Source: Altibacter sp. (GTDB lineage: Bacteria > Bacteroidota > Bacteroidia > Flavobacteriales > Flavobacteriaceae). From it: a stretch of DNA of 51,787 nt. Shown piece by piece: positions 1 to 51,787 of the stretch. The translations under genes and the position numbers were made by a program. The notes under the pieces are model-generated. The model was given only the letters and a program-made list of their open reading frames with translations, was not told the origin of the DNA and did not search any database. The stretch is from contig NZTP01000094.1 of assembly GCA_002696485.1 (NCBI GenBank), positions 12,502 to 64,288 of the forward strand, read 5' to 3'. How positions within the stretch are numbered: position 1 is the stretch's first letter; each line of letters opens with the position of its first letter.

Positions 1-165
1 ACACATAACCACCCAAGCGGTAAATTACAACCGAGCGAAAACGATAAAAGGCTTACAACCAAAATTAAAAATGCGTCTGGAATATTTGATATTAAACTTC
101 TTGACCATTTGATACTTGCGCCCGATGGGGATTATTATAGTTTTTCCGATAACGGAATTTTGTAA
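1..165 (+). CDS. RadC-like JAB/MPN domain protein, C-terminal fragment
   Basis: Frame 1 is open from the first base to a TAA at 163-165, giving 54 residues. It starts inside the JAMM metal motif: H2 and H4 (HNHPSG), S12 and D15 fit the H-x-H-x7-S-x2-D pattern, followed by the family's LLDHLIL segment and a YYSFSDNG ending. RadC-like proteins are putative metal-dependent JAB-domain hydrolases and are very common as accessory genes of Bacteroidota ICEs; their role there is not established. The start lies outside the window. The next small ORF follows after 11 bp and is probably co-transcribed. Confidence 0.85.
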   Translation, partial: THNHPSGKLQPSENDKRLTTKIKNASGIFDIKLLDHLILAPDGDYYSFSDNGIL

Positions 166-176
166 AACGAAAAGCT

Positions 177-374
177 ATGATTTATCTCAATTTTACAGAT
201 TTAAGCGAGGAAGCCCAAGAACGTCTTTTGGAAAGTTCCAAAGAAGATGTAGAACATAAATTTGGCGATGCCATCCGAAAGTATGCAAAGGAACATTGCA
301 CCAACTTTGAAACGATGATTGAAGAAGAAGCATTGAAAAACCTTTATACCTATACTTATGTTTTCAATATCTAA
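177..374 (+). CDS. small hypothetical protein
   Basis: ATG-initiated ORF of 65 codons that begins 11 bp after the RadC-like gene and is followed closely by a good terminator at 397-428. The product is acidic, rich in Glu and Lys, predicted to be mostly helical, and has no signal peptide or membrane segment. I do not recognise the family. Position, spacing and the terminator argue that it is real and forms the end of the RadC transcription unit. No function can be assigned. Confidence 0.6.
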   Translation: MIYLNFTDLSEEAQERLLESSKEDVEHKFGDAIRKYAKEHCTNFETMIEEEALKNLYTYTYVFNI

Positions 375-396
375 ACAAAGCCAAATATGACCTTCA

Positions 397-428
397 AGAC
401 CTTTGAATTTTCGAAGGTCTTTTTTTTT
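397..428 (+). terminator. Rho-independent terminator after the radC-like unit
   Basis: AGACCTTTGA (397-406) pairs with TCGAAGGTCT (411-420) across a 4-base ATTT loop, with one G-T wobble pair. A run of nine T (420-428) follows. It lies 22 bp after the small ORF and separates it from the mobilisation region. Confidence 0.8.
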
Positions 429-429
429 C

Positions 430-769
430 TAATCCGCAATTCAAATGAATTATCCGCAAAGATTTTAATTTTTTAGTGAGGATAAATCTGTTTTTCAATT
501 TTCTATTTCTTAAAAAATCCAGTTCGTTTTTTCTGCCAGTAAAACGCCATTACCTTTTGTAATGGTATGGATTTTTGTCCCGCGAGCGGGACGAAAAGGA
601 ATAGCAAGAGGGCAACACGCTGCGCGATGTTGAGCATTCCTTTTCGATTTCAAACCATTGAAAATTAGGTATTTGGGGGTTTAGCGATTTTTTAATTCCC
701 TAAATCGGCATCATTTTTCACGGAAAAACCGTGTCAGCCCAGTAAAACAAGTAAATTTTTCACGGAAAA
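430..769. other. non-coding mobilisation leader, candidate oriT region
   Basis: About 340 bp with no convincing gene, directly upstream of the mob genes, which is where an oriT is expected. It is unusually rich in dyads: CCATTAC/GTAATGG (547-553, 559-565); GTCCCGC/GCGGGAC (577-583, 586-592); an 11-bp perfect pair CGAAAAGGAAT (592-602) and ATTCCTTTTCG (636-646) enclosing a smaller CAACA/TGTTG pair; CGATTT/AAATCG (685-690, 702-707); and CACGG/CCGTG (719-723, 729-733). The nic site cannot be named from the sequence alone. Calling it oriT is inference from position and structure. Confidence 0.5.
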
Positions 770-770
770 A
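714..770. promoter_or_regulatory. duplicated palindromic 15-mer, candidate operator of the mob operon
   Basis: The 15-mer TTTTTCACGGAAAAA occurs at 714-728 and again at 756-770. Each copy is itself a dyad (TTTTTC, ACG spacer, GAAAAA). The second copy ends on the A of the ATG of the BfmA-like gene. Two dyads 42 bp apart and touching a start codon look like binding sites for a dimeric repressor or relaxosome protein; the BfmA/BtgA-like product is an obvious candidate. This is inference. Confidence 0.5.
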
Positions 771-1168
771 TGGATAAAGGATATGAAAAAGAGAGGTTCG
801 AGAGCGTAAGCATCAAAAGTTCGGTGGTAAGAAAGTTTAGAAGGTATTGCCGGAATATTTCAAAATCACAGTCGATGGCGTTGCTGTTAATGATAGAATT
901 TTTTGAGGACAATGGCATTTCGCCTACGGAATCGATGGGACCTAAAATGCAGACTTTGGAAAACTTGATAAAGAAACGAATCAATGGCGTAATTGCCATT
1001 CTGAAGGACATCGAAAAGAGCCAAACGAAACCTACCGTGGCGATGATGGAAACCTTATTTAAAGAGGCAGAACCGAAGAAAAAACCATTGATTTTGGAGA
1101 AGAAAAATGTTGAGAAAATGACGGAAGTACGCTTTAGGGAAAAGCAGAATCCAAGCAACGAATTATAA
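770..1168 (+). CDS. BfmA/BtgA-type mobilisation accessory protein
   Basis: A 132-residue basic protein encoded directly before the relaxase. The N-terminal half (SVSIKSSVVRKFRRYCR, then a hydrophobic helix SMALLLMIEFFEDNGISP) has the arrangement of the small DNA-binding mobilisation proteins BfmA/BtgA of Bacteroidota elements, which help the relaxase at oriT. The C-terminal half is charged and probably helical. The ATG at 770 overlaps the second copy of a palindromic 15-mer, suggesting autoregulation. The relaxase follows after 10 bp and the coupling protein after that, so the three form a mob operon. The family call rests on position plus general similarity. Confidence 0.75.
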   Translation: MDKGYEKERFESVSIKSSVVRKFRRYCRNISKSQSMALLLMIEFFEDNGISPTESMGPKMQTLENLIKKRINGVIAILKDIEKSQTKPTVAMMETLFKEAEPKKKPLILEKKNVEKMTEVRFREKQNPSNEL

Positions 1169-1178
1169 AATAGTAGTT

Positions 1179-2210
1179 ATGTATATCACAATCACAGCAC
1201 AAAAGTTGGGCAAAACTTACGGTCAAAGTTCAGCAGGTTTTGTAGCCTATTTGGAAAAGGAAAATCAAGGTTTGGAACAAGAAGAAATGGAACACTTTTT
1301 TAACCAGTATGGCGATGAAATTTCAGCCAAGGAAGTTGTTAATGAAATTGACGGGAATACTGCCAAACTCAAAAACAAAGAACCTAAATTTTATTCCATT
1401 ACGGTCAGCCCTTCTAAATATGAATTGACTCGATTGGAAAACAGTAGCGCCGATTTAAAAAGGTACACCCGAGAGTTGATGAAAGACTATGTGAAATGTT
1501 TTAATCGCGAAATAAATGGAAGGGCAATTACTGTGGATGACATAAAGTATTATGCTAAAATCGAACACCAACGAACATTTAAGGGAACAGATAGGCAGAT
1601 TCGAGAAAATCAACCTTACGCCACAAAAATTCTTCAACTAAAAAACCACATCAGAAAGATAGAAAATGGCGAAAGAATAGGGAATATAGATAAACTGAAA
1701 TTAAAAATCGGCAAATTGGAACGAGATGCACCGCACCAACAAAATGGAATTCGGATTGTACAGGGAATGCAGAAAGCAGGCAACCAAAGCCACATCCATA
1801 TTATTGTAAGTAGGAAAGATGCGACCAATTCGGTCAGTCTTTCCCCAGGAAGCAAATACAAATCTTCTGAAGTTGAAATGCACGGTAAAAAAGTGGGAAG
1901 GGGCTTTGACAGGGATATGTTTTTTGAGAAGGCAGAAAAGACCTTTGACAAGACTTTTGGCTACCAACGCAATTTTGCAGAGACCTATAAAGCCCGAAAG
2001 GATTTCGTAAAGAATCCCAACCTATACTTTGCCGCATTGATGAAGTTGCCAGCAAATGAAAAAGCGATGGCTTTTAAGCTAATGCACAAAACCGGATTAC
2101 CAGTAATTCCAAATATCCCTACAAATCAGGCACAAATGGCATTGCGGATTTTCAAAAGATTACGGCAAGGGGTCGATGTGGCCATCAAATCAAGTTCCAT
2201 AGGTATTTAA
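1179..2210 (+). CDS. relaxase / MobB-type mobilisation protein (DUF5712-like)
   Basis: A 343-residue protein expected to nick oriT and lead the transferred strand. The segment NQSHIHIIVSRKD (about residues 201-213) resembles the metal-binding H-x-H-x-x-V-S motif of MOB relaxases, and a Tyr-containing N-terminal stretch (ITAQKLGKTYGQSSAGFVAYLEKE is split by a conserved-looking G-S-S-G turn) precedes it. The middle is strongly charged and the C-terminal part is helical. In Flavobacteriaceae ICEs the gene downstream of BfmA/BtgA is regularly a relaxase of the DUF5712 group, and the context here matches: BfmA-like upstream, VirD4-like coupling protein 8 bp downstream. The catalytic Tyr cannot be fixed by eye. 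Confidence 0.8.
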   Translation: MYITITAQKLGKTYGQSSAGFVAYLEKENQGLEQEEMEHFFNQYGDEISAKEVVNEIDGNTAKLKNKEPKFYSITVSPSKYELTRLENSSADLKRYTRELMKDYVKCFNREINGRAITVDDIKYYAKIEHQRTFKGTDRQIRENQPYATKILQLKNHIRKIENGERIGNIDKLKLKIGKLERDAPHQQNGIRIVQGMQKAGNQSHIHIIVSRKDATNSVSLSPGSKYKSSEVEMHGKKVGRGFDRDMFFEKAEKTFDKTFGYQRNFAETYKARKDFVKNPNLYFAALMKLPANEKAMAFKLMHKTGLPVIPNIPTNQAQMALRIFKRLRQGVDVAIKSSSIGI

Positions 2211-2218
2211 TTTAGGTA

Positions 2219-3799
2219 ATGGAAATCGACAATTTATATCACATTTTAATCTTTATTGTACTGGTCAGTTCTGTATTTTACTTACTGTATAGAATCACAA
2301 AATACGCCTTTGCTTTAAATTTTCTGTCCATTATTGCGCTATCAACTTGGATTTACGATTCAGCGCAATTAGTTCAAGGTTCACTTTACTTGATTTGCCC
2401 CTTACTTCTAATCAATACTGTGCTTTACGTTTTTCTTCATAAATCAGACAAAACAGTAAACATCAATAACATCTATCAAGTCAGCTTTAAATCGAACAAG
2501 GGCATTTTCAAGATTGAGAATATAAAAAGAGGGGCATCGGTCATTGGTTCTGCCGGAAGCGGAAAAACCGAAAGTGTGGTGTATGGTTTTCTAAAACACT
2601 TTCAGAAACATTCTTTTTGTGGTGTCATCCACGACTATAAGGATTTTGAAATTACCGAAATGGCATACCCGCTTTTCAGGGATTCCGACATCCCTTTCAA
2701 AGTAATTTCATTTGACAGAATTATCCATCGGGTCAATCCCATAGCACCAAAATATCTTGAAAATGAGGAAAGTGTAAACGAGGTATCAAGGGTATTGATT
2801 GAAAACCTTTTAGAACAGAGAGAAGCAGGCACAACTGGAACGACCAAATTTTTCAATGATGCAGCTGAAGGTTTGATAGGTGGTTTGATTTGGAAATTGA
2901 AAACATCATACCCCCACTTTTGTACATTGCCCCATCTAATCGCCGTTTATCAATATTTGGACACAGATAGCCTTGTTTCATTTTTGGAAACCAATACCAC
3001 GTCGAGAGCGATGGCAGATGCCTTTATAAGTGGAAAGGATTCAGAGCGACAAACCGCAGGAGTAAAAAGCACATTGGCTAATGCACTCAAACGTATCAGT
3101 ACGCAACGAATATTTATGGCATTATCGGCAGACGAAGTACCCTTAAATATCAATCATAAAGAGAATCCAGCGGTCATTTCAGTAGTGAACAATCCCAAAT
3201 TTGAGACTTCGTATTCGCCTGTAATAGCTACTATCATACACACAATTACGAAGCAAATGAGTGTCCGCAATTCAATTCCTTCCTTTCTTCTGATGGAAGA
3301 AGCACCAACCATTCGCTTATTGAATATGCACCGTATTCCGGCAACACTTCGTAGTTATGATATAGTTACTATTTACGTAATGCAGGATAAAATCCAGAAC
3401 GATATGATGTATGGCGACAAAGCGAGCAAAGCGATATTGAGCAATCTTTCCTATCAATTTTTCGGCAAGGTCAATGACCCAGATACCGCCAAATATTATG
3501 AGCGTTTTTTTGAAATCGTAAAAAAAGAAACCACAAGTGTTAATCGTGGCTATAATTTGAATTTTGATACACGTATCACAACTGGAGAGCGCGAAATTCC
3601 CAAGATAAGAGCAGATGTATTCTTTCGCTTAAAACAAGGAGAATTTATTACTTATGCTGATGGAACAGACAAAAAAGTTCAGTTCAGGTTATCTAAAATC
3701 AAAAGACAGTTACCGCAGGAAATAAAGGAATATTCCAATGCAGATTTGGAAGCTAACTTTGAGCGGATTTATGATGAGGCGCGGTCTATATTTAATTGA
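2219..3799 (+). CDS. type IV coupling protein (VirD4/TraG-like ATPase)
   Basis: A 526-residue inner-membrane ATPase that would hand the relaxase-DNA complex to the secretion channel. Two or three hydrophobic helices occupy residues 8-80; the Walker A motif GSAGSGKTES lies near residue 110, and a Walker B-like stretch SFLLMEEAP lies near residue 360. The segment YVMQDKIQND further on is typical of TraG/VirD4 proteins. It is the last gene of the mob operon and ends only 15 bp from the convergent end of the Gabija-like helicase gene, with no visible terminator between them. Length is usual for Bacteroidota coupling proteins. Confidence 0.88.
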   Translation: MEIDNLYHILIFIVLVSSVFYLLYRITKYAFALNFLSIIALSTWIYDSAQLVQGSLYLICPLLLINTVLYVFLHKSDKTVNINNIYQVSFKSNKGIFKIENIKRGASVIGSAGSGKTESVVYGFLKHFQKHSFCGVIHDYKDFEITEMAYPLFRDSDIPFKVISFDRIIHRVNPIAPKYLENEESVNEVSRVLIENLLEQREAGTTGTTKFFNDAAEGLIGGLIWKLKTSYPHFCTLPHLIAVYQYLDTDSLVSFLETNTTSRAMADAFISGKDSERQTAGVKSTLANALKRISTQRIFMALSADEVPLNINHKENPAVISVVNNPKFETSYSPVIATIIHTITKQMSVRNSIPSFLLMEEAPTIRLLNMHRIPATLRSYDIVTIYVMQDKIQNDMMYGDKASKAILSNLSYQFFGKVNDPDTAKYYERFFEIVKKETTSVNRGYNLNFDTRITTGEREIPKIRADVFFRLKQGEFITYADGTDKKVQFRLSKIKRQLPQEIKEYSNADLEANFERIYDEARSIFN

Positions 3800-3814
3800 A
3801 GTGCGATGAAAATT

Positions 3815-5623
3815 TTATTCAATATTTATGATTGAAATATCCTTACCAAATTTTTCTTTCAATTGAGCTTCGGTTATTTTTTCTGGGAATGCCATAGCCA
3901 ATAAGTGTTTAGGTCTCGACATAGCCACGTAGATTATACGTTTCTTTTCCTTAATAAAATGCTCATTATCTGGCTCTAAATCTCTGAAATTAATATTACT
4001 TGCGTGATTTCTTTCGTCAAAAAATATGAGAATAGCATCCAAAGTTTTTCCCTTTACTTGATGAACTGTGGTAAGGGAGCTGGTCTTTTCTATATCCACC
4101 CGATTAAAATGGTGCGAAACTGGTTCGGTACGTGTGGATTTTAAAAAGAATTTTGATGTTTTTTTCAATCCAAAGTTTATATCAAAATCGAGATTTAATG
4201 CCTTCTTTACATACGCAGGACACAAATCTGACCATTGCTCTACAGTATGTGACAGCTCTGGCAGTCCTTCTACAAATTTTATAATATGTGCATTAAACAA
4301 AAAATCAGTTTTTAGTTTAGCTCTTAAATGACCGAACTCGGAAAAATCAAGACCTTGATTTTCTAAAGTTATTATAATATTTCTTGCAATGTTTATGGCA
4401 TCTTTCAAATTGTTGTCATCATATTCTATTTTTGCCGTAATAAGGTCGTAAGCCAGTTGATTGTGCCAAGGTTTTTGTTGTGCATCCCTACCAAGCATTT
4501 TGTTTCTTACGCTATTTCCCCTTACAACGACCTTCAATTTCTGGTAGCCTTTACCATTACAGTACAACTCAAAATTGTTTATTATTTCCCCTCTATCATT
4601 TGTTTTATAACGATAAATCATCAGAGACTCGTTTAGGTCTGTTTTACAGGCACTTTTAATAGTACGTTCAGCAACAGGTCTTAATAATGAAAAGCAATCT
4701 ATAATTCGCTGTGGCGACCTTCTATTGTAAGATAAATCCAGACCTTGATAGTCTTCGTGGTTATACTTTTCCAGAAATAATTGAGGGTTGGCATCCCTGA
4801 ATTCATATAAGCTTTGATAGGGGTCACCAATGAATTCAATATTTTTTAAACCCTGTTTATTCAATTCTTCGAAAATTTGATGTTGCATAAGCGAATTATC
4901 CTGTGCTTCATCAACAATAATGTGAGGAAATCTTTTGACCAACCATTTACTGATTCTTGGATTTTTTTTGAGAAGTCTTAAAGCAATATAGGCAGAATCA
5001 TTAGTAGTTATAAGACCTTTTTCGAATTGCCATTTCTTGATATATTCGCAATACTTTTTAAAAACGGCCATATCAACTTTGTCAGCTGAAGGAGCATTGC
5101 CGTTTACGGAATAACTTCCATCCGGTTCTAATCTTATTTCTGATGGTAAGTATTGATAATACATACTTCTGTTGGTTTTTGCCTTAAAAGAGTTCATAGG
5201 ATTCTTAAGTCCATCGACCAACTGACCTTTGTTGTTTTTGTATTTGGTTTTCCAAAATGAATCCAAACGTTTGTTGTTTTCCAGTATTTGTGGTCTTGCA
5301 AAATTTCTTTCCAAGAGATAGTAAAAGGGTAATGTAATGTAAGTGTTGATAAAACTATCAATGGTACTTACCTGATGTGGGTAATGCAAGGATTGACCGT
5401 TAAGTTCATTGTATGTTAGATTTATTTCATCCTTGGCAGCATTAGTAAACGAAAGACAAGCAATTCCGGAATGATTGCCATACGTACTTTTATATTCTTT
5501 TTCAAGGTTGATTATCTTTTGTGCAATAGCAGTTGTCTTTCCGCCACCAGGACAGGCATTTAAGACGACTCTGCCTTTTGCATCTAAATAATTTTGTAAT
5601 TCTTCTGTAATATCTAATTTCAT
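3815..5623 (-). CDS. UvrD/Rep-like superfamily 1 helicase, Gabija GajB-like
   Basis: A 602-residue SF1 helicase. Motif I is CPGGGKTTAIA near residue 25, motif II VDEAQD near residue 238, motif III GDPYQSLYEFR near 262, a motif V-like TTVHQVKGKTLD near 513 and motif VI VAMSRPKHLLAMA near 570. Its ATG overlaps the TGA of the upstream OLD-family gene (ATGA), so the two are translationally coupled. An OLD-type nuclease followed by a UvrD-like helicase is the arrangement of the Gabija antiphage system, where GajB senses or generates DNA ends for GajA. The protein is about 100 residues longer than the best known GajB, so this is a Gabija-like variant; a general OLD/UvrD pair is the alternative. Confidence 0.82.
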   Translation of the reverse strand: MKLDITEELQNYLDAKGRVVLNACPGGGKTTAIAQKIINLEKEYKSTYGNHSGIACLSFTNAAKDEINLTYNELNGQSLHYPHQVSTIDSFINTYITLPFYYLLERNFARPQILENNKRLDSFWKTKYKNNKGQLVDGLKNPMNSFKAKTNRSMYYQYLPSEIRLEPDGSYSVNGNAPSADKVDMAVFKKYCEYIKKWQFEKGLITTNDSAYIALRLLKKNPRISKWLVKRFPHIIVDEAQDNSLMQHQIFEELNKQGLKNIEFIGDPYQSLYEFRDANPQLFLEKYNHEDYQGLDLSYNRRSPQRIIDCFSLLRPVAERTIKSACKTDLNESLMIYRYKTNDRGEIINNFELYCNGKGYQKLKVVVRGNSVRNKMLGRDAQQKPWHNQLAYDLITAKIEYDDNNLKDAINIARNIIITLENQGLDFSEFGHLRAKLKTDFLFNAHIIKFVEGLPELSHTVEQWSDLCPAYVKKALNLDFDINFGLKKTSKFFLKSTRTEPVSHHFNRVDIEKTSSLTTVHQVKGKTLDAILIFFDERNHASNINFRDLEPDNEHFIKEKKRIIYVAMSRPKHLLAMAFPEKITEAQLKEKFGKDISIINIE

Positions 5624-7551
5624 TCCGTTCCCTTCAAATGCTTTAGACTTTTAAGGATATATTTTGGGATTATAAATTCCTTTCGTGCCCGTTTTAAATT
5701 TTTAAGAATGTAGAAGGAAAAGTTTTGGGAAAAAGCCCCTTTTGGGGGGAATGATTTCCAAAGTAGAATTGCTGCTTTTCTTTGTTGGTCATCAGTGAGT
5801 TCTTCAGTAATCACAGCATCAATATAATTTAAAATTGCTTCCGCTTTTTCAGGTCTTTTATTTTTAATGTATTTAAAGAGGAAATTATTTTCAACACCTT
5901 CTTTTGTTTTGGGAATATTAGCAAGTGCTAATTCATATTCGAGTGTCTTTTCGGCAAAGAAGATTTTGATAGTTTCTTTTTCATTGATGACTGAAGTGAT
6001 GTTTGGAATTCTGGACGAAACTTCTGCACCTTGAATAGCAGCATCTAGTTCATCAAGTTTTTTGTAATCCTCAACAAGAAGGTTATCAAATAAATATTCT
6101 TTTCTCTTTGAGGCGGGAAACTTATCGTTGTCCGTTAAGATTGAAACAGGCTTATTAATTGATTTTTCAGGTTGATTTGAATTAAATAAGTGGACAAACG
6201 GATAAAAACTTGTGCCACCAACATTGACAAGTTCAATTCTGTAATCTTCTAACCTGTATTCTTTAACTGCTGTAAAAGCTGAAATTAAAAGTTCTTCTGA
6301 AATGCCCTCTACAAAAAGAACAGATTTGGCAAATAGCAATTGGGATTTGGTCACATCGATATACCTTTCCAACTGATTTTTTCTAAATTTAAAATTTCCA
6401 ACCGTCAATTTTTTAGCTTTGACAGTATCTTCAATAATTTCTTCTACAACTCTATCTTGAAATTGCTTGTTTAATCGAAATGCCTTGCCATCCAATAAGA
6501 TTAAGTTTTTTAAAGGCACTTTGGATGTTAGTGTGGGCGAATGGGTAGTTATAAATAATTGGCTATTTTTAGAAGTACTGGAATCTCGTAAAAAACTATA
6601 CAAACTTAATTGAAGCTGTGGATGAAGATGCGCTTCTGGTTCTTCAATGAGCAAAGCAAAATGAGGAATTTTTGTTTCTTCAATTTGGTCCTTTATGTCC
6701 CCAAGCACAGTAGCAATATAGATAAGGTTATTTTGTCCTAAACTATTTTGCCAAAGTGAAAATCCATCCCCTGCTAAACTGTCCCGATTATGCGGTAAAA
6801 AAGGTTTAATGGCGTTTACGATATATTCGGTTTTGGATTGCTCAATTTGAAGCCCTATCTGATTATCTTTAAATCGCTGATAGATTCCAGAAAGATTATC
6901 ATTTACACCATCACGAGTTTCGGAAACTTCAGATTGTGCCAAAAGCTCATCGTTAGCTTTTCTCATAATGCCTTCGATAACTTCTTCGGATTCATTTTTC
7001 TCGACTCTTCTTTTTATAACACGACCTAAAACATTACCGCGACTTGTCAATAAATCGCGCGTGCTATCACGCAAACCACTTAAATAATAATGTTGAAAAA
7101 CCGAAAATGTGTTAAAGTCTGCTTTTTGACCTTCCACATTACCAGTAAAAAAAGACGAAATGGGATATTTGCCACCTTTGTCCTCATAAGTTAAGGTAAC
7201 CTTTGCATATTCATTCGTATCGTCCTCTGGGTCAATAACCATATACTCATACAATGCACCTTTTTGAGAAGCGGACAAGCCTCTAAAACAAAAGACGATA
7301 GTAATCTTTTCTTCCTTTGTTATGGTAATGTTACCTTCAGCATCTTTCTCTATACTTTCGTGAAAATCAGGGAATCCGACAGAAATATCTCGGATAGGTT
7401 CGCCCATATTATAAAGTAATCTTATAGCATCAATTACTGCTGATTTGTTACTTCCGTTTTCACCGATTAGTATATTAATACTTCGATTAAAATTGAGTTC
7501 CATTTCTTTGATTCCTCTAAAATTTTGAATAAAAAGGTTGGATAGATACAT
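5620..7551 (-). CDS. OLD-family ATP-dependent endonuclease, Gabija GajA-like
   Basis: A 643-residue protein with an N-terminal ABC-type ATPase and C-terminal TOPRIM domain. It begins FIQNFRGIKEMELNF, as RecF/OLD proteins do; Walker A is GENGSNKSA near residue 33, a Walker B-like LLIEEPEAHLHP is near 306, and ITTHSPTLTSKV follows as the switch region. The TOPRIM Glu lies in LFVEGISEELL near residue 417 and the Asp pair in ILTDNDKF near 474. GajA-type enzymes nick or cut DNA when nucleotides are depleted during infection. It is the first gene of a two-gene operon with the helicase. A 10-bp inverted repeat abuts its start codon. It is somewhat longer than typical GajA. Confidence 0.85.
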   Translation of the reverse strand: MYLSNLFIQNFRGIKEMELNFNRSINILIGENGSNKSAVIDAIRLLYNMGEPIRDISVGFPDFHESIEKDAEGNITITKEEKITIVFCFRGLSASQKGALYEYMVIDPEDDTNEYAKVTLTYEDKGGKYPISSFFTGNVEGQKADFNTFSVFQHYYLSGLRDSTRDLLTSRGNVLGRVIKRRVEKNESEEVIEGIMRKANDELLAQSEVSETRDGVNDNLSGIYQRFKDNQIGLQIEQSKTEYIVNAIKPFLPHNRDSLAGDGFSLWQNSLGQNNLIYIATVLGDIKDQIEETKIPHFALLIEEPEAHLHPQLQLSLYSFLRDSSTSKNSQLFITTHSPTLTSKVPLKNLILLDGKAFRLNKQFQDRVVEEIIEDTVKAKKLTVGNFKFRKNQLERYIDVTKSQLLFAKSVLFVEGISEELLISAFTAVKEYRLEDYRIELVNVGGTSFYPFVHLFNSNQPEKSINKPVSILTDNDKFPASKRKEYLFDNLLVEDYKKLDELDAAIQGAEVSSRIPNITSVINEKETIKIFFAEKTLEYELALANIPKTKEGVENNFLFKYIKNKRPEKAEAILNYIDAVITEELTDDQQRKAAILLWKSFPPKGAFSQNFSFYILKNLKRARKEFIIPKYILKSLKHLKGTE

Positions 7552-7578
7552 ATAGGCTAATGTTTATTTTAGCCTATA
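7551..7578 (-). promoter_or_regulatory. perfect 10-bp inverted repeat at the start of the Gabija-like operon
   Basis: TATAGGCTAA (7551-7560) and TTAGCCTATA (7569-7578) are perfect inverted copies with an 8-base spacer. The first base of the repeat is the first base of the GajA-like ATG on the minus strand. It could be an operator, or as RNA a hairpin that covers the start codon. No regulator gene is adjacent. Confidence 0.6.
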
Positions 7579-7615
7579 AATTTAACAAAGATTTTCTGCA
7601 TTTAAAATCACAAGG

Positions 7616-8806
7616 CTACCAAAGCCCAAACCCTTTAAATTCGTCTTTTCTGTAAGCCTTGCTGTGAGATATTTTGGGATTTCTAAAGTATCTCAATTCT
7701 TCTTTAATTTCCTTTGCGTGAGCAATAAATTCTTCGCTCATTTCTGGAATATAGATTGAGCAAATATCATAGTGGTCTTGACCATTTCCATTATTTCCGA
7801 AACCAATACCAATAACTCGTTCAACTGTCGGATTTTCCATTCTCGCTACCACACATCGCAGTTCTAATTCTGCTTCTTTGCCTTCCCAATTTTTAGATGT
7901 CAAGGGCATCAAGACATAACAATGTTTTGCATCGTTAATCGGTTTTAGCATTCTGGCATTAGGTTTTGTTTGAATAGCAATATCTAAAATTCCGCCTAAT
8001 TCTATACGATTGATACGAGACTCTTGATTTATAACTCTCACGGCTTCTTCCAATTCATTTCTTCGTTCATCAGAAGTTTCGTTGGAAATATGATAATCGT
8101 GCAACTGCGTAATCATATAATCCCATATATAGCTTTGTGGTAGAAGCTTTTGCCATTCTGTGTATTCTTCAGATTCTATATAAGAATCCCATAAACCACC
8201 GTCTGAAACCAAAGAATCGACTTTTTCATCAATATCAAGTCCGGTTTGGATATAAAAGGCAAGAAAATCAGATTCTTTGGGCATTGAAAAATATTCCCCT
8301 TTCAAAAATTGTTCTTTATCAATAAGATATTTTGTGAAATCGGATATGGTGTCCAATTCGTTCAACAGAATTGAGGTAGTTTCTTCATCAAAAGTATGAA
8401 TATAGCCTTGACCAAAATCGCCATAGGGCAATGGAAAAGTATTTTTGCTTCCGAAAGCAATAGCAATCCGCAGTATTATTCTTTCTTCTTTTGACGGCAA
8501 CGAAATTTTATTCGTTCTATTCTTGGCGAATACTTCGTCAACATTTTCAAGGAAGCGTTCTGCACCATAAATCTGCTTTGCTGAATCTTCAACCGCTTTT
8601 TTGACCCAACGCTCGTATTGAATATTTTCATCGGTATGATTGGAAACCTGAATATCTTTTACCGATATTATCAATATATAATTACCACAGACGACCAAAA
8701 CATCACAAAGTTCCTTATTTTTTTTACCTATGGGATTAGGGAAATTCCAGAACGGAAGAAATGATTTTTGGCAAAGATGTGCTACATATTGTTCAGAAGA
8801 GGTCAT
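7616..8806 (-). CDS. unknown protein with PD-(D/E)XK-like N-terminus, candidate defence gene
   Basis: A 396-residue soluble protein of no family I can name. Residues 30-55 (KELCDVLVVCGNYILIISVKD) have the layout of a PD-(D/E)XK nuclease core: Asp in a hydrophobic strand, a turn, then a second strand ending in S-V-K; the usual acidic residue before the Lys is replaced by Ser. The C-terminal half includes YVLMPLT and a segment RVIGIGFGNNGNG that look like another alpha/beta fold. It sits alone between a terminator-like hairpin at 8813-8836 and the Gabija-like operon, 64 bp upstream of it on the same strand. The context suggests antiphage defence. That function is inference. Confidence 0.6.
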   Translation of the reverse strand: MTSSEQYVAHLCQKSFLPFWNFPNPIGKKNKELCDVLVVCGNYILIISVKDIQVSNHTDENIQYERWVKKAVEDSAKQIYGAERFLENVDEVFAKNRTNKISLPSKEERIILRIAIAFGSKNTFPLPYGDFGQGYIHTFDEETTSILLNELDTISDFTKYLIDKEQFLKGEYFSMPKESDFLAFYIQTGLDIDEKVDSLVSDGGLWDSYIESEEYTEWQKLLPQSYIWDYMITQLHDYHISNETSDERRNELEEAVRVINQESRINRIELGGILDIAIQTKPNARMLKPINDAKHCYVLMPLTSKNWEGKEAELELRCVVARMENPTVERVIGIGFGNNGNGQDHYDICSIYIPEMSEEFIAHAKEIKEELRYFRNPKISHSKAYRKDEFKGFGLW

Positions 8807-8836
8807 AAAAAAGCAGATATTTTTTAAAATATCTGC
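8807..8836 (-). terminator. terminator-like hairpin directly before the orphan nuclease-like gene
   Basis: GCAGATATTTT (8813-8823) pairs perfectly with AAAATATCTGC (8826-8836). Read on the minus strand the hairpin is followed by six T (8812-8807) and then at once by the ATG at 8806. It looks like the terminator of the tra operon that ends at 8870, but its position also makes it the 5' leader of the next gene. Confidence 0.7.
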
Positions 8837-8869
8837 AAAGTAAAAGTAATTTTTTTTAAATACTACAAA

Positions 8870-9235
8870 TCAAAAAGGGACTTCCTCTTTAGGCCGTCTC
8901 GCCGTAACCTTCCATTCGCCATCCTGCTTTACTAATTTAAAAATGCCAGGTGTCTTGTCATAAGAAGTGGAATATTTGACCCAGGCAACATCGCCATCAA
9001 TAGTTTCTTCAATGACTTTAAAATTGGAATCTTTAGTGTCGCTTTTAACGAACATTGCCATTAGGTTTTTAAAATTGGCATAGCCTTCGGGCGTTGTATG
9101 TTCCTTAAGAGCTGCTTCATTGCCTTGATAGAAGCTTTCGGCAACAATTTGAGCAGTTTTGGCGGGTGTTGTACTTTCATTACCAGCACAGGCAAAAAAC
9201 AGCAATATGAGTGAGTAAATGACCATATTTTTCAT
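8870..9235 (-). CDS. small lipoprotein with DUF4878/NTF2-like domain, last gene of tra operon
   Basis: A 121-residue protein with a lipoprotein signal: a hydrophobic stretch IYSLILLFFAC with the Cys at about residue 17. The mature part (TTPAKTAQIVAESFYQGNEAAL, then a C-terminal FKLVKQDGEWKV strand pair, cited as separate segments) has the pattern of DUF4878 lipoproteins, which adopt an NTF2-like fold. It begins 7 bp after traN and closes the secretion operon before the hairpin at 8813-8836. A role as a surface, exclusion or channel-associated lipoprotein is possible but not shown by the sequence. An internal ATG at codon 4 is an alternative start. Confidence 0.7.
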   Translation of the reverse strand: MKNMVIYSLILLFFACAGNESTTPAKTAQIVAESFYQGNEAALKEHTTPEGYANFKNLMAMFVKSDTKDSNFKVIEETIDGDVAWVKYSTSYDKTPGIFKLVKQDGEWKVTARRPKEEVPF

Positions 9236-9242
9236 AACACTT

Positions 9243-10082
9243 CTAATTTGGGTTATTGATATATTTATGTGATACCTTCAATTTTAGGTTTCGTTCGCCA
9301 TTTTTCTCGTTAAGTTCTAAAATGACCCTTCGGTCGTCGCTCAAAGAGAATTTGGGCATCACGTAAACCAACCTTGCGGTTTCGTTTTCTGCTATTTTAG
9401 TTGGTTGGTTGTAAGTAAACAGAGGTTTTTGATAAAGACTTTGAAGTGATTTCTTTTTTCCTTTTTGTCTGGTCTGAACTGAAAAATCAAGAAAATTCAA
9501 ATCATAATCCAATGTAGATTTATTCTCAATTTGGATAACAAAGTAAAGTTCTTCTTTGTCAAAAACAATATTTTCAATCTTTAGAACAATGTTTTCATCA
9601 CGTTCTTTTATCCAACCTATTCTTTGTTTTCGGTCAAGCAGGTAGGAACAGAACTTTTGATAATAATAGATGCTATTCTCTATTTGCTCTTTTGGGGCAA
9701 CAATTCCTGTAGAATCAATAACGATAGGCTTTTCATTGCCTATACTACTTGATTTAGGAATAAAATAGTTCAGCTTTTCAAGATGCTTTTTATACCTTAC
9801 AATATACGAAAAAATTGAACCATTTCGGTTAATTATAAGCAGATTACTTTCCTTTCCGGGCTTCGCCTGTAACAGTCCAAAATATTGCTCTTTTTCACGA
9901 TTGTAGGTGAAAATAAAGTTTTCGGACCCTGTTATACCTTGCCGAATAGGCTCTGGGAAGAATAGAGCAACATTCTTTTGGTCATTGGCATAAATGGTAT
10001 CGAGTAGGTGTACGGATTGTGAATACCCTTTCGTAAAAAAGGAAAGTAGTACAAGGGTTGAAATGAAGATATGATTTTTCAT
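9243..10082 (-). CDS. traN: conjugative transposon protein TraN (VirB9-like)
   Basis: A 279-residue periplasmic protein with a signal peptide ending near SYSQS-like GYSQ (residues 1-21). The N-terminal part contains VALFFPEPIRQGITGSENF, the segment usual for TraN/DUF4138 proteins, which correspond to VirB9 of the outer-membrane core. The C-terminal part alternates beta strands (VLKIENIVFDKEELYFVIQI is typical). It follows traM by 30 bp and precedes the lipoprotein by 7 bp. The N-terminal domain binds the VirB10-like TraM in known systems. Length agrees with the family. Confidence 0.85.
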   Translation of the reverse strand: MKNHIFISTLVLLSFFTKGYSQSVHLLDTIYANDQKNVALFFPEPIRQGITGSENFIFTYNREKEQYFGLLQAKPGKESNLLIINRNGSIFSYIVRYKKHLEKLNYFIPKSSSIGNEKPIVIDSTGIVAPKEQIENSIYYYQKFCSYLLDRKQRIGWIKERDENIVLKIENIVFDKEELYFVIQIENKSTLDYDLNFLDFSVQTRQKGKKKSLQSLYQKPLFTYNQPTKIAENETARLVYVMPKFSLSDDRRVILELNEKNGERNLKLKVSHKYINNPN

Positions 10083-10112
10083 AAGAGTGAATTTAATTTT
10101 GGGATTATTGGC

Positions 10113-11060
10113 TTATAACTTGGGTTTTAAAATGAGTTTGTAATTGTTGAGTACAGTAACTTTTACATTACGGTTATTGCGCCGAAGCACTTTGCTAATC
10201 CCACCAACCTGTGGAACACTTGGAATATTGACATCTTGTATGATATCATCCAAGACCTCGCTTGTTGCTTCGGCTCGAAAACTATTTTGGACATAGATAC
10301 CCTCGCTTCCGTCCTGAAGGTCGAATGCTTTTAAACTTGTGGGATGATGCTCGATGTTTTCAATTTCTATAAGTGCACGATTTGGCTGAAAACTGATAAA
10401 ACCGAACACATTGGTGTTTTTGGGAATCAGCTTGCCGTTAATCGTCGCAGTTTTTGTCAATCGCATTCGTAACCGAGAATTAACCTTTACAACTTGGTCG
10501 CCATCGACAACCACATAAATAACGGCATCGGTAATTCCGGCAATTGAAGCATCTGTTTTAAGAGGTGCAGAAGCAAAAAACAGTTGATGTTCCAAACCTA
10601 TTTCTTTAGCTTTTATTTTTTGCTCGGCTCTGACTTCTACTGAATCGATTTTTTCGACAACTGTGTTGGTCATTCTTTTTACCCCTATATTTTGGTAGGT
10701 CCTATCCGAATATTTTATTCTTCCGGATTCATAGATACTATCCACGATTCGTTCTTTTTCCTTTTCGGGCAAGTCCTCATCATAGAAACCCAAAGAATCA
10801 ATCAGTTTTTCATCGTAAATACTTGGGGCATTGGTTTCCCTTACTTCCTTTAAATCATTTATGGCATCCAGTTTGGAATCGTATTCTTTCTGTTCTTCAT
10901 CCAGTTCGGGAATTAAAGTCTGTTCGAGGTTCTGATTTTCACTGTCATCATCGCCCATTATCATCACGGAATAGGCAATCAAGAATATGAGTACAGTGGC
11001 AATTACCACCGCAAATACTATTTTATTTTTTTCTATTTTCATAAGTTTGGATTTTATCAT
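10113..11060 (-). CDS. traM: conjugative transposon protein TraM (VirB10-like)
   Basis: A bitopic inner-membrane protein with one N-terminal membrane helix (VFAVVIATVLIFLIAYSVMI), then an acidic, helical linker and a C-terminal beta domain ending VTVLNNYKLILKPKL. These are the features of Transposon_TraM proteins, the VirB10-like part that bridges both membranes. The frame extends upstream to a TTG at 11078, but the ATG at 11060 or the ATG at 11042 (MKIEKNK) are better starts; I use 11060. The stop of traK at 11075 lies just upstream. In-operon with TraK and TraN as expected. Confidence 0.85.
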   Translation of the reverse strand: MIKSKLMKIEKNKIVFAVVIATVLIFLIAYSVMIMGDDDSENQNLEQTLIPELDEEQKEYDSKLDAINDLKEVRETNAPSIYDEKLIDSLGFYDEDLPEKEKERIVDSIYESGRIKYSDRTYQNIGVKRMTNTVVEKIDSVEVRAEQKIKAKEIGLEHQLFFASAPLKTDASIAGITDAVIYVVVDGDQVVKVNSRLRMRLTKTATINGKLIPKNTNVFGFISFQPNRALIEIENIEHHPTSLKAFDLQDGSEGIYVQNSFRAEATSEVLDDIIQDVNIPSVPQVGGISKVLRRNNRNVKVTVLNNYKLILKPKL

Positions 11061-11074
11061 TGCCGATGATTGAC

Positions 11075-11689
11075 TCAACTTTCATCGTTCAATTTTTTTA
11101 AAGTATTTTCAAAATAATTTGTTATCAAAAGCCCGTGAGGATTGTTGGGGAAATTTCTATCTACGGTAATAAGATTTCCAGTAGAAACCAGCTCATAGGT
11201 ATCAACGATAGAACCTCGATTGATTTCAAATACCGTTACAGCTCTAAAGGCATACTTTCCATTTTGTTCCTCGATTTGCGAATCGATGCTCAACACTTTC
11301 TGTACTAAAGAATATTGCAACAATCGGTTGTAAACACCATCGGCTTTTTTCTGACGATAAAGGTTGTCAACGGAACTATTGCCAAGCCATAGTGCTTTTT
11401 CTAAATTCCGCTCATAATTGCTGGCATCGATATTATAGAAGTAAGTGTGGAAAAGTTCAAGATGTGCCAAGGCTTCGACTTTGAAGTTTTCTTTTTGGGC
11501 AATCAATTTTAGTGGAATTATAGAGCCATCTGTGTTAATTGCAAATGCACTATTCAACGCTTTTTTGTTAATGTTATACGCCATCCAAACCGAAAAGAAA
11601 CTGGATAACGTAGCGCAGATAATTACTGCGAGTACAATAAAACGATTCATTTTCAGTACGGCATATATGTTCTTGTATGGTGTTTTCAT
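11075..11689 (-). CDS. traK: conjugative transposon protein TraK (VirB8-like)
   Basis: A 204-residue protein with a short cytoplasmic N-terminus (TPYKNIYAVLKMNRF), one membrane helix (FIVLAVIICATLSSFFSVW) and a periplasmic domain. This topology and the typical FHTYFYNID...NLEKALWLG segment mark TraK, the VirB8-like assembly factor of Bacteroidota conjugation systems. It begins 10 bp after traJ and ends just ahead of traM. Length fits the family (about 205 residues). Confidence 0.87.
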   Translation of the reverse strand: MKTPYKNIYAVLKMNRFIVLAVIICATLSSFFSVWMAYNINKKALNSAFAINTDGSIIPLKLIAQKENFKVEALAHLELFHTYFYNIDASNYERNLEKALWLGNSSVDNLYRQKKADGVYNRLLQYSLVQKVLSIDSQIEEQNGKYAFRAVTVFEINRGSIVDTYELVSTGNLITVDRNFPNNPHGLLITNYFENTLKKLNDES

Positions 11690-11699
11690 TATATGGGAT

Positions 11700-12542
11700 T
11701 TAATTGCTGAATAGTCTTAAGGTAAAAGACGTAGCGCGTCTATATAGTTTGAATTTTAGAAAAACGATAAATCCAACTGAACCGAGCTGTACAACTGGTG
11801 CAAAAAAGCCCTGGCCAAATTCAGTACCAAATAGGTTTGTCCAAAAGTTTGTATTGATTTCTGTATAAATGGCGTTGATAAAAACATTGACCAAAAAAAA
11901 TGCAGGAACGAGCATATATACTGCGGCGTACAATTTGAAGAAATTGTACGCCAGCGAACGAAACTTTTCAAAAACCGCCAAGCTGATGACCAATGGAAAA
12001 AATGCTTTCATTATTCCCAATAGGAAAAACCGTTCAGCTAAAAAGAGTGGATAAATAAACAGGTCGAGAATCCAAAGGAATACGCTGATGATAAAAGCGA
12101 AAATCTTGAAACCATATAACGGTGTGACCAAAGCTTCGTAGAGCAATGTCATTGCCATACTTGCCGCATCCAATAGACTTACTTCTTCTTCAAGAGGTAG
12201 GTCTTGCATCTGTAATGGTAAAAGCGCAGGTGCCGTTCCACGGTATTGACCCTCAATAGCCACGAGAATGCCATCAAAAAAACCGAGTATTTGGGTAGAA
12301 AAAATCACTAAAAGGACGACAGCAAAATTCTTCGCCAGTTCCCCAGGACTCAACCCCCAAGAATAACCATCCTTATCGGCAATTCCTTCATTATATTTTT
12401 TGAGGATATTGACCAAAAAGAACAGCACAGCAAGTGTTTTCATTCCCGCGATAGTGTACTGCGAAAATTCGCTTGCTTGTATGGTCTGAAATACCGTGTC
12501 TATATATTCCAACCCGATTCCTAAAATGATGGAAGCCGTCAT
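11700..12542 (-). CDS. traJ: conjugative transposon protein TraJ (VirB6-like membrane protein)
   Basis: A 280-residue polytopic membrane protein with about six hydrophobic helices: near residues 30-45, 75-95, 140-165, 165-190, 205-225 and 245-265. Its position between the VirB5-like gene (2 bp gap) and traK (10 bp gap) and its topology fit TraJ, the VirB6-like channel component. It is shorter than TraJ of CTnDOT. No catalytic motif is expected. Confidence 0.8.
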   Translation of the reverse strand: MTASIILGIGLEYIDTVFQTIQASEFSQYTIAGMKTLAVLFFLVNILKKYNEGIADKDGYSWGLSPGELAKNFAVVLLVIFSTQILGFFDGILVAIEGQYRGTAPALLPLQMQDLPLEEEVSLLDAASMAMTLLYEALVTPLYGFKIFAFIISVFLWILDLFIYPLFLAERFFLLGIMKAFFPLVISLAVFEKFRSLAYNFFKLYAAVYMLVPAFFLVNVFINAIYTEINTNFWTNLFGTEFGQGFFAPVVQLGSVGFIVFLKFKLYRRATSFTLRLFSN

Positions 12543-12544
12543 AT

Positions 12545-13114
12545 TTAATAACTTGTTTCTCGGTTATTGACCTTGTCCTGCATTTTTCTAAAAGATATAA
12601 TATCTCTATATCGCTTGGTTCTAATGGTAATGTTCGAGACCATTTCCTTGGATTCCTCTTCCTTCTTTTTCAAAACTTCAGCACGTTCTGCATCGCTCAT
12701 TTTTAAATAGTCGCTTGATAGGATTTCATCAATAAAATCCACCGTGTCCAAAGAGTTTTGTACGATGGCATCAAACGATTCTGCAATGCGCGATACTTCC
12801 TCTGGTTTAATGTAGGGCGAGTTTAATATGTCCTGTAAATCATTTTGCATAACTTCAATAAGCCTTTGGTTGTTACTTCCTATTTCTTCAACAGCTTTAA
12901 GTTGTCTAACTACATCTGAAACCTTCTCAATGCTTTCCTTTGCATCCTTCAAGAATTTTACAGATTTAATGAGTTGGCTTGTTTGTTTTGCGGATTCCAC
13001 CAGAGATTTTACCAAGCTGATAAAGTTGGTGTTGTCATAAACGGGCATCCCTTGGGCTTTTATGTTTAAGCTGAACAAGAGCGCCATTGCGAGTAATAAA
13101 ATTCTTGATTTCAT
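12545..13114 (-). CDS. conjugal transfer protein, TraI/VirB5-like
   Basis: A 189-residue secreted helical protein. It has a signal peptide (LLLAMALLFSLNIKAQG, cleavage near residue 21) and then MPVYDNTNFISLVKSLVESA, close to the start of TrbJ/VirB5-type proteins, which carry a V-Y-D-x-T-N-F motif. The rest is predicted coiled-coil helices with many Glu and Lys. VirB5-like proteins cap or contact the conjugative pilus. It lies between the traG ATPase (13 bp) and traJ (2 bp). In CTnDOT numbering this place belongs to TraI. Moderately sure. Confidence 0.72.
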   Translation of the reverse strand: MKSRILLLAMALLFSLNIKAQGMPVYDNTNFISLVKSLVESAKQTSQLIKSVKFLKDAKESIEKVSDVVRQLKAVEEIGSNNQRLIEVMQNDLQDILNSPYIKPEEVSRIAESFDAIVQNSLDTVDFIDEILSSDYLKMSDAERAEVLKKKEEESKEMVSNITIRTKRYRDIISFRKMQDKVNNRETSY

Positions 13115-13127
13115 AATTTCTTTGATT

Positions 13128-15524
13128 TTAAGATGAATATTCTGTGATTGCTTTTTCCATATTTTGATGCTTTTCGTAAAGCTTCATTATTTCTTCATTT
13201 TCAGTACCATCTGTTAAGTATGCTGCGTAAACTTCCTTCGGTACTTCCAATCGGAAAATGTTGCTTTCCTTTCCGATTTTGATGAACATTTCGGTGTATT
13301 TGCGGGGTCCGGTCAAATTATTTTTAATCGATTTCAATTGGTTTAAATCGTGACTGGATAGATTCAATCGTTTTTGTAGTTCAACATACCCTTTCTCATT
13401 ATGAAGGCTGTAAATAACCTGCGTATTTTCAAGAATACTTGCCGATGTTGAATTGTTTGGAAGTTGATTGATGGATTGAAGGATGATGCCAATGGCGCCA
13501 TTTTGTTTACGAATAGCTTGATAATAGAATTCCACACTTTCCAATACATTTTCAAATTTCAGTTGTTTGGCAAACTCGTCGAAAAGTATGATACCTTTTT
13601 CGGCACGGTTTTTCCAAATAGTACGCTGAATCGCAGATTTTATCAGCTTCAACATTACGGAAAGGATTTCCTTATTGTCCTTTACTTCGTCCAATTCAAA
13701 AACAATAAGACGTTTATCCTCAATTTTATAGGTCTGGTCTTCACTGACTTCAAATAGAAAACTATATAGACCATCGCCGACATACTCTGACATCACGTGC
13801 AAAAAACTCGTAATATTGAAGTAGTCGGGATGGATTTTAAGGGTGCTCAAAAGGTCTTTCTGATTCCCTTCTATAAAATGGTAAAACCCATCCAAAGAAT
13901 GGTTTTCGGGTGTGCTATCGTAATAATGGCGCAAAATCTTTTTAACCGAAACAGATTGTGCCTTTGTTACTTTCAAATCAGAAGCAAAAAGTTCAAAAAG
14001 GAACACGGACAAATCTTCCAAACGTTCCGGTGTCAGGTCATTTTGGTTGCTGATGTAAAAAGGATTGATACCCAAATTCTTTCCGCTTTCATAACGAAGC
14101 ACCGTATATTTTTCAGGATAAAGTTTGGCAAATTTGGTGTATGAGCCACCGAGGTCAATAATGACCAAGCGAACCCCACTCTCGAAATATTGACGCAGGA
14201 TATTATTGGCCAAAAAGGATTTGCCTTCGCCTGTTGGGGCAAAAATGGCAAAGTTGCGTGCCTTGATGCGTTTCTTGCGTTCGTCCCAAACATCCTTTAA
14301 AACGGGAATGTTATGCTCACGGTCATTAAAGATGATTCCAGTGGCATCGGACTTGTAGTTGGTGTTGTTAATGAACAGGCACAAAGCGTGTTTTAAATCG
14401 GTAACATATAAATCCTGATTTGAAAAGTTGGAAGAATAGCAGCAGTAGCTGTTCAGTATATAATTTTTGCGTTCTTCGCCTCTTGGGTAATAGGGAACAA
14501 TATCCAGTTCTTTGAATTCGGTCTTAATTTTTGAACCGATACGGCTCAAATTCTCTGGATTCTTATCCCAAAAAATGATATTCAAATGACCACGGATAAT
14601 CCGTGCATTGTCGTCAGCATTGATTTGGTCAAGAATGTGCTGGATTTTGCCAAGAACTACCTTATTCTGTGAACCAAAATTGGAACTTTTTTTGAGTTCC
14701 TCTATTTTCTTATCGAGTAGTTTGCGCCACTTCTGTTTATCATCGAGATAAAGAATTTGATTGACAATATGATTTTCGTTCAAGGTCAGACCCAGACCAT
14801 CAATAAATCCTTGGTGGAAAACAAAGTCATCTGAAGTAAACCGTTCGTTGGTTTTACTGCTTTGTACACTTTCGCCAAAGCATAGTTCACTATTGATGGC
14901 AAGAGCATCAAAGTAATTTTCGCCGATGTTGACATTCAATTTCTCTAAAAGGATATCAGTATCAAAATCTTCGTTGAAACCATTGAAATAACCATTGGTC
15001 AGACTGTGGATTTCCTTTGCTTCAAGCGGAATAAATTCCATCTTTCTGCTATTATTGATAAAGGAAACAGAATCGCTGACCGAGTTAATAAAGCTGCTCA
15101 AGTTATCATCCAGCTTTTGAATAATATCCTTTGAAATTTTTCGAAAAGGATTCACATATTTAGGATTGTTCAATGCCTTGTTTTTCGTCAGTATGAAGAA
15201 TAGAAAACATTTATGTTCCATATACTCGCGACCTTTAAAATGGTCGTGAGTGGCTTTTTCCAAAAAGGTAGAATTCGGCAGTTGGTTTGAAGCATAGGAT
15301 TTCTTTATATAGACATCCTGTTTATGTACGACAGTGCCAACAGGCAAGGACTTCAACGCTTGAAACCACGCCCCGTGTATATCCTCAAAATCCTTCTCGG
15401 AAAGTGAGTAGATTTCAGGCAATATCCCTTCATAACAAAGTATCAGATTTCCATTGTTGGCAAAAATGATATTGTCCTGAATATCTGTAATTGGGCGATA
15501 TGCCGATAGGTTAATCTTCTTCAT
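13128..15524 (-). CDS. traG: conjugation system ATPase TraG (VirB4-like)
   Basis: About 798 residues. The P-loop FAPTGEGKSFLAN lies near residue 430, Walker B IILFDEFAKQLKF near 650, and ILQSINQLPNN follows as a motor motif; these are VirB4 features. VirB4 powers pilus assembly and substrate transfer at the inner membrane. The open frame extends 27 codons further upstream into the neighbouring gene, but the MKKINLSAYRPITDI start at 15524 is the usual beginning of this family and overlaps the preceding gene by only 14 bp. Third gene of the tra operon. Confidence 0.92.
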   Translation of the reverse strand: MKKINLSAYRPITDIQDNIIFANNGNLILCYEGILPEIYSLSEKDFEDIHGAWFQALKSLPVGTVVHKQDVYIKKSYASNQLPNSTFLEKATHDHFKGREYMEHKCFLFFILTKNKALNNPKYVNPFRKISKDIIQKLDDNLSSFINSVSDSVSFINNSRKMEFIPLEAKEIHSLTNGYFNGFNEDFDTDILLEKLNVNIGENYFDALAINSELCFGESVQSSKTNERFTSDDFVFHQGFIDGLGLTLNENHIVNQILYLDDKQKWRKLLDKKIEELKKSSNFGSQNKVVLGKIQHILDQINADDNARIIRGHLNIIFWDKNPENLSRIGSKIKTEFKELDIVPYYPRGEERKNYILNSYCCYSSNFSNQDLYVTDLKHALCLFINNTNYKSDATGIIFNDREHNIPVLKDVWDERKKRIKARNFAIFAPTGEGKSFLANNILRQYFESGVRLVIIDLGGSYTKFAKLYPEKYTVLRYESGKNLGINPFYISNQNDLTPERLEDLSVFLFELFASDLKVTKAQSVSVKKILRHYYDSTPENHSLDGFYHFIEGNQKDLLSTLKIHPDYFNITSFLHVMSEYVGDGLYSFLFEVSEDQTYKIEDKRLIVFELDEVKDNKEILSVMLKLIKSAIQRTIWKNRAEKGIILFDEFAKQLKFENVLESVEFYYQAIRKQNGAIGIILQSINQLPNNSTSASILENTQVIYSLHNEKGYVELQKRLNLSSHDLNQLKSIKNNLTGPRKYTEMFIKIGKESNIFRLEVPKEVYAAYLTDGTENEEIMKLYEKHQNMEKAITEYSS

Positions 15525-15795
15525 AGTCAAAGCCGGAATTTCTTTTGTTACTAATGATTTTTGGGAAGGCTTTTGCCATTTGGAACAGCTGCGGATTATT
15601 GGCAATTCGGGTCAAGGCGATAAAAAGCATTGAATTGACTATCAGCACGCCGATAATGATTCCAAAGCTGAACGAAAATATGATGACCAAGAGCGAAGCC
15701 ACTATGGAAATCATCATTAATGCGAACAGCGAAATAGGCAGCCCAAAAATGACCGCCCTTTTCCTGATGTTTTTATAGACCTCGAACCGCTTCAT
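15511..15795 (-). CDS. traF: conjugative transposon protein TraF (DUF4133, VirB3-like)
   Basis: A 94-residue membrane protein with a basic N-terminus (KRFEVYKNIRKRAVIFGLP) and two closely spaced hydrophobic helices (about residues 18-45 and 45-62). This is the pattern of DUF4133, the VirB3-like partner of the VirB4 ATPase. Its start overlaps the stop of the pilin-like gene (TAATG) and its end overlaps the start of traG by 14 bp, so all three are translationally linked. Confidence 0.85.
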   Translation of the reverse strand: MKRFEVYKNIRKRAVIFGLPISLFALMMISIVASLLVIIFSFSFGIIIGVLIVNSMLFIALTRIANNPQLFQMAKAFPKIISNKRNSGFDYEED

Positions 15796-16082
15796 TATAC
15801 CACGATTGAGATTAGGTAAGTAAAGATGCCTACGACTGCGCCTGCGATTAGGACAAAGACCAATACACGGGTAATTCCTTTTTTCAGGTCTGCGTTTTCG
15901 CCAAAGAAATGCCCTGCATTGAACAGAAAGCCAATGAGGAAGATGACACCGAGAATTATTGGAAAGATGGTTCTGATGGTATCGGAAACGTCATTGACCG
16001 AATCTTCGATACCACCGATTTGTGCAAAAGTGGGTACTGAAATTAAGGACAGTACCATCAATAGAAATATTGATTTTTTCAT
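15795..16082 (-). CDS. traE: conjugative transposon protein TraE (DUF4134, VirB2 pilin-like)
   Basis: A 95-residue protein with a signal peptide (SIFLLMVLSLISVPTFAQIGG) and two hydrophobic helices in the mature part (FPIILGVIFLIGFLFNAGHF and ITRVLVFVLIAGAVVGIF). This matches DUF4134 proteins, which have the size and topology of VirB2 pilins. It is the first gene of the tra operon. The promoter must lie in the divergent interval to the amidase gene. Confidence 0.85.
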   Translation of the reverse strand: MKKSIFLLMVLSLISVPTFAQIGGIEDSVNDVSDTIRTIFPIILGVIFLIGFLFNAGHFFGENADLKKGITRVLVFVLIAGAVVGIFTYLISIVV

Positions 16083-16251
16083 AACTGTTCGTTTTTATGC
16101 CTGATTGAAGGCTGTTTATGGTTGAACTTTTGCGAAATCTATTATGAAAAGATGCTATAGAATAAAAATCCCCAAACTTTAACGCCAATTCCTGTTAAAC
16201 TTTGGAATATTCTTATGGATTGGATGAATTCTTTGAAAATTGTGCATTCAA
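16083..16251. other. divergent intergenic region between tra operon and amidase
   Basis: About 170 bp separate the divergent traE and amidase starts, so promoters for both must lie here. I see no exact TANNTTTG element; the closest is TAAACTTTGG around 16196-16205, which has one base too many between TA and TTTG. No strong dyad is visible. Confidence 0.4.
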
Positions 16252-16896
16252 ATGAATAGTATGACTCATTTACTCAACTTATTACTTCTTGTTATTTGGC
16301 TTCTACCATTGAACGATTTTGGTCAATCCATAGAAACCCGAAAAACCATCATCGTAATCGATGCTGGCCACGGTGGTACTGACCCTGGTGCAATTGGCAT
16401 CAACGGAATTCAAGAAAAGGATATGGTACTCCAAGTAGCCCATCAAATTGTAAACCTGAATAAAAATCTATTTGCGAATACTTACGAAATCTACTTAACC
16501 AGATACCACGATAGTTTAATTTCCTTAAAGGATAGGGCAACATTACCAAGAAAGCTAAATGCCGATTTGTTTGTTTCCTTGCATTGCAATCATTCAGGTA
16601 ATTCAACTGCTGAAGGTGTAGAAATCTACGTACCGAAAAAAGGAAATTATATTCGAGAATCCATTCAAATGGCTTTTCAAGTTCTAAAAGGATTAAGAAG
16701 GAATATAGGTTATAAGAGTAGAGGTGTGAAGTTCAATAACTTTCAAGTCCTTCGGGAAACGGTAGATTATTGTCCCACAGTTCTTATAGAATTGGGTTTC
16801 CTCTCAAATATTGATGAAGCGCAGCATCTCACCGAAGAAGAAAATATTATTGCTATTGCGCTGTCTATTTTAAGTGGTTTAAAGATTAAAAAGTAA
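16252..16896 (+). CDS. N-acetylmuramoyl-L-alanine amidase (Amidase_3 type)
   Basis: About 214 residues with a signal peptide (LLNLLLLVIWLLPLNDFGQS) followed by the zinc amidase domain. The metal ligands can be seen: His in VIDAGHGGTDPGA, Glu in NGIQEKDMV and His in SLHCNHSG; the catalytic Glu is in VLIELGFLSN. The enzyme splits the bond between muramic acid and the peptide stem in the periplasm. In an ICE it probably opens the wall for the conjugation channel, although the gene points away from the tra operon. The open frame begins with a TTG at 16240; ATG 16252 or 16261 are better starts. Confidence 0.85.
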   Translation: MNSMTHLLNLLLLVIWLLPLNDFGQSIETRKTIIVIDAGHGGTDPGAIGINGIQEKDMVLQVAHQIVNLNKNLFANTYEIYLTRYHDSLISLKDRATLPRKLNADLFVSLHCNHSGNSTAEGVEIYVPKKGNYIRESIQMAFQVLKGLRRNIGYKSRGVKFNNFQVLRETVDYCPTVLIELGFLSNIDEAQHLTEEENIIAIALSILSGLKIKK

Positions 16897-16900
16897 GGTT

Positions 16901-16996
16901 ATGAAAGAGTTATTTTATGAAGTAGTAAAAAGCATAGTGAACCTTTTAAAAGTTAGCTTTATGGAATTTGTCAGAAACCTAAAAAGAAAGAAATGA
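16901..16996 (+). CDS. possible 31-residue peptide after the amidase
   Basis: ATG at 16901, four bases after the amidase stop, opens a frame of 31 codons to a TGA at 16996. The peptide is amphipathic and basic (LFYEVVKSIVNLLKV, then FVRNLKRKK). Tight spacing suggests co-translation with the amidase, but the frame is short enough to be chance. No family is recognised. Confidence 0.3.
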   Translation: MKELFYEVVKSIVNLLKVSFMEFVRNLKRKK

Positions 16997-17087
16997 TTTA
17001 TTTTACCCTAAATCCAGAAATTCAATGAACTAATTGTTTTTTAAGATATAATTATTGGCGCATCAATATTTCATATCAAAACAGAAA

Positions 17088-18098
17088 TTAAGGCTCGATT
17101 TTTCTATGGGTCAGTAAATCAGAGTATTTTTTGGCAAAACGAGGTTCTATAGAATTTATAAACAACAGCCAACCATTAAGTTTTCTTTGTAAATATTCTA
17201 TTTTAGAATCAACTTCGTCTCGAAGGGAAGAGCTGCTGAAATAATCTTGTGGGGTCTTTTCAAGGTCGTAAAGTACATAGCTTCTATATCCAAACTTATT
17301 GATATAGTAGATTTGTTGCCTTAATTTTCTTTTAGTTTTCTTTGAAATTCTTGGCGATTCTTTATCAAATACAGTTAAACCAGTAACATACTGATGCCAA
17401 CCACGTTTCATTAATTTACTTTTAGGCTTATTTATTCTAAATCCGAATTCTGAAATTATCTCTTGGACTTTAGCTTCTATATTAAATTCCTTATCAGATG
17501 AGAAATATAGGTCATCCGCATATCTTGAATAAGTTATATTTTTATCCAGTTTTTCCATCTTTTTATCCAAAGGGTAGAACACAATATTTGCTATTGTTGG
17601 ACTGGTATTGAAGCCTTGGACCAATGCTGATTGAAATGTGACTAATTTAGTCAAATAGGCAGCGGTATCTGTGGTAAAACCTAAATCTTTAAATGATTGC
17701 TCAACAAGACTACTTTTTACGGTATCAAAATAATTTTCAATATCTAAAACAAGAACATATTTTTTAGTCAAATGCTTTGTGGCATTAGTCTTAATATTTC
17801 TGCCTTTAACATAACCGTGAACTGAAGTAGGAGGCTTGTAAAGTGAATTCAAATTTGAGTTTAAGATTTTGAGTGTATTTGATAGAACGTCTGACTGGCA
17901 GGAATATACAACTCTTTTTCCACCATTTTTTTTAGAAATGTTTAGCTTTCTAATTTTTAATGCATCTGGTATTTCAATTTCATTTTCTACATCATTAATA
18001 ACTACATAATCATTATTTGTCATTAACTTAAAGGACATCTCATCGAGCTTAAGGTAATTTACAAGTCGTTTAGTTGTATTAATTTCTGTAGGTTTCAT
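17088..18098 (-). CDS. retron-type reverse transcriptase
   Basis: A 336-residue reverse transcriptase. The catalytic motif YADDLYFSS lies near residue 191, an earlier Asp is in VLVLDIENYFDTV near 118, and QGFNTSPTIAN is the usual template-grip motif. Two signatures point to retrons: NATKH near residue 105 fits the retron NAxxH motif, and VTGL near 240 fits the retron region Y motif. Retron RTs copy a structured RNA into branched msDNA that guards a toxic partner. Here the partner would be the DUF3800-like gene 72 bp upstream on the same strand. No msr-msd RNA is obvious; see the junction stem at 18108-18188. Length agrees with retron RTs. Confidence 0.85.
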   Translation of the reverse strand: MKPTEINTTKRLVNYLKLDEMSFKLMTNNDYVVINDVENEIEIPDALKIRKLNISKKNGGKRVVYSCQSDVLSNTLKILNSNLNSLYKPPTSVHGYVKGRNIKTNATKHLTKKYVLVLDIENYFDTVKSSLVEQSFKDLGFTTDTAAYLTKLVTFQSALVQGFNTSPTIANIVFYPLDKKMEKLDKNITYSRYADDLYFSSDKEFNIEAKVQEIISEFGFRINKPKSKLMKRGWHQYVTGLTVFDKESPRISKKTKRKLRQQIYYINKFGYRSYVLYDLEKTPQDYFSSSSLRDEVDSKIEYLQRKLNGWLLFINSIEPRFAKKYSDLLTHRKIEP

Positions 18099-18107
18099 AT
18101 AATAAAA

Positions 18108-18188
18108 GCGGCGGCAAGGGTAAGAACTAACTGTTATTCTAATACCGAATACGAACTCATATCCGTAAATTTATCCCTTTACCACCGC
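18108..18188 (-). other. imperfect inverted repeat spanning the DUF3800-RT junction, RNA stem candidate
   Basis: GCGGCGGCAAGGGTAA (18108-18123) and TTATCCCTTTACCACCGC (18171-18188) are inverted partners. As minus-strand RNA they form 16 pairs with two G-U wobbles and two single-base bulges, closing a 47-base loop. A small hairpin lies inside (AGAA/TTCT and TAA/TTA around 18123-18140). The upstream arm is the last codons and stop of the DUF3800-like gene; the downstream arm ends at TTTTATTAT and the RT ATG. The loop is too short for a usual msr-msd, so this may be part of the retron RNA or a control element. Confidence 0.5.
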
Positions 18189-18914
18189 AAGTTTTTTTCT
18201 TAAATTCTTAAAGTTTATCGTGTTTTCCTCATTAGCAAATCTACTCAAAAATGAATCATCATTCTGAAAATGAATTAGGGCTATTTTGTCTTTAATTACA
18301 TCAAAGGCACTTTTGGCCCAATTCTCAATATTTCCTTCAGATGATAAAATTTTGTTCAATATGAAACTTACATAATCTGTAATAGGCATATTTGGATTTT
18401 CTTTACTTACAATTTCGTAATTAATAAAATTTAATTTTTTTTGGCTTGAAAATACTGAATTGAGAATTTTATCAAGTGAGCGTTTTTCCACTTCCAATTC
18501 TTCAAAAAAGAATTTATAATATTCTTTTTTGTTCTTTTTGATTCTTGGTATTACACTTTTGTGCAACATCAATTCAATTATTTCATTATCTTCTTTTGTT
18601 GCCTTTAAATTTTCATAATATGTTCCTTCCTTCAAAAGAACAGTGAAATAAGCCCTAAAGTTCAAGTGAGGAAGCAGTCGAAACATTTCGGTCATTACAC
18701 TAATATGGTCTGCTGTAGCGTGAAAGTTGTTTTTCTTAACACGTTCACCGTATTCTGATAATAAAACGTCATCTGCAAGTGTATCTTTTAATTTTTCAAG
18801 CGCTTCTTCCAGCAAATTAGGGGTGTCTGATTTTATACAACCATAAACAAATAATGTGGAATCGTTATTTATGTGTCCAGTTTCATCAACATAATAATAA
18901 TTTGTTTTAGTCAT
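18171..18914 (-). CDS. DUF3800-like protein, probable retron effector
   Basis: A 247-residue protein beginning YYYVDETGHINNDSTLFVYG, as DUF3800 proteins do (an acidic residue in a first strand, in the manner of an RNase H-like fold). The second landmark, NNFHATADHISVMTEMFRLL, and a third near the end (PITDYVSFILNKIL) also fit that family. DUF3800 proteins have been listed among retron-associated genes (type VII in one published classification, from memory). It is transcribed with the reverse transcriptase 72 bp downstream. Predicted role: toxic nuclease-like effector restrained by msDNA; the nuclease activity is inference. Confidence 0.7.
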   Translation of the reverse strand: MTKTNYYYVDETGHINNDSTLFVYGCIKSDTPNLLEEALEKLKDTLADDVLLSEYGERVKKNNFHATADHISVMTEMFRLLPHLNFRAYFTVLLKEGTYYENLKATKEDNEIIELMLHKSVIPRIKKNKKEYYKFFFEELEVEKRSLDKILNSVFSSQKKLNFINYEIVSKENPNMPITDYVSFILNKILSSEGNIENWAKSAFDVIKDKIALIHFQNDDSFLSRFANEENTINFKNLRKKLAVVKG

Positions 18915-18972
18915 TCATCAAATGTAGGAATTCTTTTTTTGTGCTTTAAAATTTATAATTTGACTTCATTTT

Positions 18973-19008
18973 TGTCATTTAGAAGATTAAGGTTACGTTG
19001 AAATGACA
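18973..19008. repeat. 8-bp perfect inverted repeat upstream of the DUF3800-like gene
   Basis: TGTCATTT (18973-18980) and AAATGACA (19001-19008) are perfect inverted copies 20 bases apart, in the 113-bp interval between jetD and the DUF3800-like gene. It may be an operator or a hairpin of a short RNA. In some retrons the RNA lies ahead of the effector gene, so this interval is a second place to look for msr-msd. Confidence 0.4.
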
Positions 19009-19027
19009 GCATCGCATTTTTAAAATA

Positions 19028-19975
19028 CTACACTTTTTTTTCACAAATTATAGATATTGGGTCAATTGTTTGTTCTTCTACCCATTTGTTACTATTAATC
19101 AACGTTTCGATTAATTGTATTTCACCTGGTAGAAAAGCGTTCCGTTCTAATCCCGATAAGGATTCAACTTTCCATTCACTAAAATGTTTTCCCGACTTTA
19201 TTGGTTTTAATAATGGATTTGTTGGTACTATAAGTGTTATAGCCTTTCCTTTATTTCCCAATATTTCCTTTATACGAGTGTAAATTTCCAAACCGTGAAA
19301 ATCCCAATCACAGACATAATAGATTGGAAATTTGATTTTATCAATGGGTACTTCGTATAGCTTTTTGGTGTTATTTCCGCCTAAATACCATAGTTCTATA
19401 TGGTTTTTTCTAAATTCAAAGGGGTCTTTTAAAAAGTCAATATTTTCACATAATAAAATATATTTTGGGTCTAAACAATCAACAACCAAACGATATTGTT
19501 GGTCTTTTGCCGATTCTCTGGGAAACTTTGTTACACCCAAAATCGTTAGGATATCTTTTTTTAATTGAGGTTTGCCATCGAGGAACTTGGAATCTTTATT
19601 TTCAAAAAAGATGCTCGAAAATATTCTCGGTGTGGATAGTTTTTGTCGAAGAGTTTCCCTGTTTTTATGAATAAGAATGAGAGTTTCTAGAATTTCTTGC
19701 GAATAAGTTCTTCTTGCGGAAATTTCAATACCTGCATTTTGAAAAAATTCAGCATAGTATTCAAATTGGTCCAGTAAATGTTCTTCGAAGTAAGCATTAA
19801 ATCCAGTATTCTTAACGATGATATCTATATTGCCATCTTTGTATTTGAGAAGATGACGCTGTTTATAAAGCACATTTTTTACGAACACGTTGCTCATAAG
19901 CTTTACACGAGTGCTTTTCCCTTCATAAAGTTGGTGCAGTCCTTTTAATTGCCGCCAAGTTATTTCCTTTCTCAT
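19028..19975 (-). CDS. jetD: Wadjet protein JetD (TOPRIM nuclease subunit)
   Basis: A 315-residue protein with a helical, basic N-terminal half and a C-terminal TOPRIM-like domain. The acidic motif is visible as VCDWDFHGLEIY near residue 220, preceded by LLCENIDF near 180 carrying the Glu. JetD is the topoisomerase VI-like subunit that cuts plasmid DNA once the SMC complex has stalled. It starts 3 bp after jetC. Somewhat shorter than type I JetD, so the N-terminal arm may be reduced. Last gene of the jet cluster; the DUF3800-like gene follows after 52 codon-free bases plus a dyad. Confidence 0.82.
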   Translation of the reverse strand: MRKEITWRQLKGLHQLYEGKSTRVKLMSNVFVKNVLYKQRHLLKYKDGNIDIIVKNTGFNAYFEEHLLDQFEYYAEFFQNAGIEISARRTYSQEILETLILIHKNRETLRQKLSTPRIFSSIFFENKDSKFLDGKPQLKKDILTILGVTKFPRESAKDQQYRLVVDCLDPKYILLCENIDFLKDPFEFRKNHIELWYLGGNNTKKLYEVPIDKIKFPIYYVCDWDFHGLEIYTRIKEILGNKGKAITLIVPTNPLLKPIKSGKHFSEWKVESLSGLERNAFLPGEIQLIETLINSNKWVEEQTIDPISIICEKKV

Positions 19976-19978
19976 AAG

Positions 19979-22900
19979 CTAAAGTTCACAAAATATGACC
20001 GATGGATGATGGTTAATCCTATCTTGGTCTTTTCTTTTTGAAAGCCTGTAGATATATTGATTTTTTCTTGACAGTTTATTTGGATTGATACCAAGTGAGA
20101 TAACTTGATAATCAAATTTTTCTGCCAACTCTTTAAGCATATCAAAATTAGACCCGATACCTTCTGCTTCATCAATACTCAAAAAACGCAGGCCTGCATT
20201 TTTATTGACCTTTCCGTCCTTAATTAAGGAAAGCTTTGCGATACATAAAAGTGCTATGGATGAATAGGTCTGTCCAGTACTACCCGAATTTTTTTTACCG
20301 CCTTTGGTTATGAGTTCATAATTAAGAGTATAATAAGAGAAGGGGTTGAGCAGCTGCCTAATGGAAACATTTGGTAAAGGCGAAATGCTATGCTCTTTGT
20401 ATGCTAAAAGAATTTTTTCTTCTAGTGTTGGCGCATCCTTTAATTTTGATGTAAGGCTATTTTCCTTATCAAATAAACCAAAATCAAAATTGCCAAGATT
20501 ACCCAAGAAAGCACTTATCCACTGCAATGAAATATCCTTTCTTAAATCTGGTTTTAGGGATGCTGTGTTGTCACCAGTAATTATCATATAATCTTTCTGA
20601 AAAAAGCTATTCATTTTTTTACTATGTGACACCTGTTTGTTTATAGCGGACTGTAAATCTTGTAAGAGGTCCCTTATACTTATCAGTTTATTTTGGTTTA
20701 GCCTAGCATTGGCATCATTGATTTGGTCAAGATATTCAATGATTTTCGGTATTACAGCGGCTTCATCAAATGAGATGTCCTTGAACAATTGCTGTGGTAA
20801 AAGCAAACGAACCAAGTCCATAAAGTTCTTATCGTCCTTAAACTGTTCTGATTTATCTGTGAGTTGATACGCAATTAGCATTGCTTCAAATTGCTTTGAA
20901 TAATCTTCCAATCTTTTCTGGTATTGGCCACTTGCATTTTCGTAATCAATTTTTTCAACTTTTATTTTTGAAAATTCAGCTAGCCATTCTGGATATAATG
21001 TCTCGATTTTAAGGATGCGATTTTCAGCGTCTTCTTTATCATCTATAAGTGTATCTAACTTATCCCTATTATTCAGAATATTTAGCTGTTGTAAATATTC
21101 CTTATGAAATTCTACGGCAAACAGGCTTTCGGCAAATGAAAATTTAGATTTCTGTCGTTCTTTTGAAATATTTAAATCTTTCAACAATTCTTCAACGGTG
21201 TCATCTAATGGTTTTATTTCTTCGATGTTTATTTTTGGCAGTTGGTCTTCTATAGTTTTTAATTCGCGAAACGTAGTGTTTAAATTGTTGTTTTTCTCTT
21301 TAGACGTAGAATGTGACTCTAATAATTCTTGCTCGTTCTTTAAATCTTTAAATATTTGTTCAAGGTTTTCCCTCGCTATTTCAGAAACAGCTTCTTTTAC
21401 TTGTTCTGATAACGCACCATCTTTTCTTGACACCCAAGCAGTAAGGGCATCAGGAATTTCAGTTATGTCATTAAGAAGGAAGGTTTGAAGTTTTTTGAGT
21501 TGGGAAATGTCATTAGTAATCTGTTCAATTTGAGATTTAATCTCTCTGTTAGATTTTGAAAGCAATACTTCAATTTTAGAATGGTCATTCGTATTGAATA
21601 TTTGTTCATCTACATAAGTGATATAAATATTCAGACCGGCAAGTTCAAGCCAAAACCCATTATTCTCTTTTGAATGTAAGTGGTCTTTTAGTGCCGAGAT
21701 GAGTAGTTTAGGGTTTGGTATATATTTACTTCCTTTCTCGGGAAATTCTGGAATTACGGTCTTTAAGTCGTGAAAATGCCGTAGTACACTTTCTTCTTCA
21801 GGAGAGCAAGCTTTGTTTTGTTTAAGTATCCAATGAGAGAGTGTATCTGGATTGTTGAAATCATTGAATTTTACCAACTCATCCGCTAATGACAACCTTT
21901 TTTTAAGTGTTTCTAGAGTTTGATTTTGTTCAACAATTATTGGTTCAAGACCATTTTCAAAGTTTAATGCATCAAAATCAGTTTCTAACCCTTTCGCTTT
22001 AAGAGCTGTATTCAATTTGTCGAGTGCTATTTTAAGTTTTTGTTTTTCAATATAATCTTGAACCACTTTTTTCAGTTGCACATTGTTTTCAATGCGTAAT
22101 TCCGTTTTTATTGTATTACAATAATTGATAAGCTCTACACGCTTGTTCAGTTTAGTAAACTCTAAATTTGATTCATCTAGTTCTGGCAGAAGTAAATTGA
22201 TTTTATGTTGTGTATCACGAAGTTTGCTAGCCTTTAATATAATTAGCTCTTCGATTGCGATTCTAGCGTCAAGAATTTCGCACACTAATTTTTTTAGAGT
22301 TTTTGTGCTTAATTTGAGAACTGTTTTCTTATAGTTCCAATCTATCTCTACAAAATCTCTTAATGACGAATCTTTTAGTTTTTTCAGCTTGTAAAGCCGT
22401 TCTATATTATTGCTTTTATCGGTAAGAGTTTCTATTTCCCTTTTATTTGTCCGGTGCATTGCCACCGAATCTTCATATTTTTTTACGGTTTCTAGGTATT
22501 TATTATAGTATAGCTGATTTTTTTCCTTTCCGAATAAGAACTCTTGCAGCTGTACATCATTTTTTACCGATATTCCCTTTCTTGAAAAGGCTTGCAAAAT
22601 TTTGGCGTAATCACTTAAATCGCTTTTACTGCTGGCAATATCAAGAGGAAGAAGATTGTTATGTAATAGTGCTTCGTGATAGTCTTTAAAAAATGGATAA
22701 ACTTTACACCCGAAATGGTCTGAATTATTCATTTTTGCATCAAAATCAACTAATGTCAAAAGTGTTTCGTCTTGAACAAAATCCTCAACAGTAAAGGGTT
22801 TTTGGAAAGGTTCGAAAACTTTCTGCTCAAAATCTAATCCACCTTGGACTATAAAGGCCTGACTTTGCGTTGACTTTCTTTCGATATAACAACCAATAAG

Positions 22901-23191
22901 CAAGTATTCTTCTTTTTGAACTTCCACATTGATATAGGCGTACCCATAATCGCCTTTTTCACTTGTCTCTATTACCAAGGTATTGAAAGGTCTATCATCT
23001 TTGCTATTTGTTGAAGATTCATACTCTGTAGAACCAATAATGATTAGCTGTAAAAGGTCTGTAAGAATACTTTTGCCCACACCGCTATCGCCAGTAAAAT
23101 CCGTTCTAAATGGATGAAGTTCATAATCAAAGTTTTGATGATGAATTATATTAATCGTTCCGATACTGTGTATTCTTGGAAAATCTTTCAT
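19979..23191 (-). CDS. jetC: Wadjet protein JetC (SMC/MukB-like ATPase)
   Basis: A 1070-residue SMC-type protein. The P-loop FTGDSGVGKSILTD lies near residue 38, a long region rich in Leu, Glu and Lys (about 240-830) is predicted coiled coil, an ABC signature-like SGSTGQTYSSIALL is near 975, and Walker B FLSIDEAEGIG is near 1004. JetC is the loop-extruding motor of Wadjet, related to MksB and MukB. Its ATG overlaps the end of jetB by 4 bp. The order JetA-JetB-JetC-JetD is canonical. Confidence 0.9.
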   Translation of the reverse strand: MKDFPRIHSIGTINIIHHQNFDYELHPFRTDFTGDSGVGKSILTDLLQLIIIGSTEYESSTNSKDDRPFNTLVIETSEKGDYGYAYINVEVQKEEYLLIGCYIERKSTQSQAFIVQGGLDFEQKVFEPFQKPFTVEDFVQDETLLTLVDFDAKMNNSDHFGCKVYPFFKDYHEALLHNNLLPLDIASSKSDLSDYAKILQAFSRKGISVKNDVQLQEFLFGKEKNQLYYNKYLETVKKYEDSVAMHRTNKREIETLTDKSNNIERLYKLKKLKDSSLRDFVEIDWNYKKTVLKLSTKTLKKLVCEILDARIAIEELIILKASKLRDTQHKINLLLPELDESNLEFTKLNKRVELINYCNTIKTELRIENNVQLKKVVQDYIEKQKLKIALDKLNTALKAKGLETDFDALNFENGLEPIIVEQNQTLETLKKRLSLADELVKFNDFNNPDTLSHWILKQNKACSPEEESVLRHFHDLKTVIPEFPEKGSKYIPNPKLLISALKDHLHSKENNGFWLELAGLNIYITYVDEQIFNTNDHSKIEVLLSKSNREIKSQIEQITNDISQLKKLQTFLLNDITEIPDALTAWVSRKDGALSEQVKEAVSEIARENLEQIFKDLKNEQELLESHSTSKEKNNNLNTTFRELKTIEDQLPKINIEEIKPLDDTVEELLKDLNISKERQKSKFSFAESLFAVEFHKEYLQQLNILNNRDKLDTLIDDKEDAENRILKIETLYPEWLAEFSKIKVEKIDYENASGQYQKRLEDYSKQFEAMLIAYQLTDKSEQFKDDKNFMDLVRLLLPQQLFKDISFDEAAVIPKIIEYLDQINDANARLNQNKLISIRDLLQDLQSAINKQVSHSKKMNSFFQKDYMIITGDNTASLKPDLRKDISLQWISAFLGNLGNFDFGLFDKENSLTSKLKDAPTLEEKILLAYKEHSISPLPNVSIRQLLNPFSYYTLNYELITKGGKKNSGSTGQTYSSIALLCIAKLSLIKDGKVNKNAGLRFLSIDEAEGIGSNFDMLKELAEKFDYQVISLGINPNKLSRKNQYIYRLSKRKDQDRINHHPSVIFCEL

Positions 23192-23838
23192 TGATAGCTT
23201 GCAATTATGTCGTCGATTTTAGGAATAATGTCCTCATAAATCGTATTGATGCGTTGAAAAGAAGGTCGGGTTTCAAAATAGTCCTGGTCTAGGTCTATCC
23301 AACCCAAGCGTTTAAAGTTTTGCAGGGCAGCAAGCACCACGTTATCAATCATTTTATCATCGTCATCTATTTTCACGTCACCACTGGATTGTGCAAATAG
23401 GCGAATGAGCCCTTCTTTATATTCTTCATAATCATTTCTAATCATCTCTTGAAGGGCAGCTAAACTATTCAGTTCTACATTACCTTCATAGAAAATGATT
23501 TTATACATAATTATACCGACGATGATGTATTTATTCTTTAGAACGTCTCTATGTGAAGATGGTATTTTACCACGATTGGAAGTGTTGAAATTCAAGAAGA
23601 AGTAAGAATCGGACTGAAGGTTCTCTTCCATAAGATGAATACCGTAGAAATGTTGATAATATTTGTTAAGGTCTTCCTTGTGCTTTTTTAAAAATTTGTA
23701 GTAGTTTATTTGGTCACCATATTCTTGTATGTGAATGCCATCTTTGAGATAATAGTCCAACTCACCAAAATAAGTTGGTGCATCTGGGTCTTCATAAAAT
23801 TTTAAAAACTCTAATGTTCCGTTACTATTGTGTTCCAT
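23188..23838 (-). CDS. jetB: Wadjet protein JetB (MksE/MukE-like)
   Basis: A 216-residue acidic protein with no membrane segment, located between the kleisin-like and SMC-like genes, overlapping the first by 28 bp and the second by 4 bp. The C-terminal region (MIDNVVLAALQNFKRLGWID) is a winged-helix-like segment of the kind found in MukE/MksE. JetB binds the kleisin JetA and completes the SMC ring. The identity rests mainly on position and size, which fit well. Confidence 0.82.
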   Translation of the reverse strand: MEHNSNGTLEFLKFYEDPDAPTYFGELDYYLKDGIHIQEYGDQINYYKFLKKHKEDLNKYYQHFYGIHLMEENLQSDSYFFLNFNTSNRGKIPSSHRDVLKNKYIIVGIIMYKIIFYEGNVELNSLAALQEMIRNDYEEYKEGLIRLFAQSSGDVKIDDDDKMIDNVVLAALQNFKRLGWIDLDQDYFETRPSFQRINTIYEDIIPKIDDIIASYQ

Positions 23839-25148
23839 AATATTAATCCTTCGTTCTTAACAGGTTTGGTTTTATCAATTTTGACATCATATTCATCTTT
23901 TGCATAGCAAAGGTCCAATACTTTAAAAAAAGCTTTGGTGGCAATGGCAAAATCAGATGATTCTCGTAATATCCTAAAATAAATATCAGATAGGTTCATT
24001 TCTTTATTTTTCCTCAATTCCGCAAATATTAGGTTAACCCAATTATCTATGGTATCATAATCATCAAAAGCTTTTTCTAAAATTGCTTGGTTCTCATTTT
24101 CGGCAATTAAATCGGGCTCATATTTTTTTCTGGTCTTTGATTTTGTAGGGAATAGTTCCTTATCCCTATCAAATAGAATGTACTTTGGTCGTTTAAATTT
24201 CACCTCAAAGGATGGCACTTCTTTAGGAAAGATTATTTCTTTATCATACTTAATTCGTTCAAGCGTGGAATATTTCAATAAAAATCGAATGAATCTGTCT
24301 GTTTGAGCACTATATTCAGGGTTTCGAAAGGCTGCAAACAACTGTTTTATTTTCGGCTGAATTCTGTTGAGCCTTCTATCGGTACCACGCAATCTACTTT
24401 GAATGCTATCAAAAAAATCGACTTTAGACTGTATAAGGTCAAGTATTTTTCTGTCGTTTGAGTCGATTCCAGTCAATAACAAGCTTATGGAATTGGTTTC
24501 GGTAAATGCGATTCTCAACTCTTCATTTTTTCTATGAACTTCAGTTAAATCTTCACTGACATTTCGTAGTAGCTTGAGAGGCTTGAGATGTTGAGCCAAT
24601 GTGTCTTTTCTTAATTTGATTACAGATTCGTCTATTTGGCGGTCTAAAAAGTCGATATGTTTTTTAAGTGTGGGATGATAATGTTCAAAATGGATTTCAA
24701 ACCAATCTATCAGAGCTTTTTCCGAACCTAATGAAGCTTCCAGTTGCGACTTAAGCTCTACGCAAATTTTTTTGATTTTTGTAGGTTTAAAACTGCCTTC
24801 CAGTGTTTCCTTCGCAATTTTACAAAAGTTAAGTCCATATTCCTGAAAAGAATAGGTTCTGGTCTCTTCGTCGTAGCTAAAAAAAAATTTTTGCAGCCGT
24901 AAAATCCTTTTCTTGTTATATGATTTTACGTAAAGGTTTTCTTTCTCGTTGGCTGTCATAGTAGCTTCAAACAGCCTATGAATATCGTCGCCTGAAAAAC
25001 TATTGTTTTCGTAACGCCCATTAATAATTCCTTCATAAAGATGTATAACAACTATGCCTTCGCGCTTTTCTGGAAACAGTGCTCGGTAGGTTTCAGATTT
25101 TGATGCCTCATCTTCAAAGTTAAATATGCTTTCTTTTTCCTTGCTCAA
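23811..25148 (-). CDS. jetA: Wadjet protein JetA (MksF/MukF-like kleisin)
   Basis: A 445-residue mostly helical protein with alternating charged segments, a predicted winged-helix N-terminus (GIVVIHLYEGIINGRY) and a long helical middle (residues 150-290). It is the first of the four jet genes and has the size of JetA kleisins. The start codon appears to be TTG at 25148: the frame has no ATG before residue 68, and an in-frame stop lies just upstream. It begins 17 bp after the PHP-ATPase gene, so the two are probably one transcript. Confidence 0.8.
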   Translation of the reverse strand: MSKEKESIFNFEDEASKSETYRALFPEKREGIVVIHLYEGIINGRYENNSFSGDDIHRLFEATMTANEKENLYVKSYNKKRILRLQKFFFSYDEETRTYSFQEYGLNFCKIAKETLEGSFKPTKIKKICVELKSQLEASLGSEKALIDWFEIHFEHYHPTLKKHIDFLDRQIDESVIKLRKDTLAQHLKPLKLLRNVSEDLTEVHRKNEELRIAFTETNSISLLLTGIDSNDRKILDLIQSKVDFFDSIQSRLRGTDRRLNRIQPKIKQLFAAFRNPEYSAQTDRFIRFLLKYSTLERIKYDKEIIFPKEVPSFEVKFKRPKYILFDRDKELFPTKSKTRKKYEPDLIAENENQAILEKAFDDYDTIDNWVNLIFAELRKNKEMNLSDIYFRILRESSDFAIATKAFFKVLDLCYAKDEYDVKIDKTKPVKNEGLILWNTIVTEH

Positions 25149-25165
25149 TATATCATTTGTATGTT

Positions 25166-27988
25166 TTAAAAGTTATATTTCTTTTTACGTTTATCAAAAG
25201 CTTCAGGGCCGCCTTCAAGCACATCGCAAATATGTTCTTGAACACCTCTTCTGTATAAGACTTCAAGAATACTATCATCTTCGGCTTTAGTGTATTCGAT
25301 AGAACCAGAAATATACTCAAAATCGTGGGTTTTATTCTTGGTGTCTTCACCATTTTGATTTGCAACAATAATAAGTTCTGCATCCGCACCCAAGACCAAA
25401 TTTGGATTATGGGTAACAATAATAATTTGTCTTGTTTTCTTTCGTTTTCGAAGAAACTTTACGACCTGATTATAGATAGAACGATTGTCAAGGTCATCTT
25501 CAGGTTGGTCTATGAGAATGGGACATTGGCTATCATCCAAATCTATGAGTAAACGCAGTAATACAAATGATTTTTTTCCGGGCGACATATCTGAAATATC
25601 ATCATCCTGAAATGTAACCTTATAGTCGTGCATAAACCAATTTTTAAAAAGTGATGTAATAGCCTCTTTGTTGGTCACGCCCTTGCGTTTCGGAATTTTA
25701 CTATTTATAATTTTCCAAGCTTCAGCTTTTAAAAAAGTTTTGTGTTCTTCCACTCCTTCAAAATCATATTCCGTCAGATAATCATATTCCTTGCTCGCTG
25801 TAGCACGTCCATCAAAACTCTTTTGCACGAATGATTCTTGAAAGTGTTCCTTCTTGAACTTGGTTACAATATTAAAAGAGAGCTCATCATCAAAATCAGA
25901 TAAATCCACACTATCTTTTGCTTCTAAATAAAGTGAGTAAAATTCTGCATTATAATCTGATAGTAGTTGAATGTTCTTTTCAACAAGCTTATAAGAGTTA
26001 TTAATCTCTTTCTGGTATTCTGCTATCTGGAGAAGTATTTTTTCTTCTTTCCCCAATTCCTTTATTAACTCATTAAGTGCGCTTTGGTCTTTTAAGGCCT
26101 CCTTAAGGTCGCTTATTGATACTTCAAGGGCTTGGATTTCTTTTGTTGTAGTCTGAATTTGTGCTTCCTGCGTCACAATCCTCTTGTCTATTTCAGAAGA
26201 CCAATCGTCCTTATAAAACTTGGTTTTAGATGTTATCAGACCTTGGATTTCTGTCTTAAGCGTAGTACCAATTATATTTTCAACTAATGTTTCGTCGATT
26301 TCAACACTTATATTTTTGAGTGACTTTAATTTAGATATGTCTTTGTTGAAGGTTTCTATTGCTGCATTTTTTTCTTTTATTTGAGTGTTGGTCTGATTGT
26401 ACCTATCTAAATCTTCCTTACTTACTTGAGATTTTTCTTGAAGACCTTTAATTTCACCGTTGAGCTTTTCAATTTGCTTTTTTATGCCGCTTTCATCACC
26501 CAGTTCCTTTTTTAATCGATTTTTTTCAATATTTATATCGATGTTGGCAAAAAGATTCTTTATAGCTGTTTCTATTTTATCTGCGGTTTCTCTTTTTCTG
26601 TCGTTCAGCGAATCATACCATTTTTTAAATTCTTTCTTCTGCAAAAGTACATCCTGGATTATTTCATCAATATCGCCTGTGTCTTCACCGTCATCAACTA
26701 CTCTGTTTAAGTAAGACTGCGGTATATAAATAATCTTCTTATCCGGATTATTGGTAGCGCCCAGGCTGGAAATTTGACCATCTTTCCAAATGACTTCAAA
26801 ACCTTTTACAGGTCTTTTGTCTTCAATTTTTGCAGAAGCATTTCGTTTTGAGTATTCCGTGATGTCAGCGGTTTTAGCGGTACTTTTCAATAAGATGGAT
26901 TTTCCTGTGGATTTTCCGCCAATAATAGCTGTCAAATTTTGATTACAAGGTATTGGGTCGGTGGTAAATACAGGGTCTATAAAACGTAACTTATCTATAA
27001 CTTCATAAACCTTTTTCTCATCTGGCTTGCGGTCAGTAATACTGACACGCTCATCTGGTTCGTAAATAATTTGCTTAAGCCCTTCAAATGTTGGGTCAGC
27101 TTTAATCCAACAAAGTCTTGAAGCATTTTTAGTATAAAGTTCATCAAAAGTATGCGCGTCACTACCCCATATACAAGGTTTTAAAGATTTAAACTCATTG
27201 ATGTATTCTTGTGGACTTGCGCCAAAATTACCCAATGCCCATTTTCTTGTGTTCGGATTAGATGCAAATAGACAATCTGACTTTTGAATCAGAATTTTAC
27301 GCGTTAAATGCCCTTGATTGTTCCAATCTACATCACTTAAATCTTCATCCGATGGTGTGGCAATAAGATATTTTCCTTTAAAGAGTGAGGGTTGGTCGGT
27401 TAAAATTTCTGAAATTTTATCATCAGAAACTACTGCATTCATCATTCCAGTATAGAGTTGGCTTGGGTGTTGTCTAAATTGTGCGTGTTCATTTTGTAAC
27501 CTTGTACCAAGAGCAATAAGATTATTTATTGTTAGAGCTCTTCTTTCGCCTGCCTCTTGAGGATTTCCTTCAACTATAATCTTTAACTGATGAAGAAAGT
27601 TTTCTTCTATATCCTTAATGGCTACTTCGTCAGAAAATAAGACGTGAAAATTTACCCTATTATCCTGTACCAACTTATCCAGTCTAAACTCGATGTTAGG
27701 CAAAATGAGAATCTTATGGATTTTTTCAATTTCCTCATCGCTAAATTCTAATTCTTTGAGTTTCGCATTATTATTAAGGTATTGCGTTTTCAGCTTTTTA
27801 TATCCCTCTATGGAAAAATAATCAGTTATGCCTATAGAAGCGATATTGTGTGCAAGTGCTTTTGAAAATAATTGTTTCACATATTCGTCCCAGTCAGCAC
27901 CAAAACCATTGTTTAGTGCTGATTCTGGTGTATGAACGTGCAAATCCCATATTCGCCATTCTGAACCTTTAGTATAACGTTTGCTCAT
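25166..27988 (-). CDS. PHP-domain plus SMC-like AAA/ABC ATPase (TrlF-like)
   Basis: A 940-residue protein. Residues 10-70 begin a PHP phosphoesterase domain (IWDLHVHTPES, later SIGITDYFS and WGSDAHTF) with His and Asp metal ligands. The Walker A motif IIGGKSTGKSILLK lies near residue 355, a long coiled coil spans about 440-720, the signature-like MSPGKKSFVLL is near 798 and Walker B PILIDQPEDDLDN near 822, followed by IIIVTHNPNLV. Proteins of this make-up are called TrlF in some databases and occur in defence islands. It is directly upstream of jetA on the same strand (17 bp). It may be an independent defence gene or an accessory to Wadjet. Confidence 0.82.
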   Translation of the reverse strand: MSKRYTKGSEWRIWDLHVHTPESALNNGFGADWDEYVKQLFSKALAHNIASIGITDYFSIEGYKKLKTQYLNNNAKLKELEFSDEEIEKIHKILILPNIEFRLDKLVQDNRVNFHVLFSDEVAIKDIEENFLHQLKIIVEGNPQEAGERRALTINNLIALGTRLQNEHAQFRQHPSQLYTGMMNAVVSDDKISEILTDQPSLFKGKYLIATPSDEDLSDVDWNNQGHLTRKILIQKSDCLFASNPNTRKWALGNFGASPQEYINEFKSLKPCIWGSDAHTFDELYTKNASRLCWIKADPTFEGLKQIIYEPDERVSITDRKPDEKKVYEVIDKLRFIDPVFTTDPIPCNQNLTAIIGGKSTGKSILLKSTAKTADITEYSKRNASAKIEDKRPVKGFEVIWKDGQISSLGATNNPDKKIIYIPQSYLNRVVDDGEDTGDIDEIIQDVLLQKKEFKKWYDSLNDRKRETADKIETAIKNLFANIDINIEKNRLKKELGDESGIKKQIEKLNGEIKGLQEKSQVSKEDLDRYNQTNTQIKEKNAAIETFNKDISKLKSLKNISVEIDETLVENIIGTTLKTEIQGLITSKTKFYKDDWSSEIDKRIVTQEAQIQTTTKEIQALEVSISDLKEALKDQSALNELIKELGKEEKILLQIAEYQKEINNSYKLVEKNIQLLSDYNAEFYSLYLEAKDSVDLSDFDDELSFNIVTKFKKEHFQESFVQKSFDGRATASKEYDYLTEYDFEGVEEHKTFLKAEAWKIINSKIPKRKGVTNKEAITSLFKNWFMHDYKVTFQDDDISDMSPGKKSFVLLRLLIDLDDSQCPILIDQPEDDLDNRSIYNQVVKFLRKRKKTRQIIIVTHNPNLVLGADAELIIVANQNGEDTKNKTHDFEYISGSIEYTKAEDDSILEVLYRRGVQEHICDVLEGGPEAFDKRKKKYNF

Positions 27989-28004
27989 ATATCATAAAAA
28001 TTTA

Positions 28005-28019
28005 CCCCTTTAAAAGGGG
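28005..28019 (-). promoter_or_regulatory. GC-capped palindrome upstream of the PHP-ATPase/jet operon
   Basis: CCCCTTTAAAAGGGG is a 15-base palindrome with a single central A, 16 bp upstream of the ATG at 27988. It stands out in AT-rich surroundings. A repressor site overlapping the promoter or transcription start is the simplest reading; a hairpin in the leader is the alternative. No exact TANNTTTG was seen nearby. Confidence 0.5.
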
Positions 28020-28106
28020 CTGGTACTTTAACCAATATGTAATAAAGGATTACAATGAATACCGGAAAACCAATATAAGAAATTTTCCAAGTAATCGAAT
28101 CTTTTT

Positions 28107-28140
28107 AAAAAAGTAAATAAAATTTCCATTGTTTATTTAC
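28107..28140 (-). terminator. terminator of the replication/EEP operon
   Basis: GTAAATAAA (28113-28121) pairs perfectly with TTTATTTAC (28132-28140) across 10 bases; on the minus strand six T follow (28112-28107). It lies 29 bp after the stop of the EEP-family gene and separates that operon from the PHP-ATPase/jet genes, which therefore need their own promoter. Confidence 0.6.
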
Positions 28141-28168
28141 CAAAATAATGACTCATAACAGCACTAGT

Positions 28169-29284
28169 TTATAGCTCAACCCAAACAGCAGGATGCTCAC
28201 TCGCTGCCTCTTTTTTAGAATGAATACTGGGATAGACTGACCAGATAGGTCGCTGTTTGGGAAGAACCCCTTTCCGGTTAAGACCGCTATCTTTTACATT
28301 GGCAAATAAATTGGGCGAAAGTAATAAATAGTCTTTTTGTTTGATATTAACCCCAAGCCGATAGGCACCCAATCTAAAATAGTCTGCATCGCTTCCTTTA
28401 TCATAATCTACATTGAAGGATGGGTGTTTTGTTACATCCTTTAAATCTGTATCACGTAACAAAGGCGTAAGGGAATCAGAATAGGAAGCTGCATTTAATG
28501 TGCCTGCAACTATGATATCTTTGTGTCCATCATTCAAGAGTTGACGATATATACTCGCAATTTGTTGAGATTGAATTTTACGATAAGCGTCAGTCATCTC
28601 TATTTCGGAGGTGTCTTCTTGCAATTGAACGGCCAATAGCCAAATGGTACGATGAGATGGCGTATCAATTTCGTACTGGAAAAATTCCTTTTTGGGATTA
28701 AAACTATTATCAATTTCAAAATAATGCGTTCTGACGGATTTAATGAAGTAGCCTTCTTTTAGCAGCATTGCCATTTCTTGACCACGTTTGTCGCTACCTT
28801 GAACGACAGCTATTTCTTGAAAGGATTTGGTATTACATTCAGGCAATAGTTGGGCATTGAATTCTTCCAATGAAGCCCTGTCCTCAATTTCCTGCAATAG
28901 CAGAATATCAGGATTTACATCGGCAATTACCTGTGCCTTGTTTTTTATGGCTGTTGAATCTATGGGAATAGTTTGAAGCGCTATCCAACCGTTCCAATCC
29001 GTAAGTTCCCCAGATTTGAGTTCATTTGAATAATCCATTCCTTTGAGGAACAGAAATCCCGCTCGTTTGCGCATTACGGCGTAGGGAACATCAAAGGACT
29101 TGTCAAAACCTAATAGAAAAACAAGTTCTTGAATACGTTCTGCATTGCTCGTTGCACGGTTGCTTCCACACATCAGGTCGTCAAGTTCTTTTATCCAATC
29201 TGCTACACATTTTCCGTAGGATTTATCTGAAAGGCTTCTGTCTCGATGGAACAGATTCTGAATATTATAAGTTGCTATCTTCAT
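28169..29284 (-). CDS. endonuclease/exonuclease/phosphatase (EEP) family protein, altered active site
   Basis: A 371-residue protein with the EEP fold landmarks in order: KIATYNIQNLF at the N-terminus, DILLLQEIED near residue 120 with the metal-binding Glu, and SEHPAVWVEL at the C-terminus in place of the usual SDHxP. The GDxN motif, whose Asp is catalytic in this superfamily, reads VAGTLNAAS near residue 265, so Asp is replaced by Thr while Asn is kept. The enzyme may be inactive or altered. It begins 2 bp after the DnaC-like gene and is the last gene of the replication operon. Its role in the ICE is unknown. Confidence 0.8.
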   Translation of the reverse strand: MKIATYNIQNLFHRDRSLSDKSYGKCVADWIKELDDLMCGSNRATSNAERIQELVFLLGFDKSFDVPYAVMRKRAGFLFLKGMDYSNELKSGELTDWNGWIALQTIPIDSTAIKNKAQVIADVNPDILLLQEIEDRASLEEFNAQLLPECNTKSFQEIAVVQGSDKRGQEMAMLLKEGYFIKSVRTHYFEIDNSFNPKKEFFQYEIDTPSHRTIWLLAVQLQEDTSEIEMTDAYRKIQSQQIASIYRQLLNDGHKDIIVAGTLNAASYSDSLTPLLRDTDLKDVTKHPSFNVDYDKGSDADYFRLGAYRLGVNIKQKDYLLLSPNLFANVKDSGLNRKGVLPKQRPIWSVYPSIHSKKEAASEHPAVWVEL

Positions 29285-29286
29285 AA

Positions 29287-29949
29287 TTATTTACGTTTAT
29301 CGTTAGTATTTTTATCAAAAGCTATCAGGTTGAAAAGTTCTCGCATTCGGCTTCTTACTCGATTTCCATAGCGTTCTTCAAGTTCTTCTGCATTTAGATT
29401 GGTAGTTGCGTGGGTCTTTATTTTTGACTTGGTTTGTAGATACAGTTCATAGCGTGAGAGCAATACCTCGCCCATCACATTACAGTCTTTACCATAATGG
29501 CGACCCATTGGCTCAACGCCAAGGTCATCAAAGCAGATAGGGCTGCTATCGCCATAATCTTCGATTATTTTATAACCTAAATGATTGAACCCAAATACAA
29601 TGTTTCGACACGGAGCAAGCATATAGGGACGTTGCAGAGGAACTAAATATTTCAACAACTTCATCAAACTTGTTTTGCCGCAGCCAACAGGTCCAGAAAG
29701 TAAAACACCTTTTTCAGGGTCAATACCTGCTTGTTCACAATTAGTTTTATCCTTAATGAAATAGTAGCACAATTGCCGTATGATTTCCGTGTCCTCATCA
29801 TAAATTTTGAAGTGCTTCCCAAACAGAAGCTTTCCTTTGGCATTTAGGTAAATTAGGATTTTGTCAAAATCGTAGAGCACACTTTTGCCATCGAATTTTC
29901 CCAAAGAAAATTCTACACCGCCTTCGATGATTTTAGAGGGGTTGTCCAT
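29287..29949 (-). CDS. DnaC/IstB-like helicase-loader ATPase
   Basis: A 220-residue AAA+ protein. Walker A GVLLSGPVGCGKTSLMKLL lies near residue 88, Walker B ICFDDLGVEP near 140, and THATTNLNAEELEERYGNRV with its sensor-1 Asn and Arg finger region follows near 182, as in DnaC and IstB. It would load the replicative helicase on ICE DNA during its circular stage. Its start overlaps the end of the winged-helix replication gene by 17 bp. The product and its neighbour form a replication module like those of phages. Confidence 0.85.
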   Translation of the reverse strand: MDNPSKIIEGGVEFSLGKFDGKSVLYDFDKILIYLNAKGKLLFGKHFKIYDEDTEIIRQLCYYFIKDKTNCEQAGIDPEKGVLLSGPVGCGKTSLMKLLKYLVPLQRPYMLAPCRNIVFGFNHLGYKIIEDYGDSSPICFDDLGVEPMGRHYGKDCNVMGEVLLSRYELYLQTKSKIKTHATTNLNAEELEERYGNRVRSRMRELFNLIAFDKNTNDKRK

Positions 29950-30604
29950 AATCCTTGTTTTTATTGGTTTTTAGGTTGTCCCGATTTTGAAACACTTCTT
30001 TGACCGTTTGTTCTTTTTTTATTTCAGCAGCTTTTAAAATCCAATTTTCAGCCGAAGCCTGCCAATCGAAGATTTTAATTTTACCGCCCAATTTCCATCC
30101 AATTGAGGTGTAGTGGTTAAAGAATTTCTTGCCCTCAATAGATGGCCACTTTCTTTTTTTGAAAAAATCCAAAACCTCATTTTCGTTTTTTGGTAGCTTA
30201 CGTTTATTATTGTTTTCTATTTGTTTATTACTGTTTATATTAGGTACTAATGCTTGTCCCAGTACTTGTTCACTGCTTGTACCATAAGTTGTATCGATAC
30301 TTGTCTCACTGCTTGTACCGAATTTGAGCATCTTGATTTGGCTACCTTTGTACGGGTTGTGCGATGGCATATAGAAAATGTATGACCAGTCACTCAAATT
30401 TTTAAGACAACGATGATACGTTGCTTTCGACCCTATTTTTGCCATTTTCATCACTTCTTCACGGTTTATATAAAATGTTTCTGGAAATCGGTTGATGTTC
30501 CAAAATTGGAATAATGCGATATACAAGCTGATGTGCGTTGGATTCAAGCGTGAATCTTTTGCAAATTGCTGAAACACGGCGTTGAGATGTTTTATATAGT
30601 TCAT
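29933..30604 (-). CDS. winged-helix replication protein (replisome organiser-like)
   Basis: A 223-residue protein. Residues 1-85 look like a winged-helix DNA-binding domain (LNPTHISLYIALFQFWNIN, then TYHRCLKNLSDWSYIFY), followed by a low-complexity Ser/Asn/Thr linker. The C-terminal segment FFNHYTSIGWKLGGKIKIF with DWQASAENW is the W-rich motif found at the end of DnaD-type or phage replication initiators. It lies between the excisionase-like gene (6 bp) and the DnaC-like ATPase. Most likely it binds the ICE origin and recruits the loader. Confidence 0.7.
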   Translation of the reverse strand: MNYIKHLNAVFQQFAKDSRLNPTHISLYIALFQFWNINRFPETFYINREEVMKMAKIGSKATYHRCLKNLSDWSYIFYMPSHNPYKGSQIKMLKFGTSSETSIDTTYGTSSEQVLGQALVPNINSNKQIENNNKRKLPKNENEVLDFFKKRKWPSIEGKKFFNHYTSIGWKLGGKIKIFDWQASAENWILKAAEIKKEQTVKEVFQNRDNLKTNKNKDYGQPL

Positions 30605-30610
30605 ACATCG

Positions 30611-30892
30611 TTAATCGAAATTATGTTGCACCCTGTTATCGGTCATTACTTTTTGAATTTCTTCGGCATCATAAAAGATGATACCACCAACCTTTGTGTA
30701 CGGCAGTGTGCCATTGACACGAAGGTTTTGTAATGTGCCTGGGCTTATTTGAAGCAAGTCCATAACCTCGGAAGACTTGAGATATTTCTTTAGTTTCCCT
30801 TGAGCTTGTTTGGACAATAGCTTTTTGATATCATCGAGCAATTCCAGTTTGAATTCCCGAAGGTCGTCGGTGGTAATAATGCTTGTGGGCAT
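30611..30892 (-). CDS. helix-turn-helix excisionase-like protein
   Basis: A 93-residue protein with an N-terminal charged helix (LREFKLELLDDIKKLLSKQ) and a C-terminal MerR/excisionase-type winged helix: YLKSSEVMDLLQISPGTLQNL, then the wing YTKVGGIIFYDAEEIQKVM (residues 40-85). Such proteins act as Xis-type recombination directionality factors or regulators in Bacteroidota ICEs. It is the first gene of the xis-rep-dnaC-EEP operon, downstream of rteC and its candidate operators. Confidence 0.8.
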   Translation of the reverse strand: MPTSIITTDDLREFKLELLDDIKKLLSKQAQGKLKKYLKSSEVMDLLQISPGTLQNLRVNGTLPYTKVGGIIFYDAEEIQKVMTDNRVQHNFD

Positions 30893-30904
30893 AGTAGAAC
30901 TTTT

Positions 30905-30978
30905 TTGTAGAAAGGGACTAACTTCTTTCTTTGAATCAGAATGATAGTCCCTGACCTGATTTGACTTTCGTTCTACAA
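30905..30978. repeat. nested inverted repeat in the xis leader
   Basis: TTGTAGAA (30905-30912) and AGGGACTA (30913-30920) are followed by their inverted copies TAGTCCCT (30945-30952) and TTCTACAA (30971-30978). The inner pair is separated by 24 bases; the outer pair adds an 18-base asymmetric bulge. It lies 13 bp upstream of the ATG of the excisionase-like gene and could form an RNA structure that controls translation. Confidence 0.5.
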
Positions 30979-31015
30979 ATTTGATAAGTATTAATGGGTT
31001 TTAATCCCCAGTACA

Positions 31016-31028
31016 ACCGTACTACGGT
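31016..31028. promoter_or_regulatory. 13-base palindrome, copy 1 (candidate RteC site)
   Basis: ACCGTACTACGGT is a perfect palindrome around a central C, about 125 bp upstream of the excisionase-like start. Its inverted copy is at 31154-31166. In CTnDOT, RteC activates the excision operon by binding an inverted-repeat site upstream of it; the same gene order here suggests these palindromes are RteC sites. Inference. Confidence 0.5.
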
Positions 31029-31153
31029 CAAATTTTAACATCTTGAAATTTGATAGATTTTGTAGTGTTTTGACAGTTGAAAATTGAAAATAGTGTGTGA
31101 AATCATACCAAATAAAATGAAGAAAGCGTCGAAAAACAAAAGACCGTAGGTCA

Positions 31154-31166
31154 ACCGTAGTACGGT
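31154..31166. promoter_or_regulatory. 13-base palindrome, copy 2 (candidate RteC site)
   Basis: ACCGTAGTACGGT is the exact reverse complement of the copy at 31016-31028; the two differ only in the central base when read on one strand. It lies 25 bp after the rteC stop and is followed by a run of T on the plus strand, so it could also work as a weak terminator for transcription entering from the other side. Confidence 0.5.
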
Positions 31167-31191
31167 GTTTTTTCATCAGCAAATGAATAAG

Positions 31192-32034
31192 TTATTCTTC
31201 AGCTTTATCCATCTGTGATAATAGGGCAGAAGAAAGCTCATCTAAAAATTTTGTGCGGCTAACTTTGCGGGATTTAATTTCTGAATATGTTTTGTAGAAA
31301 TCACCCAAATCGTAATGAAAGATGTGCTGTAAGGTCGTCGCAATTTCTTTAATATCGACATTGCCATTATTGATGGCGCGATTTGAGTGTAGAGCATACA
31401 CCAATTCGGTAAGGGCTGTCTTTGAAGCAGTCCATTTTAGAGATGGAATCTGGGCAGAGCCATTAATTCTATCCTTTGTTACTTTACCATTTTTCAATAG
31501 ACGTTTTTGTAGATAATCTATAAACATTTGGTAAGCTTTGACCTTTCCCAAAAGCATATCCCTTGCAGTGCTAAATTCAGGGTCTTGAAAGTAAAATTTA
31601 GAGTAGGTAATAATATATGTGTCTAAATAGTCACGGGTAAAATACTGTTGGTCGAAATGAGTGGAATTAGATTCCACGTAACGGATGAAGTCCATATTGT
31701 AAAGAAAAAACCGATTGATTTTATTGATTTTCCGCTTGGTGTATTTTTTCTGACTGTCCAAGTTTGCTTTTGGGAACTGAATCTCAAACGAGCGCACTTC
31801 TGAATAATAAATTAATGGAACTAATGGGATTTGCTTTGTATATTTAAAAAAATCAATTTCTTCTTTCAAAGACTCGAAGTCGTAGTCTATGATTTTTTTT
31901 CGGAAACGGTTTAGAACATTTCTGCATAATTTGATGCAATTTTCAGATAATTCAATAACGTCAATATGTTTTACCCGAAGCTTTTCCAATTCAGATAAAA
32001 ATACGCTTGATATGTCGTCGAATTCCAAAATCAT
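31192..32034 (-). CDS. rteC: RteC-family regulator
   Basis: A 280-residue mostly helical protein. The C-terminal segment FHYDLGDFYKTYSEIKSRK, followed by SRTKFLDELSSALLSQMD, is typical of the RteC family, as is the central SLKWTASKTALTELVYALHS. RteC proteins bind DNA and switch on excision genes of conjugative transposons. Its position directly upstream of the xis/rep operon on the same strand agrees. The 221 bp upstream (32035-32255) hold no gene and no clear promoter; RteA/RteB-type two-component genes are not present in the window. Confidence 0.88.
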   Translation of the reverse strand: MILEFDDISSVFLSELEKLRVKHIDVIELSENCIKLCRNVLNRFRKKIIDYDFESLKEEIDFFKYTKQIPLVPLIYYSEVRSFEIQFPKANLDSQKKYTKRKINKINRFFLYNMDFIRYVESNSTHFDQQYFTRDYLDTYIITYSKFYFQDPEFSTARDMLLGKVKAYQMFIDYLQKRLLKNGKVTKDRINGSAQIPSLKWTASKTALTELVYALHSNRAINNGNVDIKEIATTLQHIFHYDLGDFYKTYSEIKSRKVSRTKFLDELSSALLSQMDKAEE

Positions 32035-32255
32035 CCTATGAATCAGTTTTTTTGACTGTCTCGGAAATCAATTCAGAAATCACTAAAAATGGCGTAAGAA
32101 GGTTTGTCCAACAGTATATTTGGGAATTAATCTTTCCAGAGCTTTTCTTATAAATTTAAGGTTTTGAAGTGAAACGCTACGTTAAATTTGTGCGTATTTA
32201 TGTACGGAATCAATGTATATTAATACGCTCACCACATTTATAAGGGTTTAGAGAA

Positions 32256-33170
32256 CTATTTTTTCTTACTACTGAACCTTTTTGTAAACTCGGTTCTATT
32301 TCTTACGTTCGTTTTTTTGAAGATATTGGATGCGTGTTTTGACACAGTGCTTTTGGCAATGAATAAATCATTGGCAATTTTCTGATAGCTCAAATTACTT
32401 AAAATGGACATTGCAATTTCTATTTCCCTTCGAGTAAGATTTCCATAAACGAATTTTGATTCATTCACTTTCTCTACGTGTTCTTTATTGAACAAAAACA
32501 CTTCATACAGTTTATTTTTGTTTTCGAGAAAGAATAAATATCTATCAGTTTCAATGATAGTAATGGCATAAAATGCAGAATTCATTACTGTGAATGTTAT
32601 CCATTGATAATCGCCAATAACCGTGCAAATAGGTAACAACGCAACCGCACTCACACTTATAATCGATAATTTGTTACGTCGTAATATAAATTTATTCGGA
32701 TTTACGGGATTTGAAATTCTTCGGTAGAAGAGCATCAAAAAGAAAAATGCAATAATTGATATAGGGATGGTAAACAACATCCTTGAAGAATCGATTGAGT
32801 TTGTGAAATAATACGGTATTACAAAGAGTAGAACAAAACTTCCACCAGCAACAAAGGAAAGATTCCGAATGGATGAATGAAATTTTAGGACTTCGATATC
32901 ATATTCTTTATAAAGATAATACACAATGTAAACGCACAACGTAATTGCTATACCGTATGTAATGATATATTGAATCAAAATTGGTCCAGGAAAATTGTCG
33001 ATTGGAAGAAAACCGCCGGAAAGATTATAAGCGACAAAAAGTAAACCTAAATAAAGAAATCGATTGAGATTACGATTTGAATTGAGTGCTTGGTAAAGTG
33101 TAATCAATACAATGACCGTATCTATCAACAGATAAAAGAATGTTGTCCAGTGTATTGATGTATTGAACAT
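32256..33170 (-). CDS. membrane-anchored LuxR-type transcriptional regulator
   Basis: A 304-residue protein. Residues 10-205 contain about seven hydrophobic helices separated by short loops; the C-terminal 65 residues form a LuxR/GerE helix-turn-helix (LTRREIEIAMSILSNLSYQ, IANDLFIAKSTVSKHASNIF, then KKTNVRNRTEF). Such proteins are thought to regulate transcription from the membrane in response to an unknown signal. The gene begins 5 bp after the asparaginase-like gene, so both are probably one operon, located between rteC and the integrase. It may control the ICE. Confidence 0.85.
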   Translation of the reverse strand: MFNTSIHWTTFFYLLIDTVIVLITLYQALNSNRNLNRFLYLGLLFVAYNLSGGFLPIDNFPGPILIQYIITYGIAITLCVYIVYYLYKEYDIEVLKFHSSIRNLSFVAGGSFVLLFVIPYYFTNSIDSSRMLFTIPISIIAFFFLMLFYRRISNPVNPNKFILRRNKLSIISVSAVALLPICTVIGDYQWITFTVMNSAFYAITIIETDRYLFFLENKNKLYEVFLFNKEHVEKVNESKFVYGNLTRREIEIAMSILSNLSYQKIANDLFIAKSTVSKHASNIFKKTNVRNRTEFTKRFSSKKK

Positions 33171-33175
33171 TGTTT

Positions 33176-33667
33176 TTAATCATTTTCTCGCTCAAATCTA
33201 TTGTTATCAATATTTTTAATCACATTGTCCCAATTAAAGACTTTCCCGTTCATTGCTATATAAACACCTTCATCTAATTGTTGCAGTGATGCAAGGGCAT
33301 ATCCAAGATTAAAAGGTGCATCTGTATAATTTACTGTACCCAAAATAAAAGAACCAACCAGTACAATGGTTTTTTTAAGATTTAGTTTGCCCAAAAACCT
33401 TGCAGTTTCGGCCATTGTGTAAGTTCCGTGGGTAATCAGAATTTTATTTTCTTTTGATTGAATGATATTATCGACTAAAAGTTCTCTATCCGCACCAGTG
33501 ATATGCCTACTGTCTTTATCAAAAAGGGTTTCTATCTTATATTCGAAAGAAATGTTCGCAGTTTCCAAAAAATTGGAAATATCAATTGCGCGCTGTCCAG
33601 CTTTATCTTCAGCATTTTCATATTCCAGACCACCAATGGTACCGCCAGTTGTAAAAATCTTAATCAT
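33176..33667 (-). CDS. asparaginase-like N-terminal domain protein
   Basis: A 163-residue protein that corresponds only to the N-terminal domain of type I L-asparaginases (about 330 residues). It keeps the first catalytic region IFTTGGTIGG, but the second, normally HGTDTM, reads ITHGTYTMAETARFL, so the Asp that contacts substrate is Tyr. Missing the C-terminal domain, it may bind a ligand rather than hydrolyse it, or act differently. It is followed 5 bp later by a membrane-anchored LuxR-type regulator. Similar short proteins occur in other Bacteroidota genomes as far as I recall. Confidence 0.75.
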   Translation of the reverse strand: MIKIFTTGGTIGGLEYENAEDKAGQRAIDISNFLETANISFEYKIETLFDKDSRHITGADRELLVDNIIQSKENKILITHGTYTMAETARFLGKLNLKKTIVLVGSFILGTVNYTDAPFNLGYALASLQQLDEGVYIAMNGKVFNWDNVIKNIDNNRFEREND

Positions 33668-33696
33668 AAGTGTGATTTAGAAATGACCAGATATAT

Positions 33697-33713
33697 AAAG
33701 TTACCATAACTTT
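33697..33713. promoter_or_regulatory. 7-bp dyad upstream of the asparaginase-like gene
   Basis: AAAGTTA (33697-33703) and TAACTTT (33707-33713) are perfect inverted copies around CCA, 30 bp upstream of the asparaginase-like ATG and within the 97 bp that separate it from the integrase stop. It could be the operator of the asparaginase/LuxR operon. Weakly supported. Confidence 0.35.
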
Positions 33714-33764
33714 TTGACAGTTGGGTAATTTATTGTTGGTTGAATGAAACTTAAAGCAGAAAAT

Positions 33765-35015
33765 CTATGAACTACTGACAGAAGTTTTCGTAGTTTGGGA
33801 ATAATTGGTCAATTTATCTTTAAGCGCCTTCATATCATCGCTTACTTTCTTGTCAATTATCTTGGCGTAGTGTTGCGTAGTTTTAAGAGATTTATGACCG
33901 AGCATTTTGCTCACAGATTCGATGGGCACACCATTTGTTAACGTAACTGTCGTGGCGAATGTGTGACGTGCAAGATGGAATGTGAGGTTTTTATTTATTC
34001 CACAAAGGTCAGCAATCTCTTTTAAATAGGCATTCATTTTTTGATTGCTCAAAACTGGAAGCAAGAGTTCGCTATCTGAAAAATCAGAGCTTTCAGCATA
34101 TTTTTCAAGTAAAGCTTCTGGAATTGATAAAATAGGAATATTGCTTCGGGTATCCGTTTTGCTTCTTTTGGTTTTTATCCAACGTTCACCCGTAATGCCA
34201 AGTACAATATCGTTTTGGGAAAGTTTTTTTACATCGGCATATGCTAATCCGGTAAAGCAACAGAATACAAAGATATCCTTGACTTGGTTTAAACGATGGA
34301 TTCCAAATTCTTTTTCCACAAGCTTTTGAAGTTCTTTTTCAGTCAAAAATTCTCTGTCAACAATTTTGAGTTTAGCTTTCCAATGTATGAAAGGGTCTTT
34401 ATTTATCCAATCGTTCGCATAAGCGATTCGAATGATTTTCTTAAAATTTGTAATGTACTTTATAGCTGTATTGTGGGCACAATTTCTTGTGGTTTTGAGG
34501 TAATATTCAAAACCAGTAATAAATGTATGGTCAACATCCTTAACCGGAATGTCTTTTACATTGTATTCTTTTGAGATATAATCTTTAACGTGTTTTCTGG
34601 CAGTTTTATAACGTTCAGCTGTACCCGCAGCAAAATCTTTACCTATTAACTTGTCCACCTTATCATTATGTTCTTGAAAAATTTCCAATAGCATTTTGTG
34701 CTTAATATCTTTTCCCAGATATATATTTTTGATTTTTTGTGCCGTTACTGAAGCATTTTTTTCGGAAAGTTGTTCTTGAATCTTATTGAGTTTGGTTCGT
34801 ATTGAGGTCATATACTTGTTCAATTCACGAACATCAGAGGTTGTTCCTCTCATCTTGCCAGCTTCAGAATTCCATTTAGTTAATAAAACTTTACGTTTTA
34901 TACTAAACTCACTTCTTTTTCCATTTACAGTGATTCGTGCATAAATAGGGGCATTGCCGTTTTTATCGATGTCGTTTCCTCGTGGATAAAATAATATGGA
35001 AAATGTAGTTTGCAT
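33765..35015 (-). CDS. int: tyrosine recombinase / ICE integrase
   Basis: A 416-residue site-specific recombinase with an N-terminal arm-binding domain (FSILFYPRGNDIDKNGNAPI), a SAM-like core-binding domain (about residues 100-205) and a catalytic domain. Visible catalytic residues: the beta-hairpin Lys in KTKRSKTDTRSNIPI, HLARH near residue 350, GHKS near 376 and the Tyr in TQHYAKI near 386. The usual first Arg (TGLR) is Ala in FTGLAYADV; Bacteroidota ICE integrases such as IntDOT also lack it. The gene ends the ICE, reading away from tRNA-Ser. Confidence 0.93.
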   Translation of the reverse strand: MQTTFSILFYPRGNDIDKNGNAPIYARITVNGKRSEFSIKRKVLLTKWNSEAGKMRGTTSDVRELNKYMTSIRTKLNKIQEQLSEKNASVTAQKIKNIYLGKDIKHKMLLEIFQEHNDKVDKLIGKDFAAGTAERYKTARKHVKDYISKEYNVKDIPVKDVDHTFITGFEYYLKTTRNCAHNTAIKYITNFKKIIRIAYANDWINKDPFIHWKAKLKIVDREFLTEKELQKLVEKEFGIHRLNQVKDIFVFCCFTGLAYADVKKLSQNDIVLGITGERWIKTKRSKTDTRSNIPILSIPEALLEKYAESSDFSDSELLLPVLSNQKMNAYLKEIADLCGINKNLTFHLARHTFATTVTLTNGVPIESVSKMLGHKSLKTTQHYAKIIDKKVSDDMKALKDKLTNYSQTTKTSVSSS

Positions 35016-35103
35016 CGGTACGTACTTTTTGTTATCCTTAAAGATACAAAAAATATTGATTCAAAAACCATATAAAAGCCTATATAGCAACATTTAACAC
35101 ATA

Positions 35104-35143
35104 ATTCGGTGCGTAAATTGAATTAAAAAAACCCGCACCGAAT
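35104..35143. repeat. 10-bp inverted repeat between integrase and tRNA, candidate Int or Xis arm sites
   Basis: ATTCGGTGCG (35104-35113) and CGCACCGAAT (35134-35143) are perfect inverted copies separated by 20 AT-rich bases; a further half copy ACCGCAC follows at 35144-35150. It lies 89 bp upstream of the integrase start and 111 bp from the tRNA 3' end, where arm-type recombinase sites are expected. It could also regulate int. Confidence 0.5.
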
Positions 35144-35197
35144 ACCGCACTTTTTATTTGATATTAGATGATTTTGTTTGATATTGAAGAAAATGAA

Positions 35198-35230
35198 AAA
35201 AGCCGACAAACATAGTGTTTATCGGCTTTT
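35198..35230 (-). terminator. terminator downstream of tRNA-Ser
   Basis: AAAAGCCGACAAACA (35198-35212) pairs with TGTTTATCGGCTTTT (35216-35230) around TAG; the one mismatch is a G-U pair in minus-strand RNA. Six T follow on the minus strand. It ends transcription from tRNA-Ser and shields the integrase from it. If the ICE boundary is the tRNA 3' end, this terminator belongs to the ICE. Confidence 0.75.
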
Positions 35231-35275
35231 GGTGGAATTTGGTAAATTCCCAGCGGAGAAAGAGGGATTCGAACC
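35231..35275. other. candidate attachment site (att) at the tRNA-Ser 3' end
   Basis: The integrase gene faces the 3' end of tRNA-Ser, the usual insertion point of such ICEs. The segment combines a GGAATTT/AAATTCC dyad (35234-35240, 35244-35250) with the terminal tRNA stem sequence from 35254. The exact crossover core cannot be seen because the matching repeat is outside the window. Confidence 0.4.
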
Positions 35276-35338
35276 CCCGGAGGTGTGACCCTCAACAGTT
35301 TTCAAGACTGCCGCATTCGACCACTCTGCCATTTCTCC
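35254..35338 (-). tRNA. tRNA-Ser(TGA)
   Basis: On the minus strand the 85-base gene begins GGAGAAATGGCAGAGTGG and ends TTTCTCCG; the acceptor stem GGAGAAA/TTTCTCC is perfect. The anticodon loop CTTGAAA places TGA at 35302-35304. A long variable arm (GAGGGTCACACCTCC region) is characteristic of tRNA-Ser, and the T loop GGTTCGAATCC is present. CCA is not encoded. The gene is intact and serves as the ICE integration site. Confidence 0.95.
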
Positions 35339-35397
35339 TTTAGCGGTTGCAAATATAGTAAGCTTTTTTTATTTCCTAAACCTTTTTTCTGTTTTTA

Positions 35398-35787
35398 TCA
35401 GTCAATAATGGGGATGGGTTTTTTATCGTCGCCAACAGCCACGAACGTGAAATAACCGGTGACAACTTTTTCTCTGGAATCGCTGTACATGTCTTCCATA
35501 AAAACCTCTGTCTTTACCACACAGCTGGTTCTTCCCACCTTATCGACCCGCGCGATCAACTCAATAATCGTCCCTTGGGGGATAGGCGTGGTGAAATCGA
35601 TCTTATCGGTTGAAACGGTGACTACCTTTTTTCTGCTGAAGCGCGTGGCACATATAAATGAGGCTTCGTCCATTAAATGAAGCGTGGCCCCTCCAAAAAG
35701 GGTGTCGTAATGATTTGTCGTATTTGGAAAGACTGCTTTGAAGATTCTGGTCTCACTGCGGTCTTTTAAGGTTTCGATGATGGACAT
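35398..35787 (-). CDS. acyl-CoA thioesterase (YciA-like, hotdog fold)
   Basis: A 129-residue cytosolic protein of the hotdog thioesterase family. The segment NHYDTLFGGATLHLMDEAS (residues 26-44) includes the conserved Asn and the Asp of the central helix, and IDFTTPIPQGTIIELIARV matches the following strands. These enzymes hydrolyse acyl-CoA esters. It is the first chromosomal gene right of the ICE, transcribed towards the tRNA. A weak promoter resemblance (TATTTTCG) lies upstream near 35835. Confidence 0.85.
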   Translation of the reverse strand: MSIIETLKDRSETRIFKAVFPNTTNHYDTLFGGATLHLMDEASFICATRFSRKKVVTVSTDKIDFTTPIPQGTIIELIARVDKVGRTSCVVKTEVFMEDMYSDSREKVVTGYFTFVAVGDDKKPIPIID

Positions 35788-35934
35788 TGGAGTGGGAGTT
35801 TGAAGTTAGGGGTTAGGTTTTAGTTATTAGTGGATGATGGCGAAAATACAATATTTTAAGCACACCATAAGTGCCGTCTATCGCGCTTCTGTCAGGGTCT
35901 ATGATAATTCTCTTTTTTTAAACTGAAAACCAAG

Positions 35935-35942
35935 TACCTTTG
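35935..35942 (+). promoter_or_regulatory. Bacteroidota -7 promoter element for the nitroreductase gene
   Basis: TACCTTTG matches TANNTTTG exactly. With a start of transcription about 7 bp downstream it supports the ATG at 35962 rather than the GTG at 35953. No clear -33 TTG was found. Confidence 0.55.
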
Positions 35943-35961
35943 TATTGTAAACGTGCAGAAA

Positions 35962-36600
35962 ATGAACAGATCCATTCTTCAATCCCTACAATGGCGCTAC
36001 GCTACTAAAAAATTCGATCCTTCCAAAAAGCTTTCCGAAGAAAAACTGAACGTACTCAAAGAATCGTTCAACCTTACGGCAACTTCCTACGGATTGCAAC
36101 CGCTCAAATTGGTCATTGTTAACAATGAAGCCCTGCAAGCGCAATTGGTGCCTTTGACCATGGAGCAGGTGCAGGTGCGTGATGCCTCCCATGTTTTGGT
36201 TTTTTGTATCGAAACGGCTATCTCCAAGAATTATATCACCGACTATTTCGACAGGGTGGAGCATACCCGAAATACACCCAGAGCCATCCTAAAGCCTTTT
36301 GAGAAGTTCCTTATTGATGAGTTTGCTGAAAAGCCTGAGGTAGCAGTGGAAACCTGGATGCAAAAGCAAGCGTATATCGCGATGGGCAACCTGCTTACGG
36401 TTTGCGCGCTGGAAGGAATCGATGCCTGCCCCATAGAAGGTTTTCTACCTGAAGCCTACGACGAATTACTACAATTAAAGTCGCACGGTTTGCAGTCGGT
36501 GTTGGTAATGCCGGTAGGATATCGTGCAGAAGACGACTTTTTCGCCGATCTTAAGAAAGTACGCCGCGGCGTGGATGAGGTGGTGATCGAGATAAAATAA
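35962..36600 (+). CDS. NAD(P)H-dependent nitroreductase family protein
   Basis: About 212 residues with the FMN-binding nitroreductase pattern: RYATKKFDPSKKLSEEKL at the N-terminus, SYGLQPLKLVIV near residue 45, and a C-terminal ALEGIDACPIEGF with SVLVMPVGYR. Such enzymes reduce nitro or quinone compounds with NAD(P)H. The frame opens with GTG at 35953, but the ATG at 35962 fits both the family start and the TACCTTTG promoter. It is divergent from the thioesterase gene and convergent with cbpM. Confidence 0.87.
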   Translation: MNRSILQSLQWRYATKKFDPSKKLSEEKLNVLKESFNLTATSYGLQPLKLVIVNNEALQAQLVPLTMEQVQVRDASHVLVFCIETAISKNYITDYFDRVEHTRNTPRAILKPFEKFLIDEFAEKPEVAVETWMQKQAYIAMGNLLTVCALEGIDACPIEGFLPEAYDELLQLKSHGLQSVLVMPVGYRAEDDFFADLKKVRRGVDEVVIEIK

Positions 36601-36607
36601 GAAGAAG

Positions 36608-36901
36608 TTACGACTCATACAGTTTTAAGCGGTTGCGCAGGCTGTTAAGTTCTTCGTGCAGTGTTTCTACCTTTTCCAACAGATTAAAGATCACGTCGAT
36701 CCCTTCGGGGTTGACATCGAGATCACGATGCAACCGTATCATTCGCTCTACTTCGTGAACAGCCTCCTTGTGAATGCATTGGTGATCTTCAATTCGAGCC
36801 AGTTGTATCAAACCCATGTCGTGTAAACTAGAAACAAAGGAGGTGTCTATCTCATGACTTGTACACAATTGGGTGACCGTAATATAATCGGTGATTTTCA
36901 T
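36608..36901 (-). CDS. cbpM: CbpM-like chaperone modulator
   Basis: A 97-residue protein with a MerR-like helix-turn-helix (YITVTQLCTSHEIDTSFVSS) and a C-terminal coiled coil (NLLEKVETLHEELNSLRNRL). This is the design of CbpM, which binds the J domain of CbpA and inhibits it. It starts one base after the end of the cbpA-like gene, so the two are one operon. The pairing supports both calls. Confidence 0.85.
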   Translation of the reverse strand: MKITDYITVTQLCTSHEIDTSFVSSLHDMGLIQLARIEDHQCIHKEAVHEVERMIRLHRDLDVNPEGIDVIFNLLEKVETLHEELNSLRNRLKLYES

Positions 36902-36902
36902 C

Positions 36903-37814
36903 TTATTTTAATTTTGCTAGTTGTTGAAATAATTCTTTTTCTTTTGCTGAAAGTGTTGTAGGAATGTCTACCGTATAGGTGATATACAAGTCGCCGAAAC
37001 TGCCTTCTTTCTTATACAGTGGGAATCCTTTTCCTTTCAGCTTTACTTTGGTACCGTTCTGCGTGCCGGGTTTTACCGAAAGTTTTACGGTCCCGTCAAA
37101 AGTATCAACACGGATCTCACCGCCTAATACGGCTGTATAGAGATCTATGGCTTCGGTCTTATAAAGATCGCCCTTATCTCTGCTGAAAGCGGTTGTGTTA
37201 GTGATCTGAAATTGTATATAGAGATCGCCCTTAGGACCACCGTTGCGACCTTCTCCACCATGCCCCTTGATCTTAATTACTTGTCCGTCTTCCACACCCG
37301 CAGGGATGGTCAATCGAATGTTCTTCCCATTTACCGTTAGGGTGCGCTTATGGGTCTGGTACACATCCTTAAGGTTCAATTGCAGTTGTGCATTATAATC
37401 TTGCCCCTTAAACCGTACATTGCCACCAAACCCACCACCCGAAGCAGCGCGGCCACCGCCAAACATAGACTCAAAGAAATCTGAGAACCCTTCGCTCTCA
37501 AAATCATCATACACATTTTGGCCACCGTAGGCACTTTGGTATTGCTGCTGCTGCCGTTGTTGCGCCTTGGCACGTTCTATATCGTCGGCATGCTTCCAAT
37601 CCTTCCCGTAGGCATCGTATTTCTTTCGGTGTTCGGGATTGCTCAACACTTCGTGTGCTTCATTGATCTCTTTGAATTTCCGTTCGGCCTCTGCGTCGTT
37701 GGGGTTGACATCGGGATGGTATTTTCGGGCCAGTTTTCGATAGGCTTTTTTAATGTCACTTGCGGAAGCACTCTTATCCAGCCCCAGGCTTTTATAATAA
37801 TCTATGTATGTCAT
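36903..37814 (-). CDS. cbpA: CbpA-like DnaJ co-chaperone
   Basis: A 303-residue J-domain protein. Residues 4-68 are the J domain with the HPD motif in [12 protein letters not shown]; a Gln-rich stretch ([10 protein letters not shown]) and a Gly/Phe region with FFESMFGGG follow; residues 125-300 form the two C-terminal substrate-binding domains ([25 protein letters not shown]). The zinc-finger of DnaJ is absent, as in CbpA. It stimulates DnaK. First gene of the cbpA-cbpM pair. Confidence 0.92.
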
Positions 37815-38083
37815 TTCTTATGATGTAAATACGTACTTAAAGTTACTAATTTCTTTGCTTCGGACATAGGATTAGAAAAGTTCATACCATGTATTTCCGA
37901 AGATAATAAACTGAAAAATTGTCACTAAATCCCTTAGCATAAGTGAAATACTGTCATTTTCTACTGAAAAAATTTCAGAAATAAGCATGTCCACAGTTTT
38001 GGTATTTATTTTGTTCCCTACTAGACACGCTATGATAGTCATAGTTGTAAACACTGAAGTATAAACCTTAAAATTATAATCCT

Positions 38084-38521
38084 ATGAAACTGATGAAACG
38101 AAATGAAAGCTTGTTTCCTAACATGTGGAGTCCTTTTAACGACGACGATTGGTTTCGATTACCGGATACCTTTAAGTCGGGAACCAGTGCTCCTGCGGTA
38201 AACATTTTGGAGAATGAAGACGATTTCAAAGTCGAAATGGCCGTACCGGGCATGAAGAAAGAGGATTTCAATGTAGATTTGGATAACAATCTATTGACAA
38301 TTTCAGCCGAAGAAAAATCGGAGAACGAAACAAAAGACAAAGACGGAAACTACACGCGTCGAGAGTTTAATTACAGTGCATTCAAGCGCTCGTTTACCCT
38401 TCCGGAATCTGTGGACGGTGAAAAGATCGCCGCTTCGTATACCGATGGTGTGTTACATATCACCATTCCAAAAAAGGAAGAGGCAAAGCCAAAACCACCG
38501 AAGAAAATAGCAATCAAATAA
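38084..38521 (+). CDS. Hsp20/alpha-crystallin small heat shock protein
   Basis: A 145-residue chaperone. The alpha-crystallin domain spans about residues 40-135: PAVNILENEDDFKVEMAVPG, then KKEDFNVDLDNNLLTISAEE and the C-terminal GVLHITIPKKEE; the IxI-like KKIAIK tail ends the protein. Small heat shock proteins hold unfolded proteins as oligomers. It is divergent from cbpA with 269 bp between them, where promoters for both must lie although I see no exact TANNTTTG, and is followed by a strong terminator. Confidence 0.93.
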   Translation: MKLMKRNESLFPNMWSPFNDDDWFRLPDTFKSGTSAPAVNILENEDDFKVEMAVPGMKKEDFNVDLDNNLLTISAEEKSENETKDKDGNYTRREFNYSAFKRSFTLPESVDGEKIAASYTDGVLHITIPKKEEAKPKPPKKIAIK

Positions 38522-38525
38522 TTAC

Positions 38526-38553
38526 AGAGCGGGACGTCCCGCTCTTTTTTTTT
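38526..38553 (+). terminator. Rho-independent terminator after hsp20
   Basis: AGAGCGGGACGTCCCGCTCT (38526-38545) is a perfect 20-base palindrome followed by a run of T up to 38553, five bases after the hsp20 stop. Confidence 0.9.
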
Positions 38554-38578
38554 ATCCATGGCAAGCCATATATTTCCA

Positions 38579-38609
38579 TTGCATATCGCAAACGCAACCC
38601 GTACCTTTG
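38579..38609 (+). promoter_or_regulatory. Bacteroidota promoter of the DegT-family gene
   Basis: TTG at 38579-38581 and TACCTTTG at 38602-38609, 20 bp apart, match the TTG / TANNTTTG consensus. The ATG of the aminotransferase follows 42 bp downstream. Confidence 0.7.
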
Positions 38610-38651
38610 TGTGACATCTAATCAACAACGTGATATTTAACATACATAATT

Positions 38652-39845
38652 ATGCCCGGATTTGAAGTATTTGGCGCCGAAGAGCGAAAACAAGTAAGTG
38701 ATGTTTTGGAAAGTGGTGTACTCATGCGCTATGGTTTTGACGGTATGCGCAACGGCCATTGGAAAGCGAAAGAATTTGAAACCGCCTTTGCAGAACGCAT
38801 GCAAGCTCAGCATTGTCAGTTGGTTTCCAGCGGAACCGCTGCATTAACAGTTGCTCTGGCTGCTGCCGGAGTAGGCGCAGGGGATGAGGTGATTATGCCT
38901 ACTTTTACGTTTGTCGCCAGTTTCGAGTCCATTATGATGCTGGGAGCCGTTCCGGTTCTGGTCGATATTGACAATACCCTTACGTTAGACCCAAACGCAG
39001 TAGAAACCGCTATCACATCAAAAACACGTTGTGTGATGCCCGTTCACATGTGCGGGTCTATGGCCGATTTACGTAAGCTGAAGGACATTTGCGCAAGACA
39101 CAATCTCATACTCTTGGAAGACGCCTGCCAAGCGATAGGTGGAACCTATGAAGGTAAACCGCTGGGAAGCTATGGGGATCTGGGATGTTTTTCCTTCGAT
39201 TATGTAAAGACCATTACCTGCGGTGAGGGCGGGGCGGTGATCACCAATAACGAAGCGTATAAGATCAACGCCGATCAGTTTCAGGATCATGGGCATGACC
39301 ATATAGGGAATGACCGTGGTGCGGAGACCCATCCCACGCTGGGGTATAATTTTCGTATTTCGGAATTAAATGCCGCCGTGGGGTTAGCACAACTGGACAA
39401 ACTGGACGGAATCTTGAAATGTCAGAAACATCATTATACCATTTTACGGGAGGCCTTGGAGAACGTTAACGGGGTTACGTTTAGACGTGTTCCGGAAGGC
39501 GGAGAAGAGAACTATTCGTTCTTAAATTTCTTTCTGCCGGATGCAGCCTTGGCTCAAAAGGCTCATAAAGCACTTTTGGAAGCAGGGATTGATGCCTGTT
39601 TCTATTGGTATACCAACAATTGGCATTACATAAACGGCTGGGAACATTTAAGGGAGCTAAATTCATTAGGAAGATTGCCACAGGAGATCCGCGAACAAAT
39701 GCAGGATCTTAACAGCACCGATTTCTCTAAAAGCGATGCCTGGATGGGTCGCACCATTTCTTGTTTGGTAAAGATAGGATGGCCTGAGGCGCAGGTAAAG
39801 GAGCGAGCCGCTACTATGCGACGAGTGATTACCGATGTCCTTTAG
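38652..39845 (+). CDS. DegT/DnrJ/EryC1/StrS family PLP-dependent aminotransferase
   Basis: A 397-residue enzyme of the sugar-aminotransferase superfamily. The phosphate-binding SSGTAALTVALAAAGVG lies near residue 58, the PLP ring Asp in LLEDACQAIGGTYEG near 156, and the Schiff-base Lys in FSFDYVKTITCGEGG near 184. Such enzymes usually make amino-sugars from keto-sugars, but no sugar pathway genes are nearby, so the substrate is unknown. It ends 4 bp inside the convergent ribBA gene. Confidence 0.88.
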   Translation: MPGFEVFGAEERKQVSDVLESGVLMRYGFDGMRNGHWKAKEFETAFAERMQAQHCQLVSSGTAALTVALAAAGVGAGDEVIMPTFTFVASFESIMMLGAVPVLVDIDNTLTLDPNAVETAITSKTRCVMPVHMCGSMADLRKLKDICARHNLILLEDACQAIGGTYEGKPLGSYGDLGCFSFDYVKTITCGEGGAVITNNEAYKINADQFQDHGHDHIGNDRGAETHPTLGYNFRISELNAAVGLAQLDKLDGILKCQKHHYTILREALENVNGVTFRRVPEGGEENYSFLNFFLPDAALAQKAHKALLEAGIDACFYWYTNNWHYINGWEHLRELNSLGRLPQEIREQMQDLNSTDFSKSDAWMGRTISCLVKIGWPEAQVKERAATMRRVITDVL

Positions 39846-40990
39846 TAGTTCACATACTCCGTGATCTCCAAGCCGTAGCCTATCATTCCCACGCGCTTGG
39901 TTTGCTCGCTGTTGGAAAGCAACTGTATCTTATGGATCCCAAGATCGTGCAATATTTGAGCGCCGATCCCAAAATCCTTGCTGTCCATTGCAATTCTGGG
40001 GGCTTTGGCGATCTCATTCTCACGTTGGGCCGCACGTAATTCCTTTAGACGCTGTAAGAGATTCAGGGATTGGCTCTGCTGATTGATAAATACAATGGCC
40101 CCTTTTCCTTTTGAGTTGATCACGTTGAACATATCGTCCAGTTTTTGTTCGGCATTGTTGGTTAGGGTTCCCAAAATATCGCCGTTGACCAAGGTGGCAT
40201 TCACACGCACAGGAACGGGTTCTTCTTTCTTCCACTCCCCTTTGGTTAGGGCAATGTGTACCTGATCGTTCGTGGTTTGTTTATAGGCTCGTAACCTGAA
40301 ACTGCCAAATTTTGTATTGATATTGAAATCCTCTTCCTTTCGAATCAAAGAATCGTGCTCCATGCGGTAGGCAACAAGGTCTTCGATGGAGATGAGTTTA
40401 AGATCGAACTTCTTTGCGACATCCATGAGTTGCGGCAATCGTGCCATTGTACCATCTTCGTTGAGGATCTCAACAAGGATACCTGCGGGTTGGAGTCCGG
40501 CGAGTCGTGCCAGATCGATCGCTGCTTCGGTATGACCTGTTCTGCGCAATACGCCCCCTTCTTTGGCTCGCAAAGGAAAGATATGTCCGGGACGCCCCAA
40601 ATCCTCGGGCTTGGTATGTTCATCTACCAATGCCTGAATGGTCTTTGCCCGGTCGTGCACTGAGATCCCGGTGGTACAACCATGACCTATAAGATCTACT
40701 GAGACCGTGAACTGTGTGTGGTGTAATACAGTGTTGTTCTCCACCATCATATTCAGGTCTAAATACTTACAGCGTTCTTCAGTAAGGGGCGCACATATCA
40801 ATCCGCGTCCATGAGTGGCCATAAAATTGATCATCTCCGGCGTCACCATTTCTGCTGCGGCAATAAAATCGCCTTCGTTCTCCCGATTCTCGTCATCGAC
40901 GACAATAATCACTTTTCCTTTTTTTATATCTTCTATTGCTTCGGAAATGGTATTGAGTTGGATCATCCTATTTTTTTCTGTCGTAATCAT
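39842..40990 (-). CDS. ribB: RibBA-type protein: DHBP synthase with degenerate GTP cyclohydrolase II domain
   Basis: Residues 9-205 are 3,4-dihydroxy-2-butanone 4-phosphate synthase with the acidic loop VVDDENRENEGDFI, THGRGLICAPL and GHTEAAIDLARLAG. The C-terminal half has the outline of GTP cyclohydrolase II, but the zinc-binding Cys motif (normally CLTGD...RCDC) reads ATLVNGDILGTLTNN, so all three cysteines are missing. RibB makes one riboflavin precursor from ribulose 5-phosphate; the RibA reaction is probably not performed here. An ATG at 40966 is an alternative start. A TATCTTTG element lies upstream. Confidence 0.9.
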   Translation of the reverse strand: MITTEKNRMIQLNTISEAIEDIKKGKVIIVVDDENRENEGDFIAAAEMVTPEMINFMATHGRGLICAPLTEERCKYLDLNMMVENNTVLHHTQFTVSVDLIGHGCTTGISVHDRAKTIQALVDEHTKPEDLGRPGHIFPLRAKEGGVLRRTGHTEAAIDLARLAGLQPAGILVEILNEDGTMARLPQLMDVAKKFDLKLISIEDLVAYRMEHDSLIRKEEDFNINTKFGSFRLRAYKQTTNDQVHIALTKGEWKKEEPVPVRVNATLVNGDILGTLTNNAEQKLDDMFNVINSKGKGAIVFINQQSQSLNLLQRLKELRAAQRENEIAKAPRIAMDSKDFGIGAQILHDLGIHKIQLLSNSEQTKRVGMIGYGLEITEYVNY

Positions 40991-41007
40991 AGCCTAATTT
41001 GAAAGTG

Positions 41008-41015
41008 CAAAGATA
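41008..41015 (-). promoter_or_regulatory. -7 promoter element of ribBA
   Basis: The minus strand reads TATCTTTG, an exact TANNTTTG match, 17 bp upstream of the ATG at 40990. No clear -33 TTG. Confidence 0.5.
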
Positions 41016-41150
41016 CGTAAATAGTTTATGTTGCGATGGGATGGGTGTAAAGGGAATTGGGAATGCTGAAGAATGCATCGACCCTATTACAGCTTAAAAC
41101 AGCAAATTGATACCCAGATGAGACGATTCTATTTTCACTCATAATTCTCG

Positions 41151-42593
41151 CTATTCTGAAGCAGCTTCTTTCTTTCTGAAGAGCCTGCCGAAGCGTTGCA
41201 AGAAGGAATCGATATCAAAGATTCCTTGATCGGTGGTGGCACGATAGGTTAGCCATATACTAAGCGGAAGCATAATGGCCGTACTTAACCAACTGGCGAT
41301 GAACGGATGCATACTGCCGTCTTCCGCACTGTTCTTTGCAAAGATCCCAATAAAGTGATAGGTAAGAAATAATAGTACGGCAACCACCATAGGAAGTCCC
41401 ATACCCCCTTTGCGAATGATCGCACCTAAGGGCGCTCCCACAAAGAATAATATAATACAAGCAATAGCAAGCACGTACTTTTCGTGCAGGGCGATCTCAT
41501 GTTTGTTGAGCCGCTTTGTCTTAAGAAGAAATTCGGTTTTTTTTGCTTTTACGGCCTGCAAAGTTCCCCGCACATTGTTTAATGCCGTAGTGGCTACAGA
41601 TAGTTGGAGATCCGGGTTGTAGATGTCTAGGATAGAATTGATAGCTACTACCGAATCCTTTTTCTTAGGTCTTGTATCCTTTAACTTAGAGAGTCCGCTG
41701 CGGAAATACATATTGTCTGAAAAAGCTTCAATATCTTTGCTATAGCTGTTCGAGAGCGAATCGATCTCAACGAACAATTCGTTGATCTTGTACATATTGT
41801 GGTTATTCAATTCGTTCTCCTTCTCAATATCGGTACTGTTGAACGCGGTAAGATCGATATTGATCGTATAACTTTCAAAATAACTCTTTGCAAAAGGCTG
41901 TGCTTTTTGCTTTAGAGGGTTCCTTACTTGTATCTCGTCGTAATAATGACCATCGTTGAGAATTAGTGACAAGGTATTGCTTCCTTCAGAACTTACCAGT
42001 TCACCGTTGTCGGCAATAATCACGGTATGATTTCCATTGGGTCGTTGCGGGTTCTTTTTATGGATCACTACATTCTCCAGGAATTGATCACGGTCTCCGC
42101 TCTTCTTTTCTACCTTGATATTGAAATCGTCTCCCACCTGGCTAAACTGACCTTCGGCAATAACCATAGAAGGACTTACCTGGGCGATGTTTCGGCGCAA
42201 GTTCTGCCATTTATATTCCGAATAGGGGATGACATTGTTGGCAAATAGAAAGGCGATTCCGGCAAGAGCGAGTATGAAAAACGTAAGACTTCGCATGGCC
42301 CGTTGCAAGGAAATACCCGTAGACTTCATGGCCGCAAACTCATATTTTTCAGCAAAGTTCCCAAAGACCATTAAGGAGGTTACCAATACTGTAAGCGGTA
42401 ATACCAGTGGGATTAGTCGGGGAGATACATACCATAGGAATTTTAAGACCACCCATACATCAAGGTCCTTTCCTGCTAATTCGCTTATGTACAGCCAAAT
42501 GGTCTGTAAAACGAAAATGAACATTAAAATAATGAAGACGCTAAAAAACGTCTTCAAAAAGGTCACCAATATGTATCGATCCAGTATTTTCAC
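41151..42593 (-). CDS. LptG/LptF family permease (YjgP/YjgQ)
   Basis: A 480-residue inner-membrane protein. Three hydrophobic helices at the N-terminus (TFLKTFFSVFIILMFIFVLQ, a second near 55-75, a third near 95-115), a large periplasmic domain (about 120-365) and three further helices near the end (ACIILFFVGAPLGAIIRKGG and following). This is the topology of LptF/LptG, the transmembrane part of the LPS exporter. The start codon seems to be GTG at 42593 in the usual MKILDRYIL context. It follows lolA by 8 bp in an ftsK-lolA-lptG operon. Confidence 0.9.
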   Translation of the reverse strand: MKILDRYILVTFLKTFFSVFIILMFIFVLQTIWLYISELAGKDLDVWVVLKFLWYVSPRLIPLVLPLTVLVTSLMVFGNFAEKYEFAAMKSTGISLQRAMRSLTFFILALAGIAFLFANNVIPYSEYKWQNLRRNIAQVSPSMVIAEGQFSQVGDDFNIKVEKKSGDRDQFLENVVIHKKNPQRPNGNHTVIIADNGELVSSEGSNTLSLILNDGHYYDEIQVRNPLKQKAQPFAKSYFESYTINIDLTAFNSTDIEKENELNNHNMYKINELFVEIDSLSNSYSKDIEAFSDNMYFRSGLSKLKDTRPKKKDSVVAINSILDIYNPDLQLSVATTALNNVRGTLQAVKAKKTEFLLKTKRLNKHEIALHEKYVLAIACIILFFVGAPLGAIIRKGGMGLPMVVAVLLFLTYHFIGIFAKNSAEDGSMHPFIASWLSTAIMLPLSIWLTYRATTDQGIFDIDSFLQRFGRLFRKKEAASE

Positions 42594-42601
42594 TGCGACA
42601 G

Positions 42602-43243
42602 TTAATTCAGCTTGTTGATGTAATAGCCATCTTGTTTATATTTGGCTTCATCAAAAGTAAATAATGTCTTGGATAACGGCTGATTGGTTTTAAAAGAATT
42701 TACCGTAAGAGTATATTTGGTTCCTTTGGCATCCGTTTGAATGAGCTTATAGATGTGTTTGGTCTGGACGTCGATCCCTAAGAGAACATCCTTCATTTCA
42801 GCTTTTGAATCTATCGGGATCAATTTCACGTACTGTATCTTACGTCCCTTTATGTTCTGTACAATGTCCATCTTATAGGTATATCCTTTTTCGTAAAAGG
42901 TGAGCAACTTAGAAGGTGTTACCTCTTTATCGTCCTGTGCATTGTAATTAGAGATCGTCACTTCCTCATCTTCGGGAACGATGGTATATATCTTTTTACC
43001 GTCGAACATACGGGTCGTCCCCATCATGTTCAAGACATATTTATTCCCCGAAAGTGTCACGTCTCCTCTTGTGTCTTGGTTGACATTTTCCTTGGCATTG
43101 TTGAGGTTGTACTTAAAGTCAATGAGAATATTGTCGTAGCTTTTTGCTTTGGCAGACACTTCATTGAGCAATGATTTTGCATCTTGTGCTCCCGCAATCG
43201 ATACCATACAAAGGGTACATACTAAAAAGGCTAATTTTTTCAT
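42602..43243 (-). CDS. lolA: outer-membrane lipoprotein carrier LolA-like protein
   Basis: About 213 residues with a signal peptide (LAFLVCTLCMVSIAGAQDA) and a mature LolA-like beta domain: FKYNLNNAKENVNQ, GDVTLSGNKYVLNMMGTTRM, then DGKKIYTIVPEDEEV. LolA chaperones lipoproteins across the periplasm. The frame extends seven codons further up, but the ATG at 43243 (MKKLAFL) leaves 4 bp after the ftsK stop and fits a signal peptide better. Second gene of the ftsK-lolA-lptG operon. Confidence 0.87.
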   Translation of the reverse strand: MKKLAFLVCTLCMVSIAGAQDAKSLLNEVSAKAKSYDNILIDFKYNLNNAKENVNQDTRGDVTLSGNKYVLNMMGTTRMFDGKKIYTIVPEDEEVTISNYNAQDDKEVTPSKLLTFYEKGYTYKMDIVQNIKGRKIQYVKLIPIDSKAEMKDVLLGIDVQTKHIYKLIQTDAKGTKYTLTVNSFKTNQPLSKTLFTFDEAKYKQDGYYINKLN

Positions 43244-43247
43244 GTTG

Positions 43248-45635
43248 TTAATTGTTACTTTCATTATCTAATAGTTGGTTCAATGCTTCTATTGTTGGAA
43301 CGAGGACCTGTCGTGCTTTGCTTCCTTCAAAAGGACCTACAATACCCGCAGCTTCAAGTTGATCAATGATCCGTCCGGCACGATTATATCCTAACTTAAG
43401 CTTACGTTGCAGGAGCGAAGCAGACCCTTGCTGAGCAATCACCAGTACTTCTGCGGCTTCACGAAACATCTTATCCCGTTCTTCGATACTAATATCAAGA
43501 TTTGTGCCACCTTCTTCACCTTCGTATTCAGGGAGCAGGTGGGCATCGGGATAGGCTTTTTGGGAGCCGATGTAATCTGTAATGTCTGCTACTTCCGGAG
43601 TGTCTACAAAAGCACATTGAAGACGCGTAAGATCATTGCCTTGTGTGAAAAGCATGTCGCCGCGACCAATAAGTTGATCGGCTCCGGAACTGTCTAAGAT
43701 CGTTCTGGAATCGATCTTGCTTGTCACCCGAAATGCGATACGCGCAGGGAAGTTTGCTTTTATGATCCCCGTGATCACATTTACCGAAGGTCGTTGCGTT
43801 GCAATGATCAAATGAATTCCTATCGCACGAGCCAACTGAGCAAGACGCGCTATAGGTGTCTCTACCTCTTTTCCGGCAGTCATGATAAGATCGGCGAATT
43901 CGTCGATCACCAGCACTATATACGGCAAGAAACGGTGTCCTTCGTTAGGATTCAACTTACGGGCCTTGAACTTTACATTGTATTCTTTGATATTTCGAAC
44001 CATGGCATCCTTCAGAAGATCGTAGCGCGCGTCCATCTCAAGGCACAAAGAGTTTAAGGTATAAACCACTTTGTTGGTATCGGTGATAATAGCTTCCTCG
44101 GTGTCCGGTAACTTTGCCAGATAATGCCGTTCGATCTTATTGAACAGGGTGAGTTCTACTTTTTTTGGATCGACCAATACAAACTTTACTTCTGCGGGGT
44201 GTTTTTTATAGAGCAGGGAGGTAAGGATGGCGTTAAGCCCCACCGACTTACCTTGACCGGTCGCACCCGCCATAAGCAAGTGTGGCATTTTTGCCAGATC
44301 TACGACAAAGGTTTCGTTGGAGATGGTCTTACCTAATGCCATGGGAAGTTCCATTTCTGCATTTTGAAACTTTGGAGAAGCGATCACCGAGCGCATGGAA
44401 ACGATCTTGGCATTCTTGTTGGGCACCTCGATACCAATGGTTCCTCTTCCCGGAATGGGCGCGATGATTCGTATCCCTAACGCCGAAAGCGATAAGGCAA
44501 TATCATCTTCTAAATTCTTGATCTTGGAGATGCGAATCCCTGCTTCGGGTACGATCTCGTATAAGGTAACTGTAGGCCCCACGGTTGCTTTAATATTCGC
44601 GATACCTATCTTGTAGTTATTGAGGGTATTGACAATTCGGTTCTTATTCTCTTCCAGCTCTTCTTGGTCGATGGTAATACCTTTCCCTCCGGTATAATCT
44701 TTTAACAGGTCTAAAGAAGGAAATTTAAAGTTGCTAAGCTCGAGGGTAGGATCGAATTCTCCAAAATCGGCCACCAATTTTTTGCTTAGATCTCCTTCAA
44801 CGGTTTCTTCTTCCGGAGCTTGCTCGATCTCCATGGCTACATCGTTTTCTTCTGAAAGAGGACTGTGTTGTGTAGTTTTAAGCGTGGGTTCTTCAAGTTC
44901 TTCTTCGGTCTCTTCGGAAATATCCATAGGCACTGTGGTATGTTCAGGGCCAACAACCGCTTCTACCACTTCCTTTTCATAGTCTGTTTGAGAAATGGTT
45001 TCTTCCGAAGCAGTTTCCGAAGTAAAATCCTTGGTAATTTCTTTTTTGGTACTTTTTAATGCGGTTGCAACGCGATCGGGGGTTATTTTTAACCGAACCA
45101 CCAAATAGACAATAGCCAGGAAGGTCATGACGAGTATGGCCCCGATGAGCCCTAAATAATCCTGAAGCAGATCGTTCAATTCATACCCTATGGTACCGCT
45201 CAACAACGTGCTTTTAGAGGCAAAGAATCCAAAGAAAACAGCGATCCAAATGGTAAGCAATACCCCCCAGAACCAAAACCGTTTTAATTGTTTTTTGGCG
45301 TAGTCGAAGAAAAAATAAATCCCTGTCAATGTGATCAGAAATGCCAAAATAAAAGCCGAAATCCCGAAACCGTCATAAATAAAGAAGTGTCCCACATTCG
45401 CGCCAAACTTGTTAAGCCAGTTCTTTGATTCCATGTCCCTTTCGGCAAGGAGTCCAAGGTCACTTTGGTCGGTTTGCCAAGTAAAGAAATAGGAAGCGAA
45501 TGAGAAAAGCAGTGCAATACCCAATAGAAAAAGGAAACTTCCCAAAATGATCTTTTGTTGTTTTGACAACGAAAAAGATATTTTTTTACGTGGGGTTTTG
45601 GTTTTGTTGGATGTAGCGGTTTTTTTCTTCGCCAT
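43248..45635 (-). CDS. ftsK: DNA translocase FtsK/SpoIIIE
   Basis: About 795 residues. Four hydrophobic helices at the N-terminus (residues 30-190), an acidic linker with many Glu (about 215-280), and the motor: Walker A MAGATGQGKSVGLN near residue 465, Walker B VLVIDEFADLI near 575, IIATQRPSVNVITG after it. The gamma domain at the end (QRKLKLGYNRAGRIIDQLEA) recognises the polar DNA signals. FtsK pumps DNA at the division septum and helps dimer resolution. The start at 45635 (MAKKKTAT) is preferred over the upstream frame. Confidence 0.95.
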   Translation of the reverse strand: MAKKKTATSNKTKTPRKKISFSLSKQQKIILGSFLFLLGIALLFSFASYFFTWQTDQSDLGLLAERDMESKNWLNKFGANVGHFFIYDGFGISAFILAFLITLTGIYFFFDYAKKQLKRFWFWGVLLTIWIAVFFGFFASKSTLLSGTIGYELNDLLQDYLGLIGAILVMTFLAIVYLVVRLKITPDRVATALKSTKKEITKDFTSETASEETISQTDYEKEVVEAVVGPEHTTVPMDISEETEEELEEPTLKTTQHSPLSEENDVAMEIEQAPEEETVEGDLSKKLVADFGEFDPTLELSNFKFPSLDLLKDYTGGKGITIDQEELEENKNRIVNTLNNYKIGIANIKATVGPTVTLYEIVPEAGIRISKIKNLEDDIALSLSALGIRIIAPIPGRGTIGIEVPNKNAKIVSMRSVIASPKFQNAEMELPMALGKTISNETFVVDLAKMPHLLMAGATGQGKSVGLNAILTSLLYKKHPAEVKFVLVDPKKVELTLFNKIERHYLAKLPDTEEAIITDTNKVVYTLNSLCLEMDARYDLLKDAMVRNIKEYNVKFKARKLNPNEGHRFLPYIVLVIDEFADLIMTAGKEVETPIARLAQLARAIGIHLIIATQRPSVNVITGIIKANFPARIAFRVTSKIDSRTILDSSGADQLIGRGDMLFTQGNDLTRLQCAFVDTPEVADITDYIGSQKAYPDAHLLPEYEGEEGGTNLDISIEERDKMFREAAEVLVIAQQGSASLLQRKLKLGYNRAGRIIDQLEAAGIVGPFEGSKARQVLVPTIEALNQLLDNESNN

Positions 45636-45657
45636 GTAAGGTTGGGTTGTCTTAGCG

Positions 45658-45665
45658 CAAAAATA
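45658..45665 (-). promoter_or_regulatory. -7 promoter element of ftsK
   Basis: The minus strand reads TATTTTTG (TANNTTTG match) about 22 bp upstream of the ftsK ATG. A TTG lies 16 bp further upstream (45682-45684), slightly closer than usual. Confidence 0.5.
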
Positions 45666-45719
45666 CAAATATCAAACGTCCCAATCTACATAAAATTTTC
45701 TAAAACTTCTTGAAGCGTT

Positions 45720-46703
45720 TTAGCTTAAAAGGTTGAAGTTAATAAGCAGTTTTCCGTCCCTTTTCCATTGTATCCAGCCTTTACCCACCGTTTGAAAGCC
45801 ATCATCGAGCAACACTACTTCCATCCAATCGTTCTTTACACGAATAGGTCGCATGAACGCATAAGATGTTTGAATAACTCCTGAGGCTTCAAAATGGCGT
45901 GCTCGCACCTTTTCGTTTGAATTGGGTAAAAATTCAACCGAATTTACCCCAAGTAAGAATTCGGGCCAAAGCTTCATCCTGCCCGACCGCCTGCTTACAT
46001 AGGATGTTTGGCTGTTTTGCGCATTGACAACGACCTCTATAAATTCTTCGGTAATACTTTCAATTTTGAAATACAGCATATCGTAATCTAATTTTAGCAT
46101 TTCCGGTACCAACCATGGAGGTGCCGTAGCGATCTCAAAGTTATTGTACTTGTTCCGTGTAAAAGTGATACTGTCGTAGGGTATATGCTCCATCAATGAT
46201 TTTTCCAGATTGGGATCTCCGTAAAAATACAGGGTGGGATTTTCGTAATAATTGGGAGAAAAATATCCCATCCCCAAAGTTTCTTCATTCTGGTACGCTT
46301 TTGAATTGCGGTCAAGGTGCCTTCGGCTTCGCACACGCAACATCGATGTAGGCTTTGTGGTTTGTGTTGGTGCAGGATCAAATTGTTGCTCGCTTTCCTC
46401 TTGTAGCGAATCCCGTTGCCGAAACTCGTAAAATTTCACCGCCCAAAGTATTGCCAGAAGCAACAGCAGTATCCAGTTAATCCTTATAAGTGTACGCACA
46501 GCCAGTTTGTAAGCGATAAAAAAAGAGGCGATAAAAGCGATCCCTCCAAACAAGACGCCCCATCCGAGAACGATGGCGCCTCCGGCAAGACCCTGATTTT
46601 TTCCTGCTTCGATAAATTCGGCATAATATAAGCCCACCACAAAAAAGGTGATTAACGTCAACAGGTAAAATCCAATATAAGCGGGTTTTAATAGTTTTTT
46701 CAT
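45720..46703 (-). CDS. membrane protein with large soluble domain, function unknown
   Basis: A 327-residue protein with three hydrophobic helices (residues 8-28, 42-66 and 73-92) and a soluble domain of about 220 residues. The end, DWMEVVLLDDGFQTVGKGWI followed by QWKRDGKLLI, resembles an SH3-like fold. It begins 2 bp after the VWA-protein gene and is likely co-transcribed and functionally linked with it. I do not recognise a family. Orientation suggests the soluble domain lies outside the inner membrane or in the cytoplasm; not resolved. Confidence 0.75.
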   Translation of the reverse strand: MKKLLKPAYIGFYLLTLITFFVVGLYYAEFIEAGKNQGLAGGAIVLGWGVLFGGIAFIASFFIAYKLAVRTLIRINWILLLLLAILWAVKFYEFRQRDSLQEESEQQFDPAPTQTTKPTSMLRVRSRRHLDRNSKAYQNEETLGMGYFSPNYYENPTLYFYGDPNLEKSLMEHIPYDSITFTRNKYNNFEIATAPPWLVPEMLKLDYDMLYFKIESITEEFIEVVVNAQNSQTSYVSRRSGRMKLWPEFLLGVNSVEFLPNSNEKVRARHFEASGVIQTSYAFMRPIRVKNDWMEVVLLDDGFQTVGKGWIQWKRDGKLLINFNLLS

Positions 46704-46705
46704 CC

Positions 46706-48103
46706 TTAAAAATTTACTGTCTTGGTAAGGCTCTCGCCTTGTTTCACTTCGATGTTTACGGTTTGCGCCTTTCGATCCTTATAATCTCCCAGTGGTGCGA
46801 TCTTGACGGAATATTTTCCGGGATTCAGCAAAAAGGATTTGCCGCGACTGTAGGTACGACCCCCGGCAACATTTTTTCCTGTGGTTATCTCATCTATGGT
46901 TACGACACTGTCAATAGAGTTACCCTCGGCTCTGGCATCGATAAATGCAGTGCCGATTTCAAAATCATGAGAAATGGATGTGGTACTGCCGGCGACGACA
47001 CGCACATTCTCTTTTTCAGTATAGGTTTCCAAACCTTTCATTTCGCCGAGTGCTTGTATGGTAAGTTTGTATGTCCCCGGATTTACTTCAATTTCTTTAG
47101 ATGTGTTATAGGTTCTAGCTGTGGCCGCTACTTTACCGTTCTCGTCCAGCACTTTTACCATGCAATCCCAAGGTTCCCCATTGGCCGTGGTCGTGATACC
47201 AATTTTACCACCATCAAAGCTTATATCTTGGTGTATCAACTTGTCCTCGAAGCTTTGAATGTTGGTAACGGTCATCTTTTTAACATCACTACCTTCCAAA
47301 GGAGCGACCTCGAAATTATACTTACCCGGTGGCAGATAAACATAGGCGGTATCCCGATAGGTACGCACGCTTATGGGATCGCGTTTGCCTAGCACATCGT
47401 ACGCTTTCACCCAAGCATCGATAGGTTCGCCGTTCTTCACCGCATACACCGAAACATTGCCTTTGGGTGTATCGATGGTTTGTGAAGTTGCCTCTTTTAG
47501 AACTTCGCTTAATCCACTGGCATCATCGGCATCGTAATAGCGGCCATCACCTGCCTGAGCAGCACATTCTAACTGTTGGGTTTCCCCGGCTTTTAAACCG
47601 AAACCTATAATATGCAATCGAAAATCGATCCCGTCTTTCTTGGCGGCTTTGACGACCTCACAAATATTGCCTTCACAAGATTCAATACCATCGGTTACCA
47701 AGATAATAGTGGCTTTCTTCTCGGCCTTCCGAAGTTGTTCAATGACCACACTGGCAGAATGGGCCAGCGGTGTCATGCCCAAAGGTTTGATCGCTGTTAC
47801 CGCAGCAGCTACTTCTGATTTCGAGCGATTCTCCATTGATAGCAGTGTCTCTACGTCTTGACAATCGCCTTTTTTACGGTGTCCGTAGGCTACGAGTCCA
47901 ATGTTTTGATCTCCCGGCAGGTCATTGATCGTAGTTGAAAGCACCGTAGCGGCAATTTCCATTTTAGTCTTACCTTGCATTTGGCCCCACATGGAGCCGC
48001 TGGCGTCGTAGATAAAGATAATGGGGGAGGGGGTTTCTTGTTGTTGCGCATGACCGAATAGAACAAAAAAGCACATGCAAAACAGGGTGGTTATTCGTTT
48101 CAT
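46706..48103 (-). CDS. secreted VWA-domain protein with three beta repeats
   Basis: A 465-residue protein with a signal peptide (TTLFCMCFFVLFGHAQ). Residues 25-215 are a von Willebrand A domain with the MIDAS motif YDASGSMWGQ, a Thr in LGMTPLAHS and an Asp in LVTDGIESCEG. Residues 220-465 contain three related beta units of about 80 residues, each ending in a P-G-K/T-Y turn: LPPGKYNFEVAPLEG, VNPGTYKLTIQALGE and LNPGKYSVKIAPLGD. Four Cys may form disulphides. It likely binds a partner in the periplasm or at the surface; the membrane protein 2 bp downstream is the natural candidate. Confidence 0.85.
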   Translation of the reverse strand: MKRITTLFCMCFFVLFGHAQQQETPSPIIFIYDASGSMWGQMQGKTKMEIAATVLSTTINDLPGDQNIGLVAYGHRKKGDCQDVETLLSMENRSKSEVAAAVTAIKPLGMTPLAHSASVVIEQLRKAEKKATIILVTDGIESCEGNICEVVKAAKKDGIDFRLHIIGFGLKAGETQQLECAAQAGDGRYYDADDASGLSEVLKEATSQTIDTPKGNVSVYAVKNGEPIDAWVKAYDVLGKRDPISVRTYRDTAYVYLPPGKYNFEVAPLEGSDVKKMTVTNIQSFEDKLIHQDISFDGGKIGITTTANGEPWDCMVKVLDENGKVAATARTYNTSKEIEVNPGTYKLTIQALGEMKGLETYTEKENVRVVAGSTTSISHDFEIGTAFIDARAEGNSIDSVVTIDEITTGKNVAGGRTYSRGKSFLLNPGKYSVKIAPLGDYKDRKAQTVNIEVKQGESLTKTVNF

Positions 48104-48236
48104 AATCCTTCCTTTTTGGTGTTAATCCTTCTTAAAGATACGGAAAACCTTTTTTTGGGAATAAACTTACAAACCAAATAACTGCCTGTCAATCACCTTG
48201 TTGGGTAGTATTTAGGAAAAAATACAGTAAGCCTTG

Positions 48237-48596
48237 TTATAGCTTCGGAAGATAAATAATACAGGCAATCACAACAGCTGCAATGGCTGCAAAAAAGACA
48301 GCCCCGGCAGCGACGTCTTTTATATAACCTATCTTGTTATGAAAATCGGGATGGACGAAATCTGCCATCTCTTCGGCGGCGGTGTTGAGTCCTTCGATGC
48401 TCATTACCAATCCTATGGCCATAATTTGCAGCATCCATTCCACCGCAGAGATCTCAAAATAGAATCCGGCGATCGTGACTAAAACCGCTATCACCGACTG
48501 CACCTGTATGCTAGGCTCATTTTTAAGAAGCATCCAGGCGCCTTTGATGGCATAACCAAAACCCTTCAGCCGCTTTCCCAAATACGAATTCCACAT
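48237..48596 (-). CDS. dgkA: diacylglycerol kinase family protein (DgkA/undecaprenol kinase-like)
   Basis: A 119-residue membrane protein with an N-terminal amphipathic segment and three hydrophobic helices. The signature IEGLNTAAEEMADFVHPDFH, then KIGYIKDVAAGAV, carries the catalytic Glu and Asp of the DgkA family. The enzyme phosphorylates diacylglycerol or undecaprenol. Its ATG shares a base with the tpx stop (TAATG), so the two are coupled. Length fits the family. Confidence 0.9.
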   Translation of the reverse strand: MWNSYLGKRLKGFGYAIKGAWMLLKNEPSIQVQSVIAVLVTIAGFYFEISAVEWMLQIMAIGLVMSIEGLNTAAEEMADFVHPDFHNKIGYIKDVAAGAVFFAAIAAVVIACIIYLPKL

Positions 48597-49096
48597 TAGC
48601 GCAGCGCGTTTAAAGCCGATTGGTAATCGGGTTCCTGACCAATTTCAGGAACTTGTTCTGAATAGATCACCATATCATTAGTGTCCAGCACTAACACCAC
48701 CCGGGAATGCAGTCCTTCGAAAGCACCATTAGTTATGGTGAGTCCGTATTCCTTTCCGAAGCGACCTTCCTTAAAATCTGAAAGCATTTCTACGTTATCC
48801 AGTCCTTCCGCAGCACAAAAACGCTTTTGCGCAAAAGGGAGATCTCGAGAAATACACAAGATCTTTGTATTGTCCAGCTTGGAAGCTTCTTCGTTGAACT
48901 TCCGTGCGGAAGCCGCACAAATACCTGTGTCCACACTGGGAAATATGTTGAGGATTTTTCGCGAGCCATTGTAGTGTGATAAGGACTTAGTGGAAAGATC
49001 GGTTGCCACTAGTGAGAAATCGGGAGCTGTGCTACCAGTATTGGGAAGTGATCCGGAAGTTTCGGCAGATTGCCCGCCAAGTGTTATTGAAGCCAT
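48596..49096 (-). CDS. tpx: thiol peroxidase Tpx
   Basis: A 166-residue atypical 2-Cys peroxiredoxin. The peroxidatic Cys is in FPSVDTGICAASARKFNEEA near residue 59 and the resolving Cys in FAQKRFCAAEGLDNV near 93; the N-terminal GSTAPDFSLVATDLS is typical. Tpx reduces lipid and hydrogen peroxides with thioredoxin. It is upstream of dgkA and coupled to it. A TATTTTTG element lies 17 bp upstream. Confidence 0.94.
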   Translation of the reverse strand: MASITLGGQSAETSGSLPNTGSTAPDFSLVATDLSTKSLSHYNGSRKILNIFPSVDTGICAASARKFNEEASKLDNTKILCISRDLPFAQKRFCAAEGLDNVEMLSDFKEGRFGKEYGLTITNGAFEGLHSRVVLVLDTNDMVIYSEQVPEIGQEPDYQSALNALR

Positions 49097-49112
49097 GGGT
49101 TCTGTTTTACTT

Positions 49113-49120
49113 CAAAAATA
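49113..49120 (-). promoter_or_regulatory. -7 promoter element of tpx
   Basis: The minus strand reads TATTTTTG, an exact TANNTTTG match, 16 bp upstream of the tpx ATG. A -33 TTG is not clear. Confidence 0.5.
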
Positions 49121-49160
49121 CAATTTCTGTGGTCCTGAATCTCTTAAAGATATCAAAAAT

Positions 49161-49194
49161 AAAAAACCCTTTCTTCTAAGATCAGAAGAAAGGG
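49161..49194 (-). terminator. terminator of the 2-Cys peroxiredoxin gene
   Basis: CCCTTTCTTCT (49167-49177) pairs perfectly with AGAAGAAAGGG (49184-49194) over an AAGATC loop; on the minus strand six T follow (49166-49161). It lies 44 bp after the peroxiredoxin stop. Confidence 0.9.
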
Positions 49195-49238
49195 TGCTTA
49201 ACCAACTTAAATTACTAAACTAAACTACTTAACTAAAA

Positions 49239-49883
49239 TTAATTTAAATGCTGTGACAGGTATTGGGCAACCCCTTCGCGATCTGCGTGCATTGCCGAAG
49301 CTCCTTCTTGCCAGTTGGCAGGACATACTTCACCGTTTTCTTGTACGTGAGTGTAGGCGTCGATCAATCGTAGAAACTCAGATACATTTCTTCCCACAGG
49401 CATGTGATTGATACTTTCATGAAAGACTGTTCCTTCTTCATCGATTAAATACGTAGCTCGATATGTTACGTTGTCACCATCCACCAATACATTTCCGGTT
49501 TCTTCGTCATAACGCTCGTTGGTGATATCCAAAATACCTAGCTGTGAAGACAGGTTTCTGTTGGTGTCTGCCAAAATAGAATAGGTAACACCTTCAATCC
49601 CACCGTGATTCTTTGGTGTGTTCAACCATGCAAAGTGTACTTCAGGCGTATCACAAGAGGCACCAATCACTATTGTATTTCTTTTTTCAAATGCTTCCAT
49701 AGCCGCTTGAAACGCATGCAACTCGGTAGGACACACAAAAGTAAAGTCTTTTGGATACCAGAAAAGGATGATCTTCTTACCTTCCGATTTTGCGGTTTCT
49801 AAGATGTTAATTTTCTTGGTAACGCCCGTTCTATCGATAGCGTCAACAGATAAGTTTGGAAATTTTTTTCCTACAAATGCCAT
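49239..49883 (-). CDS. typical 2-Cys peroxiredoxin (AhpC/TSA family)
   Basis: A 214-residue peroxidase. The peroxidatic Cys sits in WYPKDFTFVCPTELHAFQ near residue 51 and the resolving Cys in GEVCPANWQEG near 192, as in typical 2-Cys enzymes. It detoxifies peroxides in the cytosol. It stands alone between its own TACTTTTG promoter element and a strong terminator. Having it next to tpx makes a small antioxidant cluster. Confidence 0.94.
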   Translation of the reverse strand: MAFVGKKFPNLSVDAIDRTGVTKKINILETAKSEGKKIILFWYPKDFTFVCPTELHAFQAAMEAFEKRNTIVIGASCDTPEVHFAWLNTPKNHGGIEGVTYSILADTNRNLSSQLGILDITNERYDEETGNVLVDGDNVTYRATYLIDEEGTVFHESINHMPVGRNVSEFLRLIDAYTHVQENGEVCPANWQEGASAMHADREGVAQYLSQHLN

Positions 49884-49921
49884 AGTTTTCTTTTGAATTT
49901 TTAGTACTTATTTTCAGGCTG

Positions 49922-49929
49922 CAAAAGTA
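49922..49929 (-). promoter_or_regulatory. -7 promoter element of the peroxiredoxin gene
   Basis: The minus strand reads TACTTTTG, an exact TANNTTTG match, 38 bp upstream of the ATG at 49883. No clear -33 TTG. Confidence 0.5.
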
Positions 49930-49994
49930 CCAAATCAAAAGAGTAAAAAAAAAGGAATTTCACTTAAATTTTTGAGAATATCCTAAAGGATTTC

Positions 49995-51488
49995 TTAAGC
50001 CTTATTTGGCACTGTTAATTGCCGAATCTTTATTCTGAAAGCAGCAAAGAGCAGGGTGGTGAAGGGACTCATCCAGTTGAAGAATGCGTACACAAAATAA
50101 TCGGCTACTGAAACTCCTAAGACCCCGCTTTGATAAGCACCACAGGTATTCCAAGGTACCAGTACCGAAGTGACCGTCCCGCTGTCTTCCAGTGTCCGAC
50201 TTAGGTTTTCGGGAGCGAGCCCTTTTTCTTTGAATGCTTTCGCATACATCTTTCCGGGTACCACGATCGCTAAATATTGATCGCTTGCCGTCACGTTTAA
50301 AGCCAAACAACTTGCTACGGTACTGGCAAATAATCCGAAGGTAGTATGGAACAATTTCAATAAGGCTTTACTAATGGCCGACAATGCCCCTATGGCATCC
50401 ATGACACCGCCAAAGACCATAGCGCAAAGAATCAACCAGATCGTTCCTAACATTCCCGACATTCCGCCTGCGGAGAAAAGATCTTTCAACGCAGCATTGT
50501 CTGTAGGAATGGCGGTGTCAACTGTAATGGCATTCATGATCCCTTTATAGCCCGACGTAAAATCTAAGGAGGTTCCTCCGCCTATATTTGCAACAATATC
50601 AGGTTGAAAGATAAGCGCTGCTATGCCTCCCAGCAGCGTACCGATAAGAAGGGCGATGAGCGGAGGTGTTTTTTTTACGATAAGTACGATAACCACTAAC
50701 GGGACGACAAACAACCACGGACTAATAGTTACGGCACTGTCTACTGCCGCAAGTATTTGAGACGTGTCTGCTGTGCCCGTGGTGTCGATGTTGAGTCCTA
50801 TGATTATGAAGATCAACAAGGTGACAGAGATGGTAGGTACTGTAGTGTATAACATATATCGTATATGCGTAAACAAGTCGGTACCCGCCATGGCAGGAGC
50901 CAGATTCGTTGTATCGCTAAGCGGCGAGATCTTGTCGCCAAAATAAGCTCCGGATAGCACAGCACCTGCGGTCATACCTAAAGAAATGCCCAAAGCATCG
51001 GCAATACCAATAAGTGCAATCCCAACGGTTGCTGATGTGGTCCAACTGCTACCTGTTGCCACCGAAATGATGGCACAAATGATCACACAGGAAGCTAAAA
51101 ATATAGTAGGATTCAATACTTGGAGGCCGTAATAGATCATCGTTGGAATAATACCGCTTACAAGCCACGTACCGGCCAGCGCCCCTACCATTAAAAGGAT
51201 TAGGATCGCCCCGGCTGTAGATTTGATGTTTTCGGCTACTTCTTCCATCATTTGATTGAAGGACACTTTATTGTAGATCCCAACAACTGCGGCCACAGCC
51301 GCACCCATGATTAGAATGAACTGGTTACTTCCGCTTAGCGCATCGTCCCCATAGGCAAAGAATACATTGTAAAAGAGCATCACCACCAATGCGAACACAG
51401 GGATAAGGGCCTCCCAAATATTGAGTTCTCTATTCTCTACAATAGGTTCGTCTTGAGGTTCTCGGGGCTTGATGTCTTGGCTTTGCAT
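49995..51488 (-). CDS. nhaC: Na+/H+ antiporter NhaC family
   Basis: About 497 residues with around a dozen hydrophobic helices. Landmarks of the NhaC family are VATGSSWTTSATVGIALIGI near residue 150, AYFGDKISPLSDTTNLAPAM near 188 and the late VPWNTCGAYQ segment. It exchanges sodium for protons across the inner membrane, which fits a marine lifestyle. The frame extends 18 codons upstream, but the ATG at 51488 (MQSQDIKPREP) is the better start. Single gene, followed by no obvious terminator. Confidence 0.92.
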   Translation of the reverse strand: MQSQDIKPREPQDEPIVENRELNIWEALIPVFALVVMLFYNVFFAYGDDALSGSNQFILIMGAAVAAVVGIYNKVSFNQMMEEVAENIKSTAGAILILLMVGALAGTWLVSGIIPTMIYYGLQVLNPTIFLASCVIICAIISVATGSSWTTSATVGIALIGIADALGISLGMTAGAVLSGAYFGDKISPLSDTTNLAPAMAGTDLFTHIRYMLYTTVPTISVTLLIFIIIGLNIDTTGTADTSQILAAVDSAVTISPWLFVVPLVVIVLIVKKTPPLIALLIGTLLGGIAALIFQPDIVANIGGGTSLDFTSGYKGIMNAITVDTAIPTDNAALKDLFSAGGMSGMLGTIWLILCAMVFGGVMDAIGALSAISKALLKLFHTTFGLFASTVASCLALNVTASDQYLAIVVPGKMYAKAFKEKGLAPENLSRTLEDSGTVTSVLVPWNTCGAYQSGVLGVSVADYFVYAFFNWMSPFTTLLFAAFRIKIRQLTVPNKA

Positions 51489-51599
51489 AAACGGCTGGTT
51501 AAAATGAAATGTAATGTTACGATTTTGCTGAAAGCTATGCAAATAACAAATTACCGTCTTAAAAGGGAATCGGTTGAATCTATCCCGTTGTTGACTAGG

Positions 51600-51787
51600 T
51601 TAGAGTATTTCCAGTTGTACCATGCATTCACGCATCATGTTATAGGTGCGTTCAATATCATTGTCCAGACCAATCGAAAAACGGATCAATCCATCGGTAA
51701 GACCCATCTCGGCCTGTTCTTCTTCCGGGATCTCTGAAGATGTTGACGTGCCGGGCGCACTGAACAGTGTTTTATAGAACCCTAAAC
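51600..51787 (-). CDS. trans-sulfuration enzyme (Cys/Met metabolism PLP enzyme), C-terminal fragment
   Basis: The minus strand is open from the window edge to a TAA at 51600-51602, giving about 62 residues. The segment EEEQAEMGLTDGLIRFSIGL, followed by DNDIERTYNMMREC, is the characteristic end of cystathionine gamma-synthase, O-acetyl- or O-succinylhomoserine sulfhydrylase enzymes. Which member it is cannot be told from this part. The start lies beyond the window. Confidence 0.85.
   Translation of the reverse strand, partial: LGFYKTLFSAPGTSTSSEIPEEEQAEMGLTDGLIRFSIGLDNDIERTYNMMRECMVQLEIL

Follow-up and report, generated by a model that had tools for sequence, protein, structure and literature searches.

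A compact conserved RNA between the DUF3800 and reverse transcriptase genes of a type VII-A2 retron-like locus in Altibacter sp.

The window (the whole stretch of DNA that was analysed, 51,787 nt from Altibacter sp. contig NZTP01000094.1) carries on its minus strand a DUF3800 gene followed by a reverse transcriptase (RT) gene, and the gap between the two holds a conserved, covarying RNA of 81 nt, as cut at its closing stem. On sequence grounds the gene pair is assigned to retron type VII-A2, which is already catalogued in PADLOC and is not a new gene type, and the RNA is filed as a non-classical, compact, retron-like RNA and not as a classical msr-msd, because a closing stem and an msr-type hairpin are present and a long msd hairpin is absent. 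We favour, with a probability of about 0.62, the reading that the locus is a type VII-A2 retron-like phage-defence module with the order DUF3800 - compact RNA - RT and with DUF3800 as its nuclease effector. The parts of the locus are as follows:

17088-18098, minus strand: RT of retron type VII-A2, 336 aa (PADLOC match; NATKH, YADD and VTG motifs; tree)
18108-18188, minus strand: compact non-coding RNA, 81 nt (held-out model, fold, covariation, conservation)
18108-18120, minus strand: a2, the 3' arm of the closing stem, CCCUUGCCGCCGC, ending 9 nt before the RT ATG
18124-18145, minus strand: 22-nt segment without a conserved helix, candidate template
18146-18165, minus strand: P3 hairpin, msr-like, 8 bp with loop AGUU, CGGAUAUG-AGUU-CGUAUUCG, kept in 13/13 sequences
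18175-18188, minus strand: a1, the 5' arm of the closing stem, in the last DUF3800 codons, GCGGUGGUAAAGGG, paired with a2 over 13 bp when folded
18171-18914, minus strand: DUF3800_VII partner, 247 aa, candidate RNase H-like nuclease (PADLOC, Pfam, invariant residues)

In the window, the closing stem encloses AUAAAUUUA along with the P3 hairpin and the 22-nt segment.

The two separate genes encode proteins that match the PADLOC models RT_VII-A2 (495 bits, residues 1-330; the runner-up, RT-DUF3800_VII-A1, scored 210 bits) and DUF3800_VII (313 bits) over almost their whole length, and they show no difference from the catalogued type. The original prediction had named a retron-like RT with a DUF3800-type partner, and the PADLOC models, the NCBIfam results and scores against RTs of solved structure agree with it: a profile built from ten VII-A2 RTs scored 144 bits with the retron Ec86 RT and 54.5 bits with the top group II intron RT, and in NCBIfam the window RT matched the St85 retron family (169 bits, below its cut-off) and the group II maturase family TIGR04416 at 54 bits against a cut-off of 300, and so does not qualify as a group II RT. 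All three RT motifs that had been predicted (YADD, NATKH and VTG) lie in the window RT open reading frame, and the region X NAxxH, YADD and region Y VTG motifs are invariant in the 10/10 intact VII-A2 RTs aligned, the interrupted RT of locus L031 being excluded. A quickly built tree comprised 87 RTs, of which 10 were VII-A2, 2 were VII-A1 and 75 were retained from 81 other RT loci; it has some long branches and no group II outgroup. It places the VII-A2 RTs in a single clade (SH-aLRT 98) joined to VII-A1 (SH-aLRT 93, below the program's mark of 95) and apart from the other retron-like RTs.

The partner protein scored 23.7 bits with Pfam DUF3800 (cut-off 21), and its residues D10, E11, E138 and D180 are invariant across 11/11 VII-A2 loci. 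Its predicted fold rests on the published family prediction (PMC10910872), which gives an RNase H fold and a catalytic rearrangement, because an AlphaFold2 model made without an alignment was unusable (pLDDT 32.7). When the DUF3800 profile was run against PDB sequences, it returned three matches at E <=1 (best 0.037), none of them credible.

Overlapping draws of 198, 395, 397, 395, 249, 2 and 360 genomes, with E limits of 1e-55 to 1e-70, gave 2, 1, 2, 2, 7, 1 and 9 matching genomes, respectively. Type VII-A2 was found in 11 different genomes including that of the window, all from a single family, which was also the focus of the draws. The order of DUF3800, a gap of 71-96 nt and RT is the same in 11/11 loci. 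At L031 (569-1531) an opposite-strand transposase reading frame, IS30-like by eye, splits the RT gene, with the DUF3800 frame open and the RNA intact. Peptide-pattern scans of genome contigs, with patterns derived from two sequences only, found no relatives, and the window DUF3800 protein had no match at E <=0.01 among plasmid and phage records. Four places in viral contigs that matched a P3 hairpin pattern were rejected as chance matches, as tblastn found no RT or DUF3800 in the available DNA there.

The high conservation of the gap was first visible in an alignment of the window with L002. Across nine of the eleven VII-A2 loci (L031 and L038 were excluded as near copies of L026), the gap by itself had a mean pairwise identity of 0.617 compared with 0.37-0.40 in five shuffles; when the final 20 nt of DUF3800 were added to the gap, the value was 0.608 compared with 0.401 when shuffled. 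The flanks were barely conserved above shuffles in the same nine loci (0.400 vs 0.399 for the upstream 250 nt and 0.431 vs 0.404 for the downstream 250 nt). This bears on the least probable of the alternatives, a classical longer msr-msd elsewhere in the locus with the gap RNA as an accessory, for which the upstream (113 nt) and downstream (191 nt) intervals would offer room; given the flanks, and given that a covariance model of the RNA (R1) made a single match per source, in the gap, in 11/11 sources (nine of them in its training set and the remaining two sharing the RNA of L026), we regard it as highly improbable.

The original prediction had listed three non-coding intervals, all short for a classical msr-msd, and had reported no obvious msr-msd among them. 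Two of them were correct, 18099-18170 with 72 nt and 18915-19027 with 113 nt; the downstream one, given as 16997-17087, was understated, as the true gap is 16897-17087 (191 nt) and the opposite-strand amidase reading frame ends at 16896. The judgement that they are too short for a classical msr-msd was borne out, as were both suggestions that the RNA might be compact and might overlap coding sequence, its 5' arm lying within the DUF3800 gene. The statement that no candidate was apparent did not hold, since the conserved RNA sits in the interval 18099-18170.

The RNA is 80-91 nt long, as cut, across 13 loci comprising the 11 VII-A2 loci and two fused VII-A1 loci described below (11 distinct RNAs, as L026, L031 and L038 are identical here). 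Its fold energy was below the shuffle mean in 13/13 loci, with z from -3.6 to -7.3 (window -4.2); one of 200 shuffles was equally good for L039 and none for the other loci. The P3 hairpin was kept in 13/13 aligned sequences with a loop of 3-4 nt, both sides having changed in 5/8 pairs, and its outermost pair was broken in both VII-A1 sequences. In 11/11 VII-A2 loci, P3 is followed at 21-26 nt by the UUAYY of the closing stem; in the lowest-energy folds the segment after P3 has no hairpin longer than 3-5 bp in 12/13 loci and no hairpin at all in L029, and in the window's own fold nothing stronger than a weak 5-bp hairpin forms in the 22-nt segment.

Because the a1 arms were out of register in the plain 13-row alignment (A11), from which RNAalifold recovered P3 and not the closing stem, this stem was positioned manually and then checked on held-out sequences. 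In a model-fitted alignment of 11 rows (9 distinct), where the fitting itself is biased towards the structure, 91.1% of cells were paired compared with 83.7% when partners were re-dealt and at most 42.9% when they were slid, and both-side changes were seen in 11/24 pairs; some inner closing-stem pairs were broken in two to four of the nine sequences. The held-out search is the stronger test. A model trained on seven loci (R2), with the window and L039 held out, matched the RNA of the window at E 1.5e-11, its sole match in the window at E <=5, and that of L039 at E 1.7e-7. Rfam supplied no matching family: the gap alone (E <=10) returned four matches and the 5 kb around it (E <=5) three, all far under their gathering scores and none to a retron, RT or DUF3800 family, and the 12 related loci returned none at the gathering score.

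Classical retron RNAs, as described in PMC6868368, have complementary a1/a2 ends of 8-30 bases, one to three msr hairpins with stems of 7-10 bp and loops of 3-10 nt, an msd hairpin with a stem of 10-50 bp, and a priming G in a TAGC, CAGA, CAGC, GAGC or ACGC context at the stem end. The window RNA has the a1/a2 stem (13 bp, with covariation) and an msr-type hairpin (P3), which together with the RT motifs is what it shares with Retron-Eco1 (Ec86) and other validated retrons; P3 resembles the 8-bp stem with a 3-nt loop that region Y of the Eco1 RT binds (PMC6868368). It differs from them in having no msd hairpin of 10-50 bp, for which the 21-26 nt after P3 leave no place in 11/11 VII-A2 loci, and in its total of 81 nt against the 241 nt given for the Mxa1 transcript (PMC6868368). 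At the stem end, AG followed by 0-4 purines and UAAA is present in 11/11 VII-A2 and 0/2 VII-A1 loci; CAGA, as in Eco2, stands there in 3/11 VII-A2 loci, and the window has AAGG, which is not a TAGC-type priming site.

On the favoured reading, we infer that P3, with its 8 bp, would serve as the msr to which the RT binds, and that the RT may prime at or beside a G close to where the a1/a2 stem ends on its inner side. The segment between P3 and a2 would be copied to a cDNA of about 21-31 nt, lengthened to about 50 nt should P3 be copied as well. The complex of RT, RNA and cDNA would keep the candidate nuclease DUF3800 inactive until a phage disturbed it, whereupon DUF3800 would cut nucleic acid and the infection would be stopped. 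The absence of a long msd hairpin, the window's AAGG, which is no TAGC-type site, and the lack of the VII-A2 motif in VII-A1 count against this reading, and DUF3800 is not obviously lethal without the RT, because L031 has an open DUF3800 frame beside its interrupted RT gene.

Among the alternatives, that in which DUF3800 has the RNA as its cognate ligand, which it processes or which restrains it in the manner of an RNA antitoxin while the RT has another substrate, survives best and is still unlikely. Rfam holds RNA families named for DUF3800 genes (DUF3800-I and DUF3800-IX), PMC10910872 ties DUF3800 to putative non-coding RNAs, and both the lack of a long msd and the 3-20 nt that the RNA shares with the DUF3800 gene in 11/11 VII-A2 loci would suit such a ligand. 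The RNA, however, resembles an msr in its closing stem and hairpin, the DUF3800 families were among those that gave no match in the Rfam searches of the window and its 12 relatives, and in two fused VII-A1 loci the RNA precedes the RT, far from the DUF3800 end.

Those two loci, on plasmids of Aminobacter (L022) and Rhizobium (L023), encode the RT and DUF3800 as one protein, and their type was confirmed. Their RNAs (82 and 80 nt) have an 11-bp closing stem and a GAG-UCG hairpin and lie 17-18 nt before the RT; type VII-A1, the neighbour of VII-A2 in the RT tree, is thus alike in RNA size and layout and differs in RNA sequence and in the fusion. The common layout was seen by eye and by fold in these two examples only, because R1 gave no significant VII-A1 match: neither locus was matched with default filters, and with the filters off L022 ranked first at E 0.29 and L023 was missed. 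In a negative control, the best 80 of 196 viral RT-relative loci, R1 found nothing significant (two matches at E 0.36 and 1.2), and neither tblastn nor profile found DUF3800. A locus that adjoins type VII in the tree (L050) gave weak R1 matches only, at E 0.62 and 5.5, and a search of viral contigs for more VII-A1 yielded four RT relatives of 30-31% identity. On the Aminobacter plasmid, the fused gene is immediately preceded by another annotated RT gene (L022:1133-2722).

The VII-A1 loci also weigh on a third alternative, slightly less likely again than the ligand, in which the RNA acts in cis, as a leader or a processing hairpin by which RT translation is set or the two messages are separated, and no cDNA is made. 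In 11/11 VII-A2 loci the a2 arm stops 6-15 nt short of the RT ATG, and the a1 side overlaps the stop codon of the gene upstream, as would be expected of such an element, but some bases after P3 are kept into VII-A1 in the alignment, the layout before the RT is similar there, and RNAs closed by a stem of the a1/a2 type are what retron RTs act on (PMC6868368).

Returning to the retron-like reading, a wider and tentative proposal, to which we give somewhat less than even odds, is that all type VII retrons, split and fused, may have a distinct miniature RNA of 80-91 nt that has no msd hairpin and overlaps the effector gene in the split form; its product, if there were any, would be a very short cDNA of about 21-31 nt, and sensing would depend on the RNA and its conserved segment and not on hairpin msDNA. 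Retrons are classified by their RT and effector, yet it is the RNA that makes a retron work, and an exact candidate of 81 nt makes type VII-A2 directly testable. If DNA is made, the product would fall under the 40-180 nt range that one survey examined on gels for retron DNA, or at the edge of that range (PMC12548924), and the RNA would serve as a small scaffold for producing single-stranded DNA in cells. A literature search for a retron with DUF3800, or of type VII-A2 or VII-A1, found no paper, the type-defining 2020 classification and the experimental census being outside its scope. The RNA matches nothing in Rfam or in the literature searched, and it may have been described before, since PADLOC has its own msr-msd models (PMC9252829).

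Directly upstream of DUF3800 in the window lies a Wadjet-like operon (19028-25148, minus strand), with a weak match to JetD, a protein of 1070 aa that matches AAA_29 weakly, an MksE match above its cut-off and a fourth gene, in the JetA position, without a family match. It is adjoined by a gene for a TrlF-family AAA-like ATPase (25166-27988, minus strand; NCBIfam 606 bits). Conjugative transposon genes (TraM, a TraG P-loop protein, DUF4138 and a weak TrbC) occupy 9243-16082 on the minus strand, which places the defence genes within an integrative conjugative element or next to one. Another contig of the same genome (L120) carries a second retron, of type III-A, composed of a PRTase, a winged-helix protein and an RT.
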